The translations under genes and the position numbers were made by a program. From positions 1 to 49,521 of IMG/VR virus record IMGVR_UViG_3300044796_000384: a stretch of 49,521 nucleotides of DNA; one strand, 5' to 3'. This stretch comes from a virus. Below, piece by piece: positions 1 through 49,521 of this stretch. Each line of letters starts with the position of its first letter. Position 1 is the first letter of the stretch. The notes beneath the pieces are model-generated. The model searched no databases and was not told the origin of the DNA. It worked only from the letters and a program-made list of their open reading frames with translations.

Positions 1-1
1 A

Positions 2-1738
2 AGTGATATTCAAGGGTTATCCTCTTTAACGTCACCCGATAAGCGTAAAATGATTCTAAAAGAAGCTCTTAATCTCTCCGTATACAGCAAGTATGAAAAA
101 AGAGCCAGAGAAAAATCATCAGAACTTGCTAAAAAAATAGCCGGACATAAGGCTGTTGTTTCATTATTAGGAAAACCAACAGATGATATTATTTTATATA
201 ATAAACAATTATCAGAAGTAAATGAAGCTATAAAGGTTAAAGAAGCAGAACAAGAGCAACTAATCATAGCTGCCGCCGAATATAAAGACAATTTAGCGCT
301 TTTGCAAAAATCCATAGGATCAGAAGCTGTTGATGTGCAAAATAAATTACAAGATCTTAATAAATTAAAAATTAAAACTCAAAATGATTTAGATAAAACA
401 AATAAGTTCATACTTGAAAAAGAGAATATATTAAAAATATTACAAGAAAGAAAAAATAATAAAGAGAAAACATTAAAGCAACTAATTAAAGAGTATGACG
501 GTCATAAAGAAGTAATATGCAGAGAACAAAGCGTTATTAAAGAAGACTTAAAAAAAGCTTCTGAAAATGAAAATAATGGAAAAGCGCATATAATTTCATT
601 AGAGAATAAACTTAAAGAATTACAGAAGCCGTTTCCGACCGGAAGCAAATGTCCACAATGCCGCCAAGCTGTTCAAGAAGAGCATAGAAATGAGTGTCTA
701 ATAAAGATATCTACTGAAATATCTTCTTTTTTAGAAGACATTTCGTCTAAAAAGAAGATGCTTGAATCTATTGGAATTAAAAAAATAAAATTAGAAAACG
801 AATTATCAAGCGCTGTTGAACATATAAGCACTTGCAATTCATTAAAATATCAAATAGAAAATAAAAAGAATGATATTCAGAGTGATATTGAATATTACAA
901 ACAGGCAGAAGAAATGATTTCTTTTTTGATAAAAGAAAGAGATATTCATTCTAATAATTTATTAGCATCCTGTGTAAAAGAACAAGAATTGCAAGATCTT
1001 ATTAAAGAAATAAATATTGACAATACTAATCTTAAAATATTTAATATAAAATCAGAAATTAAAAAAATAAACGAAAAATTAAGTGCGATAATATCGGACA
1101 TATCTTCATTAAGAATTGAAACCGGCTCGATTGCTGAAAAAATCAGTTCCAAAGAAAAAAATCTGACTCAACTTCAAGAGCTTAATAGCACCATTAAAAC
1201 TCTTGAAAAAGAATATAAAATCAAGCAAATAGTTGTTCAAGGATTCAGCTCAAGTGGAATACCTACGGTTATTATATATACAATTCTTGATGATTTACAA
1301 ATAGAGGCAAATAAGATTTTACAAGAATTACGCCCAGGATTAGAATTACAATTTTCAATTATTAAAAGCAAAAATGACGGTCAGCAAGAAGACACATTAG
1401 ATATTTCATACCGTTTACGAGGCGTTGAATACGAAGGCGAGCAGCTTTCTGGTGGACAAAAGATGCTTATTGCACTAAGTCTACGTATAGGGCTTGCCTT
1501 CGTCATACAGCGCCGTCTTGGTATAGATATTAAGTTTCTTGCATTGGATGAAGTAGATGAGAAACTTGATGAAGGAAGAGTTGAAGCATTTATGAGTCTT
1601 ATTAAAAAATTACAACAAACACATAAAGTTTTCGTAATATCGCATAATAAAAATCTACAAAAGCGATTTAGCAAAATAATTATGGTAGAGAATGATGAAG
1701 AAAACGGTTCAACAGCAAAGGTGAGTGATTTATGGTAA
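2..1738 (+). CDS. SbcC/Rad50-type SMC-like ATPase (5' partial)
   Basis: This is the C-terminal part of an SbcC/Rad50-type DNA repair ATPase. The frame is open to the left edge with no stop, so the N-terminal Walker A half lies outside the window. About 578 residues remain. The order is a long coiled coil, a zinc-hook motif CPQC at about residue 217 of the fragment (nt 650), a second coiled coil, the ABC signature LSGGQ (nt 1445), a Walker B strand FLALDEVDE (nt 1535) and a switch histidine in VISHN. The Rad50 family works with an SbcD/Mre11 nuclease on DNA ends and hairpins. In T4 the equivalent pair gp46/gp47 drives recombination-dependent replication, which fits the UvsX and RuvC genes downstream. 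Its last bases overlap the next gene (ATGGTAA). A partner nuclease gene would be expected just upstream. The family call is secure; the exact subtype is not. Confidence 0.9.
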   Translation, partial: SDIQGLSSLTSPDKRKMILKEALNLSVYSKYEKRAREKSSELAKKIAGHKAVVSLLGKPTDDIILYNKQLSEVNEAIKVKEAEQEQLIIAAAEYKDNLALLQKSIGSEAVDVQNKLQDLNKLKIKTQNDLDKTNKFILEKENILKILQERKNNKEKTLKQLIKEYDGHKEVICREQSVIKEDLKKASENENNGKAHIISLENKLKELQKPFPTGSKCPQCRQAVQEEHRNECLIKISTEISSFLEDISSKKKMLESIGIKKIKLENELSSAVEHISTCNSLKYQIENKKNDIQSDIEYYKQAEEMISFLIKERDIHSNNLLASCVKEQELQDLIKEINIDNTNLKIFNIKSEIKKINEKLSAIISDISSLRIETGSIAEKISSKEKNLTQLQELNSTIKTLEKEYKIKQIVVQGFSSSGIPTVIIYTILDDLQIEANKILQELRPGLELQFSIIKSKNDGQQEDTLDISYRLRGVEYEGEQLSGGQKMLIALSLRIGLAFVIQRRLGIDIKFLALDEVDEKLDEGRVEAFMSLIKKLQQTHKVFVISHNKNLQKRFSKIIMVENDEENGSTAKVSDLW

Positions 1739-2301
1739 AAATTGCAATTTCTGGAAAGGCTAATTCTGGCAAAAATACTGTTGCTCAGTTTTTAGGCACA
1801 AACCTTTGCAAAAAAGGTGAAGATTTCAAGGTGTTAGCGTTTGCAGACCCTATCAAAAATATGATTATGTCTATGTATCCTACCACAAATCCTGAAATAT
1901 TATGGGGTCCATCTGAGCTAAGAATGACAAAAGTTCCAGGAACAAATATTACATTTAGACAATTATTGACAGATTTGGGAAAACTTGGCAGAAGCTATAA
2001 TGTAAATGTATGGATTGATGCAACCATTGCTATGGCAAATAAATATGCAGAAGATAATATTAAAACGATTTTATCGGACTGTCGTTTTTCTAATGAGCTT
2101 AAAGCTGTTAAAAAAGATTTCTTTTTAATTCGCGTTGTTCGTCCTAATAACGCTTATGGAAAAAATATTGAGTCAAAAGATATAAGCGAAATAGATTTAG
2201 ATGGAGTTCCTGATAGCGATTTTGATGAAGTTATAGTAAATGATTGTTCATTGCAAGAGCTGGAAAATAAAATAAAAGAGCTTGTTATTAAGCGATTTTA
2301 A
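1732..2301 (+). CDS. Deoxynucleoside monophosphate kinase-like P-loop protein
   Basis: A 189-residue P-loop protein. The Walker A motif GKANSGKNT is at residues 8-16, directly after the first beta strand, as in the phage dNMP kinase family typified by T4 gp1. The length suits that family. The expected reaction is transfer of the ATP gamma phosphate to a deoxynucleoside monophosphate, feeding dNTP supply for phage replication. The start overlaps the stop of the SbcC-like gene, so the two are probably co-translated. A conserved DCRF stretch near residue 116 may belong to the nucleotide or lid site. Substrate specificity cannot be read from the sequence, and another small nucleotide kinase is possible. 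Confidence 0.7.
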   Translation: MVKIAISGKANSGKNTVAQFLGTNLCKKGEDFKVLAFADPIKNMIMSMYPTTNPEILWGPSELRMTKVPGTNITFRQLLTDLGKLGRSYNVNVWIDATIAMANKYAEDNIKTILSDCRFSNELKAVKKDFFLIRVVRPNNAYGKNIESKDISEIDLDGVPDSDFDEVIVNDCSLQELENKIKELVIKRF

Positions 2302-2343
2302 CGATATATATGCATTTTTTGCCATATACATATGACGTGATAT
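2301..2343 (+). promoter_or_regulatory. AT-rich box before a start codon without Shine-Dalgarno
   Basis: The 42-base gap is almost pure A/T and contains ATATACATATG at 2324-2334. The same 11-mer recurs at 14384-14394 just before the RuvC gene, and its core ATACATAT occurs at 3704-3711 before the nuclease gene. None of the three following starts has a visible Shine-Dalgarno site. This may be a phage promoter element, perhaps for short-leader or leaderless transcripts. Promoter function is inference. Confidence 0.35.
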
Positions 2344-2649
2344 ATGGCTATAAAAAAACTATCAAAAGATTTTCGTGAAAATTATATAACTATGCTTATG
2401 GAGTATGGTGAAGATAATTTATATAAAAGAGTATCCGAAGAAGGATTTTTATTAGACAAGGTTGGTGCGCCAAATAATATTTTAGATTATTCTGAAAGTT
2501 TTTTTGCATTATATGTAACGACCGGAAAAGAAGAGTATTTTACAATAGGAAAAGTGTTACGACGGGCCGCTCACGCTATTTATAGAGCATTACAGCGTAA
2601 AAATGATGAAAAGCTTTTTAATAAACGGTTCTTAAATCAAATAAAATAG
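2344..2649 (+). CDS. Hypothetical protein, 101 aa
   Basis: A small soluble protein of 101 residues that I do not recognise. It is rich in Lys, Glu and aromatic residues and appears mostly helical, with a basic C-terminus (KRFLNQIK). No metal-binding cysteines, P-loop or membrane segment is visible. It lies 42 bases after the kinase gene and 6 bases before the beta-module gene. The ATG has no Shine-Dalgarno site, only the AT-rich box described separately. The continuous frame and its fit between neighbours make it a likely real gene. Confidence 0.6.
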   Translation: MAIKKLSKDFRENYITMLMEYGEDNLYKRVSEEGFLLDKVGAPNNILDYSESFFALYVTTGKEEYFTIGKVLRRAAHAIYRALQRKNDEKLFNKRFLNQIK

Positions 2650-2655
2650 GAAAAA

Positions 2656-3663
2656 ATGAGCGTCATATCCGTTACCATTACAGCTTCATCGGTCCAAATA
2701 GTTTCGGGAATACCCGAATACGTTTCTTTATCCTCAAATATTCCTTGTTCTATTTTTTATACTCTTGATTGTTCAACGCCTACAACTTCTTCTAATATTT
2801 ATATCGGACCAATATATTTATCAGAAAAAAAACCGCCAATTACAATAAATATATTAGCAACAGATGGCGTTGATAGTAGTCCGATAATATCACAAACGTA
2901 TGTTGTAACAGGATTTGTTGGTGATAGAGTCCCGCACGCCACCGTAAAGCACTTAGATCAGCAAGAAGAAAATCGTCTCAATATATTTCCATTTGGCGAT
3001 ACATTTCAAGGCGTCAACGTAGAATACGGCGCTGTTGGTGGCATCACAGTAGATGATAATGATGGACACGGAATATTAGATGGATATGACGGGCAAGGTA
3101 ATGGAACGGTTGTAGCCGGTCAAACAGATCTGCCTTTGTATGATTATGATATGGTATATTCTGAGTCTAATTCGGAAGGTTTACGAGGATATGGCATAGG
3201 AACGTTGCCAGCGCAAGTTACTATTAGAGTTCCGCCATCTGCTTCTGCTAAACAACCTGAATCTTCTAACGTCAATAGTCCATTTTTTAACCCAAAAGCT
3301 TTGGTAATTTATCAAGATTCAAGAGATACGCCATTGGATCCGAACGCTCCAATAATAAATAGACAGTTTTTTTCATTAGAAAATCCTGAAACAACTAAAA
3401 CTGGCGCTTTATTATTTAATACCGGACTTGATGGAATGCAACCAACCGGATCTTTTGTAAGGTCTGTGTTTAATCCTAGCGATCAAACAATTACTTATTA
3501 TTATTTTGACTCGTCTACTTTGCGTTGGATTATCAGCAAAGAGCCGTATACGCCAAAAAACAGTAATATAGGAAATTATTCACAAATCACGTTATCTCCA
3601 AGAAGACAAGGAAACGGTATGGTTTTTAATTGGATGCCGTTCAAAGGATCCAGGCTCATTTAA
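2656..3663 (+). CDS. Probable virion protein with chitobiase-C-like beta module
   Basis: A 335-residue protein. Residues 34-54 match the chitobiase/beta-hexosaminidase C-terminal domain pattern: an FYTLD strand, STPT, then IYIGPI. This Ig-like beta module is common in phage fibres and adhesins and usually helps carbohydrate or surface binding. The rest is rich in Gly, Ser, Thr, Asn and Pro with short strands, has no long helix and no signal peptide, which suits a virion appendage or decoration protein. A good ribosome site (AGGAAAAA) precedes the ATG. It sits among DNA-metabolism genes rather than in the assembly block, so it may be transcribed separately. The domain is fairly clear; the virion role is inferred. 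Confidence 0.55.
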   Translation: MSVISVTITASSVQIVSGIPEYVSLSSNIPCSIFYTLDCSTPTTSSNIYIGPIYLSEKKPPITINILATDGVDSSPIISQTYVVTGFVGDRVPHATVKHLDQQEENRLNIFPFGDTFQGVNVEYGAVGGITVDDNDGHGILDGYDGQGNGTVVAGQTDLPLYDYDMVYSESNSEGLRGYGIGTLPAQVTIRVPPSASAKQPESSNVNSPFFNPKALVIYQDSRDTPLDPNAPIINRQFFSLENPETTKTGALLFNTGLDGMQPTGSFVRSVFNPSDQTITYYYFDSSTLRWIISKEPYTPKNSNIGNYSQITLSPRRQGNGMVFNWMPFKGSRLI

Positions 3664-3707
3664 TGATAAAAAGCATAAGTCGAGAACGTGTATTTAGCCC
3701 ATAATAC

Positions 3708-3725
3708 ATATTATGGCCATAATAT
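3708..3725. promoter_or_regulatory. 18-bp perfect palindrome over the nuclease start codon
   Basis: Bases 3708-3725 read the same on both strands, centred on the GGCC that follows the ATG at 3713. A third related arm (CCATAATA, 3699-3706) lies just upstream, so the RNA could form either of two hairpins, and both would bury the start codon. It could be an operator or a translational switch. No Shine-Dalgarno site is visible. The structure is seen; any function is inferred. Confidence 0.4.
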
Positions 3726-4531
3726 TAGATAAGAAACCGGATAATAAAGAAATGCTTTCATTAAGCGTTTCTCGCGTTAAATGCTTTGATACTTGTAAAA
3801 AACAATATTATTTTCAATATATTGAAAAGTTGCCGTCCAAAGACTGGCAGCATCTTACCTTGGGCAAAATGGTTCACGAGGCTTTAGAAAAGTTTCATAG
3901 GGTGTTGATCGCCGACCAATCATTGCCATATAATAAAGTGATGACAGAGAGTTTTAACTCTGCGTTAAAAACATTTGCTTCTTCTTTATCAGAAGAGTCA
4001 AAAACAGAAAGTATAGAGATATTATCAAAATATATAAAGGTTCTTTCTGAACAAAAAAAGAAAGATTCCCTGCCGAAGTTTTTATCAGTTGAAAAAAACT
4101 TTTATATAGGCGTTGATGATACATTATTGATAAACGGTTTTATAGATCGAGTTGATATGTGTCAAGACGGTATGATAAAGGTGGCAGATTATAAGACCAC
4201 AAAAGATAAAAAATATTTACAAGATCCTTTTCAACTTATGACGTATGCTTATACGTTGTTTTTAGCAGATCCCTCTCTTAAAAAAATGAGGGGTTCTTAT
4301 ATATTATTGCGTCATAATTTTCAAGAAATTACAACAGAGTTTGATCGTGATACTGTTATAGAGACTGTTGAAAAAAAGTTTATAGATTATGCAGCAAAGA
4401 TCAGATCAGAAAAATTGTGGCGTCCTAATCCGCAGTTTCTTTGTAAGTTTTGCTCATTTCTTGATCATTGTCCAGAAGGAAAACAGCAGCAAGGTATAAT
4501 TGATTCAACACACGGAAAAATTGATTGGTAA
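3713..4531 (+). CDS. PD-(D/E)XK nuclease, Cas4/RecB-like
   Basis: A 272-residue nuclease of the PDDEXK_1 (Cas4/RecB C-terminal) type. Visible elements in order are the N-terminal LSVSRVKCFDTCKKQYYF, typical of RecB/AddB-like nucleases, GKMVHEALEKFH, the catalytic core FIDRVD (D145, D148) and VADYKTT (D159, K161), the helix with QLMTYAY, and a C-terminal cluster with C244, C247 and C253. With C28 (or C24) these could bind a 4Fe-4S cluster as in Cas4 and AddB. The expected activity is a metal-dependent exonuclease on DNA ends, suitable for making 3' single strands for UvsX. No cas1 or cas2 gene or CRISPR array is present, so this is recombination nuclease rather than CRISPR adaptation. It is 15 bases from the trigger factor gene. 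Confidence 0.85.
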   Translation: MAIILDKKPDNKEMLSLSVSRVKCFDTCKKQYYFQYIEKLPSKDWQHLTLGKMVHEALEKFHRVLIADQSLPYNKVMTESFNSALKTFASSLSEESKTESIEILSKYIKVLSEQKKKDSLPKFLSVEKNFYIGVDDTLLINGFIDRVDMCQDGMIKVADYKTTKDKKYLQDPFQLMTYAYTLFLADPSLKKMRGSYILLRHNFQEITTEFDRDTVIETVEKKFIDYAAKIRSEKLWRPNPQFLCKFCSFLDHCPEGKQQQGIIDSTHGKIDW

Positions 4532-4546
4532 TAAAGGAAAGAAAAT

Positions 4547-5755
4547 ATGACAATAGAGTGTAACGAAGTAGAGTTTTGTAAGATGCAGATTCATTATCAA
4601 GCTGAGCCTGCCAAGGTAAAAGAGAAAAGACAAGAAGCGATTGTTCAATTTCGTAAAATCCAAATCCCAGGTTTCCGTAAAGGAAAAGCTCCTGATCAGG
4701 CCATTGAAATTAAATTAAAAAAACAAATTGATGATTATGTTAAACACGAAATGACAGTTGAAGCATACAATGATATAATCTATGAAAGCAAAATTAAGCC
4801 TATTGGACATCCACAAATAACTAAAATGGATTTGCATGATTCTAATTTTAGTTGCGATTTAATGGTTCTTAAAAAGCCAGATGTTGAATTAAAGCAATAT
4901 CGTGATTTTTCTATTCCAAAACCTCATCAACAATATTCTGTTGCTGAAATGGTTGAAAAAATGCTACAAGAACTTCGTGTCAAATTCGCTGACGTTTCTC
5001 CATATGGAGAAAATGATTTCGTCACAATCGGTGATAAAGTTACTCTTGATTGCATATGTCTGACTGACTCTTCTTTATCAAAAGAAGGTATATTATATGT
5101 TGTCGGAGATAAATTATTCCCAGAGTTTGATGACAATATTCTTGGGATGTCAGCCGGAGAAGAGAGAACGTTTAGTGTAAAAAATGTTGATGGAGCTGTA
5201 ATTGATTGTAAAGTTCTTATTCATATGGGAATGAGAAATACGCCAGCGGCGCTTGATGACTCTCTTGCGCAGCGCGCCGGATTTGAGTCATATGCTAAAA
5301 TGAGAGAAGCCGCTAATGGTATTGCTACAGGAAGAGCGCAGGAGCAAGAAAATCAAGCAATTTCGCAACAGGTTGTGAAAAGACTACTTGCTGAACACGA
5401 GTTTGAGATACCAAGCTGGCTAATTGCGGTTGAGGCCAAACAATTAGCAATGCAATCCGGCGCTGATTTTAGCAAACTACCCGATGAAAATAAAAACTAT
5501 TTTATTGCTGCTGCTAAAAGCAATGTAAAGTTGACGCTGATTTTAGACGAAATAAAAGATAAAGAGCCTGAAACGGTATTTACCGATATGGAGCTTATGG
5601 ATATTATTAAGCATCGTGTGGCCGCTATGGGACAAGATCCTGAAAAGTTTATTGTCGAGTCGCGTAAAGATGGAAGACTAATAAGTCTATTAGCCGCTCT
5701 GCGTTCAGAGGCGGTTTTAGAATGGATTGTAAAAAACAGCAAGGTGGTAGAATAA
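4547..5755 (+). CDS. tig: Trigger factor-like ribosome-associated chaperone
   Basis: A 402-residue homologue of bacterial trigger factor (about 430 residues in E. coli). The ribosome-docking signature GFRKGKAP is at residues 42-49, essentially the same position as the F44-R45-K46 motif of E. coli, within a basic N-terminal domain. The middle segment (about 140-230) corresponds to the peptidyl-prolyl isomerase (FKBP-like) position, with the pattern VTIGDKVTLDC and later FDDNILGMSAGEERTF. A helical C-terminal chaperone region follows (about 240-390). Trigger factor normally binds ribosomal protein L23 and shelters nascent chains. A phage copy could bias folding toward virion proteins. A GGAAAG-type ribosome site precedes the ATG, and the stop overlaps the next start (TAATG). 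The homology is strong; that the isomerase site is active was not verified. Confidence 0.85.
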   Translation: MTIECNEVEFCKMQIHYQAEPAKVKEKRQEAIVQFRKIQIPGFRKGKAPDQAIEIKLKKQIDDYVKHEMTVEAYNDIIYESKIKPIGHPQITKMDLHDSNFSCDLMVLKKPDVELKQYRDFSIPKPHQQYSVAEMVEKMLQELRVKFADVSPYGENDFVTIGDKVTLDCICLTDSSLSKEGILYVVGDKLFPEFDDNILGMSAGEERTFSVKNVDGAVIDCKVLIHMGMRNTPAALDDSLAQRAGFESYAKMREAANGIATGRAQEQENQAISQQVVKRLLAEHEFEIPSWLIAVEAKQLAMQSGADFSKLPDENKNYFIAAAKSNVKLTLILDEIKDKEPETVFTDMELMDIIKHRVAAMGQDPEKFIVESRKDGRLISLLAALRSEAVLEWIVKNSKVVE

Positions 5756-6063
5756 TGGTTAAAAATAAAAAAGATGACGGCAGCGAAGCTAATCAAAGCT
5801 CTTTTCCTAAAAAGTATGCAAGTAAGCTTCCTGATGGCTTTCAAGAGCAAGCTGACTCAATGTCAACAGAGGAATTAAAAAAGAAACTTGTTCAAGCGGA
5901 ACAGGTTATTTCCAGCACTGATAAAGATATGGAAAACGATTTGCGTCTTGAAGATGCAAAAAAGCAAGTGAAAGAGCTTTCTGCTGATTATAAAGAGACG
6001 ATAAATAGCTATCAAGCTGTAGTAAGATATATTGTTTATGTTCTAAATAATCGAGGCGTTTAA
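5755..6063 (+). CDS. Hypothetical protein, charged, helical
   Basis: A 102-residue hydrophilic protein of unknown function. The frame extends further upstream, but the ATG at 5755 is preferred because AAGGTGG lies just before it and it overlaps the trigger factor stop. The first 30 residues are polar and probably disordered. Residues from about 35 to 85 form a heptad-like helix (MSTEELKKKLVQAEQV and following), suggesting a coiled coil. The C-terminus is more hydrophobic (VVRYIVYVLNNRG). The next gene begins on the last base of its stop. Confidence 0.55.
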   Translation: MVKNKKDDGSEANQSSFPKKYASKLPDGFQEQADSMSTEELKKKLVQAEQVISSTDKDMENDLRLEDAKKQVKELSADYKETINSYQAVVRYIVYVLNNRGV

Positions 6064-6359
6064 TGGATAATATTAAAACCGGTCAGAGATATAAATGGCC
6101 AGAGCCGGGAAAAGAAGTAATTATAGAGATTGATAATATCATATTAAAGGAACAATCTGCAACCGGCAAACATCAATTCGGCGTGCGATGTTTTCAGATA
6201 ATCGGTAAAAATACCGGATGGACCCAGTATGCTTACCATATTGTCGAGTCAATAGACGGATGGGAATTGATGCCAAATCAACATAAGGCCGAATATGAAA
6301 TGAAATATATTGTTCCATCTGGAACTTCATTAAAACCAGTAGTTGTTATAACTGAATAA
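6063..6359 (+). CDS. Hypothetical protein, beta-rich
   Basis: A 98-residue protein that I do not recognise. It contains alternating beta-type segments (EVIIEIDNIIL, FGVRCFQII, EMKYIVPSG, KPVVVITE) and two Trp-centred turns, suggesting a small beta barrel or sandwich. GAGG lies about seven bases before the ATG. It is linked by single-base stop/start overlaps to both neighbours, so the run from the trigger factor gene to the polymerase gene is probably one transcript. No catalytic motif is visible. Confidence 0.55.
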   Translation: MDNIKTGQRYKWPEPGKEVIIEIDNIILKEQSATGKHQFGVRCFQIIGKNTGWTQYAYHIVESIDGWELMPNQHKAEYEMKYIVPSGTSLKPVVVITE

Positions 6360-6637
6360 TGGCTCTGAAAATTATTCCTTCCTGCTGTGGAAGTATAAAA
6401 TCTGTGCTCTCCGTGGACAAACCGATACGCAAATCTCAAATACAATTTTTTAGAGATGCGGGTTATTTTGTCCCGGATAGCTTTTACGCAGCAGGTATTT
6501 TTTATATTCAGCAAAAACAATTTATAGCTACCGCTTCGTTTGGAAGCACAAACATCAATATACAATGCAACGGTAAACAATGCGCAGAACAAATTGCCTC
6601 TTTTGAGGCAATTCTGCTGAAAGCTATACAATCATAA
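6359..6637 (+). CDS. Hypothetical protein, 92 aa
   Basis: A 92-residue protein of unknown function. Four cysteines are visible (CC near residue 9, and single residues near 70 and 75) but are not spaced as a standard zinc ribbon. The middle looks beta-stranded (FYAAGIFYI, QFIATASFG) and the C-terminus helical. It overlaps its neighbours by one base at each end (TAATG) and directly precedes the replicative polymerase, so a replication-linked role is possible but unproven. Confidence 0.5.
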   Translation: MALKIIPSCCGSIKSVLSVDKPIRKSQIQFFRDAGYFVPDSFYAAGIFYIQQKQFIATASFGSTNINIQCNGKQCAEQIASFEAILLKAIQS

Positions 6638-9600
6638 TGCAAGATTTTTGTTCACTTCATAATCATACAACATACAGCTTAATGTCTTCGTTAATAAAGC
6701 CATCAGAACTTTTTATTAAAGCAAAAGAGCTTGAGCAAACGTCTATAGCTGTTTGTGATCATTCTACACTTTCAGGAGCGTGGGATTGTTATAAATATTC
6801 CACAGAAGCAGGCGTTAAGCTTATAATTGGCTGTGAGTTTAATTTTGTTGAAGATTTATCTGCATCATCGGAAGATGTGCGGCTGCGTCATATTATTTTG
6901 TTGGCAAAAAACCATCAAGGATATAAAAATCTTTTAGCCCTATTAAAAAAAGCAAATGATAATAATATAATTGCCTTTAAGAAAGTTTTTCCAAGAATTG
7001 ATTGGAAATTATTAGAGCAATATCAAGAAGGCTTAATTTGCACGACGGCCTGTTGTTCAGGCATTCTTGGACAGCTAATCAATACAAAAAAAATAGACCA
7101 AGCAAAAATTGCGGCTAAAAGATTGAAAGATATTTTTGGTGACGATTTAGCTTTGGAAATTGAACCAAACGCCGTTAAACGAATAGCAAATGCATATAAT
7201 GATTATTGCGATCAATCTTTAACAAATCATCAATTGATTAAGCTCGGAGAAGAGCTTGATATAAAAGTAATTGCGGCAACAAATGCTCATTATATGAACA
7301 AGGAAGATTATGAAGCACAGGATGTTCTTTTAGCCATCGGTGCTGGTCAACCTGTGCGTTCGGGCGCGCGATTGAAATATAATAATGACTTTTATGTAAA
7401 AAGTCGTCAAGAGGTTCGTGACTTTTTTGCCCGTCTCTATAAAGAGAAAGCGGATCAATGGTGTGACAATACATTATATTTTGCTGACAAGTGCGATAGT
7501 CCAGATTGGATAGATCCGAAATACTCAAATCCGTCTGGTAAAGAACTACCAGAGTTTCCAGTAAAAGATCAACCAGATTTCAATCAATTCCAAAATTGGC
7601 TATTAGATCAGCCTGAAAAAATTAAAACATCTGATATTGACGTTGCATATTTAAGATTTTGGTGTGAAAATGGCTTCTCAAAAAAAGTGCCATTAGATAA
7701 AAAAGAGAAGTATCGTGAAAGATTAGAAAAAGAACTTGATACGCTTCAATATCAAGGGTTTTGTAGCTATATTTTAATTGTAGCGGATTATATAGATTAT
7801 TGTAAAAAGAATCATATTCCTGTTGGGCCTGGTCGTGGATCGTGTGGAAGTTCATTGGTTGGATATTTAACAGATATACATACCGCAGACCCGATAAAAT
7901 ATGATTTAATTTTTGAGAGATTTATCAACAAAGAACGTAAAAGTTATCCTGATATCGACGTAGATATTGCAACTTCTGGGCGTGAACACTTACAAGAATA
8001 CATACGTCAAAAATATGGTGAAGATAAGGTTGCACACGTTAGCAACGTAAATACAATGACGGCTAAGGTTTACGCAAGAGATTTGGCCAGAGCGTATGAA
8101 TTCGGTGGAGATAGGAAATCAGCCGTAGCTATTGGAACTATATTGGCAGATTCAATACCGGACGAGATAAAAACAATTGAAAACGCTCTTGAAGAAGCAC
8201 CGTTATTTGCGGCATTTGCAGATAAGCCAGCATATGCTCCATTAAAAAAATACGCCAAACATCTTTCTGGTAAAGCAAAGGCTTGGTCAACGCACGCTGG
8301 CGGTATAGTCATAAGTAAGCGGCCTTTGCAAGAGTTTATACCGTTACGTCGAGATAAAGACGGCAATGTTGCTATTGAATATGAAAAAGAGCGCGCAGAG
8401 GCAAATGGTCTCGTAAAAATGGATACGCTTGGCCTTGAAACTCTTGATATTATAGATACAAGCTATAAGCTGATAAAACTTAATGGTAAAACTCCTCCGC
8501 CAGAAGTATTAAACTATGATGATTGTGATAAAGACACATATGATTTAATCTCAAAAGGAGATACGTTTGGTGTTTTTCAATTTGGTGAAAGTCGCGGAAC
8601 TGTTGAATTGTGTAAACAAATACTACCAAACTGTATGGAAGATTTGGCGGTTATTACCGCGTTAGCACGTCCTGGTGTGCCAAAAGAGTTTAAGCAGCAA
8701 TTTATTGAGGCTAAATGCTCTGGTGAACAAGTTGAATTATTACATCCTTCATTAAAGCGTTCATTAGCAGGAACGTATGGTATTCCTGTTTTTGATGAAT
8801 GTATGCTTACATTAGGCGCCGATGTTGCGGGATGGGATCTAAACGAGTCTGATCGCCTTCGAAAGTTTATTAAAGACAAAGGCAAGCACCCAGAAAAAGA
8901 TGAAAAATTAAAGAAAGATTTTATAGCATCAACGATTGAAAACGGAATTACGCCAAGAATGGCAAATAGGCTGTGGGAAGAACTCTTTGTTAACTTTTCC
9001 GCTTACTTGTTTAACAAAAGTCACGCAATAACATATTCTTTTATATCTTATCATACAGCGTATCTAAAAGCACATTTTCCGTTGGAGTTCTTAACGGCTA
9101 ACTTAAGATCAGAAGTGCACTCGAATACTAAAAAAGCAGCAGGTAATATAATAAAGTTTAAGACAGAGATACGTAAATCAAAGGTAAAAATTATACCGCC
9201 GGATATAAATAAATCTGAAATGTCATATACAATCATTGATAATAATACTTTATTGACAGGATTAGATTCATTAAAGTTTATAGGAAATAAAGCAATTCCA
9301 GAGATTTTAGAAAAACGCCCATTTACTTCCTTCGAAGATTTCTTATCAAAGGTGGATGGAAGAAAAGTTACATCAAAAAGCGTGCAAGCATTAGCAGCGA
9401 GCGGATGTCTTGATTCGTTTGGTATGACAAGAAAAGCTATGTATCTTTATGCGTCGGACTATAAAAAGAAATTGCAGGTCTTCTTAAAAAGAAATAAAGA
9501 TAAAACATTTAACTATCTGTGGTCTGATGATATAAAAGAATGGACAATGCCAGAGAGATATGCTATGGAAATATTTTTCATTGGTGAAGGATTATCCGGC

Positions 9601-10269
9601 GATTTAATCAGCACATATCCGGGATTTTTCGATAATAAAGCAATCAATTTTGCTAAATTAGCGCAATTTTATCCAAAAGATGAGCCGGAAGAAGAAAGCA
9701 ATCCCTCAAAACGAGGCAGACCAAAGAAGGCAAAAAGACAAGAGTCTCAATCAATTTCCAGCTCTGTTGGAGTTGTAGAGGGCGTTGTAAAAGATTTTTT
9801 TGAGTTTAGAGTTAAAAAAGAAGATAGTAAGATTTTTGGACAAACAATGGGAAAGTTATCTCTTGAAGATACTTTTGGCAATTCTGTTTCTGTTACTATT
9901 TTCCCAGAAAAATTAAAAGACTTGCATAGCAGATTAAAACAGCTTGGCGGAAGTAAAATGAAGCTTGCTCCAGGCATAGCTTTGCATATAGCAGCATCAG
10001 CAAATTGGTATGAGGGAGAGATTTCATTATTATATGATGAGCTAAAAAAATGCACAGGACAGCCAGCTATGCCGGCCGATCTTTCAGCAAAGAAGATTTC
10101 TATGAGGATTTCCGGATCAAAGAAAAAAATTGATGATATATTAAAACAAGAAGAGGAAGACATTGACGAATTTGTTGAAGAGTTTGAGGACGAATTAGCA
10201 GAAGAAGGGCTTTCTGAGCTTGACGAAGACGGAAATGATCAATCAAATATACCTGACGCATTCGTTTAA
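6637..10269 (+). CDS. dnaE: DNA polymerase III alpha subunit (family C)
   Basis: A 1210-residue family C replicative polymerase, about the length of bacterial DnaE. Residues 1-200 are the PHP domain, starting with the metal-type pattern LHNHTTYS and then AVCDHSTLSG. The palm has GPGRGSCGSSL (about residues 397-407) and PDIDVDI at 438-444. The catalytic aspartates correspond to D441, D443 and, in LVKMDTLGLETLD, D596, so all three are kept. The fingers contain NKSHAITYSFISYHTAYLKA. A helix-hairpin-helix region (FTSFEDFLSKVDGRKV) and an OB-fold region (about 1010-1120) follow. The C-terminus is strongly acidic. It would copy the phage genome in place of the family A or B enzymes most phages encode. 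Proofreading may reside in the PHP domain, since no separate exonuclease gene was seen in the window. Confidence 0.95.
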   Translation: MQDFCSLHNHTTYSLMSSLIKPSELFIKAKELEQTSIAVCDHSTLSGAWDCYKYSTEAGVKLIIGCEFNFVEDLSASSEDVRLRHIILLAKNHQGYKNLLALLKKANDNNIIAFKKVFPRIDWKLLEQYQEGLICTTACCSGILGQLINTKKIDQAKIAAKRLKDIFGDDLALEIEPNAVKRIANAYNDYCDQSLTNHQLIKLGEELDIKVIAATNAHYMNKEDYEAQDVLLAIGAGQPVRSGARLKYNNDFYVKSRQEVRDFFARLYKEKADQWCDNTLYFADKCDSPDWIDPKYSNPSGKELPEFPVKDQPDFNQFQNWLLDQPEKIKTSDIDVAYLRFWCENGFSKKVPLDKKEKYRERLEKELDTLQYQGFCSYILIVADYIDYCKKNHIPVGPGRGSCGSSLVGYLTDIHTADPIKYDLIFERFINKERKSYPDIDVDIATSGREHLQEYIRQKYGEDKVAHVSNVNTMTAKVYARDLARAYEFGGDRKSAVAIGTILADSIPDEIKTIENALEEAPLFAAFADKPAYAPLKKYAKHLSGKAKAWSTHAGGIVISKRPLQEFIPLRRDKDGNVAIEYEKERAEANGLVKMDTLGLETLDIIDTSYKLIKLNGKTPPPEVLNYDDCDKDTYDLISKGDTFGVFQFGESRGTVELCKQILPNCMEDLAVITALARPGVPKEFKQQFIEAKCSGEQVELLHPSLKRSLAGTYGIPVFDECMLTLGADVAGWDLNESDRLRKFIKDKGKHPEKDEKLKKDFIASTIENGITPRMANRLWEELFVNFSAYLFNKSHAITYSFISYHTAYLKAHFPLEFLTANLRSEVHSNTKKAAGNIIKFKTEIRKSKVKIIPPDINKSEMSYTIIDNNTLLTGLDSLKFIGNKAIPEILEKRPFTSFEDFLSKVDGRKVTSKSVQALAASGCLDSFGMTRKAMYLYASDYKKKLQVFLKRNKDKTFNYLWSDDIKEWTMPERYAMEIFFIGEGLSGDLISTYPGFFDNKAINFAKLAQFYPKDEPEEESNPSKRGRPKKAKRQESQSISSSVGVVEGVVKDFFEFRVKKEDSKIFGQTMGKLSLEDTFGNSVSVTIFPEKLKDLHSRLKQLGGSKMKLAPGIALHIAASANWYEGEISLLYDELKKCTGQPAMPADLSAKKISMRISGSKKKIDDILKQEEEDIDEFVEEFEDELAEEGLSELDEDGNDQSNIPDAFV

Positions 10270-10305
10270 TGCTAATATTTGTGTATTATTTTGAGTAAGG
10301 AAATT

Positions 10306-11115
10306 ATGAAATGTATTTCGTGTACGGCAGATATACCTCCGCAATGGGTAAATGCAATTGAACGTAATGAGTGCCCGGGGTGTGGTTCCAAAATTATGGA
10401 TGATGCATCGCAGGATTTATTGCATGAATTAAAGGAAGCAATGGCTAAAATGCCAAATGATCCTGCCGGACTTGCCGGCTGGCTTCTATCAAATTATTCT
10501 TTAAGAAAAGTTGGCACGGCTGAACCAACTCAATTTCATAGAAAACCTGTCTTAAATCAAGATGCTAAAAGACAAAGCGCTCCAAATGACGGACTTAAAG
10601 TAGCAAAGAACTCGGTTCAAGATTTCTTAAAACGTAAAAATCCTGGGATAGCCAAATCTGTTGAAGCACAAAAAGATTTCGCCGGAATTGTAAATCAAAT
10701 AAATAATGGTAGTATTCCTGATCCATATGGCAACGGTGTTGATTTGGAAACCGAGATAGATTATGAAAGTAAATCATTAAATGGCGAGATTGTTGCTGAA
10801 GGCGAATCTCAATATGGAAGCGATATTGACCCTTATGAAGAGGCTGAATATAATCGTAATAACTTCCGCAGTAAAGCGCAAGATTTAGCCAGGCACTCAT
10901 TGGTAATGCCGGGCAATGAAAGACCATTAAGCCCTCAAGAAACCGCCGCAATGTTTGAGATAGTATCTGGGCAATCAAATGGAATAGATCCTGGTGATAA
11001 TTTGCCACCAGCTTTACAAGTTGCCCGTATGGAACGATTAAGAAAACAACGAGCTATTTCTGAAGGTGGAACCGATGATTTTGGTCAAGGTTTAGGGTCA
11101 TTTCGCCGTCATTGA
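10306..11115 (+). CDS. Zinc-ribbon protein of unknown function
   Basis: A 269-residue protein opening with a CxxC...CxxC zinc ribbon: CISC at residues 3-6 and CPGCG about 20 residues later. A helical segment follows (DLLHELKEAMAKMPNDPAG), then a long polar, probably disordered region and a basic Arg-rich tail. The frame extends to a TTG at 10279, but the ATG at 10306 has TAAGGA just upstream. It lies between the polymerase and the recombination genes. A DNA- or protein-binding accessory role in replication is possible. I know no named family for it. Confidence 0.6.
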   Translation: MKCISCTADIPPQWVNAIERNECPGCGSKIMDDASQDLLHELKEAMAKMPNDPAGLAGWLLSNYSLRKVGTAEPTQFHRKPVLNQDAKRQSAPNDGLKVAKNSVQDFLKRKNPGIAKSVEAQKDFAGIVNQINNGSIPDPYGNGVDLETEIDYESKSLNGEIVAEGESQYGSDIDPYEEAEYNRNNFRSKAQDLARHSLVMPGNERPLSPQETAAMFEIVSGQSNGIDPGDNLPPALQVARMERLRKQRAISEGGTDDFGQGLGSFRRH

Positions 11116-11134
11116 TCGAAATTAGAAAGCACCT

Positions 11135-11497
11135 ATGACATTAAGAATTATCGACAATCAACGTATTGAATTGACTGATTCGGAGTTTCAGCTGTATCAA
11201 GAGATATGTAAATCTTATGATACGCCTAAAATGAAAGGCGCAGACCTATTTAAGGATCTGTTTCAAACAGATCAAAAGGGCTTTATTATATTTTTACGGC
11301 CACCGAATAAAACATATACCAGCATGGAAGCGTATCTTTTTATTGTAAATATTATGATTCATCAAAATCTTGGTCACGCTTGTAATGTTTCAAGCGCAGC
11401 TTCCAAATTATGTTTAGAAGCAACAAAAGAAGCCAAAGATGTTATTGCAGAAGCGAGACAAATTATTGATGATATGAAGAAAAGTCGAGAGCTATAA
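11135..11497 (+). CDS. Hypothetical protein upstream of the UvsY-like gene
   Basis: A 120-residue protein without a recognised domain. The N-terminal half is mixed alpha/beta (TLRIIDNQRIELTDSEF; a GFIIFLRPP strand) and the C-terminal 40 residues form a helix rich in Ala, Glu and Lys with heptad spacing (AKDVIAEARQIIDDMKKS), probably a coiled coil. It is followed by a 13-bp hairpin that covers the ribosome site of the next gene, so translation of the two may be linked. Its position in front of the uvsY-like and uvsX-like genes suggests a recombination or replication accessory function. Confidence 0.55.
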   Translation: MTLRIIDNQRIELTDSEFQLYQEICKSYDTPKMKGADLFKDLFQTDQKGFIIFLRPPNKTYTSMEAYLFIVNIMIHQNLGHACNVSSAASKLCLEATKEAKDVIAEARQIIDDMKKSREL

Positions 11498-11505
11498 GAT
11501 GACGA

Positions 11506-11537
11506 TCTCTATTATTTGTAACCCCAAATAATGGAGA
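11506..11537 (+). promoter_or_regulatory. RNA hairpin sequestering the UvsY-like ribosome site
   Basis: Bases 11506-11518 pair with 11525-11537 over 13 positions (one G-U), with the six-base loop TAACCC. The 3' arm contains the GGAG at 11533-11536 and the alternative ATG at 11531, leaving the GTG at 11543 just outside. There is no T-run after it, so it is not an intrinsic terminator. It could hold translation down until the upstream ribosome melts it. The hairpin is seen; the regulation is inferred. Confidence 0.5.
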
Positions 11538-11542
11538 CGCTT

Positions 11543-12040
11543 GTGGCAAAAGAAGACGAATGGTCGGAAATTATACCGGAAGAAAATCAACACCTGCAAG
11601 AAGAGTCTGCTGAAAGTGCAGATTTATTATCAAAAGGTGCTCTGATAGAGAAAACGGCAGCGCTCATTCAAGACGCTATGAATGATGTATATAGCGGCGC
11701 TTTTGATTCGTCAAAAGCGGATGGAATAGCAGCTCTGACATTATCTTGTCAGATGGATTTGGCACATTTTTTGCCTGATGCCGAATGGCGAGCAAAACAA
11801 GCCAAGCATGAAGCTAAGCAAGTTGCAGCCGAAGCGCACGCAAGGTATAGATCTTTACCGGCAGAGAAAAAGATTACTGATGCAATTTTAACTCAACTTG
11901 TAGTTAAAGATTCTGATGTAAAAGCGGCCGAGGCGAAACAGATTCTATTCGAAAGAGATTATAGTAAATATCAACATTATTTTGATATTTTAACAAACGC
12001 TCATATTTTCTTTCGTGGATTCAGAAAGAATAATTTCTGA
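11543..12040 (+). CDS. UvsY-like recombination mediator (candidate)
   Basis: A protein of about 165 residues. The GTG at 11543 is chosen because GGAG lies six bases upstream; an in-frame ATG at 11531 would add four residues but has no ribosome site. The N-terminus is acidic. From about residue 75 the layout resembles T4 UvsY: a helix rich in Ala and Lys ending in ARYRS, a central segment ITDAILTQLVVKDSDV, then a final helix with the pattern YxxYFDILTNAHIFFRGF. In T4, UvsY loads UvsX onto gp32-coated ssDNA. Here the next functional gene is a UvsX/RecA homologue and a gp32-like gene follows soon after, which supports the call. Sequence similarity is weak, so the name rests on shape and context. 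Two TGA codons in a row end it. Confidence 0.5.
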   Translation: MAKEDEWSEIIPEENQHLQEESAESADLLSKGALIEKTAALIQDAMNDVYSGAFDSSKADGIAALTLSCQMDLAHFLPDAEWRAKQAKHEAKQVAAEAHARYRSLPAEKKITDAILTQLVVKDSDVKAAEAKQILFERDYSKYQHYFDILTNAHIFFRGFRKNNF

Positions 12041-12136
12041 TGAAAATACCCAAAAGAGCGAGAAATTAAAGCGCTCGAAAAGAAGCTTTCGCAGTTAAAG
12101 AAAATTAAGGATGTAAATGACGAAATTAGAGAATAA
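12040..12136 (+). pseudogene. Tiny frameshifted ORF with coiled-coil reading
   Basis: An ATG at 12040 overlaps the UvsY-like stop (TGATG) but stops after nine codons. A +1 shift at CCCAAAAG (12049-12056) continues into a Lys/Leu-rich helical reading, PKEREIKALEKKLSQLKKIK and on to TAA at 12134-12136, overlapping the uvsX-like start in another frame. Removing one A from the AAAA run restores a single frame of about 31 codons. It may be a decayed small gene, a sequencing indel, or a +1 frameshift site. The only ATG in front of it is in the wrong frame. Confidence 0.35.
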
Positions 12137-13109
12137 AACAGAAGCAAAAACACAACCGAAGACGGCAATCTCTGGCGGAATTGATTTGGATAAGATATTA
12201 AATAGCGCGAAGGAAGCTTTTTCTAAAAATGAAAAAGGGCTTGCAATGCAAATGAGCACAGGATCTCACATTACAAAGCCAGTATTAGATTCTGATTATG
12301 TTTTATATCCCGGAGAACACTGGAAACAGCTTACTGGAATAAAAGGATTACCTTTTGGAAAGATAACTGAAATTGCTGGTAAACCCGATTCAGGCAAGAG
12401 TAGTCACGCTATGGCTTTTATGAAAGAGGCTCAAGATCGAGGGTATGTTGTAATTCTTTGGGACGCTGAAAATAAGTTTAGCCCGGACAGATTTAATAAC
12501 TATTTTAAGGGAAATAGTGACGCCTTGCTTATTACGACATCAAAAGTAATACTTGAAGGTGCTGACCAAGTGGCAGCGATGATTAAAGGAACGTTTAAGA
12601 ATTATCCCGATGCAAAGATTCTTGTTTCATGGGACAGTGTTGCTGGATCTTTATCCTCTAGTGAGAATATTAAAAATCTACGCGAAAGTAGACAGATGGC
12701 GCAAAGCGCAAAAGAGATCGGAATGGCTTTACATAATTTTGTCCATTTGATGGAAGAGTTTAAGAATAGAGAAACTAATGAAGAAAAAATAGCTTTTCTT
12801 TTAATAAACCAAGTGTATGCAAATGTTGGCAGTGTAGGTTATAAAGAAGCCGGCGGCTCAAAACTTGAATATTATTCAAGTCTTATTCTTCAATTGACTC
12901 GCAAGGGAGATTTGCTTTTTACACGTGAAGGGCAAAAGCGTAAAAAAGGCATACTAACAAGAGCTAAAGTTCGCAAAAATCATCTTTTTGATGGAGAAGA
13001 TTGTATTTCAGAATTAGATTTAGAGGTTACGGCCGGTGGCATTAAATCAGCCTCAAAAAAATTAAAAGAGGCTGATGGAGCATGGGAAGAAGAAGACAGT
13101 GACGAATAG
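12117..13109 (+). CDS. UvsX/RecA-like recombinase
   Basis: A 330-residue RecA-fold strand-exchange ATPase, shorter than T4 UvsX (391) and E. coli RecA (353). The Walker A motif GKPDSGKSS occupies about residues 88-96 after the strand KITEIA. WDAENKF matches the RecA segment after helix 1, and the Walker B strand KILVSWDSVAG follows. A loop rich in Asn, Arg and Ser, then LLINQVYANVG (the QxN region) and GGSKLEYYSSLILQLTR complete the core. The C-terminal tail is acidic (EEEDSDE). It would form filaments on ssDNA for recombination-dependent replication and repair, with the UvsY-like and gp32-like proteins nearby. TAAGG lies six bases before the ATG. Confidence 0.9.
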   Translation: MTKLENKTEAKTQPKTAISGGIDLDKILNSAKEAFSKNEKGLAMQMSTGSHITKPVLDSDYVLYPGEHWKQLTGIKGLPFGKITEIAGKPDSGKSSHAMAFMKEAQDRGYVVILWDAENKFSPDRFNNYFKGNSDALLITTSKVILEGADQVAAMIKGTFKNYPDAKILVSWDSVAGSLSSSENIKNLRESRQMAQSAKEIGMALHNFVHLMEEFKNRETNEEKIAFLLINQVYANVGSVGYKEAGGSKLEYYSSLILQLTRKGDLLFTREGQKRKKGILTRAKVRKNHLFDGEDCISELDLEVTAGGIKSASKKLKEADGAWEEEDSDE

Positions 13110-13243
13110 CCGCTGAGTGTTAAATACGATACAAGCGCTGAAACAATAAAAAGAATAATCAATCACAGGTCGCTGTATAAAACATAAAACTTTTTTCTTC
13201 GAGAGCGCAAGAAACGTTGTCTTAAATGACAAAGGAAAGGCAA

Positions 13244-13597
13244 ATGGTAAATAAAACAATCGATTTCTCTGACGGGCCGCAAGAGGCGAAAGCGTTGGAA
13301 AAAGTCAATAAAATAATAGGATCTTCTACTAATAAGTTGCTATATATTGTAGTAACAGAAGATATCTCTTATGACGCAGGATTTAGATATTTTGCAACAA
13401 GCAAAATTGATAAAGTTCAGACCTGTTTAGACATAATAGGATATGAAATAACAAACGCGCAAAGCAGTATATTAAAAACGTGGGACGATGCGTTAGAATT
13501 AGCCGTACAGGAAAATATAGATCATATAAGTATCTCATTCCCGTGGCATAGAATCATTAGCATCAAAAACGTTTCATATAAAGGTAAAAGCGCATAA
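13244..13597 (+). CDS. Hypothetical protein between recombinase and SSB genes
   Basis: A 117-residue protein of unknown function. The ATG at 13244 has AAGGAAAGG directly in front of it; an in-frame ATG at 13226 has no such site. The sequence is alpha/beta (KLLYIVVTED, FRYFATSKIDKVQTCLDIIGY, HISISFPWHRIISI), so it looks like a small globular domain. It lies between the uvsX-like gene and the ssDNA-binding gene and abuts the latter. The 134 bases before it hold only AT-rich sequence with no clear hairpin. Confidence 0.5.
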   Translation: MVNKTIDFSDGPQEAKALEKVNKIIGSSTNKLLYIVVTEDISYDAGFRYFATSKIDKVQTCLDIIGYEITNAQSSILKTWDDALELAVQENIDHISISFPWHRIISIKNVSYKGKSA

Positions 13598-13612
13598 ATG
13601 GAGAATAAATAT

Positions 13613-14323
13613 ATGGGTACAAATAGCGTAATTTATGGATGCACTGATTGGGATGCGGTCGAGATTAGAAACAGCGGGGCCGCGCAAAAAGGTGAAAATA
13701 ACTGGATGCGGCTTGAAAGCGGAAACAACGTCATTCGTTGCGTAACCAAACCTCATCAATATCTTGTCCACGCCTTCAAGGAGGAAGGTGAAGTTGGATA
13801 TGGAGTAAAGATTTATTGCAGCTCTGCGCATAAATCCTGTCCGTTATGTGAAGAGGGGAATAGACCAAAACAGCGTTGGCTGGTTGGCGTGATTGATCGT
13901 AAAACACAATCACCTAAGATTCTTGATATAAGCGTATCAGTTTTTAAGACTGTTCAAGAGTTATCTCGCGATGATTCTTACGGAAATCCTGAAAAATATG
14001 ATATAAACATAAAGGTTGATAAGCACGGCGGCGCCACCGGATATTACACGGTAATGCCAAAGCCACCAACCCCAATGTCAGCTAATGATCTTGAAATTAA
14101 AAGCTCTTTTAATACCGACGATCTTCTGAAAAAGTGCACACCACCAACTCCTGAAAGAGTTGCTGAAAAATTGAAGTTTGAGCGCGCTAAGCAAAACGGT
14201 GGTTCGCCAGTCGCTAAGGCTGCAAAAACATCGCAAAAAGCGAAACCTGCTCAAACACCTGTTGCTGAGATGCACGATTCATCATCTGATGATGAGTATG
14301 TATTTCAACCAGTCGATGATTGA
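13613..14323 (+). CDS. gp32-like single-stranded DNA-binding protein
   Basis: About 236 residues, built like T4 gp32. There is an N-terminal region with aromatic and basic residues (NNWMRLESGNNVIRCVTKPH), a Cys/His zinc site (H residues near 50-55, then CSSAHKSCPLC), an OB-type strand run (KQRWLVGVIDR, KILDISVSVF), a proline-rich linker, an Ala/Lys-rich disordered stretch and an acidic C-terminal tip ending in PVDD, the usual protein-docking tail of SSBs. It would coat ssDNA and recruit UvsX, UvsY and replication proteins. The ATG at 13613 is preferred because GGAG is nine bases upstream; the ATG at 13598 would add five residues. A strong terminator follows. Confidence 0.75.
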   Translation: MGTNSVIYGCTDWDAVEIRNSGAAQKGENNWMRLESGNNVIRCVTKPHQYLVHAFKEEGEVGYGVKIYCSSAHKSCPLCEEGNRPKQRWLVGVIDRKTQSPKILDISVSVFKTVQELSRDDSYGNPEKYDINIKVDKHGGATGYYTVMPKPPTPMSANDLEIKSSFNTDDLLKKCTPPTPERVAEKLKFERAKQNGGSPVAKAAKTSQKAKPAQTPVAEMHDSSSDDEYVFQPVDD

Positions 14324-14350
14324 TATTATCATATAGCATATTGATATTAT

Positions 14351-14380
14351 GGCCGGCAGACATCTGCCGGCCTTTGTTTT
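14351..14380 (+). terminator. Intrinsic terminator after the SSB gene
   Basis: GGCCGGCAG pairs with CTGCCGGCC (nine GC-rich pairs) around the loop ACAT, followed by TTTGTTTT. It sits 27 bases after the SSB stop and just before the AT-rich box of the RuvC gene, closing the replication transcript. Confidence 0.85.
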
Positions 14381-14383
14381 GAT

Positions 14384-14394
14384 ATATACATATG
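14384..14394 (+). promoter_or_regulatory. ATATACATATG box before the RuvC gene
   Basis: An 11-base AT-rich box, identical to 2324-2334, ending one base before the ATG at 14396. It lies immediately after a terminator, where a new transcript must start if the RuvC-DnaJ-primase cluster has its own promoter. There is no Shine-Dalgarno site. The repeat is seen; promoter function is inferred. Confidence 0.4.
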
Positions 14395-14395
14395 C

Positions 14396-15022
14396 ATGGC
14401 AAAAAAGATAATGGGATTCGATATATCAAGCTCAACCGTTGGTGTATCAATATTGACCGTCAAAAGTGATGGTTGCGTCGAAATGACACACGCAGAATAT
14501 TTTAAGCCACCAAAAAAAGGTCATATTTTTGACAGATTATCAAAATTAAAAACATATGTAAAAAATATGCTTGACAAATGGAATCCTGATGAAATTGCCA
14601 TAGAAGATATTTTGATGGGTATGAGTGGACATATGACAACAATAAATACTATTGCCATATTAGCCATATTTAACAGGACTGTTGGATTGACGATATATGA
14701 ACATTGCGGTAAGGTTCCGCGCCATTACGGCCCAATGGAAATAAGAAGAGCGTTAGCGATAGATGATATTATTCCAGCAAAAGAGGATGTTCCAAGTTTT
14801 CTTGAAAAATGGTTAAAAATATCTTTTCCGTGGATTAAAAGTAAAAGAACAAATAAGCCTATTATCGAAAATTATGACGTAGCAGACGGAATTGCGTGCG
14901 CCTTATGTCATATTTTAATTGGCAGCGGCAGAGACGTTTTCCCGCCAAAAAAGATAAAAAAGAAGAAAAATATCGAGAAAAAGAACCGAAAGGTCTCCAA
15001 AAAAAGAGGCAAAAAATCATGA
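14396..15022 (+). CDS. RuvC-like Holliday junction resolvase
   Basis: A 208-residue RNase H-fold endonuclease of the RuvC family. The first acidic residue is D9 in MGFDISSSTVGVS, the second is E70 in IAIEDI, and the C-terminal pair is D161 and D164 in DVADGIACAL. All four catalytic acids are in the expected order and spacing. The final 25 residues are a Lys/Arg-rich tail that may hold DNA. It should cut four-way junctions made by UvsX-driven recombination and may resolve branches before packaging. The last bases overlap the dnaJ start (ATGA). Confidence 0.85.
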   Translation: MAKKIMGFDISSSTVGVSILTVKSDGCVEMTHAEYFKPPKKGHIFDRLSKLKTYVKNMLDKWNPDEIAIEDILMGMSGHMTTINTIAILAIFNRTVGLTIYEHCGKVPRHYGPMEIRRALAIDDIIPAKEDVPSFLEKWLKISFPWIKSKRTNKPIIENYDVADGIACALCHILIGSGRDVFPPKKIKKKKNIEKKNRKVSKKRGKKS

Positions 15023-16029
15023 ACGTGAGCGAAGCTTTCCGAAAGCTGGAATTAGATCAAAATGCTAATCCAAGCGAAGATGATATTAAAAAACAATTTC
15101 GCAAATTGGCGGCTCTTTACCATCCGGATAAAAATAAAGACCCCGGCGCAGAACAAAAGTCAAAAGAAATATCTGAGGCGTATAATACAATTAAAAACGC
15201 AAAAGATTCGCAAGGTAATTACGTATCAGCATCGTCTGTAGGTGATGTTCATTTTCAAGGTATGGATGATTTTTTTGAGAACTTTGTTGTCAATTTTAAC
15301 GGCCCATTTAGAAGAGCACAGGATTTTAGAAGAAGCCAGCCCGTAGAATTAAATGTTGTTATTTCTTTTGCTGAATCTGTTCTGGGATGCACCAAGAAAA
15401 TTGATATTGAAAAAGACGCCAGATGTGAAATCTGTTACGGAAAAGGATTTAAGCTTAAAGATAACTGTAAAGTTTGTAATGGCAAAGGGTTCATTATTCA
15501 AGAAGAGCAGTTTGATAAACAAAAATTAAAAGTAAAAACTCAGTGTAATAGTTGTAGCGGGCACGGTAAACACAAAGAAAACTGCTCTGATTGCGCTTCG
15601 TCTGGAGTTAAAAAATCTAAATTGTCATTAGATGTAAAATTACCAGGCGGTATTGTGACCGGGAATAAAATCCGGCTGGCCGGTCAGGGTAATTATATCA
15701 AATTAAATGGAACTGACTTTTATGAAGATGCATTTTTAACAATTAGTGTTATTAAAGAACACAATATGACCTTATTAGGATTAGATGTTATATCTAATAT
15801 TGAGATTACTTTTTTGGACGCATTGAAAGGTGCCATAAAAGATGTTAAAACTGTAAACGGTGATGCGCGTTTAACAATACCCGGTAAATCCAGAGATAAA
15901 GATCGCATAAGTATTTCTGGTGCTGGCGCAAATGGTAAAGGTAATCATATTTTTATATTGGATATTAAGTATCCAAATGATAATACGATAGACAAAATGA
16001 TAGAAATAATGGAAAAGGAATTAGTATGA
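15019..16029 (+). CDS. dnaJ: DnaJ (Hsp40) co-chaperone, zinc-finger type
   Basis: A 336-residue class A-like J protein. The J domain (residues 1-65) has the HPD triplet at 35-37 and the positively charged helix KKQFRKLAALY. The zinc region has four CxxC pairs at C136/C139, C150/C153, C176/C179 and C189/C192; the first three are canonical CxxCxGxG and the last is CSDCASSG, lacking the glycine pattern. A C-terminal substrate-binding domain follows (LSLDVKLPGGIVTGNKIRLAGQG is typical). The Gly/Phe linker is short. It should stimulate the ATPase of host DnaK and deliver substrates. The ATG at 15019 has AGAGG nine bases upstream and overlaps the RuvC stop. Confidence 0.93.
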   Translation: MNVSEAFRKLELDQNANPSEDDIKKQFRKLAALYHPDKNKDPGAEQKSKEISEAYNTIKNAKDSQGNYVSASSVGDVHFQGMDDFFENFVVNFNGPFRRAQDFRRSQPVELNVVISFAESVLGCTKKIDIEKDARCEICYGKGFKLKDNCKVCNGKGFIIQEEQFDKQKLKVKTQCNSCSGHGKHKENCSDCASSGVKKSKLSLDVKLPGGIVTGNKIRLAGQGNYIKLNGTDFYEDAFLTISVIKEHNMTLLGLDVISNIEITFLDALKGAIKDVKTVNGDARLTIPGKSRDKDRISISGAGANGKGNHIFILDIKYPNDNTIDKMIEIMEKELV

Positions 16030-16370
16030 TGCTTATTTATTGTAATAACAAAGGTTGTGGTAAAAGCAGCGAAGCTACGCTTGATGTAGTTTCAGGCGAG
16101 GTTCATTGCGCAGAATGCGGCAAAGTTGTCTCAAATATAACAGAGTTTGCGAAAAAAACAATGAAAACATTGGGGCAAATAAAAAGAGATGATAAAAAAC
16201 AACAAGCATTTTCTGTAAAATGTGACGACTGTCGAAAAGAAAATCCGCCCAAAATAAATGAAAAAAATATAATTGTATGCAGTTCTTGCGGTAATGAACT
16301 AAAAACTCTTCCAAAACCGTTTCAACAAGTAATTCGTAATTTTTTTAGAAGTCAAAAAACAAATCAATAA
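16026..16370 (+). CDS. Double zinc-ribbon protein, possible primase zinc module
   Basis: A 114-residue protein with two zinc ribbons: CNNKGCG with CAEC at the N-terminus, and CDDC with CSSC in the second half, joined by a basic helix (KKTMKTLGQIKRDDKK). It overlaps the dnaJ stop and its own stop overlaps the Toprim gene start (TAATG). Bacterial DnaG carries a zinc ribbon in front of its catalytic core, and the Toprim protein encoded next lacks one, so this gene may supply that part in trans. A transcription-factor-like role is the alternative. Confidence 0.6.
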   Translation: MMLIYCNNKGCGKSSEATLDVVSGEVHCAECGKVVSNITEFAKKTMKTLGQIKRDDKKQQAFSVKCDDCRKENPPKINEKNIIVCSSCGNELKTLPKPFQQVIRNFFRSQKTNQ

Positions 16371-17158
16371 TGGATACAGCGCAATATTATAAGCATATAA
16401 GCGATCGCTCTAAACTATTTAATAAAATAGTTTTAATTTGTAAGGACTTGCTTCATTCGGCCGATAAAGCTGAAGAGGTCCGAAATTATGTCGATTCAAG
16501 AATATCATCATATAATCAAAATAAGTTTGATTTTGGTTATTTTCCGGCAGATAGTGACCTGGATATTCTTTTATCAAAAATAGATAAGTCTGTATTATTA
16601 AATACCGGATTGATATATTCTAATGATAATATCTTTCATAAAAGAAGTATATTAAATAATCATAACTTAATTATACCAATTAAAGATGATTATGGTAATA
16701 TAATCGCATTGGTTGGTCGTAATTCTGTATTTTCCAAGGATGAACAAAACAATACAGAGGAAATACAAAAGTATAAATATACGTATGGTTATAGCAAATC
16801 TTGTAATTTATACGGAATATATCAAGCTAAAAAAGCTATAAGAAACTCTAAAAAAGTAATACTGGTTGAAGGACAAATAGACTGCATATCTTGTCACGGG
16901 CACGGTCTGCATAACGTTGTTGCGCTTGGCGGCTCATCTATGAGTGATTATCAATTATTTTTATTGATGAAGCACGGTTGTAACAAGCTACATCTGCTAT
17001 TGGATAACGATGATGCGGGCAAAAAAGCAGAATCAAAGATAATAAATAAATATTCTAAATACATCTCTATAGAAAAGGTAGCATTGCCGCCAGAATATAA
17101 AGATATTGATGAATATTTACGTTTGAGTAATAACTATAATGCGCTAAATAACTTATAA
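16370..17158 (+). CDS. DnaG-type primase core (Toprim), no zinc domain
   Basis: A 262-residue protein matching the catalytic core of bacterial primase. An N-terminal basic part (residues 1-150) includes LIIPIKDDYGNIIALVGRN, the typical end of the DnaG N-terminal subdomain. The Toprim domain follows: VILVEGQIDCISCHGHGL with E167, the Gly-rich GGSSMSDYQ, and LLLDNDDAGKKA with D212 and D214. It is much shorter than DnaG (about 580) because it has no N-terminal zinc domain and no C-terminal helicase-binding domain. It would make RNA primers for the family C polymerase. A separate zinc-ribbon protein is encoded directly upstream. A Toprim nuclease or other role is less likely given the primase-type linker. 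Confidence 0.75.
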   Translation: MDTAQYYKHISDRSKLFNKIVLICKDLLHSADKAEEVRNYVDSRISSYNQNKFDFGYFPADSDLDILLSKIDKSVLLNTGLIYSNDNIFHKRSILNNHNLIIPIKDDYGNIIALVGRNSVFSKDEQNNTEEIQKYKYTYGYSKSCNLYGIYQAKKAIRNSKKVILVEGQIDCISCHGHGLHNVVALGGSSMSDYQLFLLMKHGCNKLHLLLDNDDAGKKAESKIINKYSKYISIEKVALPPEYKDIDEYLRLSNNYNALNNL

Positions 17159-17166
17159 AGGAAAAA

Positions 17167-17607
17167 ATGGCCAGAGATTTTACCACTAATAGATCTAAGT
17201 CATATCAGCACTTAATTGTTGAAAGTCTTTGCGCTCCAGAACTTCTAACAGAGTTTTCTGATTTTCAGTCAATAGGCGGGCTATTAAATCATCATAATTA
17301 CAATGAAGAGCTTTATGAATTGTATGAACAATTAAGACAAGCTTATTGGAAGATAATATATACACAATTGACTCCAAGGCAGAAGCAAGTGCTTAGACTA
17401 TGTGCTGACGGATATACACAAATAGAGATTGCTAAAAAATTGAATGTAAATCAAAGTTCGGTCACAAAATCAATAAATGGTAATTGTGATTATAGAAACG
17501 GGAGACGTGTTTACGGCGGATCGCGTCGCAAGCTTCGAAAAATAGCAGCAAAAGACATAGAAATACAGGCAATTCTGCATAGAATTGCTGAGATTCAAGA
17601 CGATTAA
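17167..17607 (+). CDS. Sigma-70 region 4-like HTH protein
   Basis: A 146-residue DNA-binding protein. Residues 68-102 match the sigma-70 region 4/LuxR helix-turn-helix: LTPRQKQVLRLCADGYTQIE and then IAKKLNVNQSSVTKSI. The first 65 residues have no region 2, so this is not a complete sigma factor. The C-terminal part is basic (GGSRRKLRKIAAKD). It could be a phage transcription regulator for later genes, an anti- or co-sigma protein, or a DNA-binding packaging protein. AAAGGA lies just before the ATG. It is the last gene of the DNA-metabolism block. The next 129 bases are AT-rich with no clear terminator. Confidence 0.6.
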   Translation: MARDFTTNRSKSYQHLIVESLCAPELLTEFSDFQSIGGLLNHHNYNEELYELYEQLRQAYWKIIYTQLTPRQKQVLRLCADGYTQIEIAKKLNVNQSSVTKSINGNCDYRNGRRVYGGSRRKLRKIAAKDIEIQAILHRIAEIQDD

Positions 17608-17736
17608 ATAGTATCAGGACGTGTTATGAGCTGGTGAAAGCAGATAAGAAAAAAATAAATAATATAACAGCACCTATGATTAAATCTGCATTCATTTAGC
17701 AAATGATTATGATACCATTCATATTTGGAGCATTTA

Positions 17737-18258
17737 ATGAGTAAATTATTGAACAAGTTTGAGGTCGATTATACCTCATTGAAAGGCGTTTTAACCAAAC
17801 GTAAAGTATATAAATTGGCCGATGTGCAAAGTAAAATATCCAAAATAGGGTTTGATGTTGTGCGTTTTGCCGATCCTATCGATAATATTGATGGTCTTTG
17901 GAAAATAGAACATATGGCTGATGGCGATTATATTGTCGCTATGTATGGTGAAGGCGAGTCTGAACAGGTTAAAAAAGCAAGCAAATCATATGATTGGAAT
18001 GTAATTGCCGATAAAGCCGGAAAAAATCTAAATCTTTTCTATAAAGGCGCTCCAATTGTTCGTATTGCTATGGCCTCATTAAATATGTCTGACTCTGATG
18101 CGAATGAAGTTGCCAGCTATCTTCCAGAAAAATTGGCATCAAATGACAAGCTTGTATCCGCGCTAATGCAAGAAATTGCACCGGAAGAACGTAAAGAGTT
18201 ATTGACAAAATACCCCGAGCTTGGCTGCGCTTTAACGTCGCCAAAGTCTAATAAATAA
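17737..18258 (+). CDS. Hypothetical protein, 173 aa
   Basis: A 173-residue protein with no recognised family. The start at 17737 has GGAG six bases upstream; an in-frame TTG twelve bases earlier overlaps that ribosome site and is rejected. The first 75 residues look alpha/beta, with LWKIEHMADGDYIVAMYGEG as a likely strand pair. The C-terminal half is helical (EVASYLPEKLASNDKLVSALMQEIAPEERKELL). It opens a new set of genes after the sigma-like protein and is followed within nine bases by a much larger unknown protein, so both may belong to the virion programme. Confidence 0.6.
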   Translation: MSKLLNKFEVDYTSLKGVLTKRKVYKLADVQSKISKIGFDVVRFADPIDNIDGLWKIEHMADGDYIVAMYGEGESEQVKKASKSYDWNVIADKAGKNLNLFYKGAPIVRIAMASLNMSDSDANEVASYLPEKLASNDKLVSALMQEIAPEERKELLTKYPELGCALTSPKSNK

Positions 18259-18267
18259 TGAGGATAT

Positions 18268-19923
18268 ATGGATTTTGATAGACTAAATGAATTAGTTACT
18301 AAAACCGCTAAAGCACTTTACAATGATGAAGAGTTCATTGTTGGTGTCCTTGCCGTTCGCGCTAATAAAGCGGCTCAAGTTTGTCCAACCGATCAAACTT
18401 TGGTTGGTATGGCTAATTTTTTGAGCAAAAGAGCAAATATATCATCTTTAATAACAAGAGCTGAATTAAAGGATGTCTATAATAAGCTATACGTTCCCAA
18501 TAATAAGTTTGCAAGCGTTTTTTCTGATGAGTTGGGAGAAAAAGAAACGATTCGTCCAAAAGCAACAATAGCACGAGATCCTAATGAAGGATCCTCATCT
18601 CTTGTTGATAGCGCTTATGCAAAACTTGCAGATCCTTTATTAAGCAACGCTTTATCAAATATTTTTGATAAAAATGCAACTCTTAAATTATATTCAAGCG
18701 CAACAGCAGAAAGTGCGCAAAAAAGCTGTGCATTTGAGCTTAATCGTTGCGGCACGCCAGCAAAAACCATAGATGTGGTTGCTGGTCAAGCTGACATTTT
18801 ACTTTGCCAAGCTACATATGAAACTCCAAAAGGTGTTTCGCGCCTATTGATTCCAGTGGAGATTAAACAGGAAAAAGCTTTATTGCCGACTATGTTTCTA
18901 AGCCAAGCGGGTTTTGTTGACTTACAATCAAATCTTATTAAAGAGCATTTAGTATCAACCGCAGGAAAATCATATAAGGTTGATGTTAAAAAAGTATTAG
19001 AAGTCTTAGCCTCTGCTAAAAATGGTGTTCTTGAGACTGTCAGTGAGGTAGAAAGAATAGTTATAAAAACAGCATCTGTGCGCGGCACTCCTTCATCACA
19101 CGATTCTAATGGTATATTATACCAGCAAATTGATAATCCAATTCTTGACGTGCAAGAAGTAAAATATGAACAACCGCAAGAAGTGCAGGATTTTGCAACA
19201 CGTTTGTCTTCATCGGCTGGCATTGCAGAGTTTACACTTGGTAAAAATGCCGTAAACCTTGGAAGATCGCTTGTATCAGGGTTACTTTCTAGATTTGGAT
19301 ATAAAAACGCACAAATAGCGGTAGCTAATAGTGATGAAAATACTATTGTTTATGCTGTTGCAATTGAGTCCGGTTCAGGTTTTAAGGTTCCTGTTAAGAT
19401 TGATAAGCGCGGTAATATGCAAGAACCAAATGTTGTTATAGCCAACGGTCAATTATGCGATTTTACCAGAAGTGGTATTTCAGAGCTATTATCAAAAGAA
19501 AGCGCGAAAGACACTCGTGCTGCTGTAATGGCTTCACCAATGTATGATCTCAAACCTGCTGAACTTATTGCTCAGATAAAAGAAGCTATGCAAACAGACA
19601 ATTATCATAAAGCCGAGGATGCATTAGATATATTAAAACTGTCAAATGATGATAAGGCTTTTAGAGTAGGATATGAATTATATACACAAGGTCTCGCTAC
19701 AAATAAGTCATTGACAAAAGAAGCGAGCGCCAAAGATCAACAGTGCTGTTCGAGACAATATAAAACAGCCAATAGTAAATATGTAATATGCGGTCATACT
19801 AATCTTCCAGTTCATAAAGTATATCAAGATAAAAACGGAGATTGTCAACCATTATATCGCAAAGATATGAGTGAAACCTCTTCTGGCGGTTCTTTCTTAC
19901 ATTCTCGAATCTACTTAGGATAA
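18268..19923 (+). CDS. Large hypothetical protein with Cys-rich C-terminus
   Basis: A 551-residue protein that I do not recognise. The N-terminal part is helical and Ala-rich. The middle has repeated alpha/beta stretches. Residues around 495-535 carry cysteines (CC, then VICGHTNLPVHKVYQDKNGDC) that could form a zinc knuckle. No signal peptide or transmembrane segment is visible. GAGG lies just before the ATG. Its size, composition and place before other large unknown genes suggest a virion structural component, but that is inference. Confidence 0.6.
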   Translation: MDFDRLNELVTKTAKALYNDEEFIVGVLAVRANKAAQVCPTDQTLVGMANFLSKRANISSLITRAELKDVYNKLYVPNNKFASVFSDELGEKETIRPKATIARDPNEGSSSLVDSAYAKLADPLLSNALSNIFDKNATLKLYSSATAESAQKSCAFELNRCGTPAKTIDVVAGQADILLCQATYETPKGVSRLLIPVEIKQEKALLPTMFLSQAGFVDLQSNLIKEHLVSTAGKSYKVDVKKVLEVLASAKNGVLETVSEVERIVIKTASVRGTPSSHDSNGILYQQIDNPILDVQEVKYEQPQEVQDFATRLSSSAGIAEFTLGKNAVNLGRSLVSGLLSRFGYKNAQIAVANSDENTIVYAVAIESGSGFKVPVKIDKRGNMQEPNVVIANGQLCDFTRSGISELLSKESAKDTRAAVMASPMYDLKPAELIAQIKEAMQTDNYHKAEDALDILKLSNDDKAFRVGYELYTQGLATNKSLTKEASAKDQQCCSRQYKTANSKYVICGHTNLPVHKVYQDKNGDCQPLYRKDMSETSSGGSFLHSRIYLG

Positions 19924-19927
19924 CCCA

Positions 19928-20737
19928 ATGATATCAAAAGAATCACAAGAAAAATATGACGATACAAATAAGCTTATTAGTTTAATTGACGATTTCTTAG
20001 TTTCTTATTCTCATAACCCATTTGATTATTGTGGTCACGTTTTTAATATCGCAAGAAAATCATATAATTCAGATCTGCGCAAAATAGCCAAAACATTTGA
20101 TGCCGAAATAGAGGCGTTTACAACAGAATTGATGAAAAAGTTTGTTGAGCATTTACGTCTATATAGAACAAGCTCTAAAACAGTTTTATCAGAGGACTCG
20201 CAAATATTAGAAATGATTGCCGTATATGCGCACGAGCTTGATAATTCAGGAGATCCGGAGCTTATTAAAGAAGCTTCTGTTCTTGATGAGATTCTTTTAA
20301 CTCTTGCGGCGCCTCGTGATGCAAAAGAAGTTTTTAAGGCATCCGAAGATAAAGAGATAGAAAAATTAAAACAAAAATATAGAAGCGAAGCTCGTGATAA
20401 AGCATATACGCTGCCAAAAGAACAGCTTGATGATGATATTAAAACGGCAGATGCAGCAAAGGCTATTAAAGATTCAATTAAAGAATATCGCCCGCTTGAA
20501 TCTGCATTAAGCACACGCACCTGTCCTGATCATCCTGGCGCACAAATGGCAAGAATTGCTGACAATATGTATCAATGCGAATTGGATAAGAAGATATATA
20601 ATTGGGATAGCGGATTTACAACAATGCGCGGCGATAAAGTTCCCGGCGGTAGCGTATCAAATCAAACACAAATGCTTGGAGACCGTGCTATGGAGCACAC
20701 AAGTTTTGATACAAGAGAATCCAAGCTTAACCCGTAG
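19928..20737 (+). CDS. Hypothetical protein with C-terminal zinc-binding segment
   Basis: A 269-residue protein. The first 180 residues are helical and charged. The C-terminal 70 residues contain a possible zinc ribbon (TCPDHPGAQMARIADNMYQC followed by ELDKKIYNW) and a Gly-rich tail. No enzyme signature was seen. It follows the previous gene by four bases with AGGA in front and stops ten bases before the next start. Its role is unknown; a structural or adaptor protein is most plausible. Confidence 0.55.
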   Translation: MISKESQEKYDDTNKLISLIDDFLVSYSHNPFDYCGHVFNIARKSYNSDLRKIAKTFDAEIEAFTTELMKKFVEHLRLYRTSSKTVLSEDSQILEMIAVYAHELDNSGDPELIKEASVLDEILLTLAAPRDAKEVFKASEDKEIEKLKQKYRSEARDKAYTLPKEQLDDDIKTADAAKAIKDSIKEYRPLESALSTRTCPDHPGAQMARIADNMYQCELDKKIYNWDSGFTTMRGDKVPGGSVSNQTQMLGDRAMEHTSFDTRESKLNP

Positions 20738-20747
20738 AAGGTTCTGT

Positions 20748-21485
20748 ATGGATTTTTCCAATATTTTAACACATCCTGATAAAGAAGAATTATTAAGCAA
20801 ATTACTTACAGGAACTGCTCCCAAAGAGATAAATCAATGGTTGAGGCTTAAATATTCGGACAAAGAACAAAAACATTTAATTATTTCTGTAAAATGCTTG
20901 CAAGATTTTGCTAAAAGCGAATATTCTTCTATTTACAATCAATATACGCAAGAAATTACAGAATCAATTCAACGTGGTCAGCCTATAGATAAAAAAGTAT
21001 CAGAGTCTTTACTAAATAATAAAACGTTCAAAGAGCGCTTAAGCGAACACGCCTTAAAAGAGATAGATGTTCGTGAGCGCTTTTTGTCTATTGATCTAAT
21101 CATAAGAGACAGAATAGAGCAAGTTTTTGATAAAATGCAAGAAAATCCGGGAGGCTGGAAAGGCGATTACGTCATATTAAAATGGATAGAACAATATCTG
21201 AATATGGTAGAGAAATATGATAGATCTCAAAATAATAAACCAGATCAGCTAATACAGCATAATTATACGGTTCAATACATTGATCGTCAAACGGCAGCAA
21301 TACAAAATGCATTTAAGAAAGTTCTTTCAAGAGTAGACCCAGAACTTGCCCTAATGCTTACAGCAGAAATATCAAGAGAATTATGCTCGATAGAAGCTCC
21401 GGTAGAAAATATTACACAAAGCGTTGATGATAGGTTAGTTGAGATTCAAAGCTTGGAACGGTCAATTAAAACTGGAGAATCTTAA
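20748..21485 (+). CDS. Hypothetical protein with HTH-like N-terminus
   Basis: A 245-residue mostly helical protein. The ATG at 20748 is chosen because AGAAGG precedes it; the open frame upstream overlaps the previous gene. Residues 22-50 (LTGTAPKEINQWLRLKYSD and on) could form a helix-turn-helix like those in small terminase subunits, but the match is weak. The rest shows long amphipathic helices (SLLNNKTFKERLSEHALKE, YVILKWIEQYLNMVEKYD). It overlaps the next start (TAATG). A small terminase or a head or neck component are both possible. Confidence 0.5.
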   Translation: MDFSNILTHPDKEELLSKLLTGTAPKEINQWLRLKYSDKEQKHLIISVKCLQDFAKSEYSSIYNQYTQEITESIQRGQPIDKKVSESLLNNKTFKERLSEHALKEIDVRERFLSIDLIIRDRIEQVFDKMQENPGGWKGDYVILKWIEQYLNMVEKYDRSQNNKPDQLIQHNYTVQYIDRQTAAIQNAFKKVLSRVDPELALMLTAEISRELCSIEAPVENITQSVDDRLVEIQSLERSIKTGES

Positions 21486-23338
21486 TGCCAATAACTTCAT
21501 ATCTTAATGAAAAGCTACAAGAGAGAATCTCTAAGATACCAGAACTAAGTGATGAGCTTATAAAAGACGCAATAAACATGTCTAATATCGGCATCAATTC
21601 TGATAAAGAATATAATAATTTTTCATTGATCTTAAAACAATCTGTTTTTTTATCAAAAAGCTTATCAGAAAAAAAATTATCATTAAATGATATTATCAGA
21701 TTTGCCAGTATAATTTATACGAATATTGAATCTTATCCGATAAATACCAATTCTAATTTTTACAAAGCTTCAATAAATGCGCTAAATAAAATGAATATAC
21801 CTATTAAAAAAACGGCATATCCACAGGGCAGCAGTAATTTAGATACAGAAAGTCCTCATAATTTACAAAAATGGATGCAAGCTATGAGAGATATTTACGC
21901 TATGGCGCAAACATCGCTTATTGATACGTCAAAAGCTTTTGATATAATAACTAATAAATGGAATAAAATGGAACGACAAGATTTTAAGCACTGGATGTCT
22001 TTTTATGAAGAAAATGCGCATAATAAATATAAAACAGCGCAGGCTTCTGATAAAATAGCCGTCGGGCAAGAAAAATATTATTCCGCAGGCCCTGGCGCTA
22101 TGATTCCAATGGATCACTTAAAAGCAAGATTGCCGTCTGGACCAAATATGCATCAATTTGAGCGAGGCGATATTGATGAACAGCTTGCTAAAAAACAAGA
22201 AGAATTGGCGCAAAAAGAAATTGTCAATAAAAAAATAAGATCTATTATTAGCAGGCTAAATGCAGCTGAACGTTTAGCAACAGACCCCGCCGTACAAAAA
22301 GACCTGCAACAGTGCTTAGATATTGGTGTTCCAAAATGGCTTGAAGAATTACAAAGAGTGAAAAGACTTGTGCAATTAGCTCCTATGCGCAGTGCTTCCT
22401 CTCCAATACTTGAAGATTTGATTATTAAACAATCAAACATTTTAAGAAAAAAAGGATATCCAAAAGCTGCAAATGAAATGGAGAAATTAGCGCAGCAGCC
22501 GCAAGCTCAACCAAATGCCGCTGGTCCAAATACGTCTCCTGGTAATACAGGCGCTGACGATGATAAAGCTATAAATGAGCTTATAGAAGGTATGAATACA
22601 GAACAAGACAGCGGTGACGTGCTTGATATTAAAGATACCGAAGATGATCCGTTAGCCTCTATTACGATAATAGCACAAGCTATTCCTGAAAATCAAGATA
22701 TTCCTACAGCTGTACAAGAAAAATCAACTCAAAGAGTTGGGCCCGAAATCAATGTTTCGGAAGACGATCCTATGGAAGAAGAAGCTGCTGCTGCAAGAAC
22801 AGTTGTTGATCCAAGAACAGATGATTTATTTGAGGCGGCATTATCAAATGTTAGCGTTCGTGATGTTATTGTCAGATTAGAAACAATAGCAAATATTTTT
22901 AGAACAAGAGAAATACCTAGACAATTAGCGCTTATCGATTTAATGCTAGATCGATTGAACTTGTCTGCATTTTTCCCGTCTTTGGCAGAAGCGTCAAGCA
23001 AAACTCTTGAATCAAATCAGTATGCGTTATCGCGTATTGAAGATATTATCTCTAAATTACGCGGCTCAGTTGATACGCCGAAAGAGCACGAGCTTGATTT
23101 AGTTGGAAGAGGAACGCCGTCACGGCCAGCGCCAGAGAACGTAAACCCAGAGAAAATGCGCGCAAATCTTTCAAAGCAAGATGAGCTTGATAAAGCAAGA
23201 AAAGAGCGCCGTCAAGCCGAAGAAGATGCTAAAGCAACAGAAACCTTAAATCAATCAGCTCCTGAAATAACAAATGTTCCGGAAGAGTTAGCTCAACCTG
23301 CAACAATAACTCCTCAACCAGCAAGACCTGTAAGATAA
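21485..23338 (+). CDS. Large putative virion protein with helical module
   Basis: A 617-residue protein, unrecognised overall. The N-terminal 200 residues are helical. A linker with Gly/Pro follows, then another helical region with SSPILEDLIIKQSNILRKKG and YPKAANEMEKLA (about 302-333). This matches the helical hairpin module found in several assembly-region proteins (44497-48070). Residues 340-440 are acidic and low complexity (Asp, Glu, Ala, Pro), and a helical domain and a Pro-rich tail end it. No catalytic motif was seen. This composition is usual for large phage structural or scaffolding proteins. Confidence 0.55.
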   Translation: MPITSYLNEKLQERISKIPELSDELIKDAINMSNIGINSDKEYNNFSLILKQSVFLSKSLSEKKLSLNDIIRFASIIYTNIESYPINTNSNFYKASINALNKMNIPIKKTAYPQGSSNLDTESPHNLQKWMQAMRDIYAMAQTSLIDTSKAFDIITNKWNKMERQDFKHWMSFYEENAHNKYKTAQASDKIAVGQEKYYSAGPGAMIPMDHLKARLPSGPNMHQFERGDIDEQLAKKQEELAQKEIVNKKIRSIISRLNAAERLATDPAVQKDLQQCLDIGVPKWLEELQRVKRLVQLAPMRSASSPILEDLIIKQSNILRKKGYPKAANEMEKLAQQPQAQPNAAGPNTSPGNTGADDDKAINELIEGMNTEQDSGDVLDIKDTEDDPLASITIIAQAIPENQDIPTAVQEKSTQRVGPEINVSEDDPMEEEAAAARTVVDPRTDDLFEAALSNVSVRDVIVRLETIANIFRTREIPRQLALIDLMLDRLNLSAFFPSLAEASSKTLESNQYALSRIEDIISKLRGSVDTPKEHELDLVGRGTPSRPAPENVNPEKMRANLSKQDELDKARKERRQAEEDAKATETLNQSAPEITNVPEELAQPATITPQPARPVR

Positions 23339-24094
23339 ATGAAATTAAGCGAATTATTAAATCTTATTGCGCAGATTGCTGATGAAAAAGGCATTTCTAC
23401 GCCTGCAATCTGCGGAGGAACTCCTCGTGATAAGGTTCTTGGTAAAATAAGTGAGCTTAATGATATTGATTTAACAACAGGAGACCAGGGTATTCATTAT
23501 TTAGCAAAAGAAATTGCTATTAAATTGAAAGTTCAGAAATCTAATTATCTCGTTATGCCTGACGGACATGCAAGGATTTTAATTGGCGGCCTTAAATTAG
23601 ATTTTTCAAGCAATTTTAATATTCCAAATATAGATGAAATATTAAAAAAGAAAAATATAATAAATGCTGATAGCATGCAAAAAGAGCTGTATAGTCGAGA
23701 CTTTACATGTAATACATTACTAATGAGTCTTGATATGAAGCATATTTATGATCCTACTGAATTGGCCATTGATGATATAAAGAAGAAAATTATTAAAACT
23801 TGTCTTTCTCCGGAGATAACATTAGGATATGATCATAAGCGTATCGTAAGAGTTATGTATATGGCAGCAAAACTTAATTTTAATATCGCTCCTGAAATAA
23901 TTGATTGGGTGCGTAAAAATCCAAATACGTTCTCAAATGTTCCACAGGATTATTTAGTAAAAAAACTAAATAAAGCCGTAGCATATGATAAAGAAGCTGT
24001 TATTAAATTGCTAACAGAGATGAATCTATGGCCTTATGTGCCACCAATTAAAGAATTACAACCGGCATTATTAAAAAACTTAACGGAGAAATAG
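23339..24094 (+). CDS. tRNA nucleotidyltransferase / poly(A) polymerase-like protein
   Basis: A 251-residue class II nucleotidyltransferase of the CCA-adding/poly(A) polymerase family. The head-domain signature is intact: ICGGTPRDKVLG at residues 24-35 (family pattern GGxxRD), then DIDLTTG with the metal-binding pair D42 and D44, and later RDFTCNTLL (R120, D121; family RDFTINAL) and HIYDP. The following helical region has KRIVRVMYMAAKLNF, matching the family RxxRxxRFA region. It is shorter than bacterial CCA enzymes (about 400), lacking much of the body and tail. It might repair host or phage tRNA ends or act on another RNA. It begins directly after the upstream stop within a run of structural-looking genes. 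Confidence 0.8.
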   Translation: MKLSELLNLIAQIADEKGISTPAICGGTPRDKVLGKISELNDIDLTTGDQGIHYLAKEIAIKLKVQKSNYLVMPDGHARILIGGLKLDFSSNFNIPNIDEILKKKNIINADSMQKELYSRDFTCNTLLMSLDMKHIYDPTELAIDDIKKKIIKTCLSPEITLGYDHKRIVRVMYMAAKLNFNIAPEIIDWVRKNPNTFSNVPQDYLVKKLNKAVAYDKEAVIKLLTEMNLWPYVPPIKELQPALLKNLTEK

Positions 24095-25957
24095 ATGAAA
24101 AATAAAACGGAAAGATTGGTCTTTTTTAAGAATTATGATTATGCTGGATCAAAAGATAAAGCTGGTCCAGGGGAAGATTTATATCAAAATATGGCCAAAT
24201 ACAAAAGCGTTAAAGATTTTCTTGATAAAAAACACAATCGTAAAAAAAGAAAAAAAGCTATTGCTGCCGTCGTTCTTGATCTTGGTAAAAAATTGGAACA
24301 AAAGAAAGAAAAAAGTGAGCTTGAAACTATTAAAGACCAGTTACAAAAAGCTTTACCGATAGAAGAGGAAAAAGAAGAATCGACAAAAGAAGACGAACTT
24401 GAAACAATGCGTCGGAAAAAGATGTTATCAGAAGTGCATAAGGCTACAAGTGTATGGCAACATAGATTTTCCGCCGTTCGTAAAGACAATAAAGGATTTT
24501 ATATATTAAAGTCAGATAATGAATCTGGATCTTTAATGCGCGTTGGTGATACGTTATCTGATGAAGCAATCAATATGTCACCATATTGGCAAATATTATC
24601 TATAAACGGTAATCGTATTGATCTTAAACCGATCGGATCGAATCCGTTTTTAACTGGTGTAGGCGCTGGCGGTGCTAAATTGACACAATATGACATAGAT
24701 GTATTTACAGGCACCAATGAACAAAAAAGACTAGAACACGCGCAAAAAAAACTGGAACAAGGCAATGCCACAATTGACGATGTAAAATATATGCTTGAAG
24801 GAACCGTTCCAACAAATATGGGGCCGAACGGCGCTCAAGGCGGATGGTATTCTGCTACTGATACGAGAGCAAATCGCGGTGGGCGCAAAGGATTAAAACC
24901 CGAACAAATAGTCTTAAAAGACGCAATTAAATTAAAAGAGTTAGGTTTTAATGTTCCCGTTAAAGCATTAAACGGCACATTATCGCCAGAGAAATGGAAT
25001 AGCTGGATTGATGGCAGTGGTGACTCAGAGGAGCGCTCATATGTTCCAAAAGATCTTGAAAAATATGTTGATTTTCATAAACGTATGACGGAAAAAGGAA
25101 AATATAGATACGATCAAGATTCGTTAGATGAATTAAAAATGTCAAATAATCTTAAAATATTCAATGAATATTGGGAAGGGGTAATTGGCGATTTTACATC
25201 GATGTCAAAAGAAGAGTTTAAGCTTAAACATCCGTATAAACCGGATAACTTAAAAAGTTTAATAGGAATATACGAGCGTTATAAAGAACAATTGGAAGAA
25301 AAAATAAAAGGTAATAGCGATTATCTTATTGAAGGTGAAGACTATTCTTCTGAACAAAGCGTATTAAAACATATATTTAATACAGAGCGCCGTGTCTCTA
25401 TAAGAAATACAATTAGACTAATCGAAATGAGTAAAGAGGATCCAAAATATATTAAATATTTGCACGATATGATTAAGCTTGGAGGTTCAGACTGGTTTGC
25501 AAACGAAAAAGTATTGAACTTTTTTAATTTAATTGATGACGTTGATGGATTAAAATTAGGAGCTGAACATCTTAAAGACCCAACAAATATAAGATATGCT
25601 CTTGGACATCTAATGCAACAAGGTGAAGCTGATTATGTAATCTCAAAAGCAGAGCAAAATGGTAAAGATATGGATCTTGAAGTGCTTGATAGCGTTCTCA
25701 ATAACATTAAAAAACACTATGAAGCAGATGAACGAAAGAAATATGGAAGAAATGATTGGGTAATAAATTATGCAAAAAGACATAATTTGTTTGATAAACT
25801 ATCAGAATCTGCAAATAGCAAAAGTCCGCATTGGAAAATTGATGATATCATTTCGACAATTTTACATTCATTCGGGCCCAATAATTTTTGGGAGCCGGGC
25901 GATAAAGAACTTGTGGAAAAATATCATCTGTTATATAACAAAGTGCGCGGAAAATAA
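24095..25957 (+). CDS. Large hypothetical protein with basic N-terminus
   Basis: A 620-residue protein without a recognised family. Residues 40-125 are highly charged, basic then mixed Lys/Glu, and probably coiled coil. A globular part (125-290) includes beta-type stretches, such as GSLMRVGDTLSD, and a Gly-rich loop FLTGVGAGGAKL. The remaining 330 residues are helical and charged, with regular helix-turn-helix lengths resembling an alpha-solenoid. GGAG precedes the ATG. It lies between the nucleotidyltransferase and the ART-like gene. A virion-packaged internal protein is one option. Confidence 0.55.
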   Translation: MKNKTERLVFFKNYDYAGSKDKAGPGEDLYQNMAKYKSVKDFLDKKHNRKKRKKAIAAVVLDLGKKLEQKKEKSELETIKDQLQKALPIEEEKEESTKEDELETMRRKKMLSEVHKATSVWQHRFSAVRKDNKGFYILKSDNESGSLMRVGDTLSDEAINMSPYWQILSINGNRIDLKPIGSNPFLTGVGAGGAKLTQYDIDVFTGTNEQKRLEHAQKKLEQGNATIDDVKYMLEGTVPTNMGPNGAQGGWYSATDTRANRGGRKGLKPEQIVLKDAIKLKELGFNVPVKALNGTLSPEKWNSWIDGSGDSEERSYVPKDLEKYVDFHKRMTEKGKYRYDQDSLDELKMSNNLKIFNEYWEGVIGDFTSMSKEEFKLKHPYKPDNLKSLIGIYERYKEQLEEKIKGNSDYLIEGEDYSSEQSVLKHIFNTERRVSIRNTIRLIEMSKEDPKYIKYLHDMIKLGGSDWFANEKVLNFFNLIDDVDGLKLGAEHLKDPTNIRYALGHLMQQGEADYVISKAEQNGKDMDLEVLDSVLNNIKKHYEADERKKYGRNDWVINYAKRHNLFDKLSESANSKSPHWKIDDIISTILHSFGPNNFWEPGDKELVEKYHLLYNKVRGK

Positions 25958-26754
25958 TGTCTAAAAAAATAGTTAAATTATCAATTATACGAAAAGACGA
26001 AGGCGGCGACGATCCTTGTCCGTTTGGTTTATCTATTTTAGTTGGTTGTAAAAATGTCGGTGATTTAATTGATAAAATGGCTCCATTAAATATTATGGGC
26101 CAGGATAGCAGCGAAGAAGAAAAGCAGGCCATAAAAATTGCAAATAATCATTTGTTGCGTTGGCAATCGCCCGGAACAAAATGTAAGTATGCTGATAAAA
26201 TTATAGATATCAAAAACGTTGTAGATTGTGACTTTGATACGAATACCGCCGGAGAAGGCTCTGGCGGCGGTTTAGAAGGCTCTGAGGGCAATTATAGACA
26301 ATTTGCTGGCATGGGTTATCCAGCTGGCGGCGCCGTAGCATATCCGTTTGGTCACTATAATAACAACGAAATAGATCCTGGTATATACAGTGGCCCTTTT
26401 TCTATTGAAAGTATTTCTTCTTTTAATGAGCCTTTTAGCAAAGAGGCCGCGAAAAGTGATTATGTTTTTTTTCATCAAACATATAAAAAACATCTTGATG
26501 CAATTAAGGAACAGGGATTGCTAAAAAATCCAAGACTTGGACCAAAATGGTATACGTTGACAGATAGTTTATCAGGCGCCAAAAATTATGGCGGCGTGGA
26601 TCCTGATGCGGTTATATTGGAAATACATATTCCTAAAAAATTGGTTGATGAGTATGTTTATATGAAATGTGGCGGACAAAGCGAATATTACGGATATCAG
26701 GTAGCAATTAAAAAAGATATACCGCCAAGTTTCATCAAAAGAATAATTGAGTAA
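25957..26754 (+). CDS. Protein with possible ADP-ribosyltransferase-fold C-terminus
   Basis: A 265-residue two-part protein. The N-terminal 100 residues have a Cys pattern (CPFGL, LVGC, TKC, VDC) that may bind zinc. A Gly-rich linker (GEGSGGGLEGSEGN) follows. The C-terminal 95 residues look like a small ART/Tpt1-like domain: FFHQTYKKHLDAIKEQGLL (H173 in the usual strand-1 position followed by the helix and GL turn), KWYTLTDSLSGAKNYGG, a strand AVILEIHIP and a closing segment GYQVAIKKDIPPSFIKRI. The last acidic catalytic residue expected in many ART enzymes is not obvious (a Gln stands there), so activity is uncertain. If active it might modify host proteins or RNA with NAD. Confidence 0.45.
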   Translation: MSKKIVKLSIIRKDEGGDDPCPFGLSILVGCKNVGDLIDKMAPLNIMGQDSSEEEKQAIKIANNHLLRWQSPGTKCKYADKIIDIKNVVDCDFDTNTAGEGSGGGLEGSEGNYRQFAGMGYPAGGAVAYPFGHYNNNEIDPGIYSGPFSIESISSFNEPFSKEAAKSDYVFFHQTYKKHLDAIKEQGLLKNPRLGPKWYTLTDSLSGAKNYGGVDPDAVILEIHIPKKLVDEYVYMKCGGQSEYYGYQVAIKKDIPPSFIKRIIE

Positions 26755-26804
26755 AAACAATCAATATATCGATATAATGTAAGAATCTTTGATTTGAGGC
26801 AAAA

Positions 26805-27749
26805 ATGAGTTTAGTAAAAAAACAAGCACAACACGCAGGATCGTCACATCTGGACGGAATAATGGTTAGACCAGAAGATCTGTCAAAATTATTAAATGAT
26901 GTTGGAGATTTGCGCGCAAATATAGACGTTGAGCCGGAAGATTCCGATGAAGAAAAAGCTCTTCAAGAAGGAGCTAACGTTAAAGGAGAAGTAACCATCG
27001 AGGTCGAAGACGGCGATGATTTGCATAAAGATTTCTCTTTTACGCTACCAAAAGTTCCTGGCGGAGAAAGTCAAGAAGAAATTGAAGAGCCGTCTGAAAT
27101 GGAAGTAGAAGAACCGGAAGAAGAAATTGAAATAGTATCTGATCCATGGAAATGGCAATTACATTCTTTTATGCCGTGGTGGATAAATATGTTAGAAAAA
27201 ATACCGCATCACTCAGGAAAAGATATTTCTGGAATCGAAAGAGCGGTAGCGTATCTGGAAGCTTGTGAACGCGAAGGCTCAAAAGCTGTTCGTATGGATA
27301 TAGACGGCACCCTCGATATCAATGAAGTAGAGCGAATAAGAGACGAAATACATGATGGTATTAAACGACTTTTGGAACGCGGTGAACAAATACGCTCATC
27401 TAAACGTCCAAGTAAAAATAAAAAGAAAAAAGCTGATTATGATGCAGAAATAATTAAAGAAGCAAATGCAGCGTATACTGGACACATCACGGTAACTGTT
27501 CCTCTTTTAATATCATCTCTTGCTAGATCGTGTATCAACGGAATGGTATCGGCAGGGCATGACATTGAAGATATTTTTAGAAAAGTAGCCAAAGAATATG
27601 ATTTGACCAAACGAGAAAAGCTTGAACTGCAACAACTATTATATGATATGAATTATCCAATGCGTAAAGATCTTGGTATGCCGTTAGATAAAGAAACAGA
27701 TATGACATCATCAGATAATGTCAATTGGAATGCAAATTATCCGGCCTAA
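26805..27749 (+). CDS. Hypothetical acidic protein, 314 aa
   Basis: A 314-residue protein. Residues 40-115 are acidic and low complexity (runs of Glu/Asp/Pro, e.g. EEIEEPSEMEVEEPEEEIEI). A globular helical part follows, beginning DPWKWQLHSFMPWWINMLEK, then a Lys-rich turn (RPSKNKKKKADYD) and a helical C-terminus. No known motif was seen. GAGG lies before the ATG and AT-rich DNA resembling a promoter (ATATCGATATAATG) lies about 25-45 bases upstream. It is near the terminase, so a packaging or head-associated role is possible. Confidence 0.55.
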   Translation: MSLVKKQAQHAGSSHLDGIMVRPEDLSKLLNDVGDLRANIDVEPEDSDEEKALQEGANVKGEVTIEVEDGDDLHKDFSFTLPKVPGGESQEEIEEPSEMEVEEPEEEIEIVSDPWKWQLHSFMPWWINMLEKIPHHSGKDISGIERAVAYLEACEREGSKAVRMDIDGTLDINEVERIRDEIHDGIKRLLERGEQIRSSKRPSKNKKKKADYDAEIIKEANAAYTGHITVTVPLLISSLARSCINGMVSAGHDIEDIFRKVAKEYDLTKREKLELQQLLYDMNYPMRKDLGMPLDKETDMTSSDNVNWNANYPA

Positions 27750-27756
27750 TTATTAT

Positions 27757-27954
27757 ATGCAAAATGATCTGGCGGCGTTTCAACAAGCATATTTACAAAA
27801 AGTTAGCGAAGAAAAAGCAGAGGACGAATTAAGCGATCAACACGATTTTGATTCAATTCTTGATGAGATCTCTTCGCTTGGTGAAGACGCCGATCCATAT
27901 GAGCTTCTTAATAGCATTGACAAATTGCGAAAAATAGTTTTTGGAAAAATATGA
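27757..27954 (+). CDS. Small acidic hypothetical protein, 65 aa
   Basis: A 65-residue acidic helical protein. The ATG at 27757 follows the previous stop by seven bases; an in-frame ATG at 27718 lies inside the upstream gene. Neither start has a clear ribosome site, so translational coupling is likely. The sequence consists of two predicted helices around an acidic centre. The stop overlaps the next small start (ATGA). Function unknown. Confidence 0.5.
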   Translation: MQNDLAAFQQAYLQKVSEEKAEDELSDQHDFDSILDEISSLGEDADPYELLNSIDKLRKIVFGKI

Positions 27955-28094
27955 TTGAGCAAGATCTAAATGCATTAAAACAAAAAATAGACAATGGAGA
28001 AGAGATTCTCACCATCAAGCACGTATATGATTTAAGCGAAGAAGAGATGCGAAAGCTTTTGGATTTGTGCGAAGGAACTTATGAAAATCAATAA
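27951..28094 (+). CDS. Very small gene, 47 aa
   Basis: A 47-codon frame from ATG 27951, overlapping the previous stop by ATGA, to TAA at 28092-28094, overlapping the start of the next gene by 14 bases. The product is acidic and fully helical in appearance (MIEQDLNALKQKIDNGEEIL, then YDLSEEEMRKLLDL). It exactly fills the gap between two genes and its codon use looks like that of its neighbours, so it is probably real. Function unknown. Confidence 0.55.
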   Translation: MIEQDLNALKQKIDNGEEILTIKHVYDLSEEEMRKLLDLCEGTYENQ

Positions 28095-28701
28095 AACATA
28101 TCATCGCGAAGATTGGTTAAATGATTTTGCCGATAAGTTGGCAAAATCTGATAATGAGCCCAAAAATGCCGTTGAAGCAGCAAGACAACGAAATCAAAAA
28201 TCGATGCTTGATCAAATCTCTTCTATTGTTGGCAATAAGCCTGTTCATTCTTCTGTTGATAGTGTTGTTCAAGAGATGCAGGAAAGAACCGGGTTAAAAG
28301 AATATTTAAGAAGACAAAGTGAAAAGTCTTTTGATAATATGCCAAAAAAGACAGCCTCTTCTTACGAGGAAGAAATATTCAAGTATTTTCCACCAAATGT
28401 AAGAGATAACATTATCAATTTTATTAAAAGAAGAGTAGAGACCCATCATGGATTTATAGCGTTACCGGCTCTCTGTGAGGAGATTCTCGGAACATTTAAG
28501 AGAGATGGCGTTCAGACACAGGATGTCGATAATCAAGAGGTATCTCGTTTTATCAATCAGCTTTTAATTGAAGAAATACAAAAAAATCCATCTGATATGT
28601 CTAGCGTAAATATTGGAAAAGGCGTTGGGGTCAATGATATGAATGATGATGGGTCTAATTCCGATTTCTTTAAGGGACTATTACCCGCAACAAAGCAGTA
28701 A
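28081..28701 (+). CDS. Hypothetical protein upstream of terminase
   Basis: A 206-residue helical protein. GAAGGA sits just before the ATG. The first 100 residues are polar and charged. Residues 95-165 form a compact helical domain (EEEIFKYFPPNVRDNIINFI; HHGFIALPALCEEIL; EVSRFINQLLIEEI) that could be a DNA- or protein-binding domain. It is the gene directly upstream of the terminase large subunit, where the small terminase subunit often lies. It is therefore a small-terminase candidate, but no diagnostic motif was seen. Confidence 0.5.
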   Translation: MKINKTYHREDWLNDFADKLAKSDNEPKNAVEAARQRNQKSMLDQISSIVGNKPVHSSVDSVVQEMQERTGLKEYLRRQSEKSFDNMPKKTASSYEEEIFKYFPPNVRDNIINFIKRRVETHHGFIALPALCEEILGTFKRDGVQTQDVDNQEVSRFINQLLIEEIQKNPSDMSSVNIGKGVGVNDMNDDGSNSDFFKGLLPATKQ

Positions 28702-28708
28702 AATCTGA

Positions 28709-28749
28709 TTCTTAAACAGATACAATTGTACGCTCTGCGTTTTTAAGAA
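28709..28749 (+). promoter_or_regulatory. Inverted repeat before terminase gene
   Basis: TTCTTAAA at 28709-28716 pairs with TTTAAGAA at 28742-28749, with an inner partial pairing around ACAATTGT. It lies between the upstream stop (28701) and the terminase start (28766). It could be an operator, a weak hairpin or chance in AT-rich DNA. Confidence 0.25.
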
Positions 28750-28765
28750 ATACAAGGCAAGAAAA

Positions 28766-30694
28766 ATGAGTGCCCCGCAAAATAATGAATTATTCAATAA
28801 AATATTAGATAATTTAGTAGCGCTTGATCCGGTAGAGTGGGCTCAGAAGCATTTAATGTTAGATGGTAAACCATTTAGTTTAGGTGCAGGGTATAAGCCC
28901 TTTGCTGACATATATCGATATGTAGGAGTTGTCGCATTAAATAAAAACTCCAAACCGATAATAATGGTAAAAGGCAGGCAAATTGGAGCCTCGACCTTAT
29001 GTTGCGTTATAGAGCTTTATTTTATGACTTGCGGTTTATTTGGAACGGCTGGTCGTCCACCAATACGCGTAATGCATTGTTTTCCACAATTAGAACTTGC
29101 TTATGCGTTTAGTAAAACAAAATTATCTGCTATGATATCTTCATCTGTTGATGCTGCTGACAATCAGGAGAAAAAGAAATCTGCAATAAAACAATCTTTT
29201 ATTGAAAGTAAAATTGATGCGTCATCGCCATCAAATGATTCATTACAATTTAAGCAGTTTGTCAATGGTAATCATTTATTTATTGAATCAACAGGTTTAA
29301 CAGCTGATAGACTTAGATCACGAACCGTCGATGTTATGTTTATAGATGAGGCTCAAGACACGAGACCAGCCGCTATGAGCAATGGAACGAAAATATTATC
29401 CAAAGCTCAATATGGTATCATCGGCTCAGGAGTGCAATTATATTTTGGAACTCCAAAACAACGTGGAACCGAATATTGGAAAATATGGAATAAATCTTCG
29501 CAGCAGTATTTTCATTTAGGATGCGAATCTTGCGGAAAACATTTTCCATTTTATACGCCAGAGCCCGGATTTTGGGAAAAGGTATGGATTGAAGACGATT
29601 TATCTCCGCTAATAATGAATAAGTTCGGGCAGCAAAAACACGGATTTATTGTAAAGTGCACAGAATGCGGATTTGAGCAGGATAAAAGAGAAGCGGCCGA
29701 ACGTGGTAAATGGATTGCATATAATAAAAATGAAAATTGCGAGTTTGTCGGATATCACATAAATATGCTTTATATGCCCGAGTTTAGTCGTAAAACGATA
29801 ATGAATCAAAAACCAGAAAATAGCGCGATAAATACGGAAAGAGCCTGGCAAAACGAGGTTCTTGGCGAGTTTTTCTCTGGCGACGCTTCTCCTATTACGC
29901 CAGATGAAATTGATCAAAAATGTGCTGATAGAGAAAGAATAATGTCTTCAAGCATATCAATTGCTGATAATAAAAGAGTCTATCTAGGATGCGATTGGGG
30001 TCAAAAAGCCGATATAGATACTTCAATTGGTGAGTCTACGAAAGCTAAACAGGGGCAATCTTATAGCTGTGTTGTTGTGCTTGTAACTGACGGACCGCAT
30101 ATTTTATCTATTGAATATGCTTTCAAATTAAAAAGAAACGACATAGAATATAAAAAAGCAATTATCGAACAGATGTTTAGACAATATAGCGTGAACCTTG
30201 CATGTGGCGATATCGGTTATGCTGGAGATCTAACAGAAATATTACAACGAGAATATGGAGAACGTTTTTTGGGCTCTATGGCGACCAGCCGCGTAAATGG
30301 TCACGTAAAATATAAAAATGATTTTTTCCCAAGCACTATTATATTTGAGAAAAATTATTATATGGCTGAATTATATGGCCTTATGAAACAAGGCAAAATA
30401 CGTTTTCCATATGGTGATTTTGAGAAAATTGGCTGGTTGGTAGAACATTGCTGTTCAATGGAAATAAAACAAACAATGGATAGATCCGGTGAAACAGGTA
30501 TTATGTATGTAAAAGGAACTACACCAAATGACGGCTTTTGTGCCTTATTAAACGCGTTCCTTGCTCATAAATATGACATTACTAATGGTTTTACAATCAG
30601 TAATCCAAATGATATGACAAAAGATCCATCTAAAAAACAGCTAATTCCAGCTTTATCTGCTTATATTCCCGGATTTTGTGCTACTAAAAGATAA
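28766..30694 (+). CDS. Terminase large subunit (GpA-like)
   Basis: A 642-residue packaging motor/nuclease. The ATPase has a Walker A-type motif GRQIGAST at about residues 70-77 and a Walker B strand VMFIDEAQD (D194, E195), followed by the coupling segment YFGTPKQRGTEYW. A zinc ribbon of the kind found in phage lambda GpA-type terminases lies between the domains: CESC at 253-256 and CTEC at 298-301. The nuclease domain begins with YLGCDWGQ (D410), the first metal-binding acid, and includes ACGDIGYAGD further on. It cuts the concatemer and drives DNA through the portal encoded at 32852. A visible AAGG ribosome site precedes the ATG. It is long for the family because of the zinc insert. Confidence 0.9.
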   Translation: MSAPQNNELFNKILDNLVALDPVEWAQKHLMLDGKPFSLGAGYKPFADIYRYVGVVALNKNSKPIIMVKGRQIGASTLCCVIELYFMTCGLFGTAGRPPIRVMHCFPQLELAYAFSKTKLSAMISSSVDAADNQEKKKSAIKQSFIESKIDASSPSNDSLQFKQFVNGNHLFIESTGLTADRLRSRTVDVMFIDEAQDTRPAAMSNGTKILSKAQYGIIGSGVQLYFGTPKQRGTEYWKIWNKSSQQYFHLGCESCGKHFPFYTPEPGFWEKVWIEDDLSPLIMNKFGQQKHGFIVKCTECGFEQDKREAAERGKWIAYNKNENCEFVGYHINMLYMPEFSRKTIMNQKPENSAINTERAWQNEVLGEFFSGDASPITPDEIDQKCADRERIMSSSISIADNKRVYLGCDWGQKADIDTSIGESTKAKQGQSYSCVVVLVTDGPHILSIEYAFKLKRNDIEYKKAIIEQMFRQYSVNLACGDIGYAGDLTEILQREYGERFLGSMATSRVNGHVKYKNDFFPSTIIFEKNYYMAELYGLMKQGKIRFPYGDFEKIGWLVEHCCSMEIKQTMDRSGETGIMYVKGTTPNDGFCALLNAFLAHKYDITNGFTISNPNDMTKDPSKKQLIPALSAYIPGFCATKR

Positions 30695-30714
30695 TGGCGA
30701 TTTTTTTCTTAAAA

Positions 30715-31254
30715 TCAACCCAAAATGTTGTCAATTAAACGCGTTCTTTCTTGCATTGAATCGGTATTGATCTGAACGTATGGAATTGAATACATCTCCA
30801 AAAGCATTTTGCACATTGCATCAATTGCAATAATACCATCCCAAAAAATGTTTTCTCGAACGCCATCTGCTTTTAATGTTGCTTTGCTTGGCCGAACAAA
30901 GAATATTTTTACGTCTTTATTTTTTAATGATACCACATAATCTTTGAGCTCTTTCGTCTCAACAAGCTCCGATAATATTGTGCTATGTTGTCCAGCGTAG
31001 CACAAGCAATCTACGCCTCTGTCTGAAACAAAATCTTTGTATTTTGCTTCTTCTTTTAATTGTCTAAAAAAGATTTCTCTTTGATATTCGTTAACAAGTG
31101 AAATATCGGCACGTAACGCTTCGATTTGTAACTCTTTCTCTGCTAATATTTGTCGTGCCACTTCTGGAATAAATGGCAGCTTATACTTTTCAGAAGTATA
31201 ACGCGCCAATGTTGATTTTCCAGAAGAATGACTGCCTGTAAAATATATCCTCAT
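30715..31254 (-). CDS. AAA_28/NadR-like P-loop protein
   Basis: A 179-residue P-loop protein. The Walker A motif GSHSSGKST is at residues 7-15 right after MRIYFT, and FIPEVARQIL matches the conserved segment after helix 1 in the AAA_28/NadR-like kinase group. DRGVDCLCYAG is a likely Walker B/acceptor region (S/DRG). It is probably a nucleotide or small-molecule kinase. NadR-type enzymes work in NAD synthesis but the substrate cannot be assigned here. It lies on the minus strand with phoH, and a GAGG site is five bases before its ATG, downstream of the phoH terminator. Confidence 0.7.
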   Translation of the reverse strand: MRIYFTGSHSSGKSTLARYTSEKYKLPFIPEVARQILAEKELQIEALRADISLVNEYQREIFFRQLKEEAKYKDFVSDRGVDCLCYAGQHSTILSELVETKELKDYVVSLKNKDVKIFFVRPSKATLKADGVRENIFWDGIIAIDAMCKMLLEMYSIPYVQINTDSMQERTRLIDNILG

Positions 31255-31275
31255 ACTACCTCTTTTGTTAAAAAT

Positions 31276-31306
31276 AAAAAACCACCATTATTTGTGGTGG
31301 TTTTTT
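31276..31306 (-). terminator. Intrinsic terminator after phoH
   Basis: A 12-bp stem (31276-31287 with 31295-31306, loop TTATTTG) made of AAAAAACCACCA and its complement. On the minus strand the stem is followed by a T-rich run. It ends the phoH transcript, or acts as a partial terminator between phoH and the P-loop gene, which would otherwise need its own promoter. Its symmetry means it could also work on the + strand. Confidence 0.85.
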
Positions 31307-31336
31307 AACTCCTGCTCGACAGTTTATTGCTTAATA

Positions 31337-32641
31337 TTACAATAAATCGGCGGCGGCTTGAGCAAGATCGGATCTTACTCCATGTGTAAAAGATATATGT
31401 CCGGCCAAATGTGATGTCTTGAACTTCTCAATTAAATAGCTTAAACCGTTGTTTTCAGCATCTAAGTCTTTATGGTCAACTTGTGTAATATCGCCTATAC
31501 ATATAAACTTTGATCCAGATGATGCTCTAGAAATAATAGTACGCATTTCTTCTGCGGTTGTATTTTGCGCTTCATCCAGCACTATATAAGTATATGGAAT
31601 TGATCTGCCTCGTATAAAAGTCATTGCATTAAATTGGATCTTTTCTGCAAATTGAGGTGATAATTTATCTTGCCAGTTTGTTCCTTTTTTACTTTTAGAA
31701 GCAGATAGAAGCTCTAACGAATCCACTATTGGACCAAACCAGGGTGATAGTTTTTCAGCCAATTCGCCTGGAAGAAAACCTACATCTCGTCCAACGGGTT
31801 CCATAGGACGATATATAGCCATTTTATCATACATTTTTTTGCTAAGAACCATCTCCATACCTGCCGCCACGGTGCATAAAGTTTTACCTGTACCAGCGAT
31901 ACCTGATAATGTCACCAATGGCAAATTAGGATCAAGCAGCATATCTATAGCAAACGCTTGCTCTTTATTTTTTGGTGATAAGCCCCAAATAGTTTTATTA
32001 TTTATGATTTTGATTTTATCGCCAACCTTGCGTCCAAGAACAAGGCCATCTTGATTTTCCGTAATAAAATTGACACATTCATTTGGAAACATTTCTTCAA
32101 GCTCTTTGTTACCTTCTACATCTATAAATGATTTTAATACGAGCATATCTCCAAGTTCAGAGCTTTCAATTACTCTAAATCCCATATAGACATCATCAGC
32201 AGAAGCTAGTTTATCTTTTTCATAACCTTCAGCCAATAATCCAAACGCTCTTGCACGAATACGTAGATTTAGATCCCGCGATACAAGAATAACAGATTTG
32301 GACGTTTTACCTTTTTTTGCCTCGAATGCACAGGCTAAAATCCTATTATCGCCATACAGTGGATCGTCGCCAAACTTTTTTGCAGATGTTGATGTATCTA
32401 TTTTTAATAGAATATTATTTTCAATAGATATTCCTTTATGTATTTCGCCGGCTTCTGATAATTCTTCAAGCGCTCTCGTTGCTACGCGAGCGTTTTTACC
32501 AACCTCATTTGGTTGTTTTTTTAATTTATCCAATTCGTCAATAACTGTTATGGGAATTAAAACTGTGCTATTTGAGAAACTTTTATATGCTAATGGGTCG
32601 TGAGCTAAAACTGAAGTGTCTATAACATATATTTTTTGCAT
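31337..32641 (-). CDS. phoH: PIN-PhoH ATPase (YlaK-like)
   Basis: A 434-residue fusion of a PIN ribonuclease domain and a PhoH-type ATPase. The PIN part (residues 1-145) starts YVIDTSVLAHDP (D8), then VIDELDKL, and has the acidic pair in LVSRDLNLRIRA. The PhoH part has Walker A GIAGTGKT at 247-254, RPMEPVGRDVGFLPGELAEK (highly typical of PhoH) and Walker B IVLDEAQN (D356, E357). The family has ATP-dependent RNA helicase/ribonuclease activity (PhoH2). The gene is on the minus strand between terminase and portal genes. GGAG lies about eleven bases before its ATG. Confidence 0.93.
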   Translation of the reverse strand: MQKIYVIDTSVLAHDPLAYKSFSNSTVLIPITVIDELDKLKKQPNEVGKNARVATRALEELSEAGEIHKGISIENNILLKIDTSTSAKKFGDDPLYGDNRILACAFEAKKGKTSKSVILVSRDLNLRIRARAFGLLAEGYEKDKLASADDVYMGFRVIESSELGDMLVLKSFIDVEGNKELEEMFPNECVNFITENQDGLVLGRKVGDKIKIINNKTIWGLSPKNKEQAFAIDMLLDPNLPLVTLSGIAGTGKTLCTVAAGMEMVLSKKMYDKMAIYRPMEPVGRDVGFLPGELAEKLSPWFGPIVDSLELLSASKSKKGTNWQDKLSPQFAEKIQFNAMTFIRGRSIPYTYIVLDEAQNTTAEEMRTIISRASSGSKFICIGDITQVDHKDLDAENNGLSYLIEKFKTSHLAGHISFTHGVRSDLAQAAADLL

Positions 32642-32851
32642 TTAAGATTGATCTCCGAGGTAGAAAATGTTTACGTGCTGATTATGTTTTATTTTAATTG
32701 AACGCGTGATATGTTCTCCTATTGTTTGTATGATATATATCATTTTGATATTTACGCTTCTTACCATAATGAGATAATATTGCCCGAATGGTAATATTGC
32801 CGCTTAAATATGGAGCAAAAAGACACCAGTAAGGACATCCACGGAGATATT
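32642..32851. promoter_or_regulatory. Divergent phoH/portal intergenic region with repeats
   Basis: A 210-base AT-rich gap between the minus-strand phoH and the + strand portal gene, so it must serve promoters in both directions. TAATATTGCC occurs twice 17 bases apart (32775-32784 and 32792-32801); the first copy and the following GGTAATATT can also pair as a nine-base stem around CGAAT. TATGATATATATCATTTTG near 32731-32749 is palindromic (ATGATATATATCAT). These may be operator or promoter parts. No -35/-10 pair is convincing. Confidence 0.45.
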
Positions 32852-34642
32852 ATGACAGATTTTTCGAAGTCAGGCAAGTTTTTAAGTAATCGCGAACAAG
32901 CGCCAATTGTTACACCACATATGGTCAAATCTGTCAGTCAATACAGACGCTCATCTTTAGAAGACGAAGTAGAACGCGGCGGGTTTAGAGAGCCCGGAAA
33001 TCCCAACTATAATAATGATAAATACGCTTCTACTATTGCTGGGAATGTTATTTCAGGAAAAGGTTTTCGTAAAATCGCTGATATGAGCGATGGGTCCGGC
33101 GGCCCAGCTTCTGGTAATAGTAATTGGAGAGGTGGGGGCGGAACATTACAACAAACTCCAGAAATATATAGTCCGCTTTGGCTAAATAGCAACTTAAATC
33201 TTCCTCGTGATAGAGCGACAATAAATGCGTGGAGCCGCTCATTTTTTGCATTAAACCCTATTGTGCAAAACGCTATTTCTTTACATTCAACATATCCAAT
33301 TTCTAAATTAAATATTAAATGCAAAAATGAAAAAGTAGAAAAGTTTTTTGCAAATATGATTGAAGAAATAGATTTAATGAACGTTTGTTGTCAAATTGCA
33401 CAAGAATATTGGATATTAGGTGAAGCTTTTGTTTATGCTGAACTTGATGAGCGTTCTGCAAAATGGAGCAGACTTTTAATACAAAATCCTGATTATATAG
33501 CTGTTAAACATTCTGTAATTGCAGGCGAACCTATTATCAGTTTACGTCCTGATGAAAATCTAAGAAGAATAGTCACGTCAAATAGACCAGCCGACGTTCA
33601 ACAAAGACAACGTTTGGATAAAAGTATAATTGAGCACGTTAAACGCGGTGAAAATATACCATTAAGTAATTTTTATGTTTCACATTTGGCAAGAAGAATT
33701 AGCCCATATGAAACAAGAGGAACTGGACTAATCGTATCTTTTTTTAGACAGCTTATGCTTTTTGATCGGCTTCGTGAGTGCAAGTTTGCACAATCAGAAA
33801 ATATGATCAATCCGTTAACACTCGTTAAAATAGGAGGGCCAGACTATAAACCAACTCACGCTGATCTTGAAGCCTGGCGAGCTGTATTTGAGGAAGGGCA
33901 AGGAAACAAAGATTTTAAGGTATTTACACACGAAGGTGTAACTGTTGAACGTGTTGGATATAATCAAGGCATTCTTGATACCTCTACTGATATTACGCAG
34001 CTAATCAAAGAGATGTATATAGGACTTATGGTGCCGCAGGTTGTAATGGATGGCGGCGGAGACATTACGTATCAAAATGGTGGCGTTTCTTTGGACGTAT
34101 TGCGTCAAAGATATATGCAATTTCGCAATATGTTGACAGTATGGTTACGTCGCAAAGTATTTGCTCCAATCTCAAAAATCAACGATTTCTACGAATATAT
34201 AGATGGTGAAAAAGTTTTGATTGTTCCAGATGTAGACTGGAATCATATGGCAATGTTTGATATGGGAGATTATATAACAAATCTTACCCAATTGACCGCT
34301 GAGCCAAAAAGAGTTTCTGTTCAAACGTTGTATAGATCATTAGGGTTAGATTGGGAAGAAGAAAAACGTAAAATGAAGCAAGAGGCAATACACGAGGCTA
34401 TTTTAGAAAAAGAAAAAGCCGTGTTAGCGAAAATGCCACTAAATGATTTACGTGCAATCGGATTAAATGATGAGATTCAAGAAATAATTGAAAGTCCACT
34501 ACCAGGCGAAGGCCAAGAAGAACCAACAGGTGGAGGTCAAGCCAGCAGCATACCTCCACCAAATATGGGCTTACCTGGTATGGGAAGTTCAGAGCCATCA
34601 TCGCAGCCGGAGACCTCTGCGCCGCCACCATCACTAAAATAA
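32852..34642 (+). CDS. Portal protein
   Basis: A protein of about 596 residues with the layout of large phage portals. A disordered polar N-terminus is followed by INAWSRSFFALNPIVQNAIS, an NYI-like portal start (rounds of helix and hydrophobic strand). Then come a wing region with EYWILGEAFVYAELDE and QNPDYIAVKH, LRECKFAQSENMINPLTLVKI as the stem region, and KEMYIGLMVPQVVMDGGGDI with VSLDVLRQRYMQFRNMLTVW as the crown approach. The C-terminus is Pro/Gly-rich. It forms the dodecameric DNA channel at the head vertex. The ATG at 32852 has GGAG five bases upstream; an in-frame ATG at 32810 has no ribosome site. Family assignment is by pattern and by position after the terminase. Confidence 0.8.
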   Translation: MTDFSKSGKFLSNREQAPIVTPHMVKSVSQYRRSSLEDEVERGGFREPGNPNYNNDKYASTIAGNVISGKGFRKIADMSDGSGGPASGNSNWRGGGGTLQQTPEIYSPLWLNSNLNLPRDRATINAWSRSFFALNPIVQNAISLHSTYPISKLNIKCKNEKVEKFFANMIEEIDLMNVCCQIAQEYWILGEAFVYAELDERSAKWSRLLIQNPDYIAVKHSVIAGEPIISLRPDENLRRIVTSNRPADVQQRQRLDKSIIEHVKRGENIPLSNFYVSHLARRISPYETRGTGLIVSFFRQLMLFDRLRECKFAQSENMINPLTLVKIGGPDYKPTHADLEAWRAVFEEGQGNKDFKVFTHEGVTVERVGYNQGILDTSTDITQLIKEMYIGLMVPQVVMDGGGDITYQNGGVSLDVLRQRYMQFRNMLTVWLRRKVFAPISKINDFYEYIDGEKVLIVPDVDWNHMAMFDMGDYITNLTQLTAEPKRVSVQTLYRSLGLDWEEEKRKMKQEAIHEAILEKEKAVLAKMPLNDLRAIGLNDEIQEIIESPLPGEGQEEPTGGGQASSIPPPNMGLPGMGSSEPSSQPETSAPPPSLK

Positions 34643-34693
34643 AAGATATTTAATCGACTATTATTTTCGCATATAGCAAAAGGAATTGATACT

Positions 34694-36094
34694 ATGCAAC
34701 AAGATATAATTATTATTACAGCTGCCGGCAGAAAAACTTGGCTTCGTGAAAAACTAACTCCATCTGCATGGATAAGAATGTTTGGCGAAGGAGTTATGGG
34801 AGGCTATAAAGAAAAAATGGAAGTCTTGCGCAGAGTTGATGATGCCATTTTTGAGTGGTTGAAAGATTTGCATAAGTTCTCAAAAGAAATGCGCCGTGCC
34901 GCAAAAGCTGCGCGATATATTGACGTTGCTATTCTTTTAAGTAAAATAAACGGCAGATTACAAGCTGTAAAAGATACAGCTCCAAGCGTAAAAAAATTGA
35001 CAGAAGAAGAGACTCTGCCTTTTGAGCTACATCACAAAGAGGAATTGCCAAGTGGGGCATTATTTGCAGATGATAGTGACGATGAAATGGTGTCTCAGGC
35101 TAATTTTTCCAATTGGATGGGAAAAACGGATTGGGGTCGTAACTGGATTGCAAAAAGATTAGAAAATCAAGTAAGAGCTGATAGGCGTAAGGCTGTAGAT
35201 GAACTTGTAACAAGAACTGAACAAGTTGTTTCAAACGTTCAAGCCAAGCTAGAAGAGCTTAGTAAAGCGCGCGCGGCTGGTAATATCGGTGCGTATGTTT
35301 CTGCTCTTAATGATATTTCACGCGAACAAGCAGCGTTCAAATCATTTTTTGAGCCAATATATAAGAAAAACCTGGAACCGTTGGTTCAAAAAGCAATGGA
35401 AGCCAAACAAGAAGCTGATAAACTTGAAAAGCAAAAAGCGGAAGAAGAAGCTGATACTAAAAGCCTTGTTGAAAAAACTGTTAAAGAAATGAATGAGCCT
35501 AAAACGCCTCAACATCAATCAGTTCAGAAAAATGTAACAAACGCTCCAAATGTAAAATTACCTGACGCCCCGCGACGAGTTAAAGGGCCAGGAGATTTAT
35601 TAAAGGCTCCAGAAGGTATTACTGCGCCAGATCCAATTGTTCCAGCTACAGTAGTTGATGAACCTATTATACCACCAGAAGGTCATAAGCCTGAAGCATT
35701 CGTTGGTCCTGGGCAAGTTGTTCACGATATTCCTGAACCAAATCCAAAAGCGTTTCAAACGGCAAAACCGTTCGAACAATCTCCTATTTATGAGCAACCG
35801 TGGGAGATTGATCAAGAGACATTAAAAACAAACGTTCCGCCTGTTAAAAAAATACGTAAAAGAGCACCGCCAGCACCAGAAGGTGCCGGTGCAACAGCAA
35901 GCTCTCACATTAAAAATATAATCTTAAAAACAAGTCATCAAGATTTTGTAAATGAGCTTGTAAAAGCGTCTAATTCTGATGATCCATATCTTTTAGCTTC
36001 TATGCTTATTAGGTATGCAGGTATGATTGAGGATGATGATTTAGAAAAAAGTTTGCAATTATTAGCAGTTGCAGAGGGCATCATAGATGCGTAA
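34694..36094 (+). CDS. Putative virion protein with coiled coil and Pro-rich region
   Basis: A 466-residue protein that I do not recognise. Residues 40-270 are long charged helices, including RADRRKAVDELVTRTEQVV and a Lys/Glu coiled coil. Residues 270-395 are Pro-rich and disordered. The last 60 residues form a helical end (DFVNELVKASNSDDPYLLAS, then LEKSLQLLAVAEGIID), loosely similar to the helical module seen at 44497-48070. AAAGGA precedes the ATG. It follows the portal gene and overlaps the next gene. A neck, adaptor or internal head protein is plausible. Confidence 0.55.
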   Translation: MQQDIIIITAAGRKTWLREKLTPSAWIRMFGEGVMGGYKEKMEVLRRVDDAIFEWLKDLHKFSKEMRRAAKAARYIDVAILLSKINGRLQAVKDTAPSVKKLTEEETLPFELHHKEELPSGALFADDSDDEMVSQANFSNWMGKTDWGRNWIAKRLENQVRADRRKAVDELVTRTEQVVSNVQAKLEELSKARAAGNIGAYVSALNDISREQAAFKSFFEPIYKKNLEPLVQKAMEAKQEADKLEKQKAEEEADTKSLVEKTVKEMNEPKTPQHQSVQKNVTNAPNVKLPDAPRRVKGPGDLLKAPEGITAPDPIVPATVVDEPIIPPEGHKPEAFVGPGQVVHDIPEPNPKAFQTAKPFEQSPIYEQPWEIDQETLKTNVPPVKKIRKRAPPAPEGAGATASSHIKNIILKTSHQDFVNELVKASNSDDPYLLASMLIRYAGMIEDDDLEKSLQLLAVAEGIIDA

Positions 36095-38123
36095 CAGTCA
36101 AATAATTCGTTTAGCGGCGTTAGAATTACAAACAATTGATAACAGCCAAGTTGTCAAGGTTGCTGGAATCGTGCGCCGTTTGAAGAATTGGTTTAAGCGC
36201 AAAACAGATTCGCAATATAAAGCGACAGTTGATGTGCTAAACGCAGACGCTGCAAAAATACAAGGCACATTGACTGCGCTTCATAGTGAGCTTAATAAGT
36301 TACAATCGGCAATCAATGACGGCGAATTAAGCGAATATAACATATCTCTTAATAATGTAAAAGAAATTGCTGCAAAATTATGGACTGAAATTAAACAAAC
36401 ATCTAATGATAGTAAAGATTATTATACCCTGCAAGATATGGAAGTGCCTGGATTTGAGGGCTGGTTTAAGAAGTTTTTGCCAAAAAGTTTTAGCGAAGAG
36501 GTAGATTTAGGCACAATTTACAATAAACCGTTAAAAGAAATTAAATGGTATAGCAATCTTGCCCCACAACAAATATCATTGCGGGACGGCGGCGCTAAAC
36601 AATATTTATTTTCCAAAACCAAAGAGGCTTTAATAGAAGGTCATTTTGCAACACCAGAAGAAGCTGATAAGCTATTATCTAATTCAGAAGACTTTATTAA
36701 GACATTTCAAGACGCTGTTGTAAATGGCGTTTTAATTATGGCAAATATTAAACGTCCATCCAAATCCGTGGAACGTAATTTGGGCGGTAGCACAGAAATG
36801 CAAATAACTACGGCGCCGTTTACCATACCGGGCTCGAATGTTATTATGCAGGCAAAAGTTGATTTAATTGATTTAAGCACAACCAAATCAATTAGAAATA
36901 AATTAAGCCTAAGAAGAACTCATTATGTTACAATATTAGGCAATAAAGCTGCATCAAAAAGAATTGAACAATTAAAAAAGATATCTTTTCAACAGGAAGC
37001 TGAATATAAAGTCACAAAATTAGACCCGGCAAAGTTTGCACAAGTTTTACGCGAAGGATACAAGAGAGTATTCGGATCTGATCCTACGCTTGAGGTTCTT
37101 GGTGCTGGGTGGGCTCAAGCTGTTTTAGAAGGCGGAAGACCTGGCGGTATTATCAATTTACCAAATAATAATATTGGAAACATTAAAGCGACTGATGATT
37201 GGATTAAATCCGGAAAATCATATTTTATTAAACCTACAACGGAGTTTTCAAACGCAGGAAAACAAGAAAATACTGTTCCTGCAAAATGGCGTTCATATGA
37301 TTTGCCAGAAGAAGGTGCGGCCGGATATTGGAAAGTTATTGGCAATACGCACAAAAACGCTATGGCCTGGATGGCAGCAGGAGACCCTAAAAGCGCAAGT
37401 ATTACGCTTGGTGTTGGCGGATATTATACTGCAAATATTCCAAGATATACATCAGGCGTAAGCAGCATATATAAAGAATTTTTGACAAAAATAGCTCCAA
37501 CTATGCCAGATCTAAAATCTGCTCCTGCTCCGGCACCTGGCCCAAAGCCTGAATTAAAAGATTGGCACGATGATTACTCTAAAGCAGAAAGAGAACAAAT
37601 ATTGGGTAAAAAACGATCATCATCGCCCGCTGTTGATGAAAAATTAAAAGATAATAAAGATCCTGATTTATCAAATATAGACTCTTTAATAAATACGCTA
37701 TATGCCGATGATTCTGGACCATTAGAAAAAATTGTGAAGCAAGCTATACTGCAAGAACGTTTGCCGATTAGTAAGATATTGATTGTAATTTCTTCTGATA
37801 CGGCATCATATGATGAAAAAATGCAATATGCTAAAACTGCTCGTCACATACTTAATAAGTTTATAGATTCTTCAACGTCTATACATTGTAATAATTATGA
37901 TAAAATAGAATTACAATGCTCTGTTTTAGGAACACCTTTAACAGTTGTTAAAGCCTCACAGGCTTTATGTGATTGCATTTCTGACGGAATGCTGCTTGCT
38001 AAGAATATAAATATACAATCTATGGCGGTACCGGGATTTATATCAAAATACGCCGAAATAGATGCAGAAAACCTATACAAAAAAGCACGAACATCGCGCT
38101 TTAATCAATTTCTGGAGAAATAA
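36087..38123 (+). CDS. Virion protein with glucosaminidase-like muralytic domain
   Basis: A 678-residue protein. Residues 1-300 are helical and of unknown function, with a basic segment near 30-42. Residues 320-480 resemble the glucosaminidase/FlgJ-type lysozyme superfamily: GAGWAQAVLEGGRPGG with the likely catalytic E348, the conserved NNNIGNIKATDDW (NN-xxGxK pattern), a Thr-Glu segment IKPTTEF and WRSYDLPEEGAAGYWKVI. A Pro-rich linker and a helical C-terminal domain follow. It would cleave peptidoglycan glycan strands during DNA entry or release. Its location among head and neck genes, without a holin nearby, favours a virion-associated lysin. The homology is moderate and not verified. Confidence 0.6.
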   Translation: MRNSQIIRLAALELQTIDNSQVVKVAGIVRRLKNWFKRKTDSQYKATVDVLNADAAKIQGTLTALHSELNKLQSAINDGELSEYNISLNNVKEIAAKLWTEIKQTSNDSKDYYTLQDMEVPGFEGWFKKFLPKSFSEEVDLGTIYNKPLKEIKWYSNLAPQQISLRDGGAKQYLFSKTKEALIEGHFATPEEADKLLSNSEDFIKTFQDAVVNGVLIMANIKRPSKSVERNLGGSTEMQITTAPFTIPGSNVIMQAKVDLIDLSTTKSIRNKLSLRRTHYVTILGNKAASKRIEQLKKISFQQEAEYKVTKLDPAKFAQVLREGYKRVFGSDPTLEVLGAGWAQAVLEGGRPGGIINLPNNNIGNIKATDDWIKSGKSYFIKPTTEFSNAGKQENTVPAKWRSYDLPEEGAAGYWKVIGNTHKNAMAWMAAGDPKSASITLGVGGYYTANIPRYTSGVSSIYKEFLTKIAPTMPDLKSAPAPAPGPKPELKDWHDDYSKAEREQILGKKRSSSPAVDEKLKDNKDPDLSNIDSLINTLYADDSGPLEKIVKQAILQERLPISKILIVISSDTASYDEKMQYAKTARHILNKFIDSSTSIHCNNYDKIELQCSVLGTPLTVVKASQALCDCISDGMLLAKNINIQSMAVPGFISKYAEIDAENLYKKARTSRFNQFLEK

Positions 38124-38419
38124 TGGAAACTTTTGTTTTGGCGATATTAAAATATCTTAAAGACCAAGAGGTTGAAATATATTGCGGTGATGAGGCCGAA
38201 ACACATTTATTAGCTGATACAAATCATATTAAAAAACACATTATAAGAGGAATAATAACAGCAGCGAGCGGCGATTGTTTGGTAGTTAAAGTCGTTAAAG
38301 GTGGCTCATCGGCAAATGTTTATGTAAACGGTTTTAGTATTAAAACGATTGTTCCGGTAAAAGATTCATTATTCATTATGGATATTTATGAAAATGAATT
38401 ACAGGGCAGGCGAAAATAA
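38123..38419 (+). CDS. Hypothetical protein, small beta fold
   Basis: A 98-residue protein with strands (EVEIYCGD, CLVVKVVKGG, ANVYVNGFSIKTIVPV, SLFIMDIY) suggesting a small beta barrel of the SH3/Sm type. No named family is recognised. GGAG is nine bases before its ATG, which overlaps the upstream stop (TAATG), and its own stop overlaps the next start, so it is one of a tight run of small genes between the lysin-like and phosphatase genes. Confidence 0.55.
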   Translation: METFVLAILKYLKDQEVEIYCGDEAETHLLADTNHIKKHIIRGIITAASGDCLVVKVVKGGSSANVYVNGFSIKTIVPVKDSLFIMDIYENELQGRRK

Positions 38420-38790
38420 TGATAAAAAACGCTTTTATCAGAAAATTACCAAACGGTAAATATAGAGTCGTTTCACATAAGGGCAAGAATCTTGGCACAT
38501 TTGATTCAAGAGCAAAAGCAAAAAAACATTTATCAGAAATCGAGTTTTTTAAGCACAAAGGTAAACAAAAAAGAAAAGCGTCATTTGTTGCTATAATTAG
38601 TAAATTAGCAAATGAAAAAGAAACAACAGATACTTTTTCTTCAGCAATAAGAGAATTAAGAAAAAAATCACCAGAAAAAGTAAAAGCTTTCTTAAAATCT
38701 TTCAAAGAGGCGTTTGATAACGCTGTTGATGATGACATTGATAATGCTGAAAATGCGGCATTATTAGAAGCAAAAATGAAAAACAAATGA
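38419..38790 (+). CDS. Hypothetical basic protein, phage small-domain type
   Basis: A 123-residue protein. The first 45 residues are basic with a beta-hairpin-helix pattern, IRKLPNGKYRVVSHKGKNLG then TFDSRAKAKKHLSEIEFFKH, which I recognise as a recurrent small phage domain of unknown function (the K-YRVxSxKGKxLG / AxKxLxxIExFK pattern). It may bind nucleic acid. The rest is helical with an acidic end (DNAVDDDIDNAENAALLEA). Its stop overlaps the next start. Confidence 0.55.
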   Translation: MIKNAFIRKLPNGKYRVVSHKGKNLGTFDSRAKAKKHLSEIEFFKHKGKQKRKASFVAIISKLANEKETTDTFSSAIRELRKKSPEKVKAFLKSFKEAFDNAVDDDIDNAENAALLEAKMKNK

Positions 38791-39095
38791 CGCCGAGAAT
38801 GTATAAGTTAGCAGCAGCTACGATTCAAATGGGATCTGCAAAAGATGCTGGTAAAGGTATTGCTGATATAGTTGTTTTTCTAATGGGTCGAATTAATCAA
38901 GAAAAAAGACGAGAAGCCATTATCAAATTAAGAACGAAAATCTGGAATCTCAATGAGAATGAAATATCATCAAAAAAGACTCCGCCATCGGCTTCTTACG
39001 GAACAGCTTTAACGTTCATCAAGACGATTCTGAATGGGCACAAACCTGATTACGTTAGAGCTGTGCTGTCTAATATAGTTCGTAATTTGTATTAA
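38787..39095 (+). CDS. Hypothetical protein, 102 aa
   Basis: A 102-residue basic helical protein with no recognised domain. The start ATG overlaps the previous stop (ATGA). Central residues (IADIVVFLMGRINQEKRREAI) are amphipathic and not long enough for a transmembrane helix. It lies between the small basic-domain gene and the phosphatase gene with nine bases before the latter. Function unknown. Confidence 0.5.
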   Translation: MTPRMYKLAAATIQMGSAKDAGKGIADIVVFLMGRINQEKRREAIIKLRTKIWNLNENEISSKKTPPSASYGTALTFIKTILNGHKPDYVRAVLSNIVRNLY

Positions 39096-39103
39096 GGAAC
39101 GAA

Positions 39104-39916
39104 ATGCCAGGATTTCCAAAAAACTTTAGACACGTAGCTGAACAAGTATATGCCGGAGGTATTCCTGACGCACATTTTTTGTCTTTTTTTAAGAATACGC
39201 TTGGCGGTAAAACCGTATTAAGTCTTGATGCTAAAGCCGGTGCAGATATAGATTTTGATGTTAAAAAACTAAGCATGAGTCATATAATAATTCCATTATC
39301 TTCAGCGAAAATGGATCTAAACGATGATACGAAATATATAATAAATGCGGCAAGAAATGGATTGTTTGATAATCAGCCTATTTATATTCATTGCGTTCAC
39401 GGTAGAGATCGAACCGGATTTGTAGTTGCTTTATATAGAGTTATAAAACAAAACTGGACATATAAACAAGCTATTGACGAAAGTGTTAAATATGGATATG
39501 GGCACGGAACATCTCCGGAAATGCGAAAATTATGGAAATATATATTGTCATTAGAAAATCTTGAACAAAAGATAATTGAAAATGATGATATGGGCAGTTT
39601 GGACGATGATATCGTCCAAACAATGCGAGATGATTTTTTAATGGGAAATGTTCCACCGGCATTTACTATGACTCAATCATTTGCGCCAGAAACTGATGTA
39701 AGAAGACAGATATCAACATATGAACCGCATAATAAATTAGATTTAACCGAATGTGATGATGATAAAATGATTTCAATTAAACGTAAATTACGTAAAAAAA
39801 TTATGGAAGATATTATGAATAATAATGATATTCCAATGGTTGGATGCATCAACGGTTTTGGTGCACCAAACTCTGCCGGGCCATCTGCTATGGCCGGCAG
39901 TTTTTCAATAATATAG
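39104..39916 (+). CDS. Tyrosine/dual-specificity phosphatase-like protein
   Basis: A 270-residue protein. Residues 1-150 form a cysteine phosphatase domain: the P-loop is HCVHGRDRTG with the nucleophile C97 and R103 (CX5R), preceded by the strand QPIYI and followed by the helix FVVALYRVI. A possible general acid lies in the region around D71-D75 (KMDLNDDT). The segment VYAGGIPDAHFL is a typical start of such domains. Residues 155-270 are unknown, with a Gly/Ala/Ser-rich end. It could dephosphorylate host or virion proteins, or phosphoinositide-like or nucleotide substrates. AAGGA precedes the ATG. A terminator hairpin lies inside the last codons. Confidence 0.75.
   Translation: MPGFPKNFRHVAEQVYAGGIPDAHFLSFFKNTLGGKTVLSLDAKAGADIDFDVKKLSMSHIIIPLSSAKMDLNDDTKYIINAARNGLFDNQPIYIHCVHGRDRTGFVVALYRVIKQNWTYKQAIDESVKYGYGHGTSPEMRKLWKYILSLENLEQKIIENDDMGSLDDDIVQTMRDDFLMGNVPPAFTMTQSFAPETDVRRQISTYEPHNKLDLTECDDDKMISIKRKLRKKIMEDIMNNNDIPMVGCINGFGAPNSAGPSAMAGSFSII
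39873..39905 (+). terminator. Intrinsic terminator inside the phosphatase 3' end
   Basis: CTGCCGGGCCA (39873-39883) pairs with TGGCCGGCAG (39891-39900) with one bulged G and the loop TCTGCTA, then TTTTT at 39901-39905. The hairpin encodes the last amino acids of the phosphatase gene, whose TAG stop is at 39914. It ends the small-gene transcript in the coding sequence. Confidence 0.75.
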
Positions 39917-39939
39917 CAATAATATATCATACTTAATAT

Positions 39940-40680
39940 ATGCTTTTTAAACTTGCCAGCGCCATAGAGATGTCTTTTGAGGTTCCAACATCTGAAAAAG
40001 AAACTGCTATGGCTGCGTCTGAAAGATTTGATTTTGTAATAAATGCTATAAATCAAGCAAAAGTGCATCTTGATATAATGTATAATCCGTTCAAGAAAAA
40101 CGAAAGTATCTCTACCGATGCTGTCATTGCTCATCGTGGTGTTATAAGTCGATATAAAAAACAAGTTAAAAAAAACTTTAATAAAGTAAAAGAGCTTTCA
40201 TTAAAATCAATCCAGCTATTAAATTATTTTTCAACAGATACTCATACGTTAGAAATAATAAATGCATTTAGAGACGCCGTGCAAGATTTAGAAAAACACG
40301 TTGTAGTTTTTATGGATATATTAGATGATTATAGATCGCCAGATTTTAGAAATAATATTCTATCTTCAATAGAAGGTGTAAAAAAATATTGTTCACAGGT
40401 TGAAAAATTGATTAAAGATAGAATTATTGATCATATAGATACTAATATTTTGGCAAGAAATTGGACGACAAGTGTTGGCGATCAGCTACATATTAAGATT
40501 CAAGATAAGATTCCTATGATTACAGAGTTATTTAATGAAAGACAAAATGCAATCAACGGCGTAACATCTCACGTAATGCCAAATATTGAAAAACGCCCAC
40601 AAACACTTAATCCGGGAAATACGCAAAGGTTTTTCGGCGCGACTGACGAAAGACAGTCAGATGGAACGGGAGAATATTAA
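39940..40680 (+). CDS. Hypothetical helical protein, 246 aa
   Basis: A 246-residue nearly all-helical protein, with long amphipathic helices and Lys/Asn/Ile richness. The final 50 residues are Pro/Gly-rich and disordered. No known motif. The start has no Shine-Dalgarno site but lies after a terminator and an AT-rich stretch, so it may have its own promoter. It directly abuts the next small gene. A head or neck structural protein is possible. Confidence 0.55.
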   Translation: MLFKLASAIEMSFEVPTSEKETAMAASERFDFVINAINQAKVHLDIMYNPFKKNESISTDAVIAHRGVISRYKKQVKKNFNKVKELSLKSIQLLNYFSTDTHTLEIINAFRDAVQDLEKHVVVFMDILDDYRSPDFRNNILSSIEGVKKYCSQVEKLIKDRIIDHIDTNILARNWTTSVGDQLHIKIQDKIPMITELFNERQNAINGVTSHVMPNIEKRPQTLNPGNTQRFFGATDERQSDGTGEY

Positions 40681-40848
40681 ATGAGTTTTACAAAACGCGG
40701 TGATGCAGAAATAATTGAAATTATCAAAGAATCCAAGCCTAATGATAAAGAAACGGCAGAAGCTTTAGACGCCGTTAAAAAAACTGTTATTAAAAATACA
40801 GAAGAAACTGGTAATAAAATTGGATTTAATATAGAATATTTGGAATAA
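40681..40848 (+). CDS. Small hypothetical gene, 55 aa
   Basis: A 55-codon frame with an ATG directly after the previous TAA and a TAA four bases before the protease/scaffold start. The product is charged and helical at first (MSFTKRGDAEIIEIIKESK, then DKETAEALDAVKKTVIKN) with a short beta-like end (NKIGFNIEYLE). It exactly occupies a gap, so it is likely a real gene. Function unknown. Confidence 0.55.
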   Translation: MSFTKRGDAEIIEIIKESKPNDKETAEALDAVKKTVIKNTEETGNKIGFNIEYLE

Positions 40849-40851
40849 TAT

Positions 40852-43800
40852 ATGACTTTAATAAAATTAGGCGAATCACTTGTAATCGATAATTCGGCAA
40901 TTCAGGCCGCAGATAGTGTTTTTGCCGATCAAGATATATTCAATAGATTTCAGAAAATCGCAACCGATCTGAAACAAATCGCTCCAAAAGCAAAAGATTT
41001 TCTTTATTTTAGCTGTATAATGATGACAGCTGCTGAAGCTTCATTATATGATGATGATGGTAAAATTAAAAAAGATTCGAGCGGTAGTCCGGTTGAGGCG
41101 CGATGGGAAAAAAAGGGAGAATCTTGGAAATGGATTTGTTCCGATGAAAGTATTAAACCTTACAAAAATGCAAACTCCGACATATTTCCTTCAAGCGAGC
41201 TAATAAAAGCATATAAAAAATGGATTGGTAAACCATTATGCTTAGATCATAAATCAAGTTCTGTTGATATGATTCGCGGTCTTATTCTTGATACATATTA
41301 TGATAGACCAAATAATAGAGTCGTAGCGCTGTGCGCTCTTGATAAGAAAAATTATCCAGATCTTGCTCGTAAAGTTGAGACAGGATATGCAACTTCTGTA
41401 TCTATGGGAACCGCCGTTGGACGCGCTATTTGTTCAGATTGCGGAAATGTTGCAAGAATCGAAAGTGAGTTTTGCCCGTGTATGCGTAATAGAAAATGCT
41501 ATGGTGAAATAAACGTAGACTTAAATCCAATTGAGCTGTCAATTGTAGTAAATGGCGCTGATCCGAAAGCAAAGATTCGTCATATTGTTGCAGCAGCTAA
41601 TAATCTCGCACAATATGTAGAGCTTAAAGAAGCAGAGCTTAATAAGCTCGGCTCTGTTGATACGGCAAAAACTAAAGAAATTGAAGATGGATTAGATGAA
41701 GCCATCAAAAAACTAGAAGCTCTTAAACAAGAAGTAAAAGAGCTTAATGAGCGCTCTTCGTCTGAAGGGCCAAAAGAAACGCAAGACGCACAAGATGCAG
41801 ATGTCACCAAAACGGCATCTCATAACACTGATATTTCATCAGATAATGTGCTTGGTGATATTTTTAACAAACTTGAAAATCTTACAAATAAAGTAAATAA
41901 GCTTTCAATGATACATAATGAGGATAAAAAAATGGCAACTAAAAAAGAAGGTTATTTCCAAGGTGGTGGCGGTGTCAATGAACCGACTCCGGGCAAACCA
42001 AAATACGAAAAAGAAGACGAAGATTCAATTCGTGATAAAGAAGACAAACAAATGGTTGGTCAAATGGATACCGGCCCTGTAGATGGTATGCATCCTGGAT
42101 ACGAAAGCTTTGGCGAATCAGAAGAAGCTCGTAAAAAGAGACTGCTACGTTTAGCTTCTGAGCAAGAAGCGCGTCAATTACGTCGTCAAGCTGCTCTTGA
42201 AAAAGCCCAAGAAAAGTTCGCTCCTCGTAAAGAAGGATATTTTATGGGCGGTGGTGGCGTTAATGAACCTACCCCTGGTAAACCAAAATATGAAAAAGAA
42301 GACGAAGATTCAATTCGTGACGAAGAAGATAAGCAAATGGTTGGCGCTCCTCCTTTCCCAGGCGTTGGTAAAGTTGACGGATTATACAGCGACGATCTTA
42401 AAACAAAAGAAAAACTTTTGCGCGCTAAATTGACCGCTAAGTTCCTTGAAGCTGCTGGTTCAGACGAATCAACAAATCGTGCTGAAAGTCGTTGGCAGGT
42501 ATATGCTGATAAGAAACTTATTCTTTCCGCGTCAGTTGGTGACATTGCTGGTGGAAAAGTTGAAGCTCTATATGATACCATTCATAGTCACGACTTCGGC
42601 AAAAAACTTCTAACAAAGATTCGTTCAGAAGGTCTCGATAAAGTTAAGAACGGCCTAATGAAAAATGCGGCTGACCCTGCGACAGGCGGCGCCCCAATGG
42701 CTCCTGCTGTTGCTGGCTCTGCTGGTCCTGCCCCGGATATGGGTATGGACGCCGCCCCTGATGCTGCGCCGGTTGATAAAGGCGGCACTGGTGATAAAAA
42801 AGATACAGTTCCAGAACTATTAGACGTTCTAGATAATACGGCGGCTGATCTTCGTAAAGGCATTGATGTACTAACTAATAAATCGGATAATGAATTATCT
42901 GGCGGATTTGAAGGACTTGCCGGTGGTGAAATGCCTCCTGCTACAGCGTCTCTTGTTGTTATGCAGAAGAAACTTGGTAAAGCGCTTCTTATCGGAATGA
43001 AACAAGCTTCTAAAGATTTGAGCGAGCACGTTGAAGAACTTAAAATGGCTCAACATATTAGAAGTAACGGCAAAAAGATTAAAAAGTCCGATGAAGCGTA
43101 TGTTAGTCAGCTAATTAAAGATGCGTGTGATGATGCGAAATCAACAGTTGCTGATTGTTATAAACTAATGGGCGCATTTGTTAAATATGCTCACGGCACA
43201 GAAACTTTGATTAAAAAAGCCAAACAACACGCGATGCTATCAAAAACATCACAACTTGGTGTTCCAGGTGGTTCTTTATTCCCAGATTCAACAAAGAAAA
43301 TGCCAGCCAGTATGACAGGGCCGGTTGGTGGTGTTAAAAAAGACCCATCAAAAATGACCATGGATGAGCTAACCAAACAACGCGGTGCAACTCCCGGAAG
43401 AGATAAAGCTCTAACCGGAGTTCCATCAGGCGCTCCTGCGACTGCTCCTGCGGCTGGTTCTGGTGTTGGTTCTCCTGTAGATATCAGCGGCGACACTATT
43501 CCTCAAACTATGCCAGGCGAACGCGGCAGTATGGCCGATGACTCGTGCATGGCTGATGACAAAAATGATGTCGTTGAAATGAAGCAAGATGGAACGATGA
43601 CCGCCTCAACACCTTCTGATGTTGATGCTATGATGAAAGCAAAGAAAGCAGAATCATTTGATTTAACCACAAAAGAAGGTCGTACAATGTATCGCACAAA
43701 ATTAGCTGATAAAGGTCTAGTCTTCAGTGACATGTTGGGCAAAGCCCATAAAGGTGGAGTTACTACACAACTTGATGTAAAGCCAACAGGCGATCTTGCT

Positions 43801-44373
43801 AAGGTTGAAACTCTTGAAGAAGAACATAAAGCTATGATGGACGTAGCCGTTGCTCCTCCTAAGGTGCGCAAAGAGGCTAGCGATATACAACGCCTTGTTC
43901 AAGCTGGTAAAATTGATCCATCAAGAGATTTCCCCGCTCTAATTGCAAACGGTCTTGATAAAGATGCCGTTTCATATTGGAAGAGCTTCTGGGGCGATGC
44001 CGGCAAAGAAGGTTCACAATTTGCGACAGAGCTTGTTAAAGAACACGCTGCGCATAAGGCTGCTGAAAAAGAAGAAGTTTATCGCGTTAAACTGTCTCGT
44101 GCATACGAAGTTGCATACGATATGGTTCGCAAAGGTATGATTGGTGACGATTCTCACGCTTTGAGTCAACAGGTCAATGAACTGATGAAGTTCAATGATG
44201 ACGGATTTAGCAGTATGAAGCGTTGGGTTGAACGTCAACCAATTGCCAAGACTGCTTCTATTCCTCAGGTTGGTTTAATTGGAACAGGAGAAGTATTTGT
44301 TCCTGCGCCAGAAGCTGCTCAATCTGATTTCGTATTAGATTTAGCCAAAGCTTTCTCTAACAGAAAATACTGA
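40852..44373 (+). CDS. Prohead protease fused to scaffold-like region
   Basis: A 1173-residue protein. Residues 1-250 look like a HK97/T4-type prohead maturation serine protease: catalytic candidates are H133 (PLCLDH) and S184 in TSVSMGT, 51 residues apart as in HK97 gp4 (H65, S114), with an acid in NPIELSIVVNGADP (E228). A zinc-type insertion (C194, C197, C208, C210, C216) lies after the serine. Residues 250-360 are coiled coil. From 365 two copies of a 39-residue repeat occur, then helical, Ala/Gly/Pro-rich scaffold-like sequence to the end. An internal ATG (residue 361) with its own ribosome site could yield a free 813-residue scaffold. It would build and then digest the capsid scaffold. 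The protease call is by motif; the scaffold call is inference. Confidence 0.65.
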   Translation: MTLIKLGESLVIDNSAIQAADSVFADQDIFNRFQKIATDLKQIAPKAKDFLYFSCIMMTAAEASLYDDDGKIKKDSSGSPVEARWEKKGESWKWICSDESIKPYKNANSDIFPSSELIKAYKKWIGKPLCLDHKSSSVDMIRGLILDTYYDRPNNRVVALCALDKKNYPDLARKVETGYATSVSMGTAVGRAICSDCGNVARIESEFCPCMRNRKCYGEINVDLNPIELSIVVNGADPKAKIRHIVAAANNLAQYVELKEAELNKLGSVDTAKTKEIEDGLDEAIKKLEALKQEVKELNERSSSEGPKETQDAQDADVTKTASHNTDISSDNVLGDIFNKLENLTNKVNKLSMIHNEDKKMATKKEGYFQGGGGVNEPTPGKPKYEKEDEDSIRDKEDKQMVGQMDTGPVDGMHPGYESFGESEEARKKRLLRLASEQEARQLRRQAALEKAQEKFAPRKEGYFMGGGGVNEPTPGKPKYEKEDEDSIRDEEDKQMVGAPPFPGVGKVDGLYSDDLKTKEKLLRAKLTAKFLEAAGSDESTNRAESRWQVYADKKLILSASVGDIAGGKVEALYDTIHSHDFGKKLLTKIRSEGLDKVKNGLMKNAADPATGGAPMAPAVAGSAGPAPDMGMDAAPDAAPVDKGGTGDKKDTVPELLDVLDNTAADLRKGIDVLTNKSDNELSGGFEGLAGGEMPPATASLVVMQKKLGKALLIGMKQASKDLSEHVEELKMAQHIRSNGKKIKKSDEAYVSQLIKDACDDAKSTVADCYKLMGAFVKYAHGTETLIKKAKQHAMLSKTSQLGVPGGSLFPDSTKKMPASMTGPVGGVKKDPSKMTMDELTKQRGATPGRDKALTGVPSGAPATAPAAGSGVGSPVDISGDTIPQTMPGERGSMADDSCMADDKNDVVEMKQDGTMTASTPSDVDAMMKAKKAESFDLTTKEGRTMYRTKLADKGLVFSDMLGKAHKGGVTTQLDVKPTGDLAKVETLEEEHKAMMDVAVAPPKVRKEASDIQRLVQAGKIDPSRDFPALIANGLDKDAVSYWKSFWGDAGKEGSQFATELVKEHAAHKAAEKEEVYRVKLSRAYEVAYDMVRKGMIGDDSHALSQQVNELMKFNDDGFSSMKRWVERQPIAKTASIPQVGLIGTGEVFVPAPEAAQSDFVLDLAKAFSNRKY
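41920..41934 (+). promoter_or_regulatory. Internal ribosome site and in-frame ATG in the protease/scaffold gene
   Basis: GAGGA at 41920-41924 stands seven bases before an in-frame ATG at 41932-41934 (codon 361), starting MATKKEGYF. This is a better ribosome site than the one before the full-length start. It would release the C-terminal scaffold-like region alone, as lambda Nu3 is made inside gene C. Confidence 0.55.
41944..42060 (+). repeat. 39-residue coding repeat, copy 1
   Basis: Codons 365-403 of the protease/scaffold protein: KEGYFQGGGGVNEPTPGKPK followed by an acidic stretch ending KQMVG. The second copy is 95 codons downstream and differs at two residues, while many third codon positions differ, so the amino acids seem to be conserved by selection. 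Confidence 0.9.
42229..42345 (+). repeat. 39-residue coding repeat, copy 2
   Basis: Codons 460-498 of the same protein, 37 of 39 residues identical to copy 1 (KEGYFMGGGGVNEPTPGKPK and the acidic end). The Gly-rich and Pro-rich head next to an acidic tail suggests a short binding peptide, perhaps for capsid subunits. Confidence 0.9.
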
Positions 44374-44380
44374 AATCGGT

Positions 44381-44417
44381 ATATGAAATAGGCGGCGTAG
44401 CGCCGCCTATTTCATAT
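44381..44417 (+). terminator. 17-bp perfect hairpin after the scaffold gene
   Basis: ATATGAAATAGGCGGCG (44381-44397) pairs perfectly with 44401-44417 around the loop TAG. It begins seven bases after the protease/scaffold stop. The following DNA has only a short T-run (ATTTTT from about 44431), so it may end transcription on either strand, or stabilise the mRNA 3' end. Confidence 0.7.
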
Positions 44418-44496
44418 TATGATTAAATAATTTTTAAGGCCAAATAATGCGAAAGTTTTGATTTGATCAAAATAATTCACAATAAAAAGCAATTTT

Positions 44497-44892
44497 ATGA
44501 AAAAAACGAACAATGAATTAGCATTCGGTATGGAAAGCGTTTTGGCTGATGAAAATTATCAAAATATTTTCACCAAACCAAAACAAGCAAGCGCAAAAGA
44601 ATCTATAGAGGTTAAATTATCTGCTGATAATGCTTCTAATACGTTTAGCACGCTGCTTGCTCTTTCCGATATTCTTGATGATATGGGTTTCTGTAAAAGC
44701 GCCCAGCAGCTTCTAAAAGCAGCTGAAGCTATGGAAGAACCAGAACACAAATCTGAACATGAAGACAATGATCTTGATGATTTATTAAAAGAATTATCAG
44801 TAAAAGAAGATACCGGCGATGTTAGTTTTGTAATAGATAAACCGTGCGAAGACGATGAAAAAGAAGGCAATCCAGAAAAAGGGCGTGAATAA
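44497..44892 (+). CDS. Small charged head-region protein, paralogue group
   Basis: A 131-residue protein. It starts MKKTNNELAFGMESVLADEN, similar in layout to the next protein (MKKSASSLGDLVASEMNNIV). Residues 47-75 hold a helical hairpin, FSTLLALSDILDDMGFCKSA then QQLLKAAEAM, which recurs in three following genes. The C-terminal 50 residues are acidic. No ribosome site is visible before the ATG; the 120-base gap upstream holds the hairpin and a TTTGATCAAA palindrome. Probably an internal head, decoration or scaffolding-type protein. Function unknown. Confidence 0.55.
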   Translation: MKKTNNELAFGMESVLADENYQNIFTKPKQASAKESIEVKLSADNASNTFSTLLALSDILDDMGFCKSAQQLLKAAEAMEEPEHKSEHEDNDLDDLLKELSVKEDTGDVSFVIDKPCEDDEKEGNPEKGRE

Positions 44893-44893
44893 T

Positions 44894-46063
44894 ATGAAAA
44901 AATCTGCATCATCTTTAGGAGATCTGGTAGCTTCAGAAATGAATAATATCGTCAATAGCGAAGAGCATATCGATATGTTTACAAAAGTTGCCAAAAAGAA
45001 AGAAAAAGAAGAGGATAAAAAATCCAAAAAAGATAAACCTGGCAAATTTGAGCTTTTTAAGAAAAAAGATAAGAAAGATGATAAAGCTGCTGACGGCAAA
45101 GGCTCTAAAAAGAAAGATAAAAAATCTAAAAAAGAGATGACATCTGAGTCTATGCTCGAATTCGTAAATCTTCTTACTGAAGCATCAAATACGCTTGATG
45201 AGTGCGGTTTTGTAAAAAGCTCAGCACTAACATTACAAGCTCTTGATACTCTTATTTCAGAAGCCGCTTTAGATATTTTTGCCGGCGAAGAAGATGAAGA
45301 TATTGAAGACCTATTAAGCGATCCTGAACTTGCCAAAGTTCTTGATATGTCAAAACACAAAGAGCATACGCCTGATTATACAGAAGATCCTGCGTTAGAG
45401 CTTGAACTTGCTGGTATTGGAGATGACGTAGAGCCAACTCACGTGTTTGATGACATCGATGAGGTTGATGATAATGAAGAACTTCTTAAAGATTTAGGTT
45501 TAGGCAAAAAAGATCAAGAAGACTCATATGTTGATGAAGATGTTTCTAAGGTTCTTGCAAAACTTGACGCATTTATTGCTAAAAACGCAGGAGACCTTGA
45601 TGATCCAGAATTGACCGATGAGGGTTTTGATTACAGCAGCGATTTAGGTGATAAAGAGCTTATTAGAATGCCAAAAGAACATAAGCACGATCCTGACTGG
45701 AAAAAATATAAAGATTTAACCCCATCGGAAAGACTTGAGCACGAAATGGGAGCCGGTCTTCACGAAAGACTTCCAATGGATCCAGACGAACTTTCTGATG
45801 AAGAAGTATATCCGGATGTATTTGAGGATATGCCGCGAGATGAAGACGCCGAGTTTGCAAATAGAAACAAATGGGATTATGATAATGCCGATGACGATGA
45901 TGAAGAAAGCGAACGTGAACTGCTTCGCCGTATCCTATCGGAAGATCCTGATGCTATTGAAGACGAAGACGATGAGTTTGAACCCTTTGGATCATTGACA
46001 AAAGCTCTTCGTGAAGACGAACATAGTGCCGATGATGACGAAGATTTCGAGGATGAAGAATGA
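44894..46063 (+). CDS. Lys- then Asp/Glu-rich head-region protein
   Basis: A 389-residue protein. ATG 44894 directly follows the upstream stop and gives an N-terminus like that of the previous gene; an in-frame ATG at 44855 lies inside that gene. Residues 30-80 are Lys/Asp runs (KKDKKDDKAADGKGSKKKDK). Residues 83-125 contain the helical module (LEFVNLLTEASNTLDECGFV, KSSALTLQALDTL). The rest is very acidic and low complexity. Phage internal or scaffold proteins often look like this. The stop overlaps the next start (ATGA). Confidence 0.55.
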   Translation: MKKSASSLGDLVASEMNNIVNSEEHIDMFTKVAKKKEKEEDKKSKKDKPGKFELFKKKDKKDDKAADGKGSKKKDKKSKKEMTSESMLEFVNLLTEASNTLDECGFVKSSALTLQALDTLISEAALDIFAGEEDEDIEDLLSDPELAKVLDMSKHKEHTPDYTEDPALELELAGIGDDVEPTHVFDDIDEVDDNEELLKDLGLGKKDQEDSYVDEDVSKVLAKLDAFIAKNAGDLDDPELTDEGFDYSSDLGDKELIRMPKEHKHDPDWKKYKDLTPSERLEHEMGAGLHERLPMDPDELSDEEVYPDVFEDMPRDEDAEFANRNKWDYDNADDDDEESERELLRRILSEDPDAIEDEDDEFEPFGSLTKALREDEHSADDDEDFEDEE

Positions 46064-46257
46064 AAAACCCCGACATAGCCGAAGAAATGTTTAAGAACCT
46101 ACAAAAAGAAAAAGGCACAGATAAAGCAAACGATACACATAAACTTGCTGTTGCTTTGTTGGCTCTTAATAAAGCTGCGGATATTTTGGATAATATGAAG
46201 GACTTCAAATCATCCGAAAGATTGACACGCATAATTGAAAAATTAGCAAAAGGTTAA
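46060..46257 (+). CDS. Small helical-module protein, 65 aa
   Basis: A 65-residue protein consisting of a short charged start and one helical hairpin: LAVALLALNKAADILDNMKD, then FKSSERLTRIIEKLAKG. It is the module in its barest form, without the acidic tail of its paralogues. ATG overlaps the previous stop, and the next gene starts three bases after its own. Likely a structural partner of the neighbouring proteins. Function unknown. Confidence 0.55.
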   Translation: MKNPDIAEEMFKNLQKEKGTDKANDTHKLAVALLALNKAADILDNMKDFKSSERLTRIIEKLAKG

Positions 46258-46259
46258 AT

Positions 46260-46595
46260 ATGTTCATTAAAAAATCATCTGTTGATGAAATAGCCGAAGG
46301 TTTGGAAGAAAATATCAAGCTGGCATATAATGCTGAAGAAGATTTGATTAAATCAAATGTCAAATCTGTTGTTGCGTGCCTTGCATTAGCCAGTGATTTG
46401 CTTGATCAAGTCGGTCTATCCAAAGAATCAATGGCCGTTTCTATTATTCTGAAAAAAATAGCTGAAGAAAAAGACCCTTCGGCTCCTGCATCAAGCGAAA
46501 AAGCACTCTCAAATCTTGAACATAAAGGATGGATGTTTAATGCGGACGATGATGACGATATTGATCGTGAAGAAGATGCGGTCGAAATAGATTGA
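46260..46595 (+). CDS. Helical-module protein with acidic tail
   Basis: A 111-residue protein. AAAGG is seven bases before its ATG. Residues 32-70 hold the helical module (VKSVVACLALASDLLDQVGL, SKESMAVSIILKKIAEE). A linker and a very acidic tail (NADDDDDIDREEDAVEID) follow. It is the last of four consecutive genes sharing the module and is followed by a terminator. The acidic tail resembles those of capsid-binding or internal head proteins. Confidence 0.55.
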   Translation: MFIKKSSVDEIAEGLEENIKLAYNAEEDLIKSNVKSVVACLALASDLLDQVGLSKESMAVSIILKKIAEEKDPSAPASSEKALSNLEHKGWMFNADDDDDIDREEDAVEID

Positions 46596-46625
46596 CAATT
46601 TAATTGATAATGAATTATTATTAAT

Positions 46626-46680
46626 AAATCCGATGATGAAAATTGTCGGATTTTGATGAAAATTGTCGGATTTTTTATTT
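46626..46680 (+). terminator. Terminator with duplicated 3' arm
   Basis: AAATCCGA (46626-46633) can pair with TCGGATTT at 46646-46653 or at 46666-46673. The second copy is followed by a strong T-run (TTTATTTTT). It lies 31 bases after the last helical-module gene stop and before the next transcript. Confidence 0.75.
46635..46674 (+). repeat. 20-bp exact tandem duplication in the terminator
   Basis: GATGAAAATTGTCGGATTTT is present twice head to tail (46635-46654 and 46655-46674), duplicating the terminator's right arm. The event is recent or maintained, as the copies are identical. Confidence 0.95.
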
Positions 46681-46767
46681 TTGCGGTAATATAGCAATAT
46701 TGTCAGTTATATATAGAGTAAAAGCGTCAAATATTGGCGAATTAAAGACCTTTGGAGAATATAAAGT

Positions 46768-47483
46768 ATGAAAAAATTAAATGCAGGTGCAATTTGTTAA
46801 GGCTTGTGCAGGTTGCTAACAGTTTGCCGTTTTCTTTTCTTGTTGATCCTAATGCTGAGTTTCAGGCGGGAATGATTGCCCAGCTTGGTTCAAGCGGCAA
46901 TCAGGTAGTATGCGGAGTATCTGACGGGCGGGCACCAATTGGTATTATAGATGATATTAAAACACATTCATTTACAGCCGCTTCTATAGACGAGATTGTT
47001 ATTGCTCCGGCAACTGGTGTTCTTCAGAATGGTGTTTATGTTACGCCGGTTGATATTAAAATGGAATTGCAAAATCCCGTTATTTTACTAAGCTCATTCG
47101 TATCTGATCCAGTTGACGTTGAGCTTATTCCAAGAAACGGTGTTATAGTATTTCTCGCAGGAACGCCGCTTAATTTTAGCTTGACAAACAATGGCGTTCC
47201 TGACGCTATTAGAACAAGAGTTTCTTATACATATCAAGTGCCAAATATACCAGGCGATGATTCAACGTTTGCTAGCGGAAGAATTACTGTATGGTTTACA
47301 AGGTTGCTTGCGCAAACAGATATGTATGATACATCCGTTCGTTATCCTATAAACGCGACATTGTTTGTAAATGAAAAGGGGCTTTTAACAACAAAGAGAA
47401 TAAGCGAAGAATATCCCGGTATTGCTTTGGTCACTGAACCTCCCAACGTTATAAATAGTAGTCTTGGCTTTCTTTTACTGTAA
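46768..47483 (+). CDS. Capsid-associated beta-rich protein, frameshifted start
   Basis: A protein of about 238 residues in two frames. GGAG lies ten bases before the ATG at 46768, which reads MKKLNAGAIC then stops. The main frame continues from about 46794 with LLRLVQVANSLPFSFLVD, MIAQLGSSGNQVVCGVSDGR and APIGIIDDIK. The ten-residue start joins naturally to the main frame if the bases at AATTTGTTAAGG are shifted, so the gene seems to have a small indel, a frameshift signal or an unusual TTG start at 46794. The pattern GVSDGxxPIGIIDD with Val/Ile-rich strands is one I associate with phage head decoration or capsid-associated proteins. It is not clearly the major capsid protein. Confidence 0.55.
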
Positions 47484-47549
47484 TTCTGCAAAATTGGTAT
47501 TAAAAATTAAAATCTCTGCATAAATACGTATATTTGCAAAAGGCATATT

Positions 47550-47843
47550 ATGAGTAATATTGATACGGATTGGAATGCAGCGTGTTCATCGGAAATATTC
47601 CGCGAATATGTAAAGAACGAGCTTATTAAAGAGGCTAATGCTCCACAACCTGCGCCATTGGCTTCTGCTGATGATGCTCTTGTCGAATTTGAACAGTTCG
47701 AAAACCGTGTGCGTTCAGATCCTAAATTATTTGCTGCATTTAAGGCTCTTCAACAAAAGTTTGCAAATGATCCTGCTTATCGAAATAAAACAGACTCAAA
47801 GTTCGTTGAAGGCGTCCTTCTCTTAAATCTGGTCGAGGAATAA
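47550..47843 (+). CDS. Hypothetical protein, 97 aa
   Basis: A 97-residue helical protein with no recognised family. AAAGG is nine bases before the ATG. The N-terminal 30 residues include a helix (FREYVKNELIKEA), a Pro/Ala linker follows and then two helices (ALVEFEQFENRV; FAAFKALQQKFAND). It lies directly before the last virion gene, two bases from it, and is probably co-transcribed. Function unknown. Confidence 0.55.
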   Translation: MSNIDTDWNAACSSEIFREYVKNELIKEANAPQPAPLASADDALVEFEQFENRVRSDPKLFAAFKALQQKFANDPAYRNKTDSKFVEGVLLLNLVEE

Positions 47844-47845
47844 CA

Positions 47846-49521
47846 ATGACATATAAAACAATTTCATTTGGTGATAGCGAAGTTATGCGTTCACTTGAAA
47901 AACTCGCCATCAAAAATAAAACATTTAAGCCAGATATTATTAAGAAAACTGCTGCTAAATCATCGCAAATAATGCCAAGCGAAAATATATATAATGATGT
48001 TTTATCTCTTGCCAGCGCTTTGAGAAACAAAGGTTTTATTAAGGATGCAGAAAAGCTCGAAAATAAACTATTTGTTTTTAAGCTGGCGGAATCTCATTTA
48101 TATCGTGCAATTGATGAGGATGGCGAGGATATTGTAAACGCCGCTCATCCTGACGGCGATCATCACGTGGCCGACGCCCAAAATCAAAACGGCGAAGTTG
48201 AAACCGAGCTGTCAAAACACGAAAAGATTTTGCAGGTTATAAATAAAAAACCGACTGGCAAGTATGCCAGTCAAAAAGCCGGCAAGTATGCCAATCAAAA
48301 GGCCGGCAAATATGCGCAGGTTGTTGATAATCTTATTCTTGCAACGGCCGAAATATTGAATGTTGATTTGATGAAATTGGCACAAAAGGCTAAAAATAAA
48401 CCAGCTCTAACACCTACTGAATTAGAAGACATATCTAAACAAGAATGGGATGATACTGCAACTCCTAAAACTAAGAAAGCGATTACAGAAGCGAATGAAG
48501 CTGTTCAAGAAAGCAATGATAAATTCACGCAAAGTATTCAAGGCGCAATCGATAATACAGGGTTAGCAGGAAAAGGTTTACAAGATTGGGCGAAGTTTAA
48601 TGCTACAAAATTATTTGACAAAACGCAATCTATTCCGGCTTATGCTGTTTTAGCTGGTGGTTTGGATTTAAAAGAAATCCAAACATTTTTATTATTATAT
48701 GCTAATATTGGCGGAATGGATATTGGCACTATTTCTAATAGGATACGATCTTTTAGTGGAGATCCAACCAAATTAGCAATAATTTCTGCCGCGTTTCCCG
48801 AATTAGCTAGTTATTTTCAAGAAGGTTCGGCGAATTTTATTTTAATGGAACATACTAGCGGTTTTGAACAAAAAAAGCCGTTAAATGAGGCTAATGTTGT
48901 CGCTGCTGCAAATGCTACAAGCGCAAAAATGATCGCAGCCTACAATAAGTTTTTTGGACCAGATATTCTAGCAAAAGCTGACGCTAAAAATATTGCTAAA
49001 ATTGCGCCTATTGTAGCATCGTTGAAAACTATACAAACAAGCATATCAACAGTTCCTGAAATTAGACGTTCAATTGGACTTACAAAAAACGCATTACAAT
49101 CAATCAATAAAAATATTGACTCTCTAAGTCTACAATTGGCAAAATTAGCTCCAACTTATGAGTCAATAGGTGCGCCGAGCGCTATTGAAAATGTAAATGC
49201 AAATCTTACAAAATCAAAAGATATAATAAATAATCTTATTACATCACAAATTGATCCATTAAAAATTACATTAAGATCTTCAAATGATGAACCTGTTGGT
49301 GACGCTCTTCAAAACTCTTTGAATAGTTTTATCAAAGCCAGAAACACTTTGACGGCTTATATTAAAACCGTAGGAGCCGATGATGTTGATAAAGGTAATT
49401 TACAAGAATTACGAACAGTTATTAACGTATTATCCGGGTGCGATAAAGATATGCCATTTGCTGTTGTGCGTGAAAAATTAAATGATGATCAAATAACTAG
49501 TCCAACAGCTCTTGTAAATAA
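47846..49521 (+). CDS. Large putative virion protein (3' partial)
   Basis: An open frame of 558 codons without a stop to the window end. GAGGA precedes the ATG. The N-terminal part has the helical module (NDVLSLASALRNKGFIKDAE, KLENKL at about residues 48-75) followed by a DEDGEDIVNAAHPDGDHH segment and short tandem repeats GKYASQKA, GKYANQKA and GKYAQ. Residues beyond 150 are Ala/Ile-rich helices without catalytic motifs (NLTKSKDIINNLITSQIDPL; SLNSFIKARNTLTAYIKTV). I take it as a head or internal virion protein in the same group as 44497-46595. The family is unrecognised and the C-terminus is missing. Confidence 0.6.
   Translation, partial: MTYKTISFGDSEVMRSLEKLAIKNKTFKPDIIKKTAAKSSQIMPSENIYNDVLSLASALRNKGFIKDAEKLENKLFVFKLAESHLYRAIDEDGEDIVNAAHPDGDHHVADAQNQNGEVETELSKHEKILQVINKKPTGKYASQKAGKYANQKAGKYAQVVDNLILATAEILNVDLMKLAQKAKNKPALTPTELEDISKQEWDDTATPKTKKAITEANEAVQESNDKFTQSIQGAIDNTGLAGKGLQDWAKFNATKLFDKTQSIPAYAVLAGGLDLKEIQTFLLLYANIGGMDIGTISNRIRSFSGDPTKLAIISAAFPELASYFQEGSANFILMEHTSGFEQKKPLNEANVVAAANATSAKMIAAYNKFFGPDILAKADAKNIAKIAPIVASLKTIQTSISTVPEIRRSIGLTKNALQSINKNIDSLSLQLAKLAPTYESIGAPSAIENVNANLTKSKDIINNLITSQIDPLKITLRSSNDEPVGDALQNSLNSFIKARNTLTAYIKTVGADDVDKGNLQELRTVINVLSGCDKDMPFAVVREKLNDDQITSPTALVN
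48257..48319 (+). repeat. 24-bp tandem repeats, 2.6 copies
   Basis: Units at 48257-48280 and 48281-48304 and a partial one at 48305-48319 encode GKYASQKA, GKYANQKA and GKYAQ. The copies differ at a few bases. A basic linker in a virion protein, perhaps a site for cleavage or DNA contact. Confidence 0.85.

Follow-up and report, generated by a model that had tools for sequence, protein, structure and literature searches.

A lineage of huge phages carries a genuine full-length trigger factor (TF) as a fixed, syntenic gene. Trigger factor is a bacterial chaperone posted at the ribosome mouth; the phage protein is homologous to it, shares its domain architecture and keeps its ribosome-docking loop intact. 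The gene lies in a clear phage context and is under purifying selection, and the peptidyl-prolyl isomerase (PPIase) site of its product is eroded. We found it in a linear virus record from IMG/VR (49,521 bases, probably a fragment), which is referred to below as the window (Table 1). Trigger factor itself is already known; for a variant of it that is fixed in a phage lineage, no earlier report was found in the open-access papers searched.

Table 1. Features of the window discussed in the text.
Feature	Position	Strand	Evidence
PD-(D/E)XK nuclease, syntenic neighbor upstream of TF	3713..4531	+	Pfam PDDEXK_1, E 3.7e-29
Phage trigger factor, 402 aa	4547..5755	+	Pfam, TIGR00115, AlphaFold2 model, VIA-align
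GFRKGKAP ribosome-docking loop, residues 42-49	4670..4693	+	Sequence; F and R identical in 52/52 viral TFs
FKBP-like middle domain, residues 154-234, eroded PPIase pocket	5006..5248	+	Model fold; pocket residues substituted or lost
Small ORF overlapping the TF stop, kept in 33 loci		5722..6063	+	ORF list, synteny
DNA polymerase III alpha, syntenic neighbor downstream of TF	6637..10269	+	Pfam, PHROG, synteny
DnaJ co-chaperone: J domain, zinc domain, DnaJ_C	15022..16029	+	Domain matches
Large terminase, phage hallmark	28766..30694	+	Family match; matched in relatives
Portal protein, phage hallmark	32810..34642	+	Family match; matched in relatives

The TF gene is an intact open reading frame with an ATG start, and the Shine-Dalgarno-like sequence AAAGGA lies ahead of it at a fitting distance. 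Its product matches Pfam Trigger_N (E 1.4e-22; 80.9 bits against a cut-off of 22.2) and Trigger_C, the C-terminal chaperone/arms domain (E 6.2e-12; 46.3 bits against 22.7), and passes the NCBI "tig" equivalog TIGR00115 (187.8 bits; cut-off 180.2). Solved TF structures were also matched with phmmer (best E 4.2e-12), the E. coli protein 1w26 at E 3.6e-11. Given these scores, the assignment cannot be attributed to chance.

An AlphaFold2 model, computed from an alignment of 25 viral TFs, had a mean pLDDT of 87.7 and a pTM of 0.64, so the arrangement of its domains is uncertain. The top 14 Foldseek matches to the model were all trigger factors. VIA-align superposed it on the full chain of 1w26 with a Z score of 21.2 over 391 residues and an rmsd of 6.8 Å, a deviation that probably reflects domain arrangement, and on the isolated ribosome-binding domain 1oms with a Z score of 13.3 (2.2 Å, 114 residues aligned); the middle domain matched FKBP and SlyD folds (Z 9-11). 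The initial annotation had called the gene a full-length phage trigger factor, and the profile scores together with the full-chain match bear this out. It had also named the lack of a TF ribosome-binding fold as an outcome that would refute the claim; the predicted structure has this fold, and the claim thus passes that test.

The same annotation had pointed to the GFRKGKAP signature and its position, correctly: the corresponding E. coli motif is GFRKGKVP at residues 43-50. The third position of the loop is K or P in the viral proteins, as in bacteria. Conservation of the docking loop is typical of TFs as a whole and tells nothing specific about infection. In six viral TFs (L040, L041, L043, L046, L050 and L053), the ribosome-binding domain is preceded by an extra N-terminal stretch of about 20-95 residues, which in several of them finishes in a YPI motif; the start codons of these six are unverified.

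The alignment indicates that the PPIase pocket has eroded in viral TFs, most strongly in the window copy. The column of E. coli Y221 is a gap in 42 of the 46 group 1 sequences (groups are defined below), and Y221 and F233 are both present in 6/6 group 2 sequences. Because Y221 is also missing from 4 of the 11 bacterial rows, the absence of this residue by itself is not peculiar to phages. The window protein has further pocket changes (F168C, deletion of F177, F233C) and retains F198. From mutants of the E. coli protein, we take F198 and F233 to be important for PPIase activity; with F198 kept, some residual isomerase activity is possible. Pfam FKBP_C found no match in the window TF; three relatives (L015, L016 and L026) do match it. 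As far as activity can be inferred from sequence, prolyl isomerization is probably reduced or lost in the window copy.

Other phage genes in the window include those for a head-protease-like protein, UvsX-like and RuvC-like proteins, a primase and a PhoH-like protein. The TF gene starts 15 nt past the nuclease gene and overlaps the next ORF, which has no assigned function, by 34 nt, from which we infer that TF and the replication genes likely form one operon. Three further observations concern the same record. An ORF at 2656-3663 (335 aa, chitobiase C-terminal/Fn3-associated domains), located between a dNMP kinase gene and the nuclease gene, is kept at the same place in 51 loci, which is odd for a replication block. 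A tyrosine/dual-specificity phosphatase-like gene lies among the structural genes (39104-39916; Y_phosphatase2 E 8e-15). The roughly 11 kb that separate the terminase gene from the replication block (17725-28701) consist mostly of large ORFs with almost no family matches, the exception being a tRNA nucleotidyltransferase gene at 23339-24094.

A single-sequence scan of viral contigs for TF returned no matches; an alignment query was needed, and with it we identified 60 TF-encoding loci in IMG/VR. Group 1 comprises 45 viral TFs that are 33-46% identical to the window protein, and group 2 comprises six (L056, L057, L058, L060, L062 and L065) with 20-25% identity. The nine remaining loci lack the synteny and look bacterial, with clpP and clpX alongside in three. 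Both viral groups share the gene order SbcC-like, ORF 2656, PDDEXK, TF and PolIII alpha; the dNMP kinase gene and several small ORFs at the locus were seen in group 1 only. We define the lineage here by the window terminase, portal and gene order, and no formally named clade is implied. In a comparison of 47 records from TF loci, the window terminase was matched in 32 (identity mostly 48-57%, about 40-42% in group 2) and the portal likewise in 32 (identity up to 69%). Contigs with TF are longer than 300 kb in eleven cases, with a maximum of 481 kb. In-frame inserts of about 1 kb occur in the portal protein of six records of the lineage and in the terminase of five, the window copies being free of them; they look like inteins, since the two tested, L263 (G009:C1:5440-6615) and L264 (G029:C1:30019-31044), carry LAGLIDADG homing-endonuclease domains.

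Fixation was assessed with relatives recruited by the portal protein rather than by TF, which avoids bias. TF was present in 14 of the 27 records so obtained (at least 27.8 kb each), in each case 0.6-2.0 kb upstream of PolIII alpha, and all 14 records that extend past PolIII alpha carry it. The expected TF site is at least 24 kb upstream of the portal gene, and in the other 13 records PolIII alpha is missing or terminal on the contig, which stops before that site; none of these 13 is therefore a clear absence. Close TF pairs gave dN/dS values of about 0.05-0.13, which are rough because dS approaches saturation in some of them. The fixation of TF in a phage lineage indicates a strong need for it.

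TF is accompanied by a second folding factor. The DnaJ gene that had been proposed downstream has all three of the domains given in Table 1, and a DnaJ domain was found in each of the 15 long relatives tested, fourteen of them longer than 250 kb; the lineage carries TF and DnaJ as a pair. Searches for Cpn60 and HSP70 in the same 15 relatives found neither, while the positive controls were matched, on linear contigs that may be incomplete. On this evidence, the lineage would depend on the host for DnaK and GroEL.

The origin of the viral TF is only partly resolved. A phylogeny had been suggested as a test of host origin, and in our tree of 64 rows, which samples Actinomycetota, Acidobacteriota, Bacillota, Chloroflexota, Nitrospirota, Pseudomonadota, Verrucomicrobiota and others without Bacteroidota and several other phyla, group 1 is a clade of its own (SH-aLRT 100), as is group 2 (97). 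The two adjoin, with a support of only 23 for the joining branch, and none of the phyla sampled is sister to the viral sequences, so the host origin remains unresolved and assignment of a host by the TF tree was dropped. In a genome scan, bacterial TFs were at most 30% identical to the window TF over local segments among the matches listed; no close bacterial relative of group 1 was among these matches, and a closer one is not excluded. One old acquisition is the simplest reading, suggested by the gene position that the two groups share and not proven by the tree.

Huge phages with TF probably influence the folding of newly made proteins during infection. The reading that we favor, and consider likely, is that a TF fixed in the phage genome is kept by selection as an L23-docked, ATP-independent holdase and that the phage DnaJ hands clients to host DnaK. 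The protein would probably be co-expressed with the phage replication genes, its GFRKGK loop would dock on L23 where the host ribosome's exit tunnel opens, and there it would cradle nascent chains without ATP during phage protein production, supplementing or displacing any TF that the host may have. Phage DnaJ might then deliver clients to host DnaK, a hand-over proposed because neither an Hsp70 nor a chaperonin was found in the lineage. Co-expression, ribosome binding, chaperone activity, competition with host TF and hand-over to DnaK are all inferences, with no expression or binding experiment behind them. A more far-reaching version, which we put forward only tentatively, is a two-part system in which docked TF with little or no isomerase activity and DnaJ together replace host TF on ribosomes during infection and redirect host DnaK toward phage clients, so that controlling the exit tunnel would be a fixed element of how the lineage infects.

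Phage TF on L23 might instead act mainly as a decoy or blocker, displacing host TF, SRP or processing enzymes and disturbing the maturation of host proteins, with little chaperoning of phage proteins. No feature is conserved more strongly than the docking loop, the PPIase pocket being eroded, and mean identity is 46% in the helix-loop region against 33% in the C-terminal domain. However, the C-terminal chaperone domain is full length in all viral members and passes Trigger_C, although a pure blocker could shed it, and DnaJ is fixed alongside TF; we consider this explanation unlikely. We also give little credence to a soluble assembly chaperone that would serve phage structural or replication proteins independently of the ribosome. 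TF is reported to bind folded clients off the ribosome as well (3gty; PMC10539794), and the phage gene is located within a replication block, but strict conservation of the docking loop in 52/52 viral proteins argues for continued selection on ribosome binding. We discard a recent chance acquisition of a host gene, or assembly contamination, with no selected role: bacterial contamination does exist in the same databases, but synteny and fixation refute this explanation, the gene being at the same site in dozens of diverged phage contigs that also carry terminase and portal genes, under purifying selection and without a close bacterial relative among the matches listed.

At the exit tunnel, nascent chains have their first contact with chaperones and processing enzymes. 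The translation components known from huge phages cover most steps of the process, but we found no report of phage control at the exit tunnel. The viral TFs, diverged and with an eroded PPIase site, also make up a natural set with which the importance of individual TF functions can be explored, and the gene can serve as a marker for this huge-phage lineage.

The initial annotation knew of no well-studied phage example, and we found none in the open-access literature; most subscription papers, supplements and preprints were outside the search, so a phage TF may already have been listed there. According to a virome study of the Southern Ocean, no TF analogue was detected (PMC8407431). A paper that joins "jumbo phage" and "trigger factor" was rejected as a precedent, since TF is only a solubility tag there. 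The four GenBank "phage" TFs that we opened are mislabelled bacterial contigs: tig lies beside clpP in CAKLQH020000005, MT835536 and MT835572, with clpX as well in the first and third, and the TF of the phage-labelled MT835782 is among bacterial-looking genes. Such records would mislead surveys of phage TFs. The only PHROG match of the window TF, PHROG 26774 (listed as of unknown function), was also rejected as a phage TF family; E. coli Tig scores 407 bits over its full length, against 75-105 bits for group 1 and 207 for group 2, and this far better fit suggests that it was probably built from bacterial-type sequences.

Among known systems, huge phages encode initiation and elongation factors, ribosomal proteins and peptide deformylase (Al-Shayeb et al. 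2020, PMC7162821), phage-encoded parts that redirect host translation as phage TF might; the main text of that paper mentions neither a trigger factor nor a chaperone. By portal protein, the closest relative found in culture is Bacillus phage G (32.5% identity over 72%), which also has a huge genome (497 kb); unlike the window lineage, it has no Trigger_N match in its genome, nor has virus Rctr197k. Phage TF shares with bacterial TF (Tig; TIGR00115; E. coli 1w26) the three-domain architecture, with the FKBP-like middle part recognized from the modelled fold, the GFRxGK loop, the full-length fold and a score above the equivalog cut-off. It differs in an identity of only about 20-25% with the sampled bacterial TFs (best local segments up to 30% among the matches listed), in its location in a phage replication block rather than beside clpP-clpX, in the deletion of the PPIase flap with Y221 in most phage members and in forming a clade of its own. 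Chloroplast Tig2 and extra bacterial TF homologues resemble it in that some TF functions are kept and others lost. In the extra bacterial copies, the N-terminal domain that binds the ribosome is reported to be missing (PMC11559001), and Tig2 is described as a truncated form (PMC11731035), whereas phage TF retains all three domains, the middle one by predicted fold, with erosion confined to the PPIase site.
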